Shown here one piece after another: positions 1-64,000 of a stretch of DNA of 64,000 nt. Source of the stretch: Zanthoxylum bungeanum (Eukaryota; Streptophyta; Magnoliopsida; Sapindales; Rutaceae); assembly GCA_019454045.1 (NCBI GenBank), contig SKCR01006528.1:62001-126000 (forward strand), given 5' to 3'. The position numbers were made by a program, and so were the translations under genes. The notes beneath the pieces were generated by a model, which worked only from the letters and a program-made list of their open reading frames with translations, made no database searches and was not told where the DNA came from. The stretch's first letter is position 1. Every line of letters begins with the position of its first letter.

Positions 1-564
1 CTAAAGTAATTGATAAATTATATTCTCTATGTTAACATCACATAAAGTTATTGTTACGACCTATCCAACGTCGATAATATACCCTCAAGCAATATTGCAG
101 AAGAATATCAACTCATAAAACAACTTCTACCAGTCATAACTGATTTTACAAATCACACATAGAAGAAACATGACTATTCATATATGCAAGTTGATAAAAT
201 ACAGTTTCTGGATTCATATAATCAAAAGATAAAAAGAATAATAAGATATCAATTGTATTAAGCAATAAAGTTCATCCAAGAATCAATAACATGAATATAA
301 TAGTTGAATACAAGAGTTCATCCTTAGTTTTGCCTAGTAGATTAGTTCTCCATGGAAAGAATAGACACAGCCTGAAGAGATTGCAGCAGCATCCTGTCTG
401 GTATGAAGTTTCTTCGTTCTTCAATCTCGAATTTGTGTTTGTGGCTCTTTTCATTGCTCATAATAACAAAGCACAAAATAAACTCTAATTAAGGTTAAAT
501 ACATGATAATTAAGCCAAGTTAGCGATGTTCAAAGTACTCTATCGTGCACTTATCAGAACGCGA
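1..564. other. No gene recognised; probably internal sequence of element A0
   Basis: AT-rich sequence without a convincing coding region. The two overlapping open frames near 270-490 lie on opposite strands, are about 60 codons long and resemble nothing I know. The stretch directly precedes an integrase tail on the plus strand, so it is probably decayed pol of the same old retroelement, but I cannot show this from recognisable motifs. Confidence 0.4.
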
Positions 565-863
565 AAATTCTTAAAGCTAAAACTAAGGTCTTTCATGATA
601 GTCAAATTTCACGAAAAATATTTGAAATTGGTCAAAACGTTTTGCTTTATAATTCTCGTCTTCATTTTTTTGCTGGAAAATTGAAATCCAAATGAAGTGG
701 TCCATTTATTGTGAATCACATTTACCCATATGGAGCTATTGACATTGAAAATCTTAGGGATGGTGATGTATTTAAAGTGAATGGACAACGTCTGAAATCA
801 TTTTTGGAGTGTTCAAATTTTCAAGAATCTCTTTTCCTTTCAAACCCAATGTATTGTGATTGA
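565..863 (+). pseudogene. Ty3/gypsy integrase C-terminal tail (element A0)
   Basis: The plus frame encodes the end of a Ty3/gypsy polyprotein. A run FHDSQISRKIFEIGQNVLLY is followed by YNSRLHFFAGKLKS, SGPFIVNHIYPYGAIDIEN and VFKVNGQRLKSFLE. In plant Athila/Tat elements these are the last residues of integrase, normally read as FEIGQKVLLYNSRL, WSGPF and NGQRLKPFLE. A TGA at 693-695 replaces the expected Trp before SGPF, so the frame is broken once; the natural stop is at 861-863. Everything upstream of this tail (gag, protease, reverse transcriptase) is outside the window or unrecognisable. The tail fixes A0 as plus-strand and places ORF-x and the LOG gene downstream of pol, where some Athila elements carry an env-like ORF. 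Confidence 0.85.
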
Positions 864-1326
864 TGTATTTTCTTTTCTTTTATTTTGTATTTGTCTAATT
901 TCCATTTTTTCTTGAGTTTTGCAGCATTTTTTTCTTTTCTATTTTTGTCAGAATCTTACACCCGGTTAAATAGCGGATAACGGTACTCCGTGACACTAAG
1001 TCGGTTTTTCAGTTTCTTAAAATTATTGATACCCTACAATCAAGGCATAGAAGAAACTCTTGCAAAACTCCACAATCATTTTCCTTCTCTCCCCCAAAAT
1101 ACTCTAATGAAAATTTACAAAGCACGCACCGAAAGAATGAGGCTTCTTATGATCGTTAGGTAATTGAAGCAATGGTTTGCTTGGCAGGTGAGTCATCTGA
1201 CACTTTCGTTTTTACTTGCCTGATTTAGGAAAAATCTCATATGCTTAGAAACGAAGAGCTAAGCAATTAGATGTTTGTTAAAAATATGCAAGCTGGACGT
1301 GCAACACTCATTGTTGTTCTTTAGGA
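864..1326 (+). other. Spacer between pol and the 3' ORF of A0
   Basis: Non-coding stretch between the integrase tail and ORF-x. It has a T-rich start (880-960), then a block around 960-1005 with a short complementary pair (GCGGATAACGGTACTCCGT). No gene is supported. Confidence 0.45.
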
Positions 1327-1387
1327 ATGGTGTCTGACAATCGTGAAGATAAAATTCAATTCATTAGATATAGCTCGAGTAAGGCGT
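1327..1387 (+). pseudogene. ORF-x of A0, 5' part, split by insertion of A1
   Basis: An ATG at 1327-1329 opens a frame that runs to the A1 insertion point at 1387 and resumes in frame at about 45521. The two pieces were one reading frame before A1 inserted: the left target duplicate GGCGT (1383-1387) continues into the CTTTAGATGAT that follows the right copy GGTGT (45516-45520). I do not recognise the protein. It is polar, with a short acidic and basic start. Its position between integrase and a LOG-type gene suggests a retroelement 3' ORF. A decayed relative lies at 42066-42215 in A1, at the same place relative to LOG. Confidence 0.6.
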
Positions 1388-2572
1388 TGATCGGTGGTAA
1401 ACACATATGTAACGCAAACACACGTATCGCTCAAGTAGTATAAAAATATCGGTCCCACGAGGACTTAATTTCTACTGTTGTTATTAATTATTGATACTAT
1501 TTATTTACATGTATCTAATTAAAGGGAGAAGGGAATCATTGCTTGATTGATTGGTTGAATGTGGATTTCCTAAATAAATAAATATACAAAAAAAATACTA
1601 AAGAAAATAAACAAAAGACATAAATATATAGGGTTGTGATTCCATACAATATTATTCAAATGATGAATTGATTCTCTTATATAAGTGTAATAAATCAGTT
1701 TGCTAACCTGGAACACGAAGATATGCAAAAGCCTCTTCCGATGGACAGATGCAAACACCTAGTATAACCGAATTAATCATATGTCTATGTTAACCATGTT
1801 ACCTGAATTCATTAAGTTCAAGTTCCAATTGTGGTTACCCCCGCCCGACAGGTGTATGTCTATCCTGGAAGGAAATCTACCTAAGGGTCACCATGCCCCA
1901 AGGTGAAATCGTGAGCTATTGAATCTAAGACTGAAATCAAAAATCCCTTTTCCAAGTTCATTTTAAGTTTATCACATCAATCTTATTAATGGCCAGTTAA
2001 CAAGAAGCATTAAGCTTAATATTCAATAAACAAACTAAAGTATTAAACATAATATAAAGAAAATCAATTATAAAACTCGTGAATATTGTGATTCATCACT
2101 TCCCTAGAATAAAAATAAAATGATGGGGGTTAGGGGATCCACCTTTAATATTTCAAATGTAGAAATCTCACTTTTTTGTAATATGGAAATTGTCAGTGTT
2201 ACCCATTTAAGTTAAACCAGCCATAAAGGCGGTGTTATTATTTGTCCATAAACCAGCCATATAGGCGGCAATCATCTGTCACCTAAAGACCGACCATATA
2301 GACAGTGTCACATAATGTCAAATAAATAAAACCAGCCATTAAGGCAGTATCAACTGCAATCCATATTATTAAATTACAATTCCATATTATAAATTAAGTT
2401 AGATTAATATACCTTATCATATTAAAGGTTTCACCCTTCCGCTGTGGAAATTAATTACTAAACATAAAAGAATGTAAAAACATACAAATTATTATTACTA
2501 AAAATAAAAATACATAATTAAAATACAAAAAATAAACACACAAGATATAATCCTCAAGTTCCATAATAGAAG
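1388..2572 (-). repeat. 3' LTR of A1, outer part
   Basis: It matches 43773 to about 44955 of the 5' LTR over its whole length, beginning with the same TGATCGGTGGTAAACACA block. It stops at AGAAG (2568-2572), the left target duplicate of T1; the LTR resumes at 39195. The related solo LTR S1 at 15676-17835 starts with the same block. Confidence 0.9.
2215..2349 (-). promoter_or_regulatory. Four-copy 19-bp motif in the A1-type LTR
   Basis: Four copies of a motif of the form AACCRRCCATNWNGGCGGT, at about 2215-2233, 2251-2269, 2288-2306 and 2331-2349. The same four-copy arrangement occurs in the other A1 LTR (from about 44599) and, with different spacing, in S1 (16578-16596, about 16621-16640, 16660-16678, 16723-16741). 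Flanking LTR sequence diverges more than the motif. A regulatory role, such as an enhancer in U3, is inferred from repetition and conservation only. Confidence 0.45.
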
Positions 2573-4122
2573 TGTAGGACACAGAAACTGGGCGACTCAT
2601 GCTGTTCTAGACTCAGGGCCTAGTTGGGAGTACGGAGTAGCCCACAGGGGACTAAACCGGAGAGTAATGGAGTCGCCACCCGGTGTGAACCAGGAAAATG
2701 ATTTAAGGCCGCACTCACCCCTCGCAAGGGAAGACCTCAAACCGTTGGGTTCGGAATTGTCCCTTACTTATGTCGTTTGTAATGAATGGATTTGTGCAAT
2801 ATTAACCAAGTCTACTCAACATACATGTTGGTCAAAGTAGTCTAAATTCTAGGCTTGCATGCTTCAACAGTAAACTTTTCATAACGGCAAACATCCGACA
2901 TCACACATCAAACATGCTACATACAAAGTAATCTAAACATGCCTTAATTTAAATTCCTAATACAAAAGGTAAATAACTAAAGTCATGCCCAAAATAAAAA
3001 TAACATTCTAATAGCCTAATCATGCTCACATACAAGTTTGAGTGGAATGAAACATATGAATCTTTCAAGTGGTACGGGGCATTGTATCCCGAGTGCAAAC
3101 CATATTACCGTCCATTTCGGATTCGGCTATGGAATTTATGTCCGGGTTTCCATCCAATATACCACAAAAAGAACACATATTTCATTCACCCGAAATCACA
3201 TCATACACTAATTCACAATACTCATGCGAAATAAAATAATAAAATAACTAAAAATAAAGGATAATAAATAAAAGGGTGCCCTCAGGTCTTACCTTTTAAG
3301 TCGCTTTCCGGGAGTGCGTTCCACGATGCCGGAAGGGATGTCGTTTCGATTGTTTTCACTAGTTCGCTGTTTCTAATGTTTTCACAGGTTCACTGTTTCT
3401 ACTATTTTCACTATTTTTACCGGTCTGCTGTTTCTGCTGTTTTTACTATTTTCACATGCGATTTTCACTCACTGTTTTCTCTGTTTCTCACTGTTTTAAC
3501 TCGCCATTTTCTCCGTTTCACTAGCGGTTTCAGGATGATTTTTCTCACAGTTCCAGGGCAGCTTGAGAGGCCATTTACGTGTGCATGTATAAGGTTAATT
3601 ATGGGCTAGTTTCTCGTGCATACATGCGGTGGTTTAAGGCAGTGCAGTATGTGCATGGCTGTTTGGTGTCTTATGATGTTGTGCAGGGCTAGGGTTCTCG
3701 GTTAGGGCAGTTTTTGTGTTCACATGATGATCCAAAATGGTTCTCTCTGTAGTGAAGGTGGCCGAGAGGTGATGCTTATGGCGTGGGCTAGTTGAGGTGC
3801 GTGGAAGGTGTGTCCAGTTGCTGTTTCAGGCCGTGAAGGGGTGTGAGGCGCCTCGGCAGTGCAGTGGCTAGGGTTGATGGCTGAGGATGTCTCGGCATTG
3901 GAGGATCATGGATGTTGGTGGTGAGGGGCGTTGATGATCCTTGATGATGCTTCCCCCAAGTGATGAAGAGTTGATGAAGAAGGGTCTGGGCCGAGAAGGG
4001 TGTTGAGGACCGAGAGTGTTGATGAACGATGAGCTCTGCCTGAAGATGCCGAGAAGATGAAGGTTCGATTATGGTCAGCCCCTGTATGCCGAGTGATCAG
4101 CTGGTGAAGGGGAAGCCCATTG
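2573..4122 (-). repeat. LTR-A of T1, first piece
   Basis: Near-identical to 32793 to about 34345 (LTR-B), starting with TGTAGGACAC. It includes a run of short TTTCACTGTTTCTACTATTTTC-like repeats (3376-3530). It ends with CATTG (4118-4122), the left target duplicate of C1, and continues at 26224. The open frames inside it recur in LTR-B only because the LTRs are copies; no protein is supported. Confidence 0.9.
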
Positions 4123-6072
4123 TGTTGGAAAATAATAAGCAAGCCCCAAGATCAACAAGAACAAGCAAAATATATAAATACATGAATGAATAAATTGAAG
4201 TATGGCGGAATCATACTCACAATACTTGAAAATGGATGCTTAGATGATGCGAAAACTCCTCCCTTGTGCAGTGAAGCTCTCGGCCAAGAAGAAAAGAGGG
4301 ACTCTAAGTCGAGTTTGATCCTTCCAAGCTCAAGGATTAGCTTCCCATATCACCTATGTATGATCCCTTGAAGGTGCTAGCCTTTGTTGTGATTTTGAAT
4401 GCACAACTTCTTCAAATCTTGCCACAAAAATTGAAGAAAGGAGAGCCAAAAACTGCTTGCAAGTTTCGGCAATGTGAGAGAGAAAAATTGAATGATTTTT
4501 GTTACAAAAAATCAATTTATATTTATTCCATAATATCTATTAAATTAATAATAAACTTATGACACAAATCATGCAATGGCTTAGAGTGTCAAACACTCAA
4601 TTTCCATGCAAAACCATTGAGTGCATTGTACACTATCTCCATGCAATGCATTAGAGTTAAATAATGCATAATATGACATGTGTCATGTGGGCCCCACACG
4701 TTTCCAAATGAAAGTGGGCCCACGTGCACTCACGCGTTCGGGTTCGATATTTCTGAAATACCGAACTTACGTCGCGACGTTAATTAAATCGAATTTAAAT
4801 AAATAATTGCGCCTAGCGAAATTATTATTTACGTCGCTAACGAATTAATTCTAAATTAACTCGTTTGCCCGAATTAAAATCTAATTTTAATTTCGCGTCG
4901 AAATCGAATTTCGATTATTATATCGAATATAATAATTTTACGATTAATTCCAAATTAATCATTCTCTCTCTATGTATAGTACTTTATCCAAGATAAAGTC
5001 TCTCCGTAATTAATCCAAGATTAATCGAGTTTGAATCATACGTCATTGGTGAATCTTCGGGAAGCGACCCAAGAGATCTCTGGATATGTTGGCAGTAAAT
5101 ACGGCCGTCAGATTATCTGAATACGTACGTACCAAGTACTACGTTTTTACCGATTTACAAGACAAGGTTAGCCTCTAGCAAAACGCCATGCCTACCCAAT
5201 TCTCCAGAAATATTCTTATTGGAATATAAGATCTATAACAGGCATAGTATACCGTAGTATAGTGTATATCGAACCAGTATCGGATGATCACATGTAAGGC
5301 CTGGGGCTGGAGATGTGTCTGCCCCGTACGATACACATATCGAACATCAAGCAACCAGTCTCTTTGAATCGGATAATCCTGACCTAGTCATATTATCCCG
5401 ATGGTTGCAACCATTATAGAGTACTAGTTCTGTATCCCTCGCGATCATCATCTCCATATGTCTGAAGTGATACTTCCATCTTGACATCACACCCAATACA
5501 CTACGATTCTCGATAAATCCAGAAGAGGTGTACACAGAACCCGTTAAAGCCCTGGACCACCAAAACTAAAGTTTACCGATTGTCGTAAGTACTAGCGATG
5601 CAAGTCTCAGGTTAAGATCATATGCACCTACCCTGAAGCGGACTCCCATAGACACGCAGACATACTACCAATGGGATTCCGCGGGGTCTATCCAGAGCGA
5701 AGCTGTTTTCCGTACCATCGGTAAAACACAACCTCATACCGCACTTGCATAAGTATCCTATACTTAAATATATGAGAACTATGCCGTTGTGCCCTCACAA
5801 CATGCACAAGAAAGTACTAGTCTATTCCGCATTATCGATGTCCAATCTCGATAATACTACGACTAGGGATATTTAATGATTAAACCTTTATGGATTGATA
5901 CCGTCTCATATCATCACAATCCAGAACTAATCATAGGGACTCTTACCATTTATATCAAAGTAAATAAATTACAAAACGGTAAAAGGCAATTTCATTACTA
6001 CATAGTTAATTTTGTACAATAATACAATATCATTTACAAAATAGTGACGCTATGGGTCATAACTGTCTAACA
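4123..6072 (-). repeat. 3' LTR of C1
   Basis: 1950 bp, near-identical to 24274-26218. On the plus strand it starts TGTTGGAAAATAAT and ends GTCTAACA. It directly follows the polypurine tract on the sense strand. Short open frames near 4186-4562 recur in the other LTR and are not considered genes. Confidence 0.92.
4741..5035. other. Array of about nine hairpins with 3-base loops in the C1 LTR
   Basis: Consecutive dyads, each with a three-base centre: GTTCGATATTT (one mismatch) around CTG; TTAAAT around CGA; AATTAATT around CTA; AATTAAAAT around CTA; TCGAAAT around CGA; ATTATTATAT around CGA; GATTAATT around CCA; ACTTTATC around CAA; ATTAATC around CAA. A 12-base palindrome ACGTCGCGACGT lies between the first two. 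The same series is in the 5' LTR (about 24885-25180), in both C3 LTRs and, with changed arms, in both C2 LTRs. The function is unknown. Confidence 0.8.
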
Positions 6073-6083
6073 ATCTCCCACTT
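6073..6083 (-). other. Polypurine tract of C1
   Basis: AAGTGGGAGAT on the minus strand, directly before the 3' LTR start TGTTAGAC. It primes plus-strand DNA synthesis in LTR elements. The stop of the polyprotein (6087-6089) lies four bases upstream of it. The same tract occurs in C2 and C3. Confidence 0.85.
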
Positions 6084-6086
6084 GGC

Positions 6087-9000
6087 CTATAGCCAGTCAC
6101 TCAAGCATCTAATACCTGAACCATGTATGTGTCGCTCAAACTTTTCCCGAGGAATTATTTTCGTCAGCGGATCTGCAATGTTGTCCTCTGATGCGATCTT
6201 TTCGATCTTCACATCGCCACGATGTATGATCTCTCGAATCAGATGGAATCGTCGAAGAACATGTTTGGATCGTTGATGAGACCTTAGTTCCTTAGCCTGC
6301 GCTATGGCCCCGCTATTGTCACAATACAATAAAACTGGCTCAGCTGCTAATGGAACTACTCCTAATCCAACTAGGAATTTTCGGATCCAAACCGCTTCCT
6401 TGTTGCTTCAGCTGCTGCAATGTACTCCGCTTCAGTTGTTGAATCGGCAACAGTATCTTGCTTGGAAGATTTCCAGCTCACTGCTCCGTTAGTTCTCTTT
6501 AGATACCGAAGGATACTCTTAACCGCCATCCAGTGATCCTTTCCTGGATCGGCCTGATATCGACTACACATGCTCAAAGCATAGGACACATCAGGTCGTG
6601 TACATATCATGGCATACATGATCGATCCAACTGCCGAGGCGAACGGAGTCCGACTCATGTTGTCTCTCTCATCTTGTGTTTTAGGACACATGTCCCTAGA
6701 TAGATAGACGCCATGTGATGTTGGCAACAGTCCCCTTTTGGACTGATCCATGTTGAATCTCTTCAACACTTTATCAATATATGTACTCTGGGAGAGTCCA
6801 AGTAGCCTTCTAGATCTATCCCTGTAGATCTTTATTCCTAGAATAAAAGCTGCTTCTCCCAGATCTTTCATGGAGAATTTCAATGAAAGCCAAGCTTTCA
6901 CCGACGTTAACATGGGAATGTCATTGCCTATAAGCAATACATCGTCGACATAAAGGACAATAAAAGTCAGTGCACTCCCACTAACCTTCTTATATACACA
7001 AGGATCATCTACGTTTTGAATGAAATCATATTCTTTTATGACCTCATCAAAACGTTGGTTCCATGACCTCGATGCTTGCTTCAGTCCATAAATGGATCGA
7101 TTTAACTTACAAACCTTGTTTGCAAGTCTTGGTGCGATAAAACCGTCAGGTTGTTGCATATAAACATCCTCCAACAGGTTTCCGTTAAGGAAAGCGGTTT
7201 TAACGTCCATCTGCCATATTTCGTAATCTTAATATGCAGCTATCGCAAGCATTATCCGAAAGGATTTAATCATGGCAACGGGTGAGAAAGTTTCGTCATA
7301 ATCAACTCCAAGTTGTTGACGATACCCCTTCGCTACGAGCCTAGCTTTGTACGTTTGTATGTTTCCATCCATGTCGGTCTTCTTCTTGAAGACCCATTTG
7401 CATCCAATAGGCTTTACGCCTTCTGGTGCATCAACTAGTGTCCAAACTTGGTTGGTATACATGGAATCCATTTCGGCCTTCATGGCCTTTTGCCATAAAG
7501 TGGATTCGATACCTTGTATCGCTTCCTCATACGTAGCCGGTTCAGTATCCTCAATAAGATTAATATCTACATGAGGTGAGATCATGAATTCATACCTCTC
7601 AGGTATTACCCTGACTCTCTCCGACCTACGTAGTCCTTGTGTAATTGAAGATTGTGGTTCAGTCTCATCCTGGAGGGACTGTTCATGTTCTGTTCTCGAT
7701 TCATTGCCAGGAACAGTATCACTACGACTTTCATCGAGTTCTACTTTCCTCCCACTAAACACTGCATTTAGGAATTCCTTCTCAAGGAAAACCGCATGTA
7801 GAGCAACAAATATTTTGTTCTCTTGTGGGTAATAGAAGTAATATCCTTTGGTTTCCCTAGGATATCCAACAAATAGGCATTTATCTGATTTGGGTTCAAG
7901 TTTGGTACCTTCCAAACGTTTGACGTATGCCCAGCAACCCCAAATCTTCAGGAATGAGAAACCTGGTTTCTTTCCTGTCCATATCTCATACGGAGTCTGT
8001 TCAACAGACTTTGACGGAACCCTATTCAAAATAAGAATTGCACTTTCTAATGCATGTCCCCAGAAGGATATAGGTAGCTCAGTGAGACTCATCATCGACC
8101 TTACCATGTCAAGCAAGGTACGGTTTCTCCGTTCAGACACACCATTTAATTGTGGTGTTCCAGGAGGAGTCCATTGTGAAAGAATACCATATTCTTTCAA
8201 GTAATCTTGAAACTCATTACTTAAGTATTCGCCACCACGGTCCGACCGTAATGTCTTAATACTCTTGCCTGTTTGTTTTTCAACTTCGTGTCGAAACTCT
8301 TTGAATTTCTCAAAAGTTTCCGACTTGTGCATCATTAGATACACATAACCATAACGCGATGCATCATCCGTAAAGGTTACGAAGTATCGATATCCACCTC
8401 TAGCCTGGCTAGACATGGTCCCACAAACATCACTATGAACGAGGGCTAACAGTTCAGTGGCGCGTTCACCTTTACCACTAAAAGGTGATTTAGGCATTTT
8501 GCCTAATAAACAAGATTCGCAGACGTCATATGAATTTGGATCAAATCCGTCCAAGTACCCACTCTTCGAAAGTGTGGATATGCGAGTCTTGTTGATGTGT
8601 CCCAGACGACAATGCCACAAATAAGTTTCTTCCTTTGGATTACTCATTTTGAGCCTTTTGTTTGTTATTTTACGTTTTGGAGATTTATTTATATTCAAAA
8701 TATAAAGACCATTATTTACATCGGCAGTGCAAATTTCTGCATCATCTTTATATAAATAACACCTGGTGTTTTTAAATACAAAAGTGTACCCATACTGGGT
8801 TAACAAAGATACAGAAATAATATTCCTAGTTAAACTAGGAACAAAATAACAGTCATTTAGTTTAAGTACATGCCCCGAGGGCAGTTCCAAAACAAAAGTG
8901 CCTACGGCCAAAACAGCAACAGAAGTTCCATTTCCAACTCGTAGATCTACCTCCCCCGAAGCCAGTCTCCTGCTATCATGCAGATCCTACACATCAGTAC

Positions 9001-9563
9001 AAATATGAGAACCACAGCCAGAATCAAAAATCCAATTTTTATTAAGACTAGAAGTAGTCATATTTATCTCAATAACAAACATACCTGAGGCCGGTGCCTT
9101 GCCCGCCTGTATGTCCTCCTTGTGTCCCTTGTTCATGCCGCAGTCACGCTTCCAGTGACCTTCTTGTCGCATTTCAGGCAAACATCTTGAGACTTGTCCC
9201 TTGGCTTCCCAGAAGCCTTTGTTGACTTGGCCTTGCCTTTGTTTCTATGTTTTTTTCTTAACACCCCCAGTTGCCTTGAGCCCAGCTTTCGGCGTTTGAG
9301 ATGTTGATGCAAAGTGCGCCTCGCGCTTGTTGCCTTTCAGAAGCTCTTTCTCTGACTCCTTGAGAATCGATAATAACTCTCCAAGAGTATCATCCGAATT
9401 CATCAATTTGTAGTTGATGACAATCTGTTTCCAAGTATCGGGTAGTGACTGTAGAAGTACATCTATAGACAGCTCAGCCTCCAAGACTATACCCATATTA
9501 GCCAATCATCAATATAGGCTATCATTGAGTCCCATGGACCTCAACAGAACTACCATCAGTCAT
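6087..9563 (-). pseudogene. Copia gag-pol of C1, 3' portion from mid-gag to RNase H, broken
   Basis: Read from 9563 downwards. The gag second half (EAELSIDVLLQSLPDTWKQ) loses frame just before the zinc knuckle, whose GHWKRDC end is read in another frame. Protease follows with WIFDSGCGSHICTD; a stop at about 8984-8986 comes right after it. A long frame (8911-7229) holds the integrase zinc-binding HxxxGHIN...CESC motif, then the catalytic core with HSDVCG, TFTDDASRYG and NGVSERRNRT (DD35E type), and the start of RT. A TAA at 7229-7231 replaces a Phe codon in RT. RT resumes to 6371 with an intact YVDD (6941-6952). Between YLKRT and GAVSWKSSKQD about 40 residues are missing in frame compared with C3, including the first RNase H catalytic Asp region (GYTDASF). 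A frameshift near 6400 puts the RNase H tail (YCDNSGAIAQ, ending SDWL) in a third frame. The element cannot be autonomous. Confidence 0.93.
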
Positions 9564-9568
9564 ACGGG

Positions 9569-11652
9569 TGTTGAGTTTTCTAAGGCCAAGATCAAACAAC
9601 ACATGAAAACATGCGTGAACATCAACGGAGGTAGCGGAATACTCACATTGATCGGTTATGTCGAATTGAAGACGAATCAAGCCCAAAAAACGCACTGCCT
9701 TCGGCACCACTGCATGCAGTCCACTGCCCACTGTCTTCAGTGTTTGAGCTGCGAAATGGAGCTCCATGCATCGTCGGATGGATCCCGGCTCATGGTCGAA
9801 CCTCCCTACCACCTTCCCAAGACTCGTAAGTGTGCTAGCACTTGAATTTTCACCATGAAAACCCACTCTTGCTTCCCAAATATTCACGCCTGAACTGGTT
9901 CAAAACCAGTGAGCAAAGCTTCTGTTTTGCGGTGAGAGAAGAGAGAATTTTGATAGAGATGAAATTGTGTTAAGTTATTACAAAAGTTGTAAATCATTCG
10001 TTTAATATTTTTCCAAAATAATAAATGATTTACCAATTAATTTAACTTTTAAAAAGTCAAATAAATTGAATGTAATAAGCTTGAGTGTTCCACACTCCAA
10101 AATCAAAAGTCCATCAAGTCAATCTACTTAATAAAGTGATATGTTGAGTGTCTTTCACTCAATCCATTAATCAAATCAATCAATCACTCAAAGTGACTTT
10201 TGATTTGACGCTTGATGTGACGATGATTTGACGCTTGATGTGAATGTGTCGCCGCACTCGAATTCGAAATACGAATACGCTCGCAATCACACTCGGGCTC
10301 GGGTTCGCTAATTCCCAATTAGCGAGTTTTCCGTCGCGTCGTAATTAAATGATTACGCCTAGCGAATTCACTATTCATGTCGCTAACGAATTAATTCTAA
10401 ATTAATTCGTTCGCCCGAATTAAAATCTAATTTTAATTCCGCGTCGAAATCTAATTTCGTTTAATATATCGAATATATTATTTACCGATTAATTCCAAAT
10501 TAATCGTTATTTCTCTCTAGACGATATTTTATCCTAGATAAAATATCTCCGTAATTAATCCTAGATTAATTTTCTCTCTTTCTGTATAATCCCAGATTAT
10601 TCAAGAGTGCGAGTTGTGCGTCATCGGTGGATTATCGGGAAGCGACCCATGAGATCCCCGGATAAGTTGACAGTAAATACGGTCGTCGGAGTATCCGAAT
10701 CACGTACGTACCAAGTACTACGTTCTACCGATTTACGAGACAAGGTCGACTCCTAGCAAAGCACCAAGTCTACTCAATTCTCCGGACATATCCATAAGAA
10801 TATCAAAGATCTGTATCAAGCGTAGTATACAATTGTATTGTGCATATCGGCACAGTATCGGATAATCACGTGCTAGGGCTGGGGCTGGATAAGTGTCTGC
10901 CCCGTCCGAAACACATATCGGATGTCTGGTAACTAGTCTCTATAATCAGATATTCATGACCTGGTCATAATATCACGATTGGATGCACATCACTTAAGAG
11001 CACTAATACCGTATCCTGTGTGACATCATCTCCACTATGACTGGAGTGATACTTCCGTCTCGACATCACATCCAATACACTACGATTCCTGATAAACCCA
11101 GAAGAGGTGAACACAGAACCAGTTAAGATCCCCCAACCACCAAAACCAAAGTTTATCGATTATCGTAAGTATTAGCGATGCAAGTCTCAGGTTAAGACTA
11201 TACACACCTACCTTGATTTCGGCCTCCCATAGACACCTAGTCATAATACCAATGGGATTCCGAAGGGTCTATCCAGAGCGAAGCTGTTTCCCGTACCATC
11301 GGTGAAACACGACCTCCTATCGCACTTGCACAAGTATCCAATACTTATATATATGAGAACTATGCCGTTGTGCCCTCACAACGCGCACAAGTGCAATACT
11401 AGCCTATTCCGCATTATCGATGTCCAGTCTCGATAATACTACGGCTAGGGATATTTAATGATTAATCCTTCGTGGACTGATACTGTCTCATCATCTCAAT
11501 CCAGGAACTAATCATAGGGAACTCTCTTCATTTATATAATGGTGATCTAATCACAAATGACGAGAGTGCAATTTCCTTGTTACATAGTTAATTTGCTACA
11601 GCAACACAATGATCTGTGCAAATAGTGACGCTATGGGTCATATTATCCAACA
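9569..11652 (-). repeat. 3' LTR of C2
   Basis: 2084 bp, about 98% identical to 19628-21721 by eye. Its distal half is related to the C1 and C3 LTRs (same hairpin zone and same block with GATAATGCGGAATAG-type sequence). The portion 9640-9900 is different and less AT-rich; it contains an open frame of about 80 codons on the sense strand that also occurs in the other LTR. Confidence 0.9.
10295..10620. other. Hairpin array in the C2 LTR
   Basis: Equivalent of the C1 array with changed arms: TCGCTAATT around CCC; ACGAATTAATT around CTA; GAATTAAAAT around CTA; CGAAAT around CTA; TAATATAT around CGA; GATTAATT around CCA; GATATTTTATC around CTA (11-bp arms); AATTAATC around CTA; ATAATC around CCA. 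All have three-base centres. The ACTTTATC/GATAAAGT dyad of C1 corresponds here to ATTTTATC/GATAAAAT, a paired change. A second copy is at about 20360-20670. Confidence 0.8.
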
Positions 11653-11663
11653 ATCTCCCACTT
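11653..11663 (-). other. Polypurine tract of C2
   Basis: AAGTGGGAGAT on the minus strand, directly before the C2 3' LTR. It is identical to the C1 and C3 tracts although the neighbouring coding sequence is badly decayed. Confidence 0.8.
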
Positions 11664-11689
11664 GGCACATAGCCAGTCACTCGAGTGTC

Positions 11690-14640
11690 CTACACCGAAC
11701 TATGTAAGGTTCGCTCAAATTGCTGAGGAAAGGTTTTCGTCAGCGGATTTGTTTGATTATTGTTGACGCGATTTATACGATCATCACATCGCCACGATGT
11801 ATGATCCGAACGAATCAGATGATATAGAAGTATATATCTGGATCGTCGATGAGACCTTTAATTCCTTAGCCTGTGCTGACGCCTAGCTCAGCTGCTAACA
11901 GAACTATATCTAATCTAATAGATTTACTTCGACCCAAAAGACTTCTATTGTTGCCTCAGCTGCAGCAATAATCCGCATTTGTTGTTTATTCGGCAACAGT
12001 TATCTTGCTTGGAAGATTTCCAGCTCACTGTCCCGTTATTCAAACTTTATAGTACCGCAGTATTTAATCGTTTGGAAACTTGCTGCAGTGATCCCAGTCA
12101 CTTCAAGTTCTCCTTCTCCATAGTAAAAGATAGCATCTTTAGTTCTCAGAGATACTAACAGATGTTCTTAACTTCAATCCAGTGACTATCACTTGGATTG
12201 ACCCGATTGTGACTCCATATGCTCGAAGCGTATGAGACACCAATACAAGTACATTTTAAATGTACAATTTCCCAGAGAGTGTTAACAACTCCAAATCTAT
12301 CCCAGTAGATCTTTATTCCTGAATAAAGGTTGTTACTCCCCAGAATTCTACGGAGAATTTCTATGAAAGAATATTTATGAAAGCCAAGCTTTCAAATAGC
12401 TATATGGAATATGGGAATTTCACTGTTAGTGCGCTCTCCCACTAACCTCCTTATATACACAAGAATTATTTCGTTTTGAGTCAATCATAAACCATTATGA
12501 TTATTTCAAAACGTCAGTTCCAAGAACCTTATGCTTGCAATGATCCAAACATGGATCGAATAACCCGCAAACCTTGTGTCGGTTATACAAAATCCTCAGG
12601 ATGTTGTAAAACATCCTCCAAAAGGTTTCCTTTTCAGGAAAGCGATTTGATTTATAACTGACATATTTCATAAATGAAATATACAGCTATTTTCAAGCAT
12701 TTTCAAAATGGATTTACCATGGCAACAGGTAAAAAGGTTGAACCGTTATCAAACACAATGTTGATAACGATACCTTTCCGTCAAAAGCCTAGCTTTGTAC
12801 GTTGGTATGTTGCCATCCATGTATGTCTTCCTTGAAGACGTTTAATGTACCATAGGCACAATGCCTTGTGGTACAACAACTAGTATCCAAAATAGTGTTA
12901 TACATGGAATCCATTTCGGATTCATGGCACTTTTCCATAACAGGGAGTCGATACCTCGTATCACTTCCTCAAAACGTAGTCGGATGGTACACCTCATAAG
13001 ATTGACATCATTATGGGGTGATATCAGAAACCCATACCCTAGGTTATTTCTGATTCTATCCGATTACGAAGTTCTTGTGTATTTGAAGATTAATGGTATA
13101 GTTTCATCATAGATGAACTATTTGTGTTCCATTAAGGACTTCGTGCCTTGAACAGTATTACTCTGATTTTCATCGAGTATCACTATCCTCCCACTGACCA
13201 CTGCATATCGGTATTTCTCTCAGGAAAACCGCATGGTGAGACAACAATCACATTGTTCTCATGTGTACTTACTACTAACTTAGGTCCCTTAGGATAACCT
13301 ATATTGGCACTTATCCAATTTGGGTCCTTAGTTTGGTATCATCCAAACGCTATGCCTGGCATACCCAAATTATCAGGAATGAGAAACCTCGTTTCTTCCC
13401 TTTTCATATCCTATATGATATCTGTCAAACAGATTTATATGGAACCTTATTCTAAATAAGTTTTGCACTGTATACATATCCTGTAGAAGGGAATAGTAGC
13501 TCAGAGGGACTCATGATAAACCTTATCATGTCCAACAAAATTCGGTTTTAGTTCAGACACACCGTCTAACTGACGTGTCTCGGGAGGAGTCCTCACATGA
13601 AAGAGAACCGTACTCTTTCATTTATATATGAAACTTACTGCTTAAGTATTTTCATTTCAGTCTTACCGTGGCAGAATAACACTATAGCCGATCTGTTGTT
13701 TTATTCGTGTCGAAACTTTAAAAGTTTCCGATCTGTGTTCTTCAAAGAAACACAAACCACAACGTGATGCTACATCCGTTAAGGTCACGAAATATTCATG
13801 TTCATATCTAGCCCAGCTAGATATGGGCCCACTTACTTCACCATGAATAGGGCTAACAGATCGGTGGCACTTTTACTATTACCAAGTAAATAGTATTTTA
13901 GGTATTTACCTAATAAACTAGATTCGTAGACCTTATTTGAATAGTCAAATCAGTCCTAGTATCCACTCTTCAAAAGTGTGGATATACGAGTCTTGTTTAA
14001 TTGTGTCCTAGACAACAATGCCACAAATAAGTCCTATTGATCAAATCAATTTGAGCTATTTATTTGTCATTTTATATGTTTGAGATTTTTCTTATATTCA
14101 AAATATAAATTCTGTTATTTACATCTAATGTATTTTATCAGTATCAACTTTATATAATAAAACACTTAGTGTTCTAGAATATAAAGGTTTTATCCGCATC
14201 GGATTAAACACTGATATAGAGATAAGTCTCTAGTCAAACTAGTTACATTATAACATTTCCTAATTTAAGTACATACCCAATGGGTAGTTCCTAAATTTAG
14301 GTATCTACGGTCGAAACAGTGACTTTCGTCCCGTTTCCAATCGCAGAGAAATCTCGGCTTGAAGCCAGTAGTATCCAGCTCACAGCGGATTCTGAACGTC
14401 AATACATATATGTATTATGTACCACACTAAGTATTTAAAATCCAATTTCAATACTAGTAGTAAACATAACTTTGACAAATATTTTTAAAGTTAGAGCCTC
14501 GCCCTATCTTTAATTCCTTCGTGTCTTCCATATCCAAATGGTAGTCACTTTGGGATATGTCAATTATCTTTTCAATATTTCACAAACCTTTGGCCAAGCC
14601 TGGGTTTTAGAATATCGAAATGATATGCACCTGTGCTACA
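11690..14640 (-). pseudogene. Heavily decayed Copia pol of C2
   Basis: No frame longer than about 80 codons survives, but the nucleotide sequence follows C1 pol in order for 3 kb. RNase H/RT end is near 11690-12200, RT near 12300-12900, the linker near 13000-13300, integrase near 13400-14000 (for instance around 13560, CAGACACACCGTCTAACTG against CAGACACACCATTTAATTG in C1), then protease and the zinc-knuckle region near 14200-14640. Short insertions and deletions occur every few dozen bases, with identity to C1 around 70% by eye. No gag is recognisable upstream. It cannot encode any enzyme. Its decay far exceeds the roughly 2% LTR divergence, so the source copy was already dead when it moved, presumably with proteins supplied by relatives such as C1 or C3. 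Confidence 0.85.
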
Positions 14641-15675
14641 TGCCCAATTGCAAACTTTGATTTTTCTCCACTAGAATAGTCAATTAATTGCAACTTTAAT
14701 ACTTTAAATCTAAAGATAGATTTATTGTAAGTATATTAATTAAGCACTAAAGTCATCATCACATAAATCTTCCAAAGACTTTATGCTCTACTATTTGCTT
14801 AATTATGGGCTTAGTCATAATAAGTTATTTTATCAAATAAATTAACCTATTATTAATTCCCAATTGAAAATTAAATCATTTAAAACATTTAATCCAAGGA
14901 TTATATATTTAAATATTCAACCTTCAATTCTTTTTTGATTTCAATAGTCCAACTATTTAATCAATTTAATAAGGTACTATTTATTATAATGATTACAATG
15001 ATCCAATTATTTAATCAACTATAATTTTAATATTGATTACTATAATCCAATTATAAAATCAACTATCATTTTAATTCAATTATATTGATTACTATAATCC
15101 AATTATAAAATCAACTATATATTGAATGAGTTTGTATATAGTCCAACTATATATATTTTTAAAACAAAATAAATATTAGTCCAACTAATACTTTTGATTA
15201 ATGTGACGAGTAAAATATATAAATGAGCGTGTTAGCGAGTAATTGAACGAATGTTGCAAATTCAATACTTGCCTCCCACTATTTTTCGTCGAGCCTCTAA
15301 CCCTCTGGTGGAGTACTCGGGAAACCGCGTTTCCTAGTGGGCTAGGATCCTATTAAAAACACACAAACCTTGACTTTGGCCAATAAAAGCTGTATGCTAT
15401 TTAACTTAGGTAGATCTCTATGATCAATTGGATCTCATCCAATTCCTAGATCCGGTTAGGTGGACATCCAAGTCGAAACATATGTATAATGTCAATGTAT
15501 CCATTACATTTCCTAACCATTCCTCCGAATCATCTAGGCCTTGGCTTTGGCCAAAAACAAACCTAATGATTCCAGTTAAGCGGGACCCATTGACGAGGAA
15601 AGTTTCGTAATCAATGTCATTGGACAAAAAGTGATCTTGACTTGGCCAATAAAAATCACGATTGGACAAGACACC
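14641..15675 (-). other. AT-rich block and distal leader of C2
   Basis: 14700-15180 is very AT-rich where gag would be expected. It contains imperfect repeats of TACTATAATCCAATTATAAA-type sequence (around 15040 and 15093) and nothing coding. 15190-15675 matches the C1 leader near 22140-22650 (both have CTCTAACCCTCTG and GACTTTGGCCAA-type repeats) and ends at ACACC, the target duplicate of S1. Confidence 0.7.
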
Positions 15676-17835
15676 TGACCGGCGTAAAACACACACGTTA
15701 TAACGCAAGCGCACGTATCGTTCAAGTAGTATAAAAAAATATCGATCCCACGAGGACTTAATTCCTAATGTTATTATTAATTGTTGAATCTATTTATTAC
15801 AAATATCTAATTAAATGGAGAGAGAAAGAGGATTGTTGGATTGTTTGGTTGAAAGACTTTGCTAAATAAATAAATAAATAAAAAGACAAAAGAAAATACT
15901 AAGGAAAATACAAAAGACACAAAGATCTAGGGTTGTTGTGATTTCTTCCAATATCATTTTAAAGATGAAGTGATTATTTTATAGTTGGGTAATACAATGA
16001 TTTATTAACCTGGAACACGAAATATGTAAAAGCCTCTTCCGATGGTCAAATTCAAATACCCAGTATAACCCAATTGAACCATATTCCTATGTCAACCACA
16101 TTATCTGGATTCATTAAGATTAAGTTCCAATTATGGCTACCCTCGCCCGACAGGTATATTCCTATCCTGTAAGGAAATCTATTGAAAGGGTTATCTATCC
16201 TCAAGGAAGATCGTGGGCTATTGAGTCTAAGGTCTTAAACTTAAAATCCCTATGTCTAGTTCATTTTAAGTTTACCTAATCAATTTAATTAATGGCCAGT
16301 TAATTAAAAAAACATTAAGATTAAAACTCAATAAATAAATCTTTATAATACCCAAACTATAATCTAACCCTTATAAACTGGTGATATTGAAAATCATCAC
16401 AACCTTAGAAAACTAACACATAACTAGGACTAGTAAAAACATAAAATTAAAAGACATAAAGTAAAAGCTGAAAAGTAAATTACAATAAAATAAAATGCTA
16501 AGGTAAAAGGATTACTTTTACTACTACTAATTTAGATATCTCCCATAAAATAATATATAAACTTGTGAAATATTACCAACCGACCATTCTGGCGGTATCC
16601 TGATTAAGTCAAATTAAGTCCAACCAGCCATTAAGGCGGAAACCAAAAATAAATTTACAAACCGACCAGTCTGGCGGTATCCTTGATTAGTCAAGTTTAA
16701 ACCAGATTAAAATTAAATTACCAACCGACCAATATAGCGGTATTCCTTATTAAGTCAATATTTTAAATAGTTAATATATTATTTTTAAGGGAGATTAATC
16801 TAAATAGCAATAGTAGAAGAATTACCTTTCACCCTAGCTGAGGAAATTACTTCAACATAAAGAAAATAAAAATAAATACTGAAATTAAAATTAAAAATAA
16901 AAATACATAAATTAATTATTAATTATAATTACAAAAGAGATGCTAATCTTAAAGCTATGAAAAACCTTAAGAAAAGCACCCCGATTTCAAAGGAATCATC
17001 CGCCTATTTATAGGAAAAAAACCGAGTTGCGCATGTGCTTCACTTCTCCCAAAGTTACACAAGCTTCCAAATGTGAATTCCATCCAAGCACAAAGGCCAA
17101 ATCACGTGATCCCTCTTTGAATTTGCATGAGATCCATCCAAGCACAAGGCCAAATCACGTGGATCCCTCTTTGAATTTGCATGAGATGAGCCATGCATAA
17201 AGTGTTAAGGCCCACGTGAATTGCCATAATTAAAATAACAATGAAAGATGCAAAAGGAAAAAAAAAAATGAAAAATGCCCATGCCTCCACTTCCATGCAA
17301 TCAGTTTCACCAAAGCAAATTGTAAACACAAGGGACCCAAAATCACGTGAAAGAGGATCCAAGAATAGGCATGTACATTGGATCTGGCCCACTTGCCAAA
17401 AAAGTCAAATACTTGCCTCCAAAAATAAAAGAAAAGAAATCACTCCACACACTTCTGGATGGTTCATCAAATTCGGTTATGAAATCATCAGAATTTGAAA
17501 CTATTTTCTCTTTACATGTTGTAGATCATTGAGTCGCTTTAATCTGGACTTGAATATGCCCAAAATACGACAGAATGAGGCGAAAAACTGGAATTTCCAA
17601 AACTGCACTTCGTCAAAACGCCCCTTTCAAGTTTCCAATCTCCAAAATTAATATATCAAGTCCAATAATTGCCCTTAATTGACCCACATTTCATCCTAAA
17701 TGATTTCATTGAGTCCCGATATTATTTTATCTGCAAAATAAACTAAAACACATCAAAACGTTCACAAAACTCAAGAAACTATACAAAATATTAGATTAAA
17801 TGAGTGGGAAATAGTGATATAAATACCACTCATCA
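15676..17835 (-). mobile_element. S1: solo LTR of an A1-related Ty3/gypsy element
   Basis: It starts TGACCGG and ends CTCATCA on the plus strand, with TSD ACACC at 15671-15675 and 17836-17840. The flanking C2 leader reads through once one TSD copy and the LTR are removed (compare ACAGGACACCGATGTGG at about 22654). It shares with the A1 LTR the terminal block with CACGTATCG...AAATATCGATCCCACGAGGACTTAA, the order of inner blocks, and the four-copy motif. At 2160 bp it is longer than A1's 1743 bp. No internal sequence is present, so it arose by LTR-LTR recombination after insertion. The sense strand is minus by comparison with A1. Confidence 0.88.
17081..17187. repeat. Two tandem 53-bp copies in S1 with G-box cores
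   Basis: 17081-17133 and 17135-17187 are near-identical (one base inserted and one deleted). Each contains CACGTG (17103-17108 and 17156-17161). Two more CACGTG cores follow at 17213-17218 and 17344-17349. CACGTG is the core of plant G-box/ABRE elements bound by bZIP and bHLH factors; activity here is inference. Confidence 0.6.
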
Positions 17836-19627
17836 ACACCGATATGCAACAAAACTCTCATTATTCAAGTACATCCTTGATTGACAAAGGTCTGACTTTG
17901 GCCAAACAAACCAATGCCACTTCGGATCTTGAACAAGAATCATTCAATGGATGGATATTTGCTTAATATAAATTGAGGGATTTTCGCGTAATTGGCACCA
18001 ATTTATTTATTTATCTTTGTTAGGTCTCATCATCATAAAACCCTTAAGCATGCTTCTAAAACATCATAAAGCGCGTAAAGTAAATTAATAGTGATATGCG
18101 GAGGATACTTTACACATTGATCCTAGATCAAATCTCTCCCTTTCTCACTCAAGCTAGCACTTGTACTACTTCTACCCGTTACACTACACTTCTAAAGAAA
18201 ACCTCATATACATAGAGGGGAATAGGTGAGAAGAGAATACAAAGAGAAAGAAGGTGATAAGGCTGGACACGCAGGTCCATTTAATAAATCAAATTTATTA
18301 CAACAATTTCTAAAATTGCCCACCCATCTAATATCCATCCGATATGCGTTATTCATTCAACACAACCACGTATTCACACACATAAGCATGCTATCAATCA
18401 ATCTAATCAAATTAATTAATCTGATAATTAAGTGATCATCCAATGTTGAAACAACGATTTGATTTTGTTCGAGTCAAACTCGTTTTTTGCGAATAAGTAC
18501 TTAAAGTACGAATTCATGAATTAAATTAAACTACATCATTAAATCTAATTTAACATGTATTTAATACTAATCACTATTCAATTCTAAATTAAATATTACA
18601 CTTTTTTTAATAAACCTTTTACGATTTAAATTCCAAACTAATCGTAACGCGTCTCAAAGACCGATTAACGTCCAATGTCAATTCAATTAAAGTCCAATGG
18701 GCTTTTGATTGATTTCTTAAGGCGTGGACTTTTGGTCAACTCGGGTCAAACCGATAACCAAAGTCCAATCCGGGATTTACCCCATAAGCCCATAAATCAA
18801 TCTTGGCCCATTAGGCCCAATTGAACTTTAAAGGTTCATTAAGTCGCATTTGGGCTTTATGGTTAAGGTTTTGGGCCCAATTGGATCCAATCCATTTGGC
18901 CTAAACCAAACTTGATAAATCAAGCCCAATAGGCCCAATACAACATTTAAATCCAATTTCCAAAATTAGGCCCAAATAATTAAATTCAAAAATCCAATTT
19001 TCCCATTTAATTACCAAAGTGTATTACATGATCAATCAACTAAATCAACATTTCTAAAACACCATATTAGTCCAATTAATCATGTTTGATTCATTATCAT
19101 ATGTCCAACACACAAATTGAAAAATCAAACCCATCTACATGCTTAAAGGTCTCGGCCAAAAGAGGGATTTTGTGTCCGATTCGGTTTCAATCCAATCGAA
19201 TCCACAATCGACATCAAATCAACATCCTAAATGATTTCCAATACATCCAATGTTCAAAAATCAAAATTACCAAGACATTAGGGCATTAGTCACATTCGGC
19301 CAACTCAAAGATTTTGGGGTTTTCGTCCAATTCGAAATCCAATCCAATTCGATTCAAATTAACATCAACCTAATTGATTCCAACTCATCAAATGAATCAA
19401 AAATCAAAAATTCCAAGATCCCAAAAATCCTACACATTCGGCCAAGGTGAATAAATTGGGGAAAATTATTCCAAATCAATTTTCGTCAAATTAGTCCAAC
19501 CAAAATGAAATTAAACATGTTATAAGCATACTTAAACAAACAATTTATTCAAATCATGCTCAAATCACATTTACCCAAATTTTAAATCCCTAAAATTTCA
19601 TGCTTGCAACATTAGCTCTGATACCAT
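17836..19627 (-). other. Proximal leader of C2
   Basis: Non-coding sequence between the primer site and S1. It matches the C1 leader (about 22660-24270) in order: blocks with GACTTTGGCCAA, GCGCGTAAAGTAAA, a pyrimidine-rich ACTTCTACCC zone and several GGCCCAA repeats. Short open frames at 19086-19450 are chance frames in AT-rich sequence. Long leaders of this kind usually hold packaging and translation signals, but none is identifiable by eye. Confidence 0.75.
19615..19626 (-). other. Primer-binding site of C2
   Basis: TGGTATCAGAGC on the minus strand, one base after the end of the 5' LTR. It is complementary to the 3' end of initiator Met tRNA, the usual primer for Copia elements. Confidence 0.85.
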
Positions 19628-21721
19628 TGTTCACTTTTTCTAAGGTCCCAAGATCAAACAACACATGAAAACATGCGTGAATACCTCAACGGAGGTAGCG
19701 GAATACTCACATTGATCGGTTATGTCGAATTGAAGACGAATCAAGCCCAAAAAACGCACTGCCTTCGGCACCACTGCATGCAGTCCACTGCCCACTGTCT
19801 TCAGTGTTTGAGCTGCGAAATGGAGCTCCATGCATCGTCGGATGGATCCCGGCTCATGGTCGAACCTCCCTACCACCTTCGCAAGACTCGTAAGTGTGCT
19901 AGCACTTGAATTTTCACCATGAAAACCCACTCTTGCTTCCCAAATATTCACGCCTGAACTGGTTCAAAACTAGTGAGCAAAGCTTCTGTTTTGCGTGGAG
20001 AAAGAGAATTTTGAAGAGATGAAATTGTGTTAAGTTATTACAAAAGTTGTAAATCATTTGTTTATATATTTTTCCAAAATAATAAATGATTTACCAATTA
20101 ATTTAACTTTTAAAAAGTCAAATAAATTGAATGTAATAAGCTTGAGTGTTCCACACTCCAAAATCAAAAGTCCATCAAGTCATATCTACTTTAATAAAGT
20201 GATTGTTGAGTGTCTTTCACTCAATCCATTAATCAAATCAATCAATCACTCAAAGTGACTTTTGATTTGACGCTTGATATGACGATTGATTTGACGCTTG
20301 ATGTGACTTGTGTCGCCGCACCGAATTCGAAATACGAATACGCTCGCAATCACACTCGGGCTCGGGTTCGCTAATTCCCATTAGCGATTTTCCGTCGCGT
20401 CGTAATTAAATGATTACGCCTAGCGAATTCACTATTCATGTCGCTAACGAATTAATTCTAAATTAATTCGTTCGCCCGAATTAAAATCTAATTTTAATTC
20501 CGCGTCGAAATCTAATTTCGTTTAATATATCGAATATATTAATTTACCGATTAATTCCAAATTAATCGTTATTTCTCTCTAGACGATATTTTATCCTAGA
20601 TAAAATATCTCCGTAATTAATCCTAGATTAATTTTCTCTCTCTTCTGTATAATCCCAGATTATTCAAGAGTGCGAGTTGTGCGTCATCGGTGGATTATCG
20701 GGAAGCGACCCATGAGATCCCCGGATAAGTTGACAGTAAATACGGTCGTCGGAGTATCCGAATCACGTACGTACCAAGTACTACGTTCTACCGATTTACG
20801 AGACAAGGTCGACTCCTAGCAAAGCACCAAGTCTACTCAATTCTCCGGACATATCCATTAAGAATATCAAAGATCTGTATCAAGCGTAGTATACAATTGT
20901 ATTGTGCATATCGGCCCAGTATCGGATAATCACGTGCTAGGGCTGGGGCTGGATAAGTGTCTGCCCCGTCCGAAACACATATCGGATGTCTGGTAACTAG
21001 TCTCTATAATCGGATATTCATGACCTGGTCATAATATCACGATTGGATGCGCATCACTTAAGAGCACTAATACCGTATCCTGCGTGACATCATCTCCACT
21101 ATGACTGGAGTGATACTTCCGTCTCGACATCACATCCAATACACTACGATTCCTGATAAACCCAGAAGAGGTGAACACAGAACCAGTTAAGATCCCCCAA
21201 CCACCAAAACCAAAGTTTATCGATTATCGTAAGTATTAGCGATGCAAGTCTCAGGTTAAGACTATACACACCTACCTTGATTTCGGCCTCCCATAGACAC
21301 CTAGTCATAATACCAATGGGATTCCGAAGGGTCTATCCAGAGCGAAGCTGTTTCCCGTACCATCGGTGAAACACGACCTCCTATCGCACTTGCACAAGTA
21401 TCCAATACTTATATATATGAGAACTATGTCGTTGTGCCCTCACAACGCGCACAAGTGCAATACTACCCTATTCCGCATTATCGATGTCCAGTCTCGATAA
21501 TACTACGGCTAGGGATATTTAATGATTAATCCTTCGTGGACTGATACTGTCTCATATCATCTCAATCCAGGAACTAATCATAGGGACCTCTATTCATTTA
21601 TATATCTATGGTGATCTAATCACAAATGACGAGAGTGCAATTTCCTTGTTACATAGTTAATTTGCTACAGCAACACAATTATATGTGCAAATAGTGACGC
21701 TATGGGTCATATTATCCAACA
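19628..21721 (-). repeat. 5' LTR of C2
   Basis: 2094 bp partner of 9569-11652. It starts TGTTCACTTTTTC where the other copy has TGTTGAGTTTTC, so even the terminal bases have diverged. It carries the second C2 copy of the hairpin array at about 20360-20670. Confidence 0.9.
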
Positions 21722-21726
21722 ACGGG

Positions 21727-22081
21727 AGCGAAAGATTTTCTTCACTAACTCGTACCTCGCCATCCGCTTATTAGTGCGGTGAAGATCTTGCAATCTTGCC
21801 ATCATATTATAAGGTTCCAAGTCCCTATTCTGGCGGCGAAAGTGTTGAGTCATTGAAGCAAGCATGATCGACTGAGCCGTGTCACAATCATCACTGTGAG
21901 TTTTCCATAACTCCAGCTCAAGTGGCTCAGTGGGCTTAGGCCCGAGAGGTTTTTGTATCGTATACAGTATCCTCTCCGCCCCAAGGACTATCCTTAGGTT
22001 CATTTCCCAGTCGGCGAAGTTGGTGCCCTTGAACACATTATCACCCATGATTATGTCACGGACATTTCCTTTGTTTGCCAT
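21727..22081 (-). pseudogene. Copia gag N-terminus of C1
   Basis: The ATG at 22079-22081 starts a Gag reading MANKGNVRDIIMGDNVFKGT, then FADWEMNLRIVLGAER and WKTHSDDCDTAQSIMLASM, ending at KKIFRSR where C2 inserted. The Gag continues at 9563. C3 Gag (from 53940) is about 85-90% identical here and intact. Gag forms the particle that packages element RNA. The piece itself has no internal stop, so the C2 insertion is the only lesion in this part. Confidence 0.92.
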
Positions 22082-24273
22082 CTTAACTACGATAATCTAA
22101 TTATCTAGTTAACGATATGTGGGTACAGTCAAACTGTTACATAAAAAAAATAACATTGTATTAGTCCAACTAATGTGTAAATATTGACGAAATAAGTTGT
22201 GTAAGCGCGTAAAGCTAAGTATCTGAACGATAATTGCAAATTCAATACTAGCCTCCCACTATTTTCTGCAAGTCTCTAACCCTCTGTTGAGTACTCGGAA
22301 ATCCAATTTCCTAGTGGGCTAGGATCCCGTTAAATAACACACAACCTTGACTTGGCCAACAAATTGTATGATATTTAACTAGGTAGATCTCGAAGATCAA
22401 TTGGATCCCATCCAATTCCTAGATCCGGTAGGTGGACATCTAAGTCTGAAACATATACATATGTCAATGCATCCAATACATTTTCCTAACCATTTCCTCT
22501 GAATCAACTAAGCCTTGGCTTTGGCACAACAAACCTAATGATTCCAGTTAAGCGGGACCCATTGACGAGGAAAGTTTCGTAATCAATGTCGATGGACAAG
22601 AAGTGATCTTGACTTTGGCCAACAAATCACAACTTGGACAGGACACCGATGTGGAACAAAACTCTCATGATTCAAACACATCCTCAATTGACAAAGGTCT
22701 TGACTTTGGCCAACAAACCAATGCCAATTTCGGATCTTGAGAAAGAATCATTCAACGGAAGGAAAATCGCTTAATATTGTTTGAGGATTTTTCACGTAAT
22801 TGGCAACCAATTAATTTATCTTTGTTAGGTCTCATCATCATACACCCCTAAGCATGCTTCTAAAACATCATAAAGCGCGTAAAGTAAAGTAATAGCGATA
22901 TACGGATGGATATGAACAACAACTTGTTCCTAGAACAAATCACTCCCTTTCCTCTCCCCGCTAGCACTATTCTACTCTTACCCAATTACATAATACAATA
23001 AGAGAAACCTCATTTACATTGAGGGGAATTAGGTGAGAAGAGAATACAAAGAGACAATAAGAGAAAGGCTGGACACGCAGGTCCAATTTATAAATTCTAA
23101 ATTTACAATAATTTCTAAAATTACCCTTCCCTTCTAATATCCATCCGATATACACTATTCATACATCACATCCACATTCATTCATTCAAGGCATGTTATA
23201 CAACCAATCAAATCCAATTAATTAGTCTTTAATTAGGTGACAATACAATGTTCAAACAATTGTTTGCATTTGCGCGAGTCCAACTCAATTTGAGAATAAA
23301 TATTTATAGTATGAATTCACGAATTATATCGAACTACTCGTTAAATCCAATTTAAGTCGTATTCAATACTAATCCTATTATTTAATTCTAAATTAAATAT
23401 TTACACTTTTATTGTGCTTTTATAACTTAGATTCCAAATCTAATACAATCGGGTCTCAAAGCCCAACTAACATCTAATGTCCGTTTAATTAAAGTCCGAT
23501 GGGCTTTCAATTGATTTCTTTAGGCTTGGTTTTGGTCAATGTATGGGTCAAACCCAATTACCAAGCCCAATAAGGAATCACCCTCATATGCCATAAAATC
23601 AATATCAAGCCCATGAGGCCCAATTAAACATAAAAGCCCATTTATTACATTTGGGCTTAAATGATGTGATTTAGGCCCATTTTGGATCCAATCCAAATGG
23701 TCCAAATCTACTTGGCCCAACCAAGCCCATTATGTCCAAATATAATAGTTTTAGGCCCATTCAAAATTAAGCCCAACTAACCAAATTTTAAAATTCCAAA
23801 TTTTATAACTTAATTAATTAAAGTGTATTATCATGATTAATCCTTTAAATCAATATTCCCAAAATATCAAATTAATCCATTAATCATATTTTTATCTTAA
23901 ATATATGTCCAACATTATTTAATCAAAAAATCAAGTCCCTAATCCTCCATCAAGCATTCGGCCAAGGTGATTAAAATGGTTCCGATTTCGTTTTCAATCC
24001 AATCGAGTTACAAATCATCATTCCATATTGTTTCAAGTCATCTAATGTCTTAAAATAAAAAAATCATCTAGTCCATACTTGCATGTATTCGGCCAAGCCT
24101 CATTTGGGTTGGAAAAATTAATCCAATTTATTTCCATGAAATTGATGATGTATAATCTAAATAACATACATCTAAGCATATTTAATCAAGCAAACTCATC
24201 AAATCATGCTTCATACAATTTTCCCCAAATAACATCCTAATATATTTGCATGCTCTTTAAGCTCTGATACCAT
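22082..24273 (-). other. Leader (5' UTR) of C1
   Basis: 2.2 kb non-coding region from the primer site to gag, near-identical to the C3 leader (51735-53939, reverse complement). It is rich in GGCCCAA and TTTGGCCAA repeats. The primer site TGGTATCAGAGC is at 24261-24272. No gene. Confidence 0.8.
24261..24272 (-). other. Primer-binding site of C1
   Basis: TGGTATCAGAGC on the minus strand one base beyond the 5' LTR end, complementary to initiator Met tRNA. Confidence 0.87.
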
Positions 24274-26218
24274 TGTTGGAAAATAATAACCAAGCCCCAA
24301 GATCAACAAGAACAAGCAAATATATAAATACATGAATGAATAAATTGAAGTATGGCGGAATCATACTCACAATACTTGAAAATGGATGCTTAGATGATGC
24401 GAAAACTCCTCCCTTGTGCAGTGAAGCTCTCGGCCAAGAAGAAAAGAGGGACTCCAAGTCGAGTTTGATCCTTCCAAGCTCAAGGATTAGCTTCCCATAT
24501 CACCTATGTATGATCCCTTGAAGGTGCTAGCCTTTGTTGTGATTTTGAATGCACAACTTCTTCAAATCTTGCCACAAAAATTGAAGAAAGGAGAGCCAAA
24601 AACTGCTTGCAAGTTTCGGCAATGTGAGAGAGAAAAATTGAATGATTTTTGTTACAAAAAATCAATTTATATTTATGCCATAATATCTATTAAATTAATA
24701 ATAAACTTATGACACAAATCATGCAATGGCTTAGAGTGTCAAACACTCAATTTCCATGCAAAACCATTGAGTGCATTGTACACTATCTCCATGCAATGCA
24801 TTAGAGTTAAATAATGCATAATATGACATGTGTCATGTGGGCCCCACACGTTTCCAAATGAAAGTGGGCCACGTGCACTCTCGCGTTCGGGTTCGATATT
24901 TCCGAAATACCGAACTTACGTCGCGACGTTAATTAAATCCAATTTAAATAAATAATTGCGCCTAGCGAAATTATTATTTACGTCGCTAACGAATTAATTC
25001 TAAATAACTCGTTTGCCCGAATTAAAATCTAATTTTAATTTCGCGTCGAAATCAAATTTCGATTATTATATCGAATATAATAATTTTACGATTAATTCCA
25101 ATTAATCGTTCTCTCTCTATGTATAGTACTTTATCCAAGATAAAGTCTCTCCGTAATTAATCCAAGATTAATCGAGTTTGAATCATACGTCATTGGTGAA
25201 TCTTCGGGAAGCGACCCAAGAGATCTCTGGATATGTTGGCAGTAAATACGGCCGTCAGATTATCTGAATACGTACGTACCAAGTACTACGTTTTTACCGA
25301 TTTACAAGACAAGGTTAGCCTCTAGCAAAACGCCATGCCTACCCAATTCTCCAGAAATATTCTTATTGGAATATAAGATCTATAACAGGCGTAGTATACC
25401 GTAGTATAGTGTATATCGAACCAGTATCAGATGATCACATGTAAGGCCTGGGGCTGGAGATGTGTCTGCCCCGTACGATACACATATCGGACATCAAGCA
25501 ACCAGTCTCTTTGAATCGGATAATCCTGACCTAGTCATATTATCCCGATGGTTGCAACCATTATAGAGTACTAGTTCTGTATCCCTCGCGATCGTCATCT
25601 CATATGTCTGAAGTGATACTTCCATCTTGACATCACACCCAATACACTACGATTCTCGATAAATCCAGAAGAGGTGTACACAGAACCCGTTAAAGCCCTG
25701 GACCACCAAAACTAAAGTTTACCGATTGTCGTAAGTACTAGCGATGCAAGTCTCAGGTTAAGATCATATGCACCTACCCTGAAGCGGACTCCCATAGACA
25801 CGCAGACATACTACCAATAGGATTCCGCGGGGTCTATCCAGAGCGAAGCTGTTTTCCGTACCATCGGTAAAACACAACCTCCTACCGCACTTGCATAAAT
25901 ATCCTATACTTAAATATATGAGAACTATGCCGTTGTGCCCTCACAACATGCACAAGAAAGTACTAGTCTATTCCGCATTATCGATGTCCAATCTCGATAA
26001 TACTACGACTAGGGATATTTAATGATTAAACCTTTATGGATTGATACCGTCTCATATCATCACAATCCGGAACTAATCATAGGGACTCTTACCATTTATA
26101 TCAAAGTAAATAAATTACAAAACGGTAAAAGGCAATTTCATTACTACATAGTTAATTTTGTACAATAATACAATATCATTTACAAAATAGTGACGCTATG
26201 GGTCATAACTGTCTAACA
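24274..26218 (-). repeat. 5' LTR of C1
   Basis: 1945 bp partner of 4123-6072, with about 20 differences by eye. It holds the second C1 copy of the hairpin array (about 24885-25180), where a few arms have single-base differences from the 3' LTR. Confidence 0.92.
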
Positions 26219-26223
26219 CATTG

Positions 26224-27505
26224 ATGATGATTCACGAGTGGTTGATGATAGATGATGATGTTATGTGAAGGTCAGTGGGTGGAGTGATGCCGAGAGAGGC
26301 GTGATGAAGGGCAAGTTTCTGGGTGTCATTGAAGGTGGGCTGTTGATGAGGGACGTGAACAGATGAGTTGCTGAAAGGAGAATGGCGTGAGAATCAATGG
26401 CTGATCCAGGGGACTTTTAGCGTCAACTTGAGGGGCTGGTTTGAGGTCTTCAGGCGTGGAAAAAGGGTGCAGTTTGAGGCAGTGTTTTGGGCGTGAAATG
26501 GGCTGCAACAAGGGGGGTTTTTGGCGTGAACAAGAGGGCTAACTTCAGGGGTATTTGCGTGGATAATGGCTTGCTCCCATGAGGGGGAAGTCCTCAGTGA
26601 AGTGGAGGAGTTGGTGGTTAAATGGCGTGAAAGATGGGTGTTGTAGGCGTGAAGGGAGTGATTCCCTTGGTGTCGTGGATGTAGAAGATGGTGGTTGATG
26701 ATGATGTGGGGTGTAGATGATTAATTGATGATGATGATGATCAGAGGATCAAGATCAAAGTGGTGGCCGAGAGGTTCCATTGATGATCCTTTTTTCCAGG
26801 TGATGAAGAGTGGCGTGAATGATGATCAGAGATGATGATGAGTGGTGCCGTGTGGACCATGAATGGAGGTGATGAAACGTGATCAAAGGGAGAAGAATGG
26901 GCATGATTCGATGAGCTTTCGGTGGTGATGGAAGGCTTTGTTGAATTTGGAGGAAGGCTTCACGTGGGGGAAGACAATTGATGAGGGGAATTTGTTTTGT
27001 TGTTGATTTTGTGAAGAAATGTGGCAAGTGGGGGCTTGATTCACGGGATGAGGGGAAATTGTTTTTGGAGTATGGTGTGTGTTTTGATTATTTTATTATT
27101 TTATTATTTGTTGGTGTTGTTGTTTAATTTGTTTGTTTGTGAAAGGAGTGTGTTGATGTTAAAATTGGTTTGTATTTTATTAATGGTTTAATTTAATTTG
27201 AATTTATTGAATTGGTTGGTGAATTTTATTTTTGCATGGAAGTTGAAGGGTCACGAGCATGAAAAATTAGAGAGAGAGAAGGTGTGAGAAAGAGCGAGGA
27301 TAAAGGTTCCGAGCGAAGGATAATTTTGAAACGAAAATGCGACGATAGAACCCGAAGCAAAACGAGCGAATAAAATCCAAAAAAATGTTAATTCCTGACT
27401 TTTCCCTTCTGTTGTCCGCTTCACGCGACTCCCGCGACTTAAAAGGTGGTGCCTCCGTACGAGGCTCATCATTGGGACTTACCATGCAAAAGCTCAGTGC
27501 CTACA
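26224..27505 (-). repeat. LTR-A of T1, second piece
   Basis: It continues LTR-A after the C1 insertion, starting behind the second CATTG (26219-26223). It matches LTR-B from about 34350 to 35632. It is rich in GATGATGATG and GGCGTGA repeats and ends GTGCCTACA at 27505, followed by the polypurine tract on the minus strand (27506-27520). Open frames here recur in LTR-B and LTR-C as LTR copies. Confidence 0.88.
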
Positions 27506-27520
27506 GTCGCCCCCACTTTG
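27506..27520 (-). other. Polypurine tract of T1, unit 1
   Basis: CAAAGTGGGGGCGAC on the minus strand directly before LTR-A. The same sequence sits before LTR-B at 35633-35647. Confidence 0.75.
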
Positions 27521-27639
27521 ATGGGATTTGTTCAGTGTGTGCCAGTGACAATCCTATCAAAGTTCGTTCAATGCATTTTTACTTACCTGGCTCGCCAGCA
27601 GCCACCTGACTTACCTGCTGCTCGAGCTGAGTTGATGAT

Positions 27640-28440
27640 GCAGTGGACCTCGATCCTGGGACGCATCCCAATACCTACAACCGACAACGGGGGCCTCGAC
27701 CATGGGACGCATCCCAATACCGCTGACAAATTGGGCCTCGGCCCGGGGACGCATCCCCAAAATATGATGCAGTGGGTCCACGACCCTGGGACGCATCCCA
27801 ATAACTACAACTGACAACGGGGGCCTCGACCCTGGGACGCATCCCAATACCGCTGACAAAATGGGCCTCGGCCCGGGGACGCATACCAAAAAATATGATA
27901 TAGTTGGGACCTCGATCCTAGGACGCATCCCGGAACTACAACCGACAACGGGGCACCTCGATCCAATACCGCTGACAATAGGGACCCCGTCCTGAAACTG
28001 ATAATGATGTAGTGGGCACCTCGACCCTGGGCACGCATCTCGACCCAGAACTACAACCGACAACGGGGCACCTCGACCCTGGGCACGCATCTCGACCCAA
28101 TACCGCTGACAATAGGGACCTCGCCCTCGAACTGATAATGATGTAGTGGGCTCCTCGACCCTGGGCACGCATCTCGGCCCAGAACTACAACCGACAACGG
28201 GGGCACCTCGACCCTGGGCACGCATCTCGACCCAATACCGCTGAAAATAGGGACCTCACCCTGAATATGATGATGTAGTGGGCACCTCGACCCTGGGCAC
28301 GCATCTCGACCCGGAACTACAACCGACAACGGGGGCACCTCGACCCTGGGCACGCATCTCGACCCAATGCCGCTGACAATAGGGACCTCGCCCTGAATAT
28401 GATGATGTAGTGGGCACCTCGACCCTGGGACTAATCCCCA
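27640..28440. repeat. T1 minisatellite array 1a (about 130-bp higher-order units)
   Basis: Tandem units built from CCTCGACCCTGGG(C)ACGCATC, ACTACAACCGACAACGG and CAATACCGCTGACAA segments. Adjacent units repeat every 130-135 bp (for example near 28014, 28148 and 28278). GC-rich compared with the surroundings. The many overlapping long open frames are a by-product of the repeat. Confidence 0.85.
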
Positions 28441-29030
28441 AGCGAATACTGATATGGGCCTCGCCCTCATACTGACACTGATGTGGGCCTCGCCCTCAAA
28501 TTAAAACTGATGTGGGCCTCGCCCTCATACTGATACTGATGTGGGCCTCGCCCCCTAGACTAATACTGATGTGGGCCTCGCCCCAAAACTGATACTGATT
28601 TGGGCCTCGCCCTCATACTGACACTGATGTGGGCCTCGCCGCCAAATTAATACTGATGTGGGCCTCGCCCCAAGACTGATACTGATGTGGGCCTCGCCCC
28701 CAGACTAATACTGATGTGGGCCTCGCCCCAAAACTGATACTGATATGGGCCTCGCCCTCATACTGACACTAATGTGGGCCTCGCCCCCAAATTAATATTG
28801 ATGTGGGCCTCAACCCTGAACTGATACTGATGTGGGCCTCGACCCCAAACTGATACGGATATGGGCCTCGACCCCAAACTGATACGGATATGGGCCTCTC
28901 CCCAAACTGATACTGATATGGGCCTCGCCCCAAACTGATACTCGTATGGGCCTCGCCCCCAGACTGATACTGATATGGGCCTCGCCCCCATGCTGATACT
29001 AATATGGGCCTCACCCCAAACTGATGCTGA
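28441..29030. repeat. T1 minisatellite array 1b (about 30-bp units)
   Basis: Around 18 units of the type CTGATACTGATGTGGGCCTC followed by GCCCC(A/T)AA, with a period of 29-33 bp. All share the core GGGCCTCG with arrays 1a and 1c, so the three probably grew from one short seed. Confidence 0.85.
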
Positions 29031-30075
29031 TGTGATGTAGGCTTCGGCCCTGGGACTCATCCCCGCAACTGATACTGATGATGACATGGGTCTCAGCCCT
29101 AGGACTGATACTGATTATAATATGGGTCTCGACCCTCGGACTCATACTGATGTGATATAGGCCTCGGCCTTGGGACTCATCCCTGACACTGATGCTGATG
29201 CGATGTGGGCCTCGACCCTGGGACTTATCCCCGCAACTGATGTGATGTAGGCCTCGGCCCTGAGACTCATCCCTGACAATGATGCTATTGCGATATGGGC
29301 CTCAACCCTGGGAAGCATCCCCAAACTACTGATAATGATGTGGGCCTCAACCCTGAGTGTCATACCCGGAAAAACTGATACTGTGTCTCCATACCCGGAG
29401 TGCCGTACCCGGCAAAATCGATACTGTGTCTCCATACCCGGAGTGCCGTACCCGGCAAAGACTGGTAATGATGTGGGCTTCGCCCCAATTGTGTCATACC
29501 CGGCAAAGACTGATAGTGATGTGGGCCTCAACCCGTAGAGTGCCATACCTGGCAAAGACTGATAATGATGTGGGCCTCGCCCCCAGAGTGCCATACCCGG
29601 TAAAGACTGATAGTGATATGGGCCTTAACCCACAGAGTGCCATACCCGGCAAGGACTGATAATTATGTGGGCCTCGCCCTTAGAGTGCCATACTCAACAA
29701 AGACTGATTATGATGTGGGCCTCAACCGCAGAGTGCTATACCTAGCAGAAATGATACTAAACTGATGTGGGCCTCACCCCCAGAATGCCTTACCCGGCAG
29801 ATACTGATATGAACTGATGTGGGTCTCACTCCCAAAATGCCATACTCGGCAGAACTGATACTGAACTGATGTGGGCCTCGCCCAGAATGCCATACCCGGC
29901 AGGTATTGATATGAACTGATGATGTTGTGGGTCTCGCCCCCAGAATGCCATATTTGGCGAAACTAATACTGATGACGATGTGGGTCTCGTCCCTAGAGTG
30001 TCATACTCGGTAAGACTGATACTGATAATGATGCGGGCCTTGCCACCAATGTACCATACCAGGCAAAGAATGATA
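29031..30075. repeat. T1 minisatellite array 1c (about 50-60-bp units)
   Basis: Units combine GATGTGGGCCTC with AGAGTGCCATACCCGGCAAA and CTGATA. Between about 29360 and 29520 there are extra modules with TGTCTCCATACCCGGAGTG that are missing from unit 2 of T1. Repeats fade out near 30075. Confidence 0.82.
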
Positions 30076-31439
30076 ACGATGCAAATGATTTATTTCCACA
30101 TACTATATTGCTCTCCTCGAGACAATCTTTAATAGCTAAACATATTTTCGTCCTCAATGAATGCTTCGTGTCGAAACCAGAGAACCTTCAAAATACTTGA
30201 TACACTAAATTTTGATTGTCTGAATGGGTGATCTGAACTAGACTCTTAGTGTGTGTGTGCTAAGGCTCTTTCGTAGCTTAGTCCTTTAGTAAGCTAACTT
30301 GGTGATTTCGTTTCAGAGAATCGAACCAGTGGGTCTAACCAACCTGGATGTCTTAATCACATTCTGTGATTACTTCAGCATACTCAACATGATATGGTTT
30401 TCATCTTTTTCTTTCTTTCTTTCTTTTCATTTTCTTTTTTTTTTCTTTTCTCTTTTCTTTTCTGACACACCTACCCTTTAAGGTAGCATTTCTCCTCATG
30501 GTGGTCCTAATACTCGCCCATGGGTAGCTTCACGCTTATCGGTTATATGTGGTCTATTTTTTTCTTCTTTTCTTTTTTATTTTTTATTTCAGAGATTTTT
30601 TTCTTTATTTCCAACCATATCATATATCATAGCATTGGTAAACAAGTGTGGACACCCAGGCAAACGGTCATTCACTAATACATCATCTCTTCAACTAGTC
30701 ACCTCGATAACTACTCAGGCTTCTACTGCTAGGATCCTGTAATCAAGTGCTCGTGAGTCTAACTGAGATCAATCCAATTAGAATACTGGACGAGAGCATG
30801 TCTCGCACTTATCGTTTCTAGGGTTTCCCCTACAGCATTCAATGTCATCACAGGACATACGTCTAGCCACCAAAGATTTCTCATTTCTCTGACATTCCTC
30901 TTTTCAATTGCTGGTAATTTTGGGGCTTCGCCCCCAGGGGTTCATTTCTGCATATTGCTGGTATTATTTCATATGCTTTCAACTTGCTTGTATTCTACTG
31001 CTTTCTTTTTCCTTCTTTAAGACTAGCGAACACAAACAAAACAATAGAATGAAAACATATGTGTGTGATATGTAAGTACGCAAGTGTAGATGTACTCCAT
31101 TTTCGTGATGGGTTGGATACTCATTGTGCTCCTTGGCGCCATATGTCTCTGGTCGCCCCCTGCTGGTTCTCTTTTGTTTGAAATCTGCAAAAATAAAACA
31201 CAATACAAAGGATGCAAGTTACGTGTGTGCATGTATGCATGGATGAATTTCCTATCCCGTTGGGTTAGGTTTTCTGCCAATTCTCTTGGTGACTGCTCGG
31301 CCTTCTCTTCCTCAGGCAAAGTACAACATTAATCGACTCAGTGAACTCATTCCTTTCCAAGTCTAACGGTTTCGCTGCCCCGTTTCCCAATTTCTGAATG
31401 GCCATTCTGTCTTTTCTGCTTTACTCATTCTGAGAATTC
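30076..31439 (-). other. T1 internal region, no gene recognised
   Basis: Contains pyrimidine-rich runs (30400-30470, 30560-30610) and otherwise unremarkable sequence. The region lies downstream of the pol scrap on the minus strand, where integrase would be expected, but I see no HHCC or DDE motif. The overlapping frames at 30979-31332 run on both strands and are not convincing. Confidence 0.5.
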
Positions 31440-31830
31440 TCTGTGTTCCAGATCCTCTGAATATCATGATACCAAGGCTTCCCGTCATCGACTTCCACAT
31501 CCAATATCCTTTGTTCTATACTCATTTACTGGTTTACTTACCGTTATCAGCACAAGTGGTCTCATCACCAATTTCTCTGGATTTTCTCAAGTTGGCAAAT
31601 TGTCTGTTTCCGATAGGGGAAATCTCTGAGGGAGTAGGCTTGGTCCTTGAAGGTTCTTTAATGGTCATTTCATTCTGGTTGCATAAGCTTTTGTCATTGG
31701 CTATATGGGGCACGGTCAAGCTGGCCACAACATTAGTCAACACACTTGCAATTGTTCAAAAATTCGGCTACTTTGATCTCCAATCGATCTAGGCGGGATT
31801 CCTCGTTGGCTAACTTGCTCAGCTGATTGA
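31440..31830 (-). pseudogene. Scrap of Tat-type pol (linker between second RNase H and integrase)
   Basis: On the minus strand, a segment with NVVASLTVPHIANDKSLCNQ (about 31675-31740) is followed, in a shifted frame, by DDGKPWYHDIQ (about 31457-31488). In Tat/Ogre polyproteins the linker after the additional RNase H reads ADALANLAASL... then DGKPWYHDIK, so both wording and order fit. The same linker (DGKHWYYDIQNYL) occurs in the better-preserved Tat fragment at 61637-61918. It is the only trace of pol in T1, which supports the Tat assignment and a non-autonomous status. Confidence 0.65.
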
Positions 31831-32772
31831 TGGTCCTTTGACAAATCTTCCTTCTTTCCTAACCCAACGAGAATCTATGATGGCTTTTAAGACACAAAGG
31901 GTTAACATGATGCGTGTATGCATGAGATGTGTGCGATGTATGGAATAAATATGCTCATAAAAGAATTTACACTAATTGGCCCGTTATCATTTTAAAGTAT
32001 TAAATCACACTATTGCGTAGTGCAAACTTGTCCCAATTGAAAAGGTCCAACAGGTTTACACTTTGCGATAATAAAAACTAAATAACTTCAAATGATAAAA
32101 GGCACAAGTACAAACTGGCCCATCGGCATTTTAGAAATTTTGGCCTAATTGTCAAAAGGACATGAACTTGTCCCAGTTTAAATGGCCCAACGAGTTCACA
32201 TCTTTTGACAAAGAGTCCAACTGAATCCAAATGATAATGGTCCAAAACACAAGCATAATCAAATATTTTCTAAGGGTCATGCAACTAAGGTTCACATGTA
32301 GGCTTTATGAGTGTAAACAAAAGCTTTCGCTGGCGAAGGATTGTTCACAACTAGGACTCCCCACTCAAGGGTTCAAGCGACCAAGTGAACGCACCATTTT
32401 TATACCTTACGATACGTGCCGACGAGTTATGATGTGTGACTAACTATCGAATGGACTTCCCGTTGTAGATTCCCCAGAGGGAGGGTGGAGCGAGGCTCGC
32501 TTAACTACCCAAGCCCCTTAGGCTCTTATCGCTTGGTGACAGGAATAAACAACGAGTCCTCCAAACTAGTCTATCACAACAAGCTATGGGTGAAGGATTA
32601 TCTAGGTGCCTTCACAGCTTTTCCCCGAAGGGTAGTGAGTGAAGGAAGACACCAAACCATCACCTAGCCTTAACAATGATTTTGAATAAACTCCCTAAAC
32701 CCACAGTAGTCATGATTAATTAAAGCACAAATCCAAACATTACAAGACAATATTTCGAGGCCGATTCTCTAC
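31831..32772 (-). other. T1 leader region
   Basis: Non-coding sequence between the primer site and the pol scrap. It contains two related blocks with GGCCCATCGG/GGCCCAACGAG and CAAACTTGTCCCA-type sequence (about 32000-32220), then a region up to 32680 with an open frame on the wrong strand. No gag is recognisable. Confidence 0.5.
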
Positions 32773-32789
32773 TTCCAGTGGAGTCGCCA
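32773..32789 (-). other. Primer-binding site of T1
   Basis: TGGCGACTCCACTGGAA on the minus strand, three bases beyond the end of LTR-B. Ogre elements are known to use tRNA-Arg with a TGGCGACTC(T/C)GCTGGGGA-like site; this sequence is close to that. Confidence 0.65.
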
Positions 32790-32792
32790 GAC

Positions 32793-35632
32793 TATAGGAC
32801 ACATAAACTGGGCGACTCATGTTGTTCTAGACTCAGGGCCTAGTTGGGAGTACGGAGTAGCCCACGGGGGACTAAACCGGAGAGTAATGGAGTCGCCACC
32901 CGGTGTGAACCAGGAAAATGATTTAAGGCCGCACTCACCCCTCGCAAGGGAAGACCTCAAACCGTTGGGTTCGGAATGGTCCCTTACTTATGTCGTTTGT
33001 AATGAATGGATTTGTGCAATATTAACCAAGTCTACTCAACATACATGTTGGTCAAAGTAGTCTAAATTCTAGGTTTGCATGCTTCAACAGTAAACTTTTC
33101 ATAACGGCAAACATCCGACATCACACATCAAACATGCTACATACAAAGTAATCTAAACATGCCTTAATTTAAATTCCTAATACAAAAGGTAAATAACTAA
33201 AGTCATGCCCAAAAATAAAATAACATTCTAATAGCCTAATCATGCTCACATACAAGTTTGAGTGGAATGAAACATATGAATCTTTCAAGTGGTACGGGGC
33301 ATTGTATCCCGAGTGCAAACCATATTACCGTCCATTTTGGATTCGGCTATGGAATTTATGTTCGGGTTTCCATCCAATATACCACAAAAAGAACACATAT
33401 TTCATTCACCCGAAATCACATCATACACTAATTCACAAAACTCATGCGAAATAAAATAATAAAATAACTAAAAATAAAGGATAATAAATAAAAGGGTGCC
33501 CTCAGGTCTTACCTTTTAAGTCGCTTTCCGGGAGTGCGTTCCATGATGCCGGAAGCGATGTTGTTTCGATTGTTTTCTCTGGTTCGCTGTTTCTAATGTT
33601 TTCACAGGTTTACTGTTTCTACTATTTTCACTATTTTTACCGGTCTGCTGTTTCTGCTGTTTTTGCTATTTTCACATGCGATTTTCACTCACTGTTTTCT
33701 CTGTTTCTAACTGTTTTAACTCGCCATTTTCTCCGTTTCACTCACGGTTTCATGATGATTTTTCTCACAGTTCCAGGGCAGTTTTAAGAGGCCATTTACG
33801 TGTGCATGTTTAGGGTTAATTGTGGGCTAGTTTCTCGTGCATACATGCGGTGGTTTAAGGCAGTGCAGTAGGTGCATGGCAGTTTGGTGTGTGATGATGT
33901 TGTGCAGGGCTAGGGTTCTCGGTTAGGGCAATTTTTGTGTTCACATGATGATCCAAAATGGTTCTCTCTGCAGTGAAGGTGGCCGAGAGGTGATGCTTAT
34001 GGCGTGGGCTGGTTGAGGTGCGTGGAAGGTGTGTCCAGTTGCTGTTTCAGGCCGTGAATGGGTGTGAGGCTCCTCGGCAGTGCAGTGGCTAGGGTTGATG
34101 GCTGAGGATGTCTCAGCATTGGAGGATCATGGATGTTGGTGGTGAGCTCGGCAGTGCAGTGAGGGGCGTTGATGATCCTTGATGATGCTTCCCCCAGGTG
34201 ATGAAGTGTTGATGATGAAGGGTCTGGGCCGAGAAGGGTGTTGAGGACCGAGAGTGTTGATGAACGATGAGCTCTGCCTGAAGATGCCGAGAAGATGAAA
34301 GTTTGATTATGGTCAGCCCCTGTATGCCGAGTGATCAGCTGGTGAAGGGGAAGCCAATTGATGATGATTCACGAGTGGTTGATGATAGATGATGATGTTA
34401 TGTGAAGGTCAGTGGGTGGAGTGATGCCGAGAGAGGCGTGATGAATGGCAAGTTTCAGGGTGTCATTGAAGGTGGGCTGTTGATAAGGGACGTGAGCAGA
34501 TGAGTTGCTGAAAGGAGAATGGCGTGAGAATCAGTGGCTGATCCATGGGACTTTTAGCGTCAACTTGAGGGGCTGGTTTGAGGTCTTCAGGCGTGGAAAG
34601 AGGGTGCAGTTTGAGGCAATGTTTTGGGCGTGAAATGGGCTGCAACAAGGGGGGTTTTTGGCGTGAACAAGAGGGCTAACTTCAGGGGTATTTGCGTGGA
34701 TAATGGCTTGCTCCCATGAGGGGGAAGTCCTCAGTGAAGTGGATGAGTTGGTGGTTAAATGGCGTGAAGGATGGGTGTTGTATACGTGAAGGGAGTGATT
34801 CCCTTGGTGTCGTGGATGTAGAAGATAGTGGTTGATGATGATGTGGGGTGTAGATGATTAATTGATGATGATGATGATCAGAGGATCAAGATCAAAGTGG
34901 TGGCCGAGAGGTTCCATTGATGATCCTTTTTTCCAGGTGATGAAGAGTGGCGTGAATGATGATCAGAGATGATGATGAGTGGTGCCGTGTGGACAATGAA
35001 TGGAGGTGATGAACTGTGATCAAAGGGAGAAGAATGGGCATGATTCGATGAGCTTTCGGTGGTGATGGAAGGCTTTGTTGAATTTGGAGGAAGGCTTCAC
35101 GTGGGGGGAAGACAATTGATGATGGGAATTTGTTTTGTTGTTGATTTTGTGAAGAATAGTGGCAAGTGGGGGCTTGATTCACGTGGATGAGGGGAAATTA
35201 TTTGTGGAGTATGGTGTGTGTTTTGATTATTTTATTATTTCTTGGTGTTGTTTAATTTGTTTGTTTGTGAAAGGAGTGTGTTATGTTAAAATTGGTTTGT
35301 ATTTTATTAATGGTTTAATTTAATTTGAATTTATTGAATTTGTTGGTGAATTTTATTTTTGCATGGAAGTTGAAGGATCACAAGCATGAAAAATTAGAGA
35401 GAGAGAATATGTGAGAAAGAGCGAGGATAAAGGTTCCGAGCGAAGGATAATTTTGAAACGAAAAAGCGACGATAGAACCTGAAGCAAAACGAGCGAATAA
35501 AATCCACCAAAATGTCAATTCCTGACTTTTCCCTTCTGTTGTCCGCTTCCCGCGACTCCAGCGACTTAAATGGTGGTGCCTCCGTACGAGGCTCATCATT
35601 GGGACTTACCATGCAAAAATGCAGTGCCTACA
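32793..35632 (-). repeat. LTR-B of T1 (shared by both units)
   Basis: 2840 bp, complete. It has a primer site on one side and the polypurine tract of unit 2 on the other, so it serves as 5' LTR of unit 1 and 3' LTR of unit 2. Its outer end reads TATAGGAC where LTR-A has TGTAGGAC, a mutated terminal dinucleotide. About 3% different from LTR-A by eye. Confidence 0.88.
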
Positions 35633-35647
35633 GTCGCCCCCACTTTG
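35633..35647 (-). other. Polypurine tract of T1, unit 2
   Basis: CAAAGTGGGGGCGAC on the minus strand directly before LTR-B, identical to 27506-27520. Confidence 0.75.
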
Positions 35648-35759
35648 ATGGGATTTGTTCAGTGTGTGCCAGTGACAATCCTATCAAAGTTCGTGCAATG
35701 CATTTTTACTTAGCTGGCTCGCCAGCTGCCACCTGACTTACCTGCTGCTTCGAGCTGAG

Positions 35760-38568
35760 TTGATGATGCAGTGGACCTCGATCATGGGACGCATCCCAAT
35801 ACCTACAACCGACAACGGGGACCTCGACCCTAGGACGCATCCCAATACCGCTGACAAATTGGGCCTCGGCCCGGGGACGCATCCCCAAAATATGATGCAG
35901 TGGGTCCACGACCCCGGGACGCATCCCAATAACTGCAAATGACAACGGGGGCCTCGACCCTGGGACGCATCCCAATACCGCTGACAAAATGGGTCTCGGC
36001 CCGGGGACGCATCCCCAAAATATGATGCAGTAGGTCCACGACCCTGGGACGCATCCCAATAACTGCAACCGACAACGGGGGCCTCGACCCTAGGACGCAT
36101 CCCAATACCGCTGACAAAATGGGCCTCGGCCCGGGGACACATCCCAAAAAATATGATGTAGTGGGCATCTCGACCCTATGACGCATCCCGGAACTACAAC
36201 CGACAACGGGGGGTACCTCGACCCAATACCGCTGACAATAGGTACCTCGCCTGAAACTGATAATGATGTAGTAGGCACCTCGACCCTGGGCACGTATCTC
36301 GACCAGAACTACAACCGACAATGGGGGCACCTCGACCCTGGGCACGCATCTCGACCCAATACCGCTGACAATAGGGACCTCGCCCTCAAACTGATAATGA
36401 TGTAGTGGGCTCCTCGACCCTGGGCACGCATCTCGGCCCCGAACTACAACCGACAACGGGGGCACCTCGACTCTGGGCGCGCATCTTGACCCAATACCGC
36501 TGAAAATAGGGACCTCGCCCTGAATATGATGATGTAGTGGGCACCTCAACCCTGGGCGCGCATCTCGACCCGGAACTACAACCGACAACGGGGGCATCTC
36601 GACCCTGGGCACGCATCTCGACCCAATACCGCTGACAAAATAGGCCTCGGCCCGGGGACACATCCCAAAAAATATGATGTAGTGGGCATCTCGACCCTAG
36701 GACGCATCCCGGAACTACAACCGACAACGGGGGTACCTCGACCCAATACCGCTGACAATAGGTACCTCGCCCTGAAACTGATAATGATGTAGTAGGCACC
36801 TCGACCCTGGGCACGTATCTCGACCCAGAACTACAACCGACAATGGGGGCACCTCGACCCTGGGCACGCATCTCGACCCAATACCGCTGACAATAGGGAC
36901 CTCGCCCTCAAACTGATAATGATGTAGTGGGCTCCTCGACCCTGGGCACGCATCTCGGCCCCGAACTACAACCGACAACGGGGGCACCTCGACTCTGGGC
37001 ACGCATCTTGACCCAATACCGCTGAAAATAGGGACCTCGCCCTGAATATGATGATGTGTAGTGGGCACCTCAACCCTGGCGGGCGCGCATCTCGACCCGG
37101 AACTACAACCGACAACGGGGGCATCTCGACCCTGGGCACGCATCTCGACCCAATACCGCTGACAATAGGGACCTCACCCTGAATGATGATGGTAGTGGGC
37201 ACCTCGACCCTGGGACTCATCCCCAAGCGAATACTGATATGGGCCTCGCCCGCCTCATACTGACACTGATGTGGGCCTCGCCCTCAAATTAATACTGATG
37301 TGGGCCTCGCCCTCAAACTGATACTGATGTGGGCCTCGCCCCCCAGACTAATACTGATGTGGGCCTCGCCCCAAAACTGATACTGATTTGGGCCTCGCCC
37401 TCATACTGACACTGATGTGGGCCTCGCCCCCAAATTAATACTGATGTGGGCCTCGCCCCAAGACTGATACTGATGTGGGCCTCGTCCCCAGACTAATACT
37501 GATGTGGGCCTCGCCCCAAAACTGATACTGATATGGGCCTCGCCCTCATACTGACACTAATGTGGGCCTCGCCCCCAAATTAATACTGATGTGGGCCTCA
37601 ACCCTGAACTGATACTGATGTGGGCCTCGACCCCAAATGATACGGATATGGGCCTCGACCCCAAACTGATACGGATATGGCCTCTCCCCAAACTGATACT
37701 GATATGGGCCTCGCCCCAAACTGATACTCGTATGGGCCTCGCCCCCAGACTGATACTGATATGGGCCTCGCCCCCATGCTGATACTAATATGGGCCTCTC
37801 CCCAAACTGATGCTGATGTGATGTAGGCTTCGGCCCTGGGACTCATCCCCGCAACTGATACTGATGATGAATGGGTCTCAGCCCTAGGACTGATACTGAT
37901 GATAATATGGGTCTCGACCCTGGGACTCATACTGATGTGATATAGGGCTCGGCCCTGGGACTCATCCCTGACACTGATGCTGATGCGATGTGGGCCTCGA
38001 CCTGGGACTCATCCCTACAACTGATGTGATGTAGGCCTCGGCCCTGGGACTCATCCTAATACTGATGCTAATGTGATATGGGCCTCAACCCTGGGAAGCA
38101 TCCCCAAACTACTGATAATGATGTGGGTCTCAACCCTGAGTGTCATACCCGGTAAAGACTGATAGTGATATGGGCCTCAACCCACAGAGTGCCATACCCG
38201 GCAAGGACTGATAATGATGTGGGCCTCGCCCTTAGAGTTCCATACTCAACAAAGTCTGATTATGATGTGGGCCTCAACCCGCAGAGTGTCATACCCAGTA
38301 GAACTGATACTAAACTGATGTGGGCCTCACCCCCAGAATGCCTTACCCGGGAGATACTGATATGAACTGATGTGGGTCTCGCTCTCAAAATGCCATACTC
38401 GGTAAAACTGATACTAAACTGATGTAGGCCTCGCCCAGAATGCCATACCCGGCAGGTATTGATATGAACTGATGATGTGTGGGTCTCGCCCCCAGAATGC
38501 CATATTTGGCGAAACTAATACTGATGATGATGTGGGTCTCACCCCCAGAGTGTCATACTCGGTAGACT
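35760..38568. repeat. T1 minisatellite arrays of unit 2
   Basis: Same three array types and order as 27640-30075. The 130-bp array holds a local duplication: the block starting near 36151 recurs near 36672, an offset of 521 bp that the unit 1 array lacks. The 50-60-bp array lacks the TGTCTCCATACCCGG modules seen in unit 1. The array stops at about 38568 in the middle of a unit and joins LTR-C directly. Confidence 0.85.
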
Positions 38569-38570
38569 AG

Positions 38571-39194
38571 AGGTGATGAACCGTGATCAAAGGGAGAATA
38601 ATGGGCATGATTCGATGAGCTTTCGGTGGTGATGGAAGGCTTTGTTGAATTTGGAGGAAGGCTTCACGTGGGGGGAAGACAATTGATGAGGGGAATTTTG
38701 TTTGTTGTTGATTTTGTGAAGAAAGGTGCAAGTGGGGGCTTGATTCACGTGGATGAGGGGAAATTGTTTGTGGAGTATGGTGTGTGTTTTTGATTATTTT
38801 ATTATTTGTTGGTGTTGTTGTTTAATTTGTTTGTCTGTGAAAGGAGTGTGTTGATGTTAAAATTGGTTTGTATTTTATTAATGGTTTAATTTAATTTGAA
38901 TTTATTGAATTGGTTGGTGAATTTTATTTTTGCATGGAAGTTGAAGGGTCACAAGCATGAAAAATGAGAGAGAGAGAAGGTGTGAGAAAGAGCGAGGAGA
39001 AAGGTTCCGAGCGAAGGATAATTTTGAAACGAAAATGCGACGACAGAACCCGAAGCAAAACGAGCAAATAAAATCCACCAAAATGTCAATTCCTGACTTT
39101 TCCCTTCTGTTGTCCGCTTCCCGCGACTTAAAAGGTGGTGCCTCCGTACGAGGCTCATCATTGGGACTTACCATGCAAAAATGCAGTGCCTACA
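38571..39194 (-). repeat. LTR-C of T1, truncated
   Basis: 624 bp matching the last 630 bp of LTR-B (from about 35002) and ending GTGCCTACA before the right target duplicate AGAAG (39195-39199). About 2.2 kb of this LTR and about 2.8 kb of the adjoining internal region are missing, so one deletion probably joined array and LTR. Confidence 0.85.
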
Positions 39195-39789
39195 AGAAGC
39201 CTTAAGGAAAGTATGAAATTTACAAATGATTGCCTTGATATTTATAGGTAAAATTTTTCCTCCACCAAACATGTCACCAAATCCTCCACTAAACATGTAA
39301 GCATGTTTGGTGGAAGTTTGACAATTTTCATTTTTCTATTTTTTTTTTAAAATGACTTTAATAATTACATATAACATACTTCCAGATGTTTTATCAATAT
39401 CGGTCATGAAAACTTTCGAATTCGAAATTATTATGAACGTCACAGTTGTATATCTGTGAGTCTTCTTTAGTTTGGAACTTGAATCACATTAATCCGATAT
39501 CGGAGTAGAGAGTTATGGCCAAAATACGAACATTACACAAAGTTGAAATTTCCGAAATTGTACTTCGTTAGAACGCCATTTCAAGTTTCCAACCTCCAAA
39601 ATCCAAATTTCAAATCCAATTTTTTCCCTTATTTGTTCCATATTTCATCCTGAATGATTTCATTGAGTCCCGATTTTATTTTATCTATAAAATAAACAAA
39701 AATATCAAAACATAAATCAAAAACTCGGGAAACTATACAAAATATTATGTCAAAGAGGCAGTAAATATTGATATATTTTCCGCTCATCA
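39195..39789 (-). repeat. 3' LTR of A1, inner part
   Basis: It matches 44949-45515 of the 5' LTR. It starts with AGAAG, the duplicate shared with 2568-2572, and ends CGCTCATCA next to the polypurine tract. Together with 1388-2572 it rebuilds a complete LTR. Confidence 0.88.
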
Positions 39790-39801
39790 CACCCCCAAAC
39801 C
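39790..39801 (-). other. Polypurine tract of A1
   Basis: GGTTTGGGGGTG on the minus strand directly before the LTR start TGATGAGCG. Confidence 0.75.
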
Positions 39802-41272
39802 TAACATTTTGCTAGTCCTTGAGCAAAATAATAAAATAAAATACAATAAACAACTTTAAAATAAAAATAAACTAAGCCACTTTCGTAAGGATCACGGTTG
39901 CATTTAGCGTATGCAACAAGCCTTTAAACCCCTAGGTGTCCCTAGTGGACGAGATGTATTATCGTGAGGGCTTACAATGAGGATACCCAAAAACATCAAA
40001 TGCACACAAAAACAAAAAGATAAAACACACAAAACAAGTTAGTAACTAAACAAGTGAAACTCTTATCCAAGTTAATAGTTGTTTTCTTTCTTTCTAAATT
40101 ACCAAATAAGTAAATTCTCCGATTATATTTTTACCATTCTTCATAAACACAACCAACAAAGTATTAATCAAATCATTGTGCCCACAATATTCATAAGTGT
40201 AGTTGAAAAAAGAGTAATATTTTGTTCCTAAAGTTATATCAGAATTCACACCTTTTTAGCAATGAATTTTTTTTTTTTTTGTATAATCAACATCTTCAAT
40301 CCATGTAGCGAGTTTTGGGACAGTGACTCCCAAACCAGTTGGCTTTAGGGCACTAGGTGTTAAAACACCACTACAGACTTAATTACTCGAATCTCGGATG
40401 TGTCTTATTTTTTAATTAATATCTTTAATCCATATAGCGAGCTTTGGGTCAGTGACTCTTAAACCAATTGGCTTTAGGGCACTAGGTGTTAAGACACCCA
40501 TACGGACTTAATTACTCGGATCTCAGATGTTTAAAGGTTCTACCGTTTGACGCGAACAATCTCTGCTTATTGAGGCAAGACACCCGGTTACTAAGTAGAA
40601 ATTTTATTATTATTAACTCAAGCTTTTCCGTTTGACGCGAACAATCACTGCTTACTGAGGCAAAATGTCCGTTTACTAAGTAAAAGCATGGTTAATTAAT
40701 TATATACATATTTGTTTTTCTTTTTTTTTTCCTTTTTTTTTATTCCATTGCTTTTAGATGTTTCCTCCAATAAACTGGAGCACTGAATATTACAAACTTT
40801 TCACTTACAACTCGTGTTCGTATGTTACCATGCATGTTGATAATACTTATCAACTGAGCATATGAAGATCTAATTTTAATCAGTATTATGGAGAATTCAC
40901 AAATTTAAATAATTCAAAAGGAAATAAACAAAAATTAACTTGTTACGAATTAGTTTGAGATACGTCTCAGGAGTGGAAACTCCTTACTCATCTATATAAA
41001 AACATCAATTCCACTTGATTAGTAAAGTTAAAAACACAAAAACAAAATATATATTTTTTTTTTTTTTTATTTTTTGAATTTTTGAATTTTTGAAAAATTT
41101 TGACTAGAAACCAAGCAAAAACAACGCAACAAAAAAAATTAAAAATAAGATACTAATCAATTATTCCCTTCCCCCAAACCTATTTGAGACATTGTCCCCA
41201 ATGTCTAAAAAGTAGAAGAAGAGTTTCGAAGACAGTACCTGGTTAGCTGAAATTCTACATCTAAAAAGAAAA
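39802..41272 (-). other. 3' non-coding region of A1 with duplicated modules
   Basis: Two modules are each present twice. One has CACTAGGTGTTAAAACACC-type sequence followed by AATTACTCG (about 40300-40400 and 40430-40530). The other has GTTTGACGCGAACAATC then CTGCTTA(T/C)TGAGGCAA and TTACTAAGTA (about 40545-40610 and 40628-40688). The same modules, also paired, occur in A0 at about 47320-47765 on the other strand. Near 41160-41215, GACATTGGGGACAATGTCTC and GGTTTGGGGG-type sequence resemble the tract found after pol in Athila-like elements. Runs of T at 40268, 40722 and 41050. No ORF. Confidence 0.7.
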
Positions 41273-41881
41273 TTAAAGGTTAAGATCCAGATTTATCCGA
41301 CGCTCCTTACCACGATCATTATCAGACCAGTTAATCTTGGAAAGGATAAGGTCAATTTGTGCTTCAAAGGCTAAGAGTTGGTCAATTAAATCATGGGTTG
41401 TTCTGGCAGTGAAGATGATATCTTTTACAGGTTTTGAAATTAACCCATTTCTCTGGGCATCATCAAGAAGCACACAAAGAAAATCATAAAATCCATCAAC
41501 ATTATACAGTCCAATCGGTTTCTGGTGTTGTTAAAGTTCACCAAAGATAGCACTGTAAACATTTCCTCCATCGTGCCAAAGCCATCTGGCAAAGCAATAA
41601 AATCATCAGCACGGTTAATCATTTCAACAAGTCGTTCGGACATACCTGGCACAATGCATTCATCTCCGTTTGATGGTCCTATAAGATTTGCCTCTGCCAA
41701 AGGTTTTTGGATGATTCCCATAACTTGACTTCCTCCTTCCCAATTCTTGTGTTGCCGCAACGAATTCTGGTTTAGAACCAACACTAGTACCGCAAAACAC
41801 ACAAATGTTTACAACTCGTAATTCTTGAAGTTGCTTCCAATTTTTTTTATGTATTTCTTTCTCAAATCTGGATGTCTTCAA
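41273..41881 (-). pseudogene. LOG-like: LOG-type cytokinin-activating enzyme, copy in A1, broken
   Basis: LOG enzymes hydrolyse cytokinin riboside 5'-monophosphates to free cytokinin bases in the plant cytosol. Here the minus strand reads NICVFCGTSVGSKPEF at the N-terminus, then GIIQKPLAEANLIG, MSERLVEM, FIALPDGFGTMEEMFTVLS and, after a frameshift near 41525-41530, KPIGLYNVDGFYDFL, DDAQRNGLISKPVKDIIF and a tail ending NLDLNL. Two lesions are clear: about 33 codons are missing between ATQELG and GSQVMGII (the Rossmann glycine region), and there is a one-base frameshift after SLVNFNN. The nucleotide-binding motif PGGxGTxxE is altered to PDGFGTMEE. No introns, whereas plant LOG genes have several, so it derives from a processed copy. 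It sits inside A1, between gag-like ORF and polypurine tract. Confidence 0.9.
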
Positions 41882-42065
41882 GAGTGCAATAACGAGCTGA
41901 ATTTATAGATCCTGAAAAGGGGTGAGTAATAATAGCACTATTACTTGCCAAATGACAATTATCAACTAAACAATAAAATATATCGTGAAAGTAAAAAAGT
42001 CTGGATCCTGTCGGCGAAAATTAAGGAAATCACAACCGAAAAGCAAATGAAAGCAATTATTTAAG

Positions 42066-42215
42066 GCAACAGAATTGTGTATGCAATACGCCACTCGCTT
42101 ACTATATAAATCCATTAGGATGTGTCTCAATAATCCATTCCTTACTCAGCCATCACTAATAAATCAAATCTCATCCTTGTGATTGCCAAACACCATTCCT
42201 CTTATCTTGCTCTGC
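42066..42215 (-). pseudogene. ORF-x remnant in A1
   Basis: The minus strand here aligns with the start of A0 ORF-x (1327-1387 and 45521-45600). Both have GGAATGGTGT at the start, CATCCTA(A/G)TGGA in the middle and GTATACACAATT-like sequence at the end (here GCATACACAATTC). Several deletions and stops destroy the frame. Its place between the gag-like ORF and LOG shows that A0 and A1 share gene order. Unknown function. Confidence 0.6.
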
Positions 42216-42385
42216 CTTAAATGCTCAGTTTGTGTTTTTCCCTAAAAATATCACACAAAATTAAAAACTCTACAACATGTATACACAAAATAAAACATAA
42301 ATTGCAATAATAAAAATTGCATGGGTTGCCTCCCTTCTAGTGCTAAATTTTTCATCTTCAGCCAGACGTTCCTGAAGTCCATCTA

Positions 42386-43642
42386 TCAAGGAGGTCTCAG
42401 CGTGGTTTTGGATGTCCGATTAGAGACAATCCCATGAGCGTTGCTTTTGAAGGGTCTCTTCCAACAGTAAAATGGCAAAAAGAATTTTGTCTCATTGAGT
42501 GCTTGTGCCACCTTTTTAAACTTTGTCGCTCCAGTGGTTCCTGAAAAGAAAGAAAGAAAATCAGGAGGTCTAGTATGGTGCTTGACTTTGAATCGAAGTT
42601 CCATTCTGTCAAGCTTCTGGGCGGTGTCTTTGATTTGTACTCCCCAAAACAGTGATGTTTCTCCTGAATGCATGAGATCTTTAATATGGTCAGACATTTG
42701 CTCCTCCATTTGTTTTGCTTCTTGCTCCATCTTTTCTTCACAGATGTATTTTAAGATTTCTTTGTTCAGCTCTTCATCTGTCATCTGTGAAATGCATGCT
42801 CCATATGTGTCAACCTGAGGATGTAAGGATGTGTCTAATTATAGGTTTTTATCCTTCGTGGTTTGTATGAATGGTTCGGGTAGCTCTTCTTCAAACATCA
42901 GTGTAATGCATGCTCCAAGATCTTCATTTTGAGGATGCAGAGTTTCATCCTCACTTGTTGCTGTAGTTGGTACAAACAGCTCTGATTCTTGTTCCTCATC
43001 AGAGTCCAATGAATAATAAAGATAAAATTGAGATTCTGCTGGTTCGGGCTCCTGAACTGATACCTCGGATTCTTGATACTGCTCAGCCTCTTCCTCTGTT
43101 AAGGTGTCATCATGAAATTCTTGGTACTCGAAGGCTTCGTCAGTGTTATTTGAATTTGTTCCGTGAGGTATGTAGTTCTGGTTGTTGATTATTTGTCTCA
43201 ATTCATTTACCATCCTCTGTAAGGTTTTGATTTGATCCAGAAACGTTGCATCATGTTCAGCTTCCTGTTTCTCGAGCCTGTTTATCAATTTTCTTCCCAC
43301 CGATGGCTTTGGTCCTTGAATATCGTAGGTTGATGGTGGATAAGATGAAAAATATAGTTCAGTGAAATATGCTAGTTCATTATATGAAGGTCTTTGATAG
43401 TTCTTCCACCCTGAATTATAGAGGTATATGCATTGATCGCTCGGGTGGTTAGCATCATATATCTCACATCTCCCCATTGCGTTCTGAAATGGTTGGGAAA
43501 ATGTTGTATTGATTGGTTCTGACATCCAGTTATAATTGGGCAGGACAACAGGCCTAAAAAAATCGGATTGCTGCTCCCTGATATGGGGTATATCATTTCT
43601 TTATAAAGCTCGTAATTCTTCCATCGCCCAAAAATGTTCCAT
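42386..43642 (-). pseudogene. Gag-like ORF of A1 with two in-frame stops
   Basis: One frame runs from an ATG at 43642 to a stop at 42386 (419 codons) and is interrupted by TAA after MEEL-RAL and by a stop at 42839-42841. It reads FSQPFQNAMGRCEIYDANHP and SDQC, a zinc-knuckle-like CxxxDxxHPSDxC stretch as in Athila-type Gag, followed by a region with YNELAYF and a coiled-coil-like QEAEHDATFLDQIKTLQRMV (about residue 130-160). An acidic, glutamate-rich part follows. A segment LHPQxxDLGACI..M..EEL occurs twice, the second copy just after the second stop. I call it Gag-like from position (first ORF after the primer site) and the Cys/His cluster; it could equally be an uncharacterised ORF1. No pol follows. 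Downstream, near 42330, the GGGAGGCAACCC signature common behind pol of Athila-like elements is present. Confidence 0.6.
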
Positions 43643-43748
43643 TTTCCACCACCTGAAAATTAAAAGAAAAAAATTACAGATAAAAATAAAGAAAATTAGA
43701 TACAAGTAAATTAGATAGCTTCAAAATTAATAACACAAGAAAAATAAG

Positions 43749-43766
43749 TCTCTGGCAACGGCGCCA
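43749..43766 (-). other. Primer-binding site of A1
   Basis: TGGCGCCGTTGCCAGAGA on the minus strand, six bases beyond the end of the 5' LTR. Athila elements are known to use this TGGCGCCGTTGCCGGGGA-type site (tRNA-Asp). Confidence 0.8.
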
Positions 43767-43772
43767 AAAACT

Positions 43773-45515
43773 TGATCGGTGGTAAACACACACGTAATGC
43801 AAGTGCACGTATCGCTCAAGTTGTATAAAAATATCGATCCCACGAGGCCTTAATTTCTAATGTTGTTATTAATTATTGAGACTATTTATTTACAGGTATC
43901 TAATTTAAGGGAGAATGGAATGATTGCTTGATTGATTGGTTGAATGTGGATTTGCTAAATAAATAAATACACAAAAGAAAATACTAAAGAAAATAAACAA
44001 AAGACACAAATATCTAGGGTTGTGATTCCACACAATATTATTCTAAAGATGAATTGATTCTCTTATATATGTGTAATAAATCAGTTTGCTAACCTAGAAC
44101 ACGAAGATATACAAAAGCCTCTTCCGATGGTTAGAAGCAAACACCCAGTATAACCCAATTAATCATATGTCTATGTTAATCAATTTACCTGAATTCATTA
44201 AGTTCAAGTTCCAATTGTGGCTACCCCCGCCCGACAAGTGTATTTCTATCCTGGAATGAAATCTACCTAAGGGTCACCATGCCTCAAGGTGACATCGTGA
44301 GCTATTGAATCTAAGGCTGAAACCTAAAATCCATTTTCCAAGTTCATTTTAAGTTTACCACATCAATCTTATTAATGGCCAGTTAACAAGAAGCATTAAA
44401 CTTAAGATTCAATAAACAAACTAAAGTATTAAACATAATATAAAGAAAATCAATTATAAAACTCGTGAATATTGTGCTTCATCACCTCCCTAGAATAAAA
44501 ATAAAATATTGGGGTTAGGGGATCCACATTTAATATTTCAAATGTAGAAATCTCACTTTATTATAATATGGAAATTGTCAGTGTTACCCATTTAAGTCAA
44601 ACCAGCCATAAAGGCGGTGTTATTATTTATCCATAAACCAGCCATATAGGCGGTAATCATCTGTCACCTAAAGACCGACCATATAAGCAATTTCACATTA
44701 TGTCAAATAAATAAAATCAGCCATTAAGGCAGTTTCAACTTCAATCTATATTTACAATTCCCATATTATAAATTAAGTGAGATTAATCTACCTTATCGTA
44801 TTAAAGGTTTCACCCTTCCCCCAGCGGAAATTAATTACTAAACATAAAATAAAGTAAAAACACACAAATTATTATTACTAAAAATAAAAATATATAATTA
44901 AAATATAGAAAATAAACACACAAGATACAATCATCAAGTTCCTTAATAGAAGCCTTAAGGAAAGTATGAAATTTACAAATTAAATGGCTTCGTATTTATA
45001 GGAAAAAATTTGCCTCCACCAATTTCTCCACCAAATATGTGGAAGTTTGACAATTTTCATTTTTCTATTTTATTTTTTTGAAAATGACTTTAATAATTAC
45101 ACATAACATTCTTCCAGATGTTTCATCAATTTCGGTCATGATAGAATTCGAAATTATTATGAACGTCAAAGTTATAGATCTTTGAGTCTTCTTTAGTCTG
45201 GAACTTGAATCACCTCAATCCGATATCGGAGTAGAAAGTTATGGCCAAAATACGAACATTACGCAAAGTTGAAATTTCCGAAATTGTACTTTGTTAGAAC
45301 GCCATTTCAAGTTTCCAACCTCCAAAATCCAAATATCAAATCCAGTTTTTGCTCTTATTTGTTCCATATTTCGTCCTGAATGATTTCATTGAGTCCCGAT
45401 TTTATTTAATCTGTAAAATAAATAAAAACACATCAAAACATTCATAAAACTCGGGAAACTATACAAAATATTATGTCAAATGGGCGGTAAATATTGATAT
45501 ATTTTTCGCTCATCA
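43773..45515 (-). repeat. 5' LTR of A1
   Basis: 1743 bp, complete, plus-strand ends TGATCGG and CTCATCA. It contains the four-copy AACCRRCCAT motif from about 44599. It is followed at 45516-45520 by the right target duplicate GGTGT. Confidence 0.9.
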
Positions 45516-45849
45516 GGTGTCTTTAGATGATATATCATTGACTCTTGAGAAGCATCCTAGTGGACATATTCATAGAGTGATTCACAATTTGTATACACAA
45601 TTTCAAAAAGGAAAAAATCAATACAGTCTCGGGAATCTGACTTTAAAAGACCCTATTTGCCAATTTATAAGAAAATTGGATGGGAAGCATATCCTCGACC
45701 CATATAGGGCATTCAAGCCATTACTAGAAGTAAAACCAGAGGAAGATGTGAGCCACAATCACAACTACCAGTACATATTGTTTCAATTTGTTGCTTTGAT
45801 TTTATTTACTTTAAGTTACTGTTTGATTTACTTGAATTTACTGTTTTGA
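45516..45849 (+). pseudogene. ORF-x of A0, 3' part
   Basis: It continues the frame begun at 1327. Recognisable text: LDDISLTLEKHPSGHIHRVI, then LYTQFQKGKNQYSLGNLTLK, RKLDGKHILDPYRAFKPLLE and a hydrophobic C-terminus that may be readthrough into non-coding sequence. Reassembled length would be about 130 codons. I know no family for it. It is predicted soluble, rich in His, Lys and Leu. The original end may lie near KPEED, because sequence after about 45760 is T-rich. It lies 180 bp upstream of the LOG copy, on the same strand. Confidence 0.55.
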
Positions 45850-46033
45850 TTTCCTTTACTTTACTTTTACCGACAGTATCTAAACTTTTTGACTTTCATA
45901 GTCTATTTTACTGTTTATCTGACAATTGTCATTTTGTAGGTACTAGTGCTTTTATTACTCACCATTTTTTAGGATCCGTAAAACAAATCGTCATTTCTCT
46001 CTTCGATACATCTAGATAAAAAAAGGGAACAAA

Positions 46034-46687
46034 ATGGAGAAAACTTCAAGAAGATGAGTCACTAATATTTGTGTGTTTTGTGGAACTAGCTGTGGAACTA
46101 AATCAGAGTTTGTTGAAGCTGTAAAAGAATTGGATAGAGTTATGGTGGAAAGAAACATACATTTAGTATATGAAGGTGGCAATCTTGGATTGATGGGATG
46201 TGTTTCAAAGGCTATGCAAGAAAGTGGCAGTCAAGTTTTGGGGATCATTCCAAAACCTTTGGCAGACGAAAACCTCATTGGAAAATCAAATGGAGAAAAA
46301 TACATTGTCTCAGGTATGTCTAAAAGACTTACTGAAATGATTAATTATGTTGACGCTTTTATTGCTTTACCAGGTGGGTTGGACACGTTGGAGGAAGTAT
46401 TTACAGTTGCTTCATTGACGAACTTGAACATTCACCGATAACCCATTGGACTACTTAATGTTGATCACTTTTTTGATTTTCTTTTAATATTTCTTGAGGA
46501 TTCCAAAAGACTCAGGTTCATTTCGAAATCGGTAAAAGATATCGTCCTAATTGTAAGAAAAGCTGATGAATTAATTGATTAACTCTTAGCTTATGAACCA
46601 AAAATCGACAGGGTTCTTTCCAAGTTGAACTTGTCTGATAACGATTGTGGTAAGAAGCGTAGAGTGGACTTGAATCTTAATCTGTAA
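46034..46687 (+). pseudogene. LOG-like: LOG-type cytokinin-activating enzyme, full-length copy in A0, three stops
   Basis: The frame from ATG 46034 to TAA 46685-46687 is exactly 654 bp (217 codons), the usual LOG length. It is free of frameshifts and introns but has stops at codon 8 (TGA), at 46439-46441 and in the ID-LLAY segment. Motifs in order: NICVFCGTSCGTKSEF, VYEGGNLGLMG (first Gly of YGGGSxGLMG changed to Glu), VLGIIPKPLADENLIG, MSKRLTEM, AFIALPGGLDTLEEVF (PGGxGTxxE changed to PGGLDTLEE), PIGLLNVDHFFDFL and a tail ending DLNLNL as in the A1 copy. An Arg in the MSKR stretch and the Glu of TLEE, catalytic in LOGs, are kept. Upstream sequence, including GCT(A/T)TTATTACTCACC, is shared with A1, so both descend from one capture. 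Probably dead as protein. Confidence 0.92.
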
Positions 46688-48073
46688 CTTTTTTCTTTTA
46701 AATAGTCGTAGATATAATTATCAATTCCACATTAACCAGGTGATGTCTTCTAAACTCTACTTCTTCTTATTCAGACATTGGGGACAATATCTCAATTTGG
46801 TTGGGGGAGGGGATAGTTGACTAGATAGTTTTCATTTTTATATTTCATTGTTGTATTTTTCTTTTTAAAAAAAAAATTCCGTTTTTTATTGTTATTTTAT
46901 TAAAAAAACATTATGTTGTTTTTGCTTTGTTATTATTTTGTGTAAAATAAAATAAAAAATATTTTGTGTTTTTATTCAAAAAAATACACACAAACGAACA
47001 ACAAATTTTTGGCTAACCAATTGGAATTGTTGTTCAGAGATGGCAATATAAGAAGTTTTCGCTCCTGAGATGCATTTCAATGTTTCGTAACAAGTTAATT
47101 TTGTTTCTTTCTTTTTGAATCATTTAAATTTATAAATTCTCCATAATATTGATTAAATTTGATATTCATATACTTATTTGACAGGTATTATCAACATACA
47201 CGGTAATATATAATCATAGGTTCTAAGTGAAAATTTTATAATTTTCTGTTCTCTAGTTTATTGGAGGTAGCACCTAAAGACAGTGGAATTTATATTTTAA
47301 TCCAAAAAAAAAACTAAACATACTTTTACTTAGTAACCGGACATCTTGCCTCAGCAAGCAGTGGTTGTTCGCGTAAATCGGTAGAGCTTGAGTTAGTTAA
47401 AAAAAATAGATAATAATAATAGTGTTTTTACTTAGTAATCAGACATTTTGCCCCAGCAAGCAGTGATTATTCACGTAAAAAGGTAGAGCTTCAATTGTTA
47501 TTATTAAAAAAATGTGTTTGAATAAGTTCAATTTCATAGTCTCTCTAACTCGAGCAATTAAGTCTGTATGGGTGTTTTAACACTTATTGCCCTAAGGCCA
47601 ACTGGTCTGGGAGTCACTGGTCCAAAGCTCGTTACATGAATTAAAGATAAAATTTAAGAAAATCAAACACTTCTTCTTGTTAAGATATGAATATGTAGTG
47701 CCCTAAAGCCAAATGGTTTGGGAGTCACTGGCTTAAAGTCCGTTACAAGGATTGAAGATGTATTATTAAATTTTTTTTAAAAAAAAACTATTTTTGTAAA
47801 TAAATAAATTGTCATTGCCAAAAGGTGAACTCTAATATAATTTTAGGACAAAAATATTATTCTCTTTTCAACAAGACCTATGAATATTGTGGGCACAATG
47901 AATTGATTGATACTTTATTTTATGTGTGCATGGAAGAATGGTAAAAAGTACGGGAGAATTTACTTATTCGATTATTTAGAAAGAAATAAAATAATTATTA
48001 ACTTGGATAAAAAAATTTCTTTTTAGTTTTCTCTCAAATTACAAGGGACTAGTAATAAGCTGGTTAGGGCTGT
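46688..48073 (+). other. 3' non-coding region of A0 with duplicated modules
   Basis: Counterpart of 39802-41272. It begins with GACATTGGGGACAATATCTC and GGTTGGGGGAGGGGA-type sequence near 46775-46815, then holds paired modules with CAAGCAGTG(G/A)TT(G/A)TTC(G/A)CGT (about 47325-47395 and 47428-47490) and GGGAGTCACTGG (about 47520-47640 and 47690-47760). No ORF is supported. Confidence 0.7.
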
Positions 48074-48620
48074 GATGAATACTAAAAAGTGAACATTTAT
48101 TAAAAGAAAAATTAATTATTTTACACTTGTAGTTTCATTAATCCCCTTAATTTAGCATATTTGTAAAATAATAATTAAATTTATATTTAATATATTTTTA
48201 TTGCGATTTTTATTTATTATCTATGTGAAATAATACTTTGGATGCATAACTAGAAAAATGGACGTGACATTTGGATTTTGGAGGCCAGAAACTTAAAAGG
48301 GCGTTCAAATAGTGTACAAATTCAGAAATTCCAACCCTGCGTAATTTGCATATTTTGGCCATAACCTTTTACTCTGATATCGGATTGAGGCGGTTCTAGT
48401 TCAATATGAAAGAAAATTCAAATATCTAAAACTTTGATGTGTACAAGATGTTCTAGTTCAGAATTTTTCAAGGCATAAATTGATGAAAAATCCAAAGTGT
48501 GTTATATGTAATTATTAAAGACAAAAACAAGAAGAAATATATATATATATATGAAATGTGGGAAATGACATCCACATTTCGGTGGAATGTTGTTTCCCTC
48601 AAATCATATAATTATAAATT
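48074..48620 (+). repeat. Start of the A0 3' LTR, truncated
   Basis: Begins TGATGAATACT and aligns with the sense strand of the A1 LTR: TTTGGATTTTGGAGG, GGCGTTC, TTTTGGCCATAAC and GATATCGGATTGAGG occur in the same order. The expected end (ACCACCGATCA) is not present downstream, so the LTR is truncated somewhere after about 48620. An AT microsatellite lies at about 48538-48552. Confidence 0.6.
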
Positions 48621-49775
48621 TATAAATTGCATGATTTATGAAGAGTGAGGGTGATGAGCCCTCTATTATAAATTGAGGTGCTTAGCACCTTAGAAAATTA
48701 GCCAGGGAGTCCATAATTTTCTCTGAAAATTTGTGGAAGTCCAGCTCTTGTGTGTTTTAATTTAAAAGCTTTCTTATAATTTCTTTTTCTTTCAGTAAAA
48801 AAATTATGAGTGTTTTTATGCAAATCATGAGTATCTAATTTCATTTTTCTAGGATAAATGGTGCAGCTTTTAATATAAAAATATAGATTAATCTTATTTA
48901 TATTCTAATATATAAATTGTAATCTAATGATTAATATTTAATTTAAATCTGAGTTAATTATTGACAAACTTTATTACCGCTTATATAGGATTACCTAACC
49001 AGTACTTCTATGGCCAAGATCTTACTCAATCATGAATTTTTAAACAAATGTGATAGAAGGACAAATAATCGGAAAAAATTCTTGACGTATGAGGAATTTC
49101 GTGAGGCTTAACCAAATATTGTTCTCCATTTTATTCCTCTACTGTCATATATCATCTGAAAATCATACTTTACGTGCATAGAATAAGGAATAACTAGTGA
49201 ATTCAATTACATGTAAATTTTCTGAGAAATGAGGAAACTTATTTGGAGTTGATAGAACTCGGAGGGATGATGTTTGACATATGAGTATCCCGAACATACA
49301 TCGCATGCTAAACACATGAACCTACCACTGCAGCCATTGACCGTTAAAATTGTGCTCTGATACCAACTTTATCACATCCTAGGATTCCTAGGACATGACC
49401 GACAGGAGCCAGTAGAACTGTCTCACTGAGCCTCATGACATGGACATGCATGACGTGACTTGTACCGTGCATGATCTGTTCTTATACTATCCTTGATATG
49501 TGTTAGCATAATAGTATCCTGAACACATGCATAATTATTCTAAAATACATATTATATTGTGATGTACTGTATAGATTATGATTCATACATATAGACCATA
49601 TTTGGTCTCGCAACCTTCCATGACAACAATACCCAATATGTAGACCCATGCAAATGCACCTTAAGACTGCATCTTGTATCCATCTCCTCTGAATTAGGTA
49701 ATCTGGCTGAGTGAGCTCTCTTGCCAAAAGCGGCTACATAAGGTACCTGCATCCAACAACTGGTAGTGTTGGAGG
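48621..49775. other. Unassigned repeat-like sequence
   Basis: AT-rich, no gene. On the minus strand, TTGGTATCAGAGC (about 49351-49363) looks like an initiator-Met primer site, preceded on that strand by CCTAGGATGTGATAAAG. This could mark the end of another LTR that begins to the right and is interrupted by C3. No second LTR was found, so this stays tentative. Confidence 0.35.
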
Positions 49776-49780
49776 GTAAG

Positions 49781-51734
49781 TGTTAGACATTATGTCCCAT
49801 AGCGTCACTGTTTGTAAATGATATTGTATTATTGTACAAAATTAACTATGTGATAATGAAATTGCCTTTTGCCGTTTTGTAATATTATTTACTTTGATAT
49901 ATAAATGGCGAAAGTCCATATGATTAATACCGGATTGAGATGATATGAGACAGTATCAATCCATAAGGGTTTAATCATTAAATATCCCTAGTCGGAGTAT
50001 TATCGAGATCGGACATCGATAATGCGGAATAGACTAGTATTGCGCTTGTGCACGTTGTGAGGGCACAACGGCATAGTTCTCATATATTTAAGTATTGGAT
50101 ACTTATGCAAGTGCGATGGGAGGTTGTGTTTTACCGATGGTACGGAAAACAGCTTCGCTCTGGATAGACCCCGCGGAATCCCATTGGTAGTATGTCTGCG
50201 TGTCTATGGGAGGCCGCATCAGGGTAGGTGTATATGGTCTTAACCTGAGACTTACATCGCTAGTACTTGCGACAATCGGTAAACTTTGGTTTTGGTGGTT
50301 GGGGACCTTAACCGGTTCTGTGTACACCTCTTCTGGGTTATCGAGAATCGTAGTGTACTGGATGTGATGTCGAGATGGAAGTATCACTTCAGACATATGG
50401 AGGTGATGATCACGCAGGACACAGAACTAGTACTCTATAAAAGGTTGCAACCATCGGGACAATATGACCAGGTCAGGATTGTCCGATTTAAAGAGACTAG
50501 TTGCTTGATGTTCGATATATGTTTCGTACGGGGCAGACACATTTCCAGCCCCAGGCCTAACATGTGATCATCCGATACTGGTTTGATATACGCAATACTA
50601 CGGTATACTACGCTTGATATAGATCTTATATTCCTATAAGAATATTTCTGGAGAATTGGGTAGGCATGGCGCTTTGCTAGAAGCCAACCTTGTCTTGTGA
50701 ATCGGTAAAAACGTAGTACGAGGTACGTACGTGTTCGGATAATCCGACGACCGTATTTACTGCCAACATATCCGGAGATCTCTTGGGTCGCTTCCCGAAG
50801 ATTCACCAATGACGTATGATTCAAACTCGATTAATCTTGGATTAATTACGGAGAGACTTTATCTTGGATAAAGTACTATACATAGAGAGAGAACGATTAA
50901 TTTGGAATTAATCGTAAAATTATTATATTCGATATAATAATCGAAATTCGATTTCGACGCAAAATTAAAATTAGATTTTAATTCGGGCAAACGAGTTAAT
51001 TTAGAATTAATTCGTTAGCGACGTAAATAATAATTTCGCTAGGCGCAATTATTTATTTAAATTCGATTTAATTAACGTCGGGACGTAAGTTCGGTATTTC
51101 GGAAATATCGAACCCGAACGCGTGAGTGCACGTGGGCCCACTTTCATTTGGAAACGTGTGGGGCCCACATGACACATGTCATATTATGCATTATTTAACT
51201 CTAATGCATTGCATGGAGATAGTGTACAATGCACTCAATGGTTTTGCATGGAAATTGAGTGTTTGACACTCTAAGCCATTGCATGATTTGTGTCATAAGT
51301 TTATTATTAATTTAATAAATATTATGGCATAAATATAAATTGATTTTTTTTTGTAACAAAAATCATAGAACTCTCCTCTCTCTCACATTGCCGAAACTGC
51401 ATGCAGTTTTGGGCTCTCCATTTCTTCATTTTTGTGGCAAGATTTGAAGAAGTTGTGCATTCAAAATCACAACAAAGGCTAGCACCTTCAAGGGATCATA
51501 CATAGGTGATATGGGAAACTAATCCTTGAGCTTGGGAGGGTCAAACAAAGCTTGGAGCTGCACTTTCCACTTGGCCGAATTCATCACTGCACAAAGGAGA
51601 AGTTTTCATTTCATCAACGCATCCGCATTCCGATTTTTGTGAGTATGATTCCGCCATACTTCAATATTGTTCATTCATTTATATATATTTTGTTTGCTCT
51701 TGTTGATCTTGGGGCTTGGTAATAGAAACCAACA
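49781..51734 (+). repeat. 5' LTR of C3
   Basis: 1954 bp, the same length as the 3' copy. Contains the hairpin array at about 50822-51112 on the sense strand. Ends TAATAGAAACCAACA. Confidence 0.95.
50822..51112. other. Hairpin array in the C3 LTR
   Basis: Sense-strand version of the array: ATTAATC around TTG, ACTTTATC around TTG, GATTAATT around TGG, ATTATTATAT around TCG, GAAAT around TCG, AATTAAAAT around TAG, a TTAATT arm around TAG, TTAAAT around TCG, and GTTCGGTATTT around CGG (one mismatch). Eight of the nine three-base centres have the form TNG on the sense strand. It lies about 1.04-1.33 kb from the LTR start. Second copy at about 58943-59233. Confidence 0.8.
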
Positions 51735-51735
51735 A

Positions 51736-51749
51736 TGGTATCATTGAGC
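51736..51749 (+). other. Primer-binding site of C3, altered
   Basis: Reads TGGTATCATTGAGC where C1 and C2 have TGGTATCAGAGC. The first eight bases still match initiator Met tRNA; a two-base insertion and change follow. Confidence 0.75.
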
Positions 51750-53939
51750 TTAAAGAGCATGCAAATATATTAGGATGTTATTTGGGGAAAATTGTATGAA
51801 GCATGATTTGATGAGTTTGCTTGATTAAATATGCTTAGATGTATGTTATTTAGATTATACATCATCATTTCATGGAAATAAATTGGATTAATTTTTCCAA
51901 CCCAAATGAGGCTTGGCCGAATACATGCAAGCATATGGACTAGATGATTTTTTATTTTAAGACATTAGATGACTTGAAACAATATGGAATGATGATTTGT
52001 AACTCGATTGGATTGAAAACGAAATCGGAACCATTTTAATCACCTTGGCCGAATGCTTGATGGAGGATTAGGGACTTGATTTTTTGATTAAATAATGTTG
52101 GACATATATGTAAGATAAAAATATGATTAATGGATTAATTTGATATTTTGGGAATATTGATTTAAAGAATTAATCATGATAATACACTTTAATTAATTAA
52201 GTTATAAAATTTGGAATTTTAAAATTTGGTTAGTTGGGCTTAATTTTGAATTGGGCCTAAAACTATTATATTGGACAAAATGGGCTTGGTTGGGCCAAGT
52301 AGATTTGGACCATTTGGATTGGATCCAAAATGGGCCTAAATCACACCATTTAAGCCCAAATATAATAAATGGGCTTTTATGTTTAATTGGGCCTTATGGG
52401 CTTGATATTGATTTTATGGCATATGAGGGTGATTCCTTATTGGGCTTGGTAATTGGGTTTGACCCATACATTGACCAAAACCCAAGCCTAAAGAAATCAA
52501 TTGAAAGCCCATCGGACTTTAATTAAACAGACATTAGATGTTAGTTGGGCTTTGAGACCCGATTGTATTAGATTTGGAATCTAAGTTATAAAAGCACAAT
52601 AAAAGTGTAAATATTTAATTTAGAATTAAATAATAGGATTAGTATTGAATACGACTTAAATTGGATTTAACGAGTAGTTCGATATAATTCGTGAATTCAT
52701 ACTATAAGTATTATTCTCAAATTGAGTTGGACTCGCGCAAATGCAAACAATTGTTTGAACATTGTATTGTCACCTAATTAAAGACTAATTAATTGGATTT
52801 GATTGGTTGTATAACATGCCTTGAATGAATGAATGTGGATGTGATGTATGAATAGTGTATATCGGATGGATATTAGAAGGGAAGGGTAATTTTAGAAATT
52901 ATTGTAAATTTAGAATTTATAAATTGGACCTGCGTGTCCAGCCTTTCTCTTATTGTCTCTTTGTATTCTCTTCTCACCTAATTCCCCTCAATGTAAATGA
53001 GGTTTCTCTTATTGTATTATGTAATGGGTAAGAGTAGAATAGTGCTAGCGGGGAGAGGAAGGGAGTGATTTGTTCTAGGAACAAGTTGTTGTTCATATCC
53101 ATCCGTATATCGCTATTACTTTACTTTACGCGCTTTATGATGTTTTAGAAGCATGCTTAAGGGTGTATGATGATGAGACCTAACAAAGATAAATTAATTG
53201 GTTGCCAATTACGCGAAAAATCCCTCAAACAATATTAAGCGATTTTCCTTCCATTGAATGATTCTTGTTCAAGATCCGAAGTTGGCATTGGTTTGTTTGG
53301 CCAAAGTCAAGACCTTTGTCAATCAAGGATGTACTTGAATCATGAGAGTTTTGTTGCATATCGGTGTCTTGTCCAAATCGTGATTTTTATTGGCCAAAGT
53401 CAAGATCACTTTTTGTCCAATGACATTGATTACGAAACTTTCCTCGTCAATGGGTCCAGCTTAACTGGAATCATTAGGTTTGTTTTTGGCCAAAGCCAAG
53501 GCCTAGATGATTCGGAGGATAGGGTTAGGAAAATGTAATGGATACATTGACATTATACATATGTTTGGGACTTGGATGTCCACCTAACCGGATCTAGGAA
53601 TTGGATGAGATCCAATTGATCATAGAGATCTACCTAAGTTAAATAGCATACAGCTTTTATTGGCCAAAGTCAAGGTTGTGTGTTATTTAACGGGATCCTA
53701 GCCCACTAGGAAATGCGATTTCCCGAGTTCTCCACAAGAGGGTTAGAGACTTGAAGAAAATAGTGGGAGGCTATTATTGAATTTGCAATTTCGTTCAGAT
53801 ACTTAGCCTTACGCGTCTTTCAAAATTATTTCGTCAATATTTTAATAATTAGTTGGACTAATATATTGTTATTTTGCTTGTAACAGTTTGACTGTACCCA
53901 TAACATCGTTGACTTTATAGTTGGACTATAGTTGTCAAG
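51750..53939 (+). other. Leader (5' UTR) of C3
   Basis: 2.2 kb, non-coding, near-identical to the C1 leader. It contains repeats of TTGGCCAAAGTCAAG (near 53295, 53390 and 53660) and many GGGCTT/TTGGGCC pieces (52220-52560). A short frame at 53254-53538 runs through the repeats and is not considered a gene. Confidence 0.8.
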
Positions 53940-56900
53940 ATGACTGGCAAGGGTAATGTCCGCGACATAATCATGGGCGATAATGTCTTCAAAGGGACAA
54001 ACTTTTCCGACTGGGAAATGAACCTCAAGATAGTGCTTGGGGCTGAGAGGGTGCTGTATACTATTCAGAGACCTCTCCCGCCTAAACCCACTGAGCCACT
54101 GGAGCTAGAGTTATGGAAGACTCATAGTGACGATTGTGACCAAGCTCAGTCAGTTATGCTAGCTGCAATGACCCAGCATTTCAGACGCCAGAACAGGGAC
54201 TTGGATCCCTATAACATGATGGCAAGATTGCGTGATCTCCACCGCACCAACAAGCGGATGGAGAGGTACGAGCTAGTAAGGAAACTCTTCCGCTCCCGGA
54301 TGACAGACGGCGCATCAGTTGAGGCCCACGGGACTCAAATGATCGCTGACATAGATGAGTTAGCCAAGATGGGCATTGTCTTGGAGGCAGAGTTGACGAT
54401 TGATATGCTATTACAATCGCTACCCGATACTTGGAAACAAATCATCATCAACTATAAGTTGATGGACACTGACGACACTCTTGGAGAGTTGTTGTCCGTG
54501 CTGAAGGAGTCCGAAAAGGAACTCCTAAAGGGGAGCAAGCGCGAGGCGCATTATGCATCGACCTCTCATGCGCCAAGGGCTGGGCCCAAGGCAATTGGAG
54601 GTGCGAGGAAGAAGAAGTTCAAGAACAAGGGCAATGGCAAGTTGACAGTGGCTTCTAGGAAGCCAAAGGACAAATCTCGCGACATCTGCCTCAACTGCGA
54701 CAAGAGGGGTCACTGGAAACGTGACTGCCGAATGGGCAAAGGGCAGAGGGAGGATATCAAGGCTGGCAAGGCTATCGCCTCTGGTATGTTTGTTATTGAG
54801 ATAAATATGAATACTTCTAGTTTTAAAAATTGGATTTTTGATTCTGGTTGTGGTGCTCATATTTGTACTGATGTGCAGGATCTGCAGGATAGCAGGGTGC
54901 TGGCATCGGGGGAGATGGATCTACGGGTCGGAAACGGAACACCAGTTGCTGTTTTGGCCGTAGGGACTTTTGTTTTAGAACTGCCCTCAGGGCATGTACT
55001 TAAACTTTTGAACTGTTATTTTGTACCTAGTTTAACTAGGAATATTATATCTGTATCCTTGTTAACCCAGCAGGGTTACACTTTTGTATTTAGAAACACT
55101 GGGTGTTATTTATATAAAAATGATGCAGAAATTTGCACAGCTGTTGCAAATAACGGTCTTTATATTTTGAATATAAATGAATCTCCTAAAATGACAAACA
55201 AAAGGCTCAAAAGGAGTAATCTAAAAGATGAAGCTTATATGTGGCATTTTCATCTAGGACACATCAACAAGACTCGCATATCCACACTTTCGAAGAGTGG
55301 GTACTTGGACGAATTTGATCCCAATTCATATGACGTCTGCGAATCTTGTCTTTTAGGCAAAATGCCTAAATCACCTTTTAGCGGTAAAGGTGAACGTGCC
55401 ACAGAACTGTTGGCTCTCGTTCATACTGACGTATGCAGGCCCATGTCTAGCCAGGCTAGAGGTGGATTTCACTACTTCGTAACCTTCACAGATGATGCAT
55501 CTCGTTACGGTTATGTGTATCTTATGAGACACAAGTCGGAAACTTTTGAGAAATTCAAAGAGTTTCGACACGAAGTGAGAGAAACAAACAGGGAAGAGTA
55601 TTAAGACATTACGGTCAGACCGGGTGGCGAATACTTAAGTTATGAGTTTCAAGATTACTTGAAAGAATATGGTATTCTTTCACAGTGGACTCCTCCTGGA
55701 ACACCACAATTAAACGGTGTGTCCGAACGGAGAAACCGCACCTTGTTGGACATGGTAAGGTCAATGATGAGTCGCACTGAGCTACCAATATCCTTCTGGG
55801 GATACGCATTAAACAGTGCTATACTTATTTTGAATAAGGTACCGTCGAAGTCTGTTGAACAGACTCCATATGAGATATGGACAGGAAGGAAACCAGGTTT
55901 CTCTTTCCTGAAGATTTGAGGATGCTGGGCATATGTTAAACGTTTGGAAGGTACCAAACTTGAACCCAAATCTGATAAATGCCTTTTCGTAGGATATCCT
56001 AGGGAAACCAAAGGATATTACTTCTATCACCCACAAGAGAACAAAGTATTTGTTGCTCTACAAGCATTTTTCCTTGAGAAGGATTTTATAAATGCAGTGG
56101 TAAGTGGGAGGAAAGTAGAACTCGATGAAGATCGTAGTGATACTGTTCCTGGCAATGAATCAACGACGGAACAAGAACAGACCGTCCGGGATGAGTCTGT
56201 ACCACAAACTTCACATACACAAGGACCGCGTAGGTCGGAGAGAGTCAGAACAGTACCTGAGAGGTATGGGTTCCTGATCTCACCTCATGTACATATTAAT
56301 CTTATTGAGGATAATGAGCCGGCTACGTATGAGGAAGCGATACAAAATATCGATTCCGCTTTATGGCAAGAAGCCATGAAGTCCGAGATGGATTCCATGT
56401 ACGCCAACCAAGTTTGGACACTGGTTGATGCACCAGAAGGCGTAAAGCCTATTGGATGCAGATGGATCTTCAAGAAGAAGACCGACATGGATGGCAACGT
56501 ACAAACGTACAAAGCTAGGCTTGTAGCGAAGGGGTATCGTCAACAATATGGTATTGATTATGACGAAACCTTCTCACCCGTTGCCATGATTAAATCCATT
56601 CGGATAATGCTTGCAATAGCTGCATATTTCGATTACGAGATATGGCATATGGACGTTAAAACCGCTTTCCTTAATGGAAACCTTTTGGAGGATGTTTATA
56701 TGCAACAGCCTGACGGTTTTATCGTACCTAGACTTGCAAACAAGGTTTGTAAGTTAAATCGATCCATTTATGGATTGAAGCAAGCATAACGGTCATGGAA
56801 TCAGCGTTTTGATGAGATCATAAAAGAATATGATTTCGTGCAAAACGCAGATGACCCTTGTGTATACAAGAAGGTTAGTGGGAGAGCACTTACTTTTATT

Positions 56901-57873
56901 GTCCTTATGTCGACGACGTATTGCTTATAGGCAATGACATTCCCATGCTAACGTCGGTGAAAGCTTGGCTTTCATTAAAATTCTCCATGAAAGATCTGGG
57001 AGAAGCAGCCTTTATTCTTGGAATAAAGATCTACCCGGATAGATCTAGAAAGCTGCTTGGACTCTCCCAGAGTACATACATTGATAAAGTGTTGAAACGA
57101 TTCAACATGAACAATCCAAGAGGGGATTGGTTCCAATGGTACGTGGTACCTCTCTGTCTAAGGACATGTGTCCTAAGACTCAGGAAGAGAGAGACAACAT
57201 GAGTCGGATACCATTCGCCTCGGCAGTTGGATCGATCATATATGCCATGATATGTACACGACCTGATGTCTCATATGCTTTGAGCATGTGCAGTCGCTAT
57301 CAGGCCGATCCAGGTGAAGGTCACTGGATAGCAGTTAAGAATATCCTTAAGTATCTTAAACGAACTAAGGATGCTTCTTAATTTATGGAGGTGGAGAACT
57401 TGCGGTATCTGGGTATACCGATGCAAGTTTCCAAACCGACAAGGATGACTACAAGTCGCAATCCGGGTACATTTTTTGTTTGAATAGGAGCAGTGAGCTG
57501 GAAATCTTCCAAGCAAGATACTGTTGCCGATTCAACAACAGAAGCGGAGTACATCGCTGCATCTGAAGCAGCAAAGGAGGCAGTTTGGATCCGAAAGTTC
57601 CTAATCGGATTAGGAGTAGTTCCGTTAGCAGCTGAGCCCGTTCCATTGTATTGTGACAATAACGGGGCTATAGCACAGGCTAAGGAACCAAGGTCTCATC
57701 AACGGTCCAAGCATGTTCTTCGACGTTACCATCTGATTCGGGAGATTATACATCGTGGCGATGTAAAGGTCGAGAAGGTCACATCAGATGACAACATTGC
57801 AGATCCGCTGACGAGGCTGTTCTTCAGCAAGTTTTTGAACGACACATACATAGTTCGGGTATTAGATGTTTGA
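53940..57873 (+). pseudogene. Copia gag-pol of C3, all domains present, several frame breaks
   Basis: Starts at ATG 53940. Residues 1-230 are Gag (FSDWEMNLKIVLGAER, MARLRDLHRTNKRMERY). The CCHC zinc knuckle CLNCDKRGHWKRDC starts at residue 250, protease DSGCGAH at 301, and the integrase HHCC motif (HLGHINKTR...CESC) at about 438. The integrase core has Asp in HTDVC (497) and TFTDDASRYG (about 518). A frameshift near 55575 ends this frame at 55604. The core resumes with GVSERRNRTLLDM; a TGA at about 55917-55919 replaces Trp. The next frame (to 56789) covers the linker and RT (CRWIFKKKTDMDG, MDVKTAFLNG) and stops with TAA in LKQA-RSW. A lost base at about 56906 breaks the frame in the YVDD region, another break near 57115 follows, and the RNase H start (GYTDASF equivalent, about 57415-57435) and end (SWKSSKQDTVADSTTEAEYI, YCDNNGAIAQ) lie in different frames. 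Not functional. Confidence 0.94.
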
Positions 57874-57890
57874 GTGACTGGCTATAGGCC

Positions 57891-57901
57891 AAGTGGGAGA
57901 T
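57891..57901 (+). other. Polypurine tract of C3
   Basis: AAGTGGGAGAT directly before the 3' LTR. Confidence 0.87.
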
Positions 57902-59855
57902 TGTTAGACATTATGTCCCATAGCGTCACGGTTTGTAAATGATATTGTATTATTGTACAAAATTAACTATGTGATAATGAAATTGCCTTTTGCCGTTTTG
58001 TAATATTATTTACTTTGATATATAAATGGCGAAAGTCTATATGATTAATACCGGATTGAGATGATATGAGACAGTATCAATCCATAAAGGTTTAATCATT
58101 AAATATCCCTAGTCGGAGTATTATCGAGATCGGACATCGATAATGCGGAATAGACTAGTATTGCGCTTGTGCACGTTGTGAGGGCACAACGGCATAGTTC
58201 TCATATATTTAAGTATTGGATACTTATGCAAGTGCGATAGGAGGTTGTGTTTTACCGATGGTACGGAAAACAGCTTCGCTCTGGATAGACCCCGCGGAAT
58301 CCCATTGGTAGTTGTCTGCGTGTCTATGGGAGGCCGCATCAGGGTAGGTGTATATGGTCTTAACCTGAGACTTACATCGCTAGTACTTGCGACAATCGGT
58401 AAACTTTTGTTTTGGTGGTTGGGGACCTTAACCGGTTCTGTGTACACCTCTTCTGGGTTTATCGAGAATCGTAGTGTACTGGATGTGATGTCGAGATGGA
58501 AGTATCACTTCAGACATATGGAGATGATGATCACGCAGGACACAGAACTAGTACTCTATAAAAGGTTGCAACCATCGGGACAATATGACCAGGTCAGGAT
58601 TGTCCGATTTAAAGAGACTAGTTGCTTGATGTTCGATATATGTTTCGTACGGGGCAGACACATTTCCAGCCCCAGGCCTAACATGTGATCATCCGATACT
58701 GGTTCGATATACGCAATACTACGGTATACTACGCTTGATATAGATCTTATATTCCTATAAGAATATTTCTGGAGAATTGGGTAGGCATGGCGCTTTGCTA
58801 GAAGCCAACCTTGTCTTGTGAATCGGTAAAAACGTAGTACGAGGTACGTACGTGTTCGGATAATCCGACGACCGTATTTACTGCCAACATATCCGGAGAT
58901 CTCTTGGGTCGCTTCCCGAAGATTCACCAATGACGTATGATTCAAACTCGATTAATCTTGGATTAATTACGGAGAGACTTTATCTTGGATAAAGTACTAT
59001 ACATAGAGAGAGAACGATTAATTTGGAATTAATCGTAAAATTATTATATTCGATATAATAATCGAAATTCGATTTCGACGCAAAATTAAAATTAGATTTT
59101 AATTCGGGCAAACGAGTTAATTTAGAATTAATTCGTTAGCGACGTAAATAATAATTTCGCTAGGCGCAATTATTTATTTAAATTCGATTTAATTAACGTC
59201 GGGACGTAAGTTCGGTATTTCGGAAATATCGAACCCGAACGCGTGAGTGCACGTGGGCCCACTTTCATTTGGAAACGTGTGGGGCCCACATGACACATGT
59301 CATATTATGCATTATTTAACTCTAATGCATTGCATGGAGATAGTGTACAATGCACTCAATGGTTTTGCATGGAAATTGAGTGTTTGACACTCTAAGCCAT
59401 TGCATGATTTGTGTCATAAGTTTATTATTAATTTAATAAATATTATGGCATAAATATAAATTGATTTTTTTTGTAACAAAAATCATAGAACTCTCCTCTC
59501 TCTCACATTGCCGAAACTGCATGCAGTTTTGGGCTCTCCATTTCTTCATTTTTGTGGCAAGATTTGAAGAAGTTGTGCATTCAAAATCACAACAAAGGCT
59601 AGCACCTTCAAGGGATCATACATAGGTGATATGGGAAACTAATCCTTGAGCTTGGGAGGATCAAACAAAGCTTGGAGCTGCACTTTCCACCTTGGCCGAA
59701 TTCATCACTGCACAAAGGAGAAGTTTTCATTTCATCAACGCATCCGCATTCCGATTTTTGTGAGTATGATTCCGCCATACTTCAATATTGTTCATTCATT
59801 TATATATATTTTTTTTGCTCTTGTTGATCTTGGGGCTTGGTAATAGAAACCAACA
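57902..59855 (+). repeat. 3' LTR of C3
   Basis: 1954 bp copy of 49781-51734, with about 13 differences seen by eye. Carries the second C3 hairpin array (about 58943-59233). Followed by GTAAG. Confidence 0.95.
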
Positions 59856-59860
59856 GTAAG

Positions 59861-61324
59861 TTGTATGAACGACCTTGTGAGTGAACACTGAAAGAGAAAA
59901 CAATATAAAAATATTTTATCATGTAAAGTAACTAAGTTGTGTAAGGAAAATGTTCATCTTTCTTGAAAATCATAAAAATATGAAATACAATCTGGTGCAT
60001 AAAACGTTTGTTGATAAAATAGTTGTCTTAAAAACCTCACCAATATCGTGACTATGGGGCATTAAACCTACTTAACTGGACCTAACACCATGTAAGCAGA
60101 TGATCATGAACATGAACATGTATGTGACTAATACGGTCATCGAATGATCATTAGGCCTACTGAACTTGAGCGAGCCCGGAACCCTATACTTAGTTGACGG
60201 TACTCTACTGGCGGTTTGAAAATAATTTTACTATTGTATAAATATCATATAATATAAACTTGTAAAACATAATCATATAACATGGTAAAATATATAGACA
60301 TATCTTTAAAACATGTGTAAATCATGCTAAGCTAGAATTGCCACATATACTGGAAACTTGTATAAACATTCGTAATCTAAGAATATCAAAAGTACCAGAA
60401 CTCATAATCATGAAATCTTGGTAAACCAAATACAAGTTCATGTAAACTTAAAACTTCATATTTAAAACACATAATATTTAAAATCATATAAAAAATAGTA
60501 GCACTCACTCACAGTGTTGAGGGCAAATCCTATGCTCTTGTTAGCATATGGGCTGGAACTTACTGCGTGGAATCTATAAACATGTGTTCAAGGTACGGTT
60601 AAAGGTTTGAGGTATTTACAATTCTACATGCGTACATGAATAATGCATGTGTCTATGCGTATTAGGAAACTTACGGCTTAATATTTTAAATTACTCTGAG
60701 ATGTTATTCTTACTTATCTTTAACAATACGAGTATGTGTCGTAATCTTACTCTCGATGAACTAAAGTTATGTCGTAGTTACTGTCATCGTGAATAAGCCT
60801 AAACGACCACTATAAAGGGCCCAAATCTATATAATATGCCCATAACACTGACATGACAACTCTAACGACATCAAACCAAGAACATGATCATTTGGCCATC
60901 ATCAAGCCATCACCATGACCCATATTCAACTAACCTAATATTATCATCATCATTACCACCTTACTATCACACAATATGGCCCAATCATCATTCAAAAAGT
61001 CAAAGGGATTCATAGCCATAATTTATTCCTAAACTAAGCTTATGATTCGATTCATCTCAAGCATAAATCATTAAATAATCTTCAACCCAAACTTCATCAT
61101 GCCTAACTTCCAACAAAATATATATATGGGGTCTCATGGCAACATCAATACAAACCCAAAGTTCTAACCCATCTCAAATCTTGCATAATTTATGAAAATA
61201 AGCTTCAATCTATTCATGATTACCATGGAAATTAACTTTATTATGCTTAATGGTTATGGATCATGTTTGGGGTTTCCATGGGTTTACATGATGAGCTTAA
61301 ATGTCATGCTTGGATTGCTTGAAA
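59861..61324. other. Unassigned AT-rich sequence
   Basis: No coding region, tandem repeat or LTR pair recognised. It continues whatever sequence lay at 49775 before C3 inserted. Possibly an old LTR (see 48621-49775), but without a partner copy this is a guess. Confidence 0.35.
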
Positions 61325-63600
61325 ATTTCTAGAGTGAGAGTAATGATCTTACTATAAACCGATGCCCATTAGAAGCTAGCGACTTTATTTCATTGATCAT
61401 ATCAATACCACAAGCTTGGAAATCATGACAATATTTTACTAATTATGCACAATCTATCTCCATAGTCAACCAATAGAACCCATGTTGTACGATTTCCCTA
61501 TTCAACCTGCTCATATGTTGTATGCACACCCCCGCATAGATTTCTTCTATCATTTTCTTAGCGTTTCTTCTTTTAGAAACTTCAGTTGTACCCCATTAGT
61601 CTGTTGCTTATATAGATCTCCCCTTAATCTTACAAACTATGAAGTTAATTTATAGATCGCTATTTTGTCATTCTTACAAGCACATTTTGGAAATTCCTTA
61701 TGATCCAAGTAGTTCTGGATATCATAATACCAATGCTTTCCGTCATTGACTTCACCGTTCATAACCTTCCCTATTTTATAGCTAGGCTTACTAGCAGTAC
61801 TCAATACTAAAGGCTTTATGGTTAGTTTTTCCGAATTTTCCCAGGCTGAAGCTAAGCTAGCTAAGGCATTGAAGGCATCCGTCATTTGGTTGTCTTCTAG
61901 TGGTAGATGTCGGAGCATACAGCCTGAGATATTTTATAACAAGGCTCTAAGGTGAAACATATAGGGTTATAATTTGTCTTCTTTCAACTCCCATTCTCCC
62001 AATACTTACCGAATCACCATCATTGAGTCACCATATATCTCGGCGTCCTTCGCCCCCAAGGCTATCAGTGCTTCTAACCCAAAGATACAGGCTTCATATT
62101 CAGCTATATTGTTGGTAACTGAAAATGTTAGCCTCTTAGTCATAGGCAAGGTTTCTCTTCTCGAAGTTATCAGAACTATCCTTATCCATACGCCTTTGCA
62201 TTTTATAGCCACATCGAAGTACATCTTCCATCCTTGAATAGTTATTGCTTTTATCTCCTCATCTGGGAACTCAATCTCTTACCTGTCTCCTTTGGTTGTT
62301 GTACCAAGAATTCTGCCATAACACGCCCTTTAATCACTTTCTTGGTAATGTATTTCACATCGAATTCAATCAGCAATACCAACCATCTTCCCAGCTGACT
62401 TTAAGTACCTTAATAGATTCTCCTTCATGACCACTTGTATTATATAGGACTGAATGTAGTGCCATTACTTTTTGCAGACCCATACTACTGCTAAATAAAT
62501 TTGCTCCAGTTCTTGGTAGTGGGCCTCATATGGTAGCATCTTCTTACTGAGATAATAGGCAGGATGTTCCACTACAGTGTCATTTTTTTGTACTAGCATC
62601 GCCCTCAAGGCATTGGATTTTATGGCCAAGTATAATACTAAGGGCTTGCCGGGTCTCGACGGCTTCAAGACTGGTGGGTTAATCAGGTATTGCTTAATCT
62701 TCTCAAAGGCTTCTTGGTACTGCTCATTCCATTCCATAGGTTGATTCTTCCTGAAGAACTTGAAAATTGGTTCACATACCGATGTTAGCTTAGTAATAAA
62801 ACAAATGATATATTATATTTTCCCCAAAAATATCCTTACTTTTTTTTTTTCAATTTTTGGTGTCGGCATCTCCGTTATCACTTTGATTCTTACATGATTG
62901 ACTTATATTCCTCTATTTCCCACTATGTCTCCCAACAAATCTCCGGATGTGACCCTAAATACGCATTATTAGGATTAAGCATGAGATTGTATATGTCCAC
63001 CATTTGAAGGAATTTCTCTAAGCACACCATATGGTCCTCTCTAGTATCTGATTTTACCATTCTATCTTCCTTATGCATCAAATTGTGGAATATGGTGGTA
63101 GTCATTCATTAATAAGTAGCCCCTATATTTTTAACTCGAAAGGAATCTTTGTAAATGTATGTTCTTTATTCTGTGTTGAGAGTTTTCTTGTGTTTGTCCT
63201 CGTCTGCCATAAAGATCTGGTTATTCCCTGAAAACCCATCCGCAAATGAGTACATTACTGACAGTGCTGCGTTATCCACCAGGACATTTATGTAAGGCAA
63301 AGAGAAGTCATCTTTTGGACATGTTTTGTTTAGATTTTGTAGTCTACGAATAGCCACTATAGGTATTTAACTACTTCTAAGAACCCTACCTCCTCTTGCT
63401 TTTGTATTGACTCTTTGATCTTTCCAGCCCATTCTGATCTCATTCTTGTAGCTTATGTTTCACATGCCTCATATTTGGATATGTTGAAATTACATGTTGT
63501 GTTATGCTCATTTTTACTCCGAGCATGTCGTTATAAAACGAGGAGAAAACTTTTGCATATTTTCTTAATAGGCTATCCAATTATTTCCTCTCATTAGGGG
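61325..63600 (-). pseudogene. Tat-lineage Ty3/gypsy pol, decayed: RT, RNase H, second RNase H, integrase start
   Basis: On the minus strand from right to left: WAGKIKESIQKQEEVGFLEV (RT start, about 63360-63430); LNKTCPKDDFSLPYINVLVD and SFADGFSGNNQI (63166-63357, RT palm with its Asp); then EDRMVKSDTRED (63020-63075), where the normal YVDDMIVKS has lost the YVDD tetrad; RNase H WNEQYQEAFEKIKQYLINPP and YYLSKKMLPYEAHY (62465-62737); the additional RNase H found only in Tat elements, MYFDVA, NNIAEYEACIFGLEAL and IYGDSMMV (62006-62224), with D, E and D in place; linker DGKHWYYDIQNYL (61637-61918); integrase zinc-finger region GVCIQHMS and FYWLTMEIDC (about 61400-61560) and SNGHRFIV (about 61345), where the core begins and the match ends. 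Frameshifts and stops separate nearly every block. The family may be related to T1. Confidence 0.85.
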
Positions 63601-64000
63601 TAAGCTCACTTGCAATTAAGATATTCTTTGGGTTTTCACATGTACCAAGATTAAGTTCATTCATTTTAGTGGAATGCAAAAAGTAAGGTCAAAGAATGTC
63701 ATGTACATGTACGAAGACTAAATGCATTCGATTTTCACATGAGACCTTACTCTTAATGAGAGGAAATAATGGGTTTTCATATGTACCAGCTTTTCTAGTT
63801 GAGGCAGCTCTTTCTCCCATGCTTCTTTCTTCAGTTTCGCCTTTTCCTCTTCTGTCTCTAGTTTAGCATCCTTATTTTTCATCTTTGTGTTTCCCTCTCA
63901 ATCCACTACATCTGTAAATATTTCAAAGCATAGAACGATAACACCATGACTTCACATGGCTCTAGAGTTCCTCGGTACCGTTCTTTCATAAAATAATCAT
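63601..64000 (-). other. Unassigned, probably upstream part of the Tat element
   Basis: No clear motif. Because the RT fragment ends at its N-terminal side here, this stretch should correspond to the protease-RT linker or gag-pol spacer of the same decayed element, but I cannot confirm it. Confidence 0.35.

Follow-up and report, generated by a model that had tools for sequence, protein, structure and literature searches.

The window, a stretch of 64,000 nucleotides from Zanthoxylum bungeanum (contig SKCR01006528.1), holds two LOG-like genes that are both intronless and both broken, and that belong to two members, termed here A0 and A1, of one Athila-like LTR retrotransposon family. The insertion of A1, a distinct member of the family, lies within the NABP gene of A0: the NABP codons are split (codons to ~128 at 1037-1387, from ~130 at 45516-45726), a 5-bp duplication is present (GGCGT left, GGTGT right, with one mismatch), and A1 LTR ends lie on both sides. 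The features are listed below, where L numbers denote loci elsewhere in the genome.

510..848, plus: A0 integrase C-terminal piece (tblastn, 42% to L022 integrase)
1037..1387, plus: A0 NABP-like ORF-x, first part, ~codons 9-128 (tblastn, blastn)
1383..1387, no strand: A1 target-site duplication, left copy GGCGT (sequence)
1388..2268, minus: A1 3′ LTR, end part (blastn with L010 and L012)
39207..39788, minus: A1 3′ LTR, start part (blastn with L010 and L012)
39789..41262, minus: A1 non-coding 3′ part, modules duplicated (sequence comparison)
41273..41881, minus: A1 LOG-like gene, broken (Pfam PF03641 match)
42428..43645, minus: A1 gag-derived ORF of orf419 type, broken (60% to L010 orf419)
43749..43766, minus: A1 primer binding site, presumed tRNA-Asp type (motif scan)
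43775..45515, minus: A1 5′ LTR (sequence comparison)
45516..45520, no strand: A1 target-site duplication, right copy GGTGT (sequence)
45516..45726, plus: A0 NABP-like ORF-x, remainder (62% to L012 NABP residues 130-198)
46034..46687, plus: A0 LOG-like gene with three internal stops (Pfam PF03641 match)
47030..48007, plus: A0 non-coding 3′ part, modules duplicated (sequence comparison)
48254..48523, plus: A0 3′ LTR, part (72.7% to L010 LTR positions 164-432)

The A1 3′ LTR is split by nested insertions between its two listed parts, and it differs from the 5′ LTR by a K2P distance of 0.096 (443 aligned sites). An earlier note on this DNA had recognized the two intronless LOG-type genes, and both give Pfam PF03641 matches (3.2e-18 for A0, 3.6e-16 for A1). 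Neither is unbroken: the A0 gene keeps one reading frame, of which codons 8, 136, 183 and 218 are stops, and its PGGxGT motif reads PGGLDT (G to D), while the A1 gene carries frameshifts and apparently also a deletion. The note also placed the A0 gene downstream of an integrase tail; the integrase piece of A0 is at 510-848. Its claim that the two elements have common flanks stands for the non-coding stretch upstream of LOG (75% identity between A0 and A1) and for the 3′ modules, but not for ORF-x, which was found in A0 only; the upstream ORF of A1 is instead the gag-derived orf419 (E 1.7e-5 against gag).

We then turn to the whole genome (3.96 Gb), where the LOG active-site pattern gave 10,868 matches and its reversed control gave 0, thus chance similarity is excluded; a host-type pattern, taken at another LOG motif, gave 22 matches. 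With a host LOG protein as query, element-like copies swamp the result (150 scored of 40,750 candidates, at 51-58% identity). Our LOG-selected set (L009-L028) consists of 20 of the 150 matches scored in another search. NABP lies upstream of LOG in 16 of the 20, and RNase H plus integrase in three (L022, L019, L025); in L022 the RT_RNaseH match (5.6e-33) is followed downstream by rve (7e-14), with the same order in the other two, so that RT-RNase H precedes integrase as in Ty3/gypsy LTR retrotransposons. Non-autonomous types without pol retain LOG. The 3′ flank has 27,168 sites in the genome, and among 40 copies chosen by this flank (the first 41 places minus one at a contig start) LOG is present in 37, eight of the 40 having a full-length open frame, and absent from three (L045, L050, L068). 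Other elements of this genome carry LOG too, against the note's second refuting condition. Two independent insertions of a host retrocopy, an origin that the note had itself considered, are ruled out by the LTRs, the PBS and thousands of copies in one shared context. The note's proposal of an Athila-like family that spread with LOG in the env-like position is borne out by these features together with the 5-bp target-site duplications and, on the pol side, by the upstream RNase H and integrase.

The locus L010 has 2.0-kb LTRs, a PBS and a clean target-site duplication, CCGAC. By motif scan, a TGGCGCC site follows the LTR end in A1 and in 11 of the 20 LOG-selected loci, several of the remaining stretches stopping short of a 5′ LTR end. 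We take these sites to be of tRNA-Asp type, and a PBS of this type is typical of Athila. The family is labelled Athila-like on the PBS, the gene order and its general sequence habit, and not on a reverse transcriptase tree. Athila (Ty3/gypsy, OTA clade) shares with it the PBS type, the order PR-RT-RH-IN-extra ORFs and a long non-coding 3′ part, but the extra ORFs here encode NABP-like and LOG proteins. The Pfam Athila ORF-1 was found in none of 15 ORFs scanned; it is found in 16% of Athila elements and is therefore an optional feature (PMC6317226).

ORF-x encodes a zinc-finger protein that matches Pfam Viral_NABP and Carla_C4, with scores of 26.9 (cut-off 23) and 22.7 (cut-off 20.9) for the L012 protein and 29.6 and 27.7 for P0245; the L023 protein passes for Viral_NABP (24.5) and falls just under the cut-off for Carla_C4 (20.5). 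Among 44 relatives picked from the 120 listed, 35 match Viral_NABP and 33 match Carla_C4 at E 0.001. With a mean pLDDT of 58.8, the structure model of P0245 falls short of the quality that a fold search requires. The NABPs of carlaviruses and their relatives (PF05515, PF01623) have in common with the element protein a basic stretch and a Cys-rich finger, whereas the latter has ~182 residues with conserved N- and C-terminal parts of its own and lies in plant genomes. Our literature searches on NABP in retrotransposons found no report.

Selection on LOG was followed in the 37 flank-selected copies, L045, L050 and L068 being left out as they have no LOG. Variants found in at least six copies have a pN/pS of 0.20 and private variants 0.62. 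In the wrong frames the class of at least six copies ends at 0.57 and 2.08, frame +1 also falling somewhat (0.83 to 0.57). For NABP variants the shared and private figures are 0.09 and 1.43, from one stretch each of 11 of the 16 NABP-bearing loci. One reading is that LOG is a captured passenger and that the open frames reflect recent copying from a master element that happened to succeed; it fits with the 29 of 37 LOG-bearing copies that are not fully open, with the three of 40 that lack the gene, and with the near absence of contrast in transversions alone (private 0.51 vs. 0.47 for variants shared by at least three copies; 0.49 vs. 0.46 without the divergent rows L039 and L075). Against this hitchhiking, dN/dS between LOG lineages is 0.17-0.28 at dS 0.7-1.3, there are zero stop changes among the variants in at least six copies, and pol-less types still carry the gene, which makes the passenger reading very improbable. 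Among 18 open frames of the LOG-selected set, most dS classes give 0.22-0.39, with 1.06 at dS 0.02-0.05 (one pair) and 0.62 at dS >0.3 (17 pairs). LOG is under purifying selection within the element family, though transitions carry the contrast between private and shared variants.

The element LOG has the LOG fold, with 45-48% identity to two Arabidopsis LOG structures (48% to At2g37210), and bears the family marks PF03641 and PGGxGTxxE. Its residues and tails were counted on the rows of a tree built from 45 relatives picked among 120 listed, 17 open copies from this genome plus A0, and two Arabidopsis LOGs as the only host anchor. Fifty-seven derived rows, including several lineages of this genome, form one group (98/85). 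In CgLOG numbering, the catalytic Arg99 is kept in 51 of these rows (Gln in five, Cys in one) and Glu122 in 56, whereas of the residues at the prenyl site His97 is kept in 11 of 57 and Lys100 and Glu125 in none; all three are kept in the six basal rows and in 3/3 reference LOGs. A C-terminal LxLxL occurs in 45 of the 57 derived rows, within a basic tail, the tails being compared among derived and basal rows. In the six basal rows, two of them from Xanthoceras, the pocket is still of the ancestral type, and five of the six lack LxLxL. These rows, and the anchoring by two host LOGs, would suit repeated, independent capture of LOG by distinct element families or within distinct plant lineages. 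We find this rather unlikely, as the 57 derived rows group together and share the loss of the pocket, and as two pairs of LOG and NABP matches from distant lineages lie on equal-sized contigs (8723 and 4511), which suggests the same linked pair.

The element LOG might also be an ordinary cytokinin activator, local cytokinin promoting division or meristem identity and with it the chances of transposition in germ-line-forming cells. The LOG fold, the catalytic Arg and Glu and the PGGxGTxxE retained in most rows, and the selection on the protein are all consistent with this. However, the replacement of Lys100 and Glu125 in every derived row, and of His97 in 46 of 57, argues against it, and against the note's suggestion that the element may have altered host hormone levels, taken as activation of host cytokinin. 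The prenyl-site residues were themselves inferred, never solved with substrate, and vary among LOG types (PMC4979012, PMC8234997), so cytokinin activity may persist. We regard an ordinary activator as unlikely; since the hormone-binding pocket has changed, the job of the element LOG is probably not simply hormone making.

Beyond the documented family, architecture, copy number, selection and residue changes, the explanation we consider probable is an old element-owned pair in an Athila-like LTR family, composed of NABP and a nucleotide phosphoribohydrolase of changed specificity. The window LOGs would then be decayed copies of this accessory gene. Pol-bearing members read integrase, NABP-like ORF, LOG, non-coding stretch and 3′ LTR; non-autonomous derivatives, in which the central part of pol is missing or a gag remnant is all that is left, still carry LOG. 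An origin as a processed copy is plausible because LOG has no introns, and this intronless copy was probably captured once, long before the present bursts; selection has kept it during propagation, its descendants being the several lineages of this genome. From its catalytic Arg, Glu and PGGxGTxxE, the protein is most likely still a 5′-mononucleotide phosphoribohydrolase, with a base pocket that would no longer fit the prenyl side chain and presumably takes another substrate. It may act with the NABP-like protein, both perhaps expressed from spliced RNA, in the life cycle of the element and to its benefit, possibly by changing, in cells that divide, the nucleotide signals or the control exerted by the host. 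More tentatively, the pair could be a cassette for counter-defence or host manipulation, joining a virus-type zinc-finger NABP (a candidate silencing suppressor) to a LOG-derived hydrolase with lost cytokinin specificity and a basic, EAR-like LxLxL tail, kept very long across rosids in more than ten thousand copies; LOG may then act in the nucleus, removing a regulatory nucleotide and/or recruiting a corepressor.

The note knew of no such family, yet a YgdH/LOG domain has been reported in LTR elements of Citrus, also of the Rutaceae, and Populus (Steinbauerova et al. 2011, as cited in PMC9289625). These are likewise Gypsy-type LTR elements with a LOG domain, but the part of the report available to us gives the presence of the domain only; the partner gene, the scale, the selection test and the active-site comparison with its pocket change were not found in it. 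The same source describes Gypsy elements of Phalaenopsis that carry AlkB, an m6A demethylase, similarly a cellular-type enzyme as an extra ORF, though a different one whose activity was assayed, while the element LOG is known here from sequence (PMC9289625). Plant LONELY GUY proteins (At2g37210 LOG3, At5g11950 LOG8) share the fold, PGGxGTxxE and the catalytic Arg/Glu with the element LOG, which differs in being intronless and element-borne with its prenyl-site residues replaced. Most ‘LOG genes’ found by similarity in such genomes may be retrotransposon copies, a warning for annotation; among mapped LOG loci, some of those that carry nonsense mutations, such as the LOG7 locus (PMC7527552), are perhaps copies of this kind too. 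With its partner gene, selection signal and active-site change, the family offers a clear example of a plant retrotransposon that owns an enzyme of a hormone pathway, and it is relevant to the question of why elements of the Athila type retain additional ORFs.

The two LOG (LONELY GUY-type) places in the window translate into LOG-like proteins broken by stops or frameshifts, and their longest translated pieces match PF03641 in a Pfam search (3.6e-16 for A1, 41273-41881, minus strand; 3.2e-18 for A0, 46034-46687, plus strand). The A0 piece has Arabidopsis At2g37210 as its closest solved structure; the A0 gene carries PGGLDT in place of the PGGxGT motif and holds stops at codons 8, 136, 183 and 218; as read from their sequence, both genes are relics. 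The layout of the two Athila-like elements was mapped with family members from other places in the genome, as listed here.

45515-43775, minus strand: A1 5′ LTR, mapped with family members
A1, minus strand: order 5′ LTR, PBS, gag-derived ORF, LOG, non-coding region, 3′ LTR
39788 (start) and 1388 (end), minus strand: A1 3′ LTR, nested insertions between, mapped with family members
1037-1387 and 45516-45726: two halves of the A0 NABP gene (ORF-x), split by A1
GGCGT/GGTGT: 5-bp target duplication flanking A1 inside the A0 NABP gene
48254-48523: A0 LTR piece, beyond the A0 LOG and the shared 3′ modules

The mapped nesting and the shared element parts make A0 and A1 two members of one family. The claim of the earlier note that both LOGs belong to a single element family is thus borne out by the LTRs, the shared 3′ modules, the 5-bp duplication and the nesting of A1 in A0, and the alternative of two retrocopies is ruled out by this nested layout of family members. 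The A1 LTR pieces are K2P 0.096 apart (443 sites). At 15667-17840 (minus strand) lies an isolated, almost complete LTR of this family, which is probably a solo LTR in the nest interrupting A1. The window also holds long tandem arrays (35706-38300; repeat units roughly 29 and 135 bases long) and a weak reverse-transcriptase/RNase H piece of a different element (62269-62965, minus strand).

A plastid matK insertion in this genome has its closest match in Zanthoxylum calcicola (86% over 62% of the query), followed by other Rutaceae, which places the host in Rutaceae, probably in Zanthoxylum. In the genome, a degenerate 35-base pattern of the LOG active site gave 10,868 exact matches (5,432 + 5,436), and a 29-base pattern of the 3′ flank gave 27,168 with at most one mismatch. 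A host-type LOG pattern (VADMHQRKAEM, at most one mismatch) gave 22; the two LOG patterns represent different motifs and differ in kind, yet the gap between their counts is large. The reversed control of the active-site pattern and the controls of the other two gave no match. A LOG family search scored the best 150 of 47,331 first-look candidates, all above the cut-off, and 147 had no stop in the matched stretch, in a selection that favours good LOGs.

Twenty loci of 6.6-10 kb, picked by LOG score from these 150, were compared for architecture. PR, RT-RNase H and integrase lie ahead of NABP and LOG in three (L019, L022, L025), whose analysed stretches stop short of gag. Eight keep gag, PR and an integrase tail but lack the central part of pol (L011, L012, L013, L015, L017, L020, L021, L028), four are of the gag-derived orf419 type without NABP (L009, L010, L014, L027), and the remaining five, being tandem, interrupted or cut, were left out of the types. 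NABP is found upstream of LOG in 16 of the 20 by Pfam and comparison. L010 is a complete short element with 2.0-kb LTRs, PBS and the TSD CCGAC. In L012, L015, L020, L028 and others an internal deletion has brought the integrase tail directly after the protease end, giving a non-autonomous type, and in L018, L023 and L024 NABP-LOG units recur inside one stretch. A rate of 1.3e-8 substitutions per site per year is used for LTR dating, at which the LTR stretches of eight loci (K2P 0.010-0.050) are 0.4-1.9 My old. At 3.92e-9, the rate applied to Z. bungeanum in PMC8417289, they are 1.3-6.4 My old.

A second sample, independent of LOG, took 40 of the first 41 places among the flank matches listed, and is skewed to younger copies because exact matches head the listing. 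LOG lies upstream of the flank in 37 of these copies, and is full-length and open in eight. The other three comprise one orf419 type and two with unrelated filler (L045, L050), an apparent exchange of cargo.

Variants were counted in the 37 LOG rows from these copies. Those private to one copy gave pN/pS 0.62 (229 N, 110 S, 20 stop changes), and those in at least six copies 0.20 (28 N, 42 S, no stops; bootstrap 0.12-0.31); the wrong-frame controls gave 0.83 and 0.57 in frame +1, and 1.16 and 2.08 in frame +2. The contrast is carried by transitions (0.98 private, 0.18 shared), since transversions in the same 37 rows barely shift (0.51 to 0.43). Two divergent rows hold part of the private variants; without them the private and shared values are 1.19 and 0.19 for transitions, and 0.49 and 0.46 for transversions. 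Between LOG lineages within the genome at dS 0.7-1.3, dN/dS is 0.17-0.28, the broken A0 included. For NABP (11 rows, LOG-selected loci), pN/pS is 1.43 for private variants and 0.09 for those in at least three copies.

In several copies the NABP product passes the Pfam thresholds of Viral_NABP and Carla_C4. Its sequence, which includes the stretch YAKKRRAK and a finger rich in Cys, is highly conserved; its structure model is of poor quality. Carlavirus proteins of this kind can suppress silencing. Upstream of the LOG start, eight of ten rows viewed have TTTCAGG, which resembles a splice acceptor; this placement would fit a spliced RNA.

The structure model of an element LOG (mean pLDDT 86.4) matches At2g37210 at 48% identity. 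With the CgLOG positions of PMC4979012 as reference, the derived group of the LOG tree retains Arg99 in 51 and Glu122 in 56 of 57 rows, His97 in 11, and Lys100 and Glu125 in none; His97, Lys100 and Glu125 are all retained in the six basal rows and the three reference LOGs. LxLxL near the C-terminal end, usually preceded by a basic cluster, occurs in 45 of the 57 derived and one of the six basal rows, a comparison of these two groups only, as the reference chains are truncated ahead of their ends. LxLxL resembles an EAR motif. Because one row, P0036, has both the retained pocket and the tail, the tail may predate the pocket change. As the prenyl site of LOG is described as uncertain and variable in the review PMC8234997, we infer only a changed specificity of the element LOG and do not assert loss of cytokinin activity as fact.

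Searched against proteins, a single element LOG has 7,524 relatives; the 120 listed reach 87% identity on public contigs and include relatives at 50-60% in Xanthoceras, Populus, Reevesia (many) and Diplodiscus. In a midpoint-rooted tree of 66 rows, Z. bungeanum copies are spread over several lineages among these relatives, separate from Arabidopsis and Pseudomonas LOGs. NABP has 849 relatives; Populus, Acer, Xanthoceras, Rhamnella and Orobanche are represented among the best 120, which were listed. Contigs of equal size (8723 and 4511) carry two of the LOG and two of the NABP matches, which suggests that the pair is linked in other plants too.

YgdH (LOG) domains have been reported for LTR-element consensuses from two Citrus species and P. 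trichocarpa (PMC9289625, citing Steinbauerova 2011). Searches of openly licensed papers, and passages of PMC7264820, PMC11963269 and PMC6317226, revealed no account of the pair formed by NABP and LOG, of its scale in this genome or of the active-site change. The LOG domain in LTR elements is therefore already known, and the pair, its scale and the active-site change are apparently new. Given the high LOG copy number in this genome, the LOG7 locus with a nonsense mutation in a Zanthoxylum selection scan, as reported in PMC7527552, may be a retrotransposon copy.
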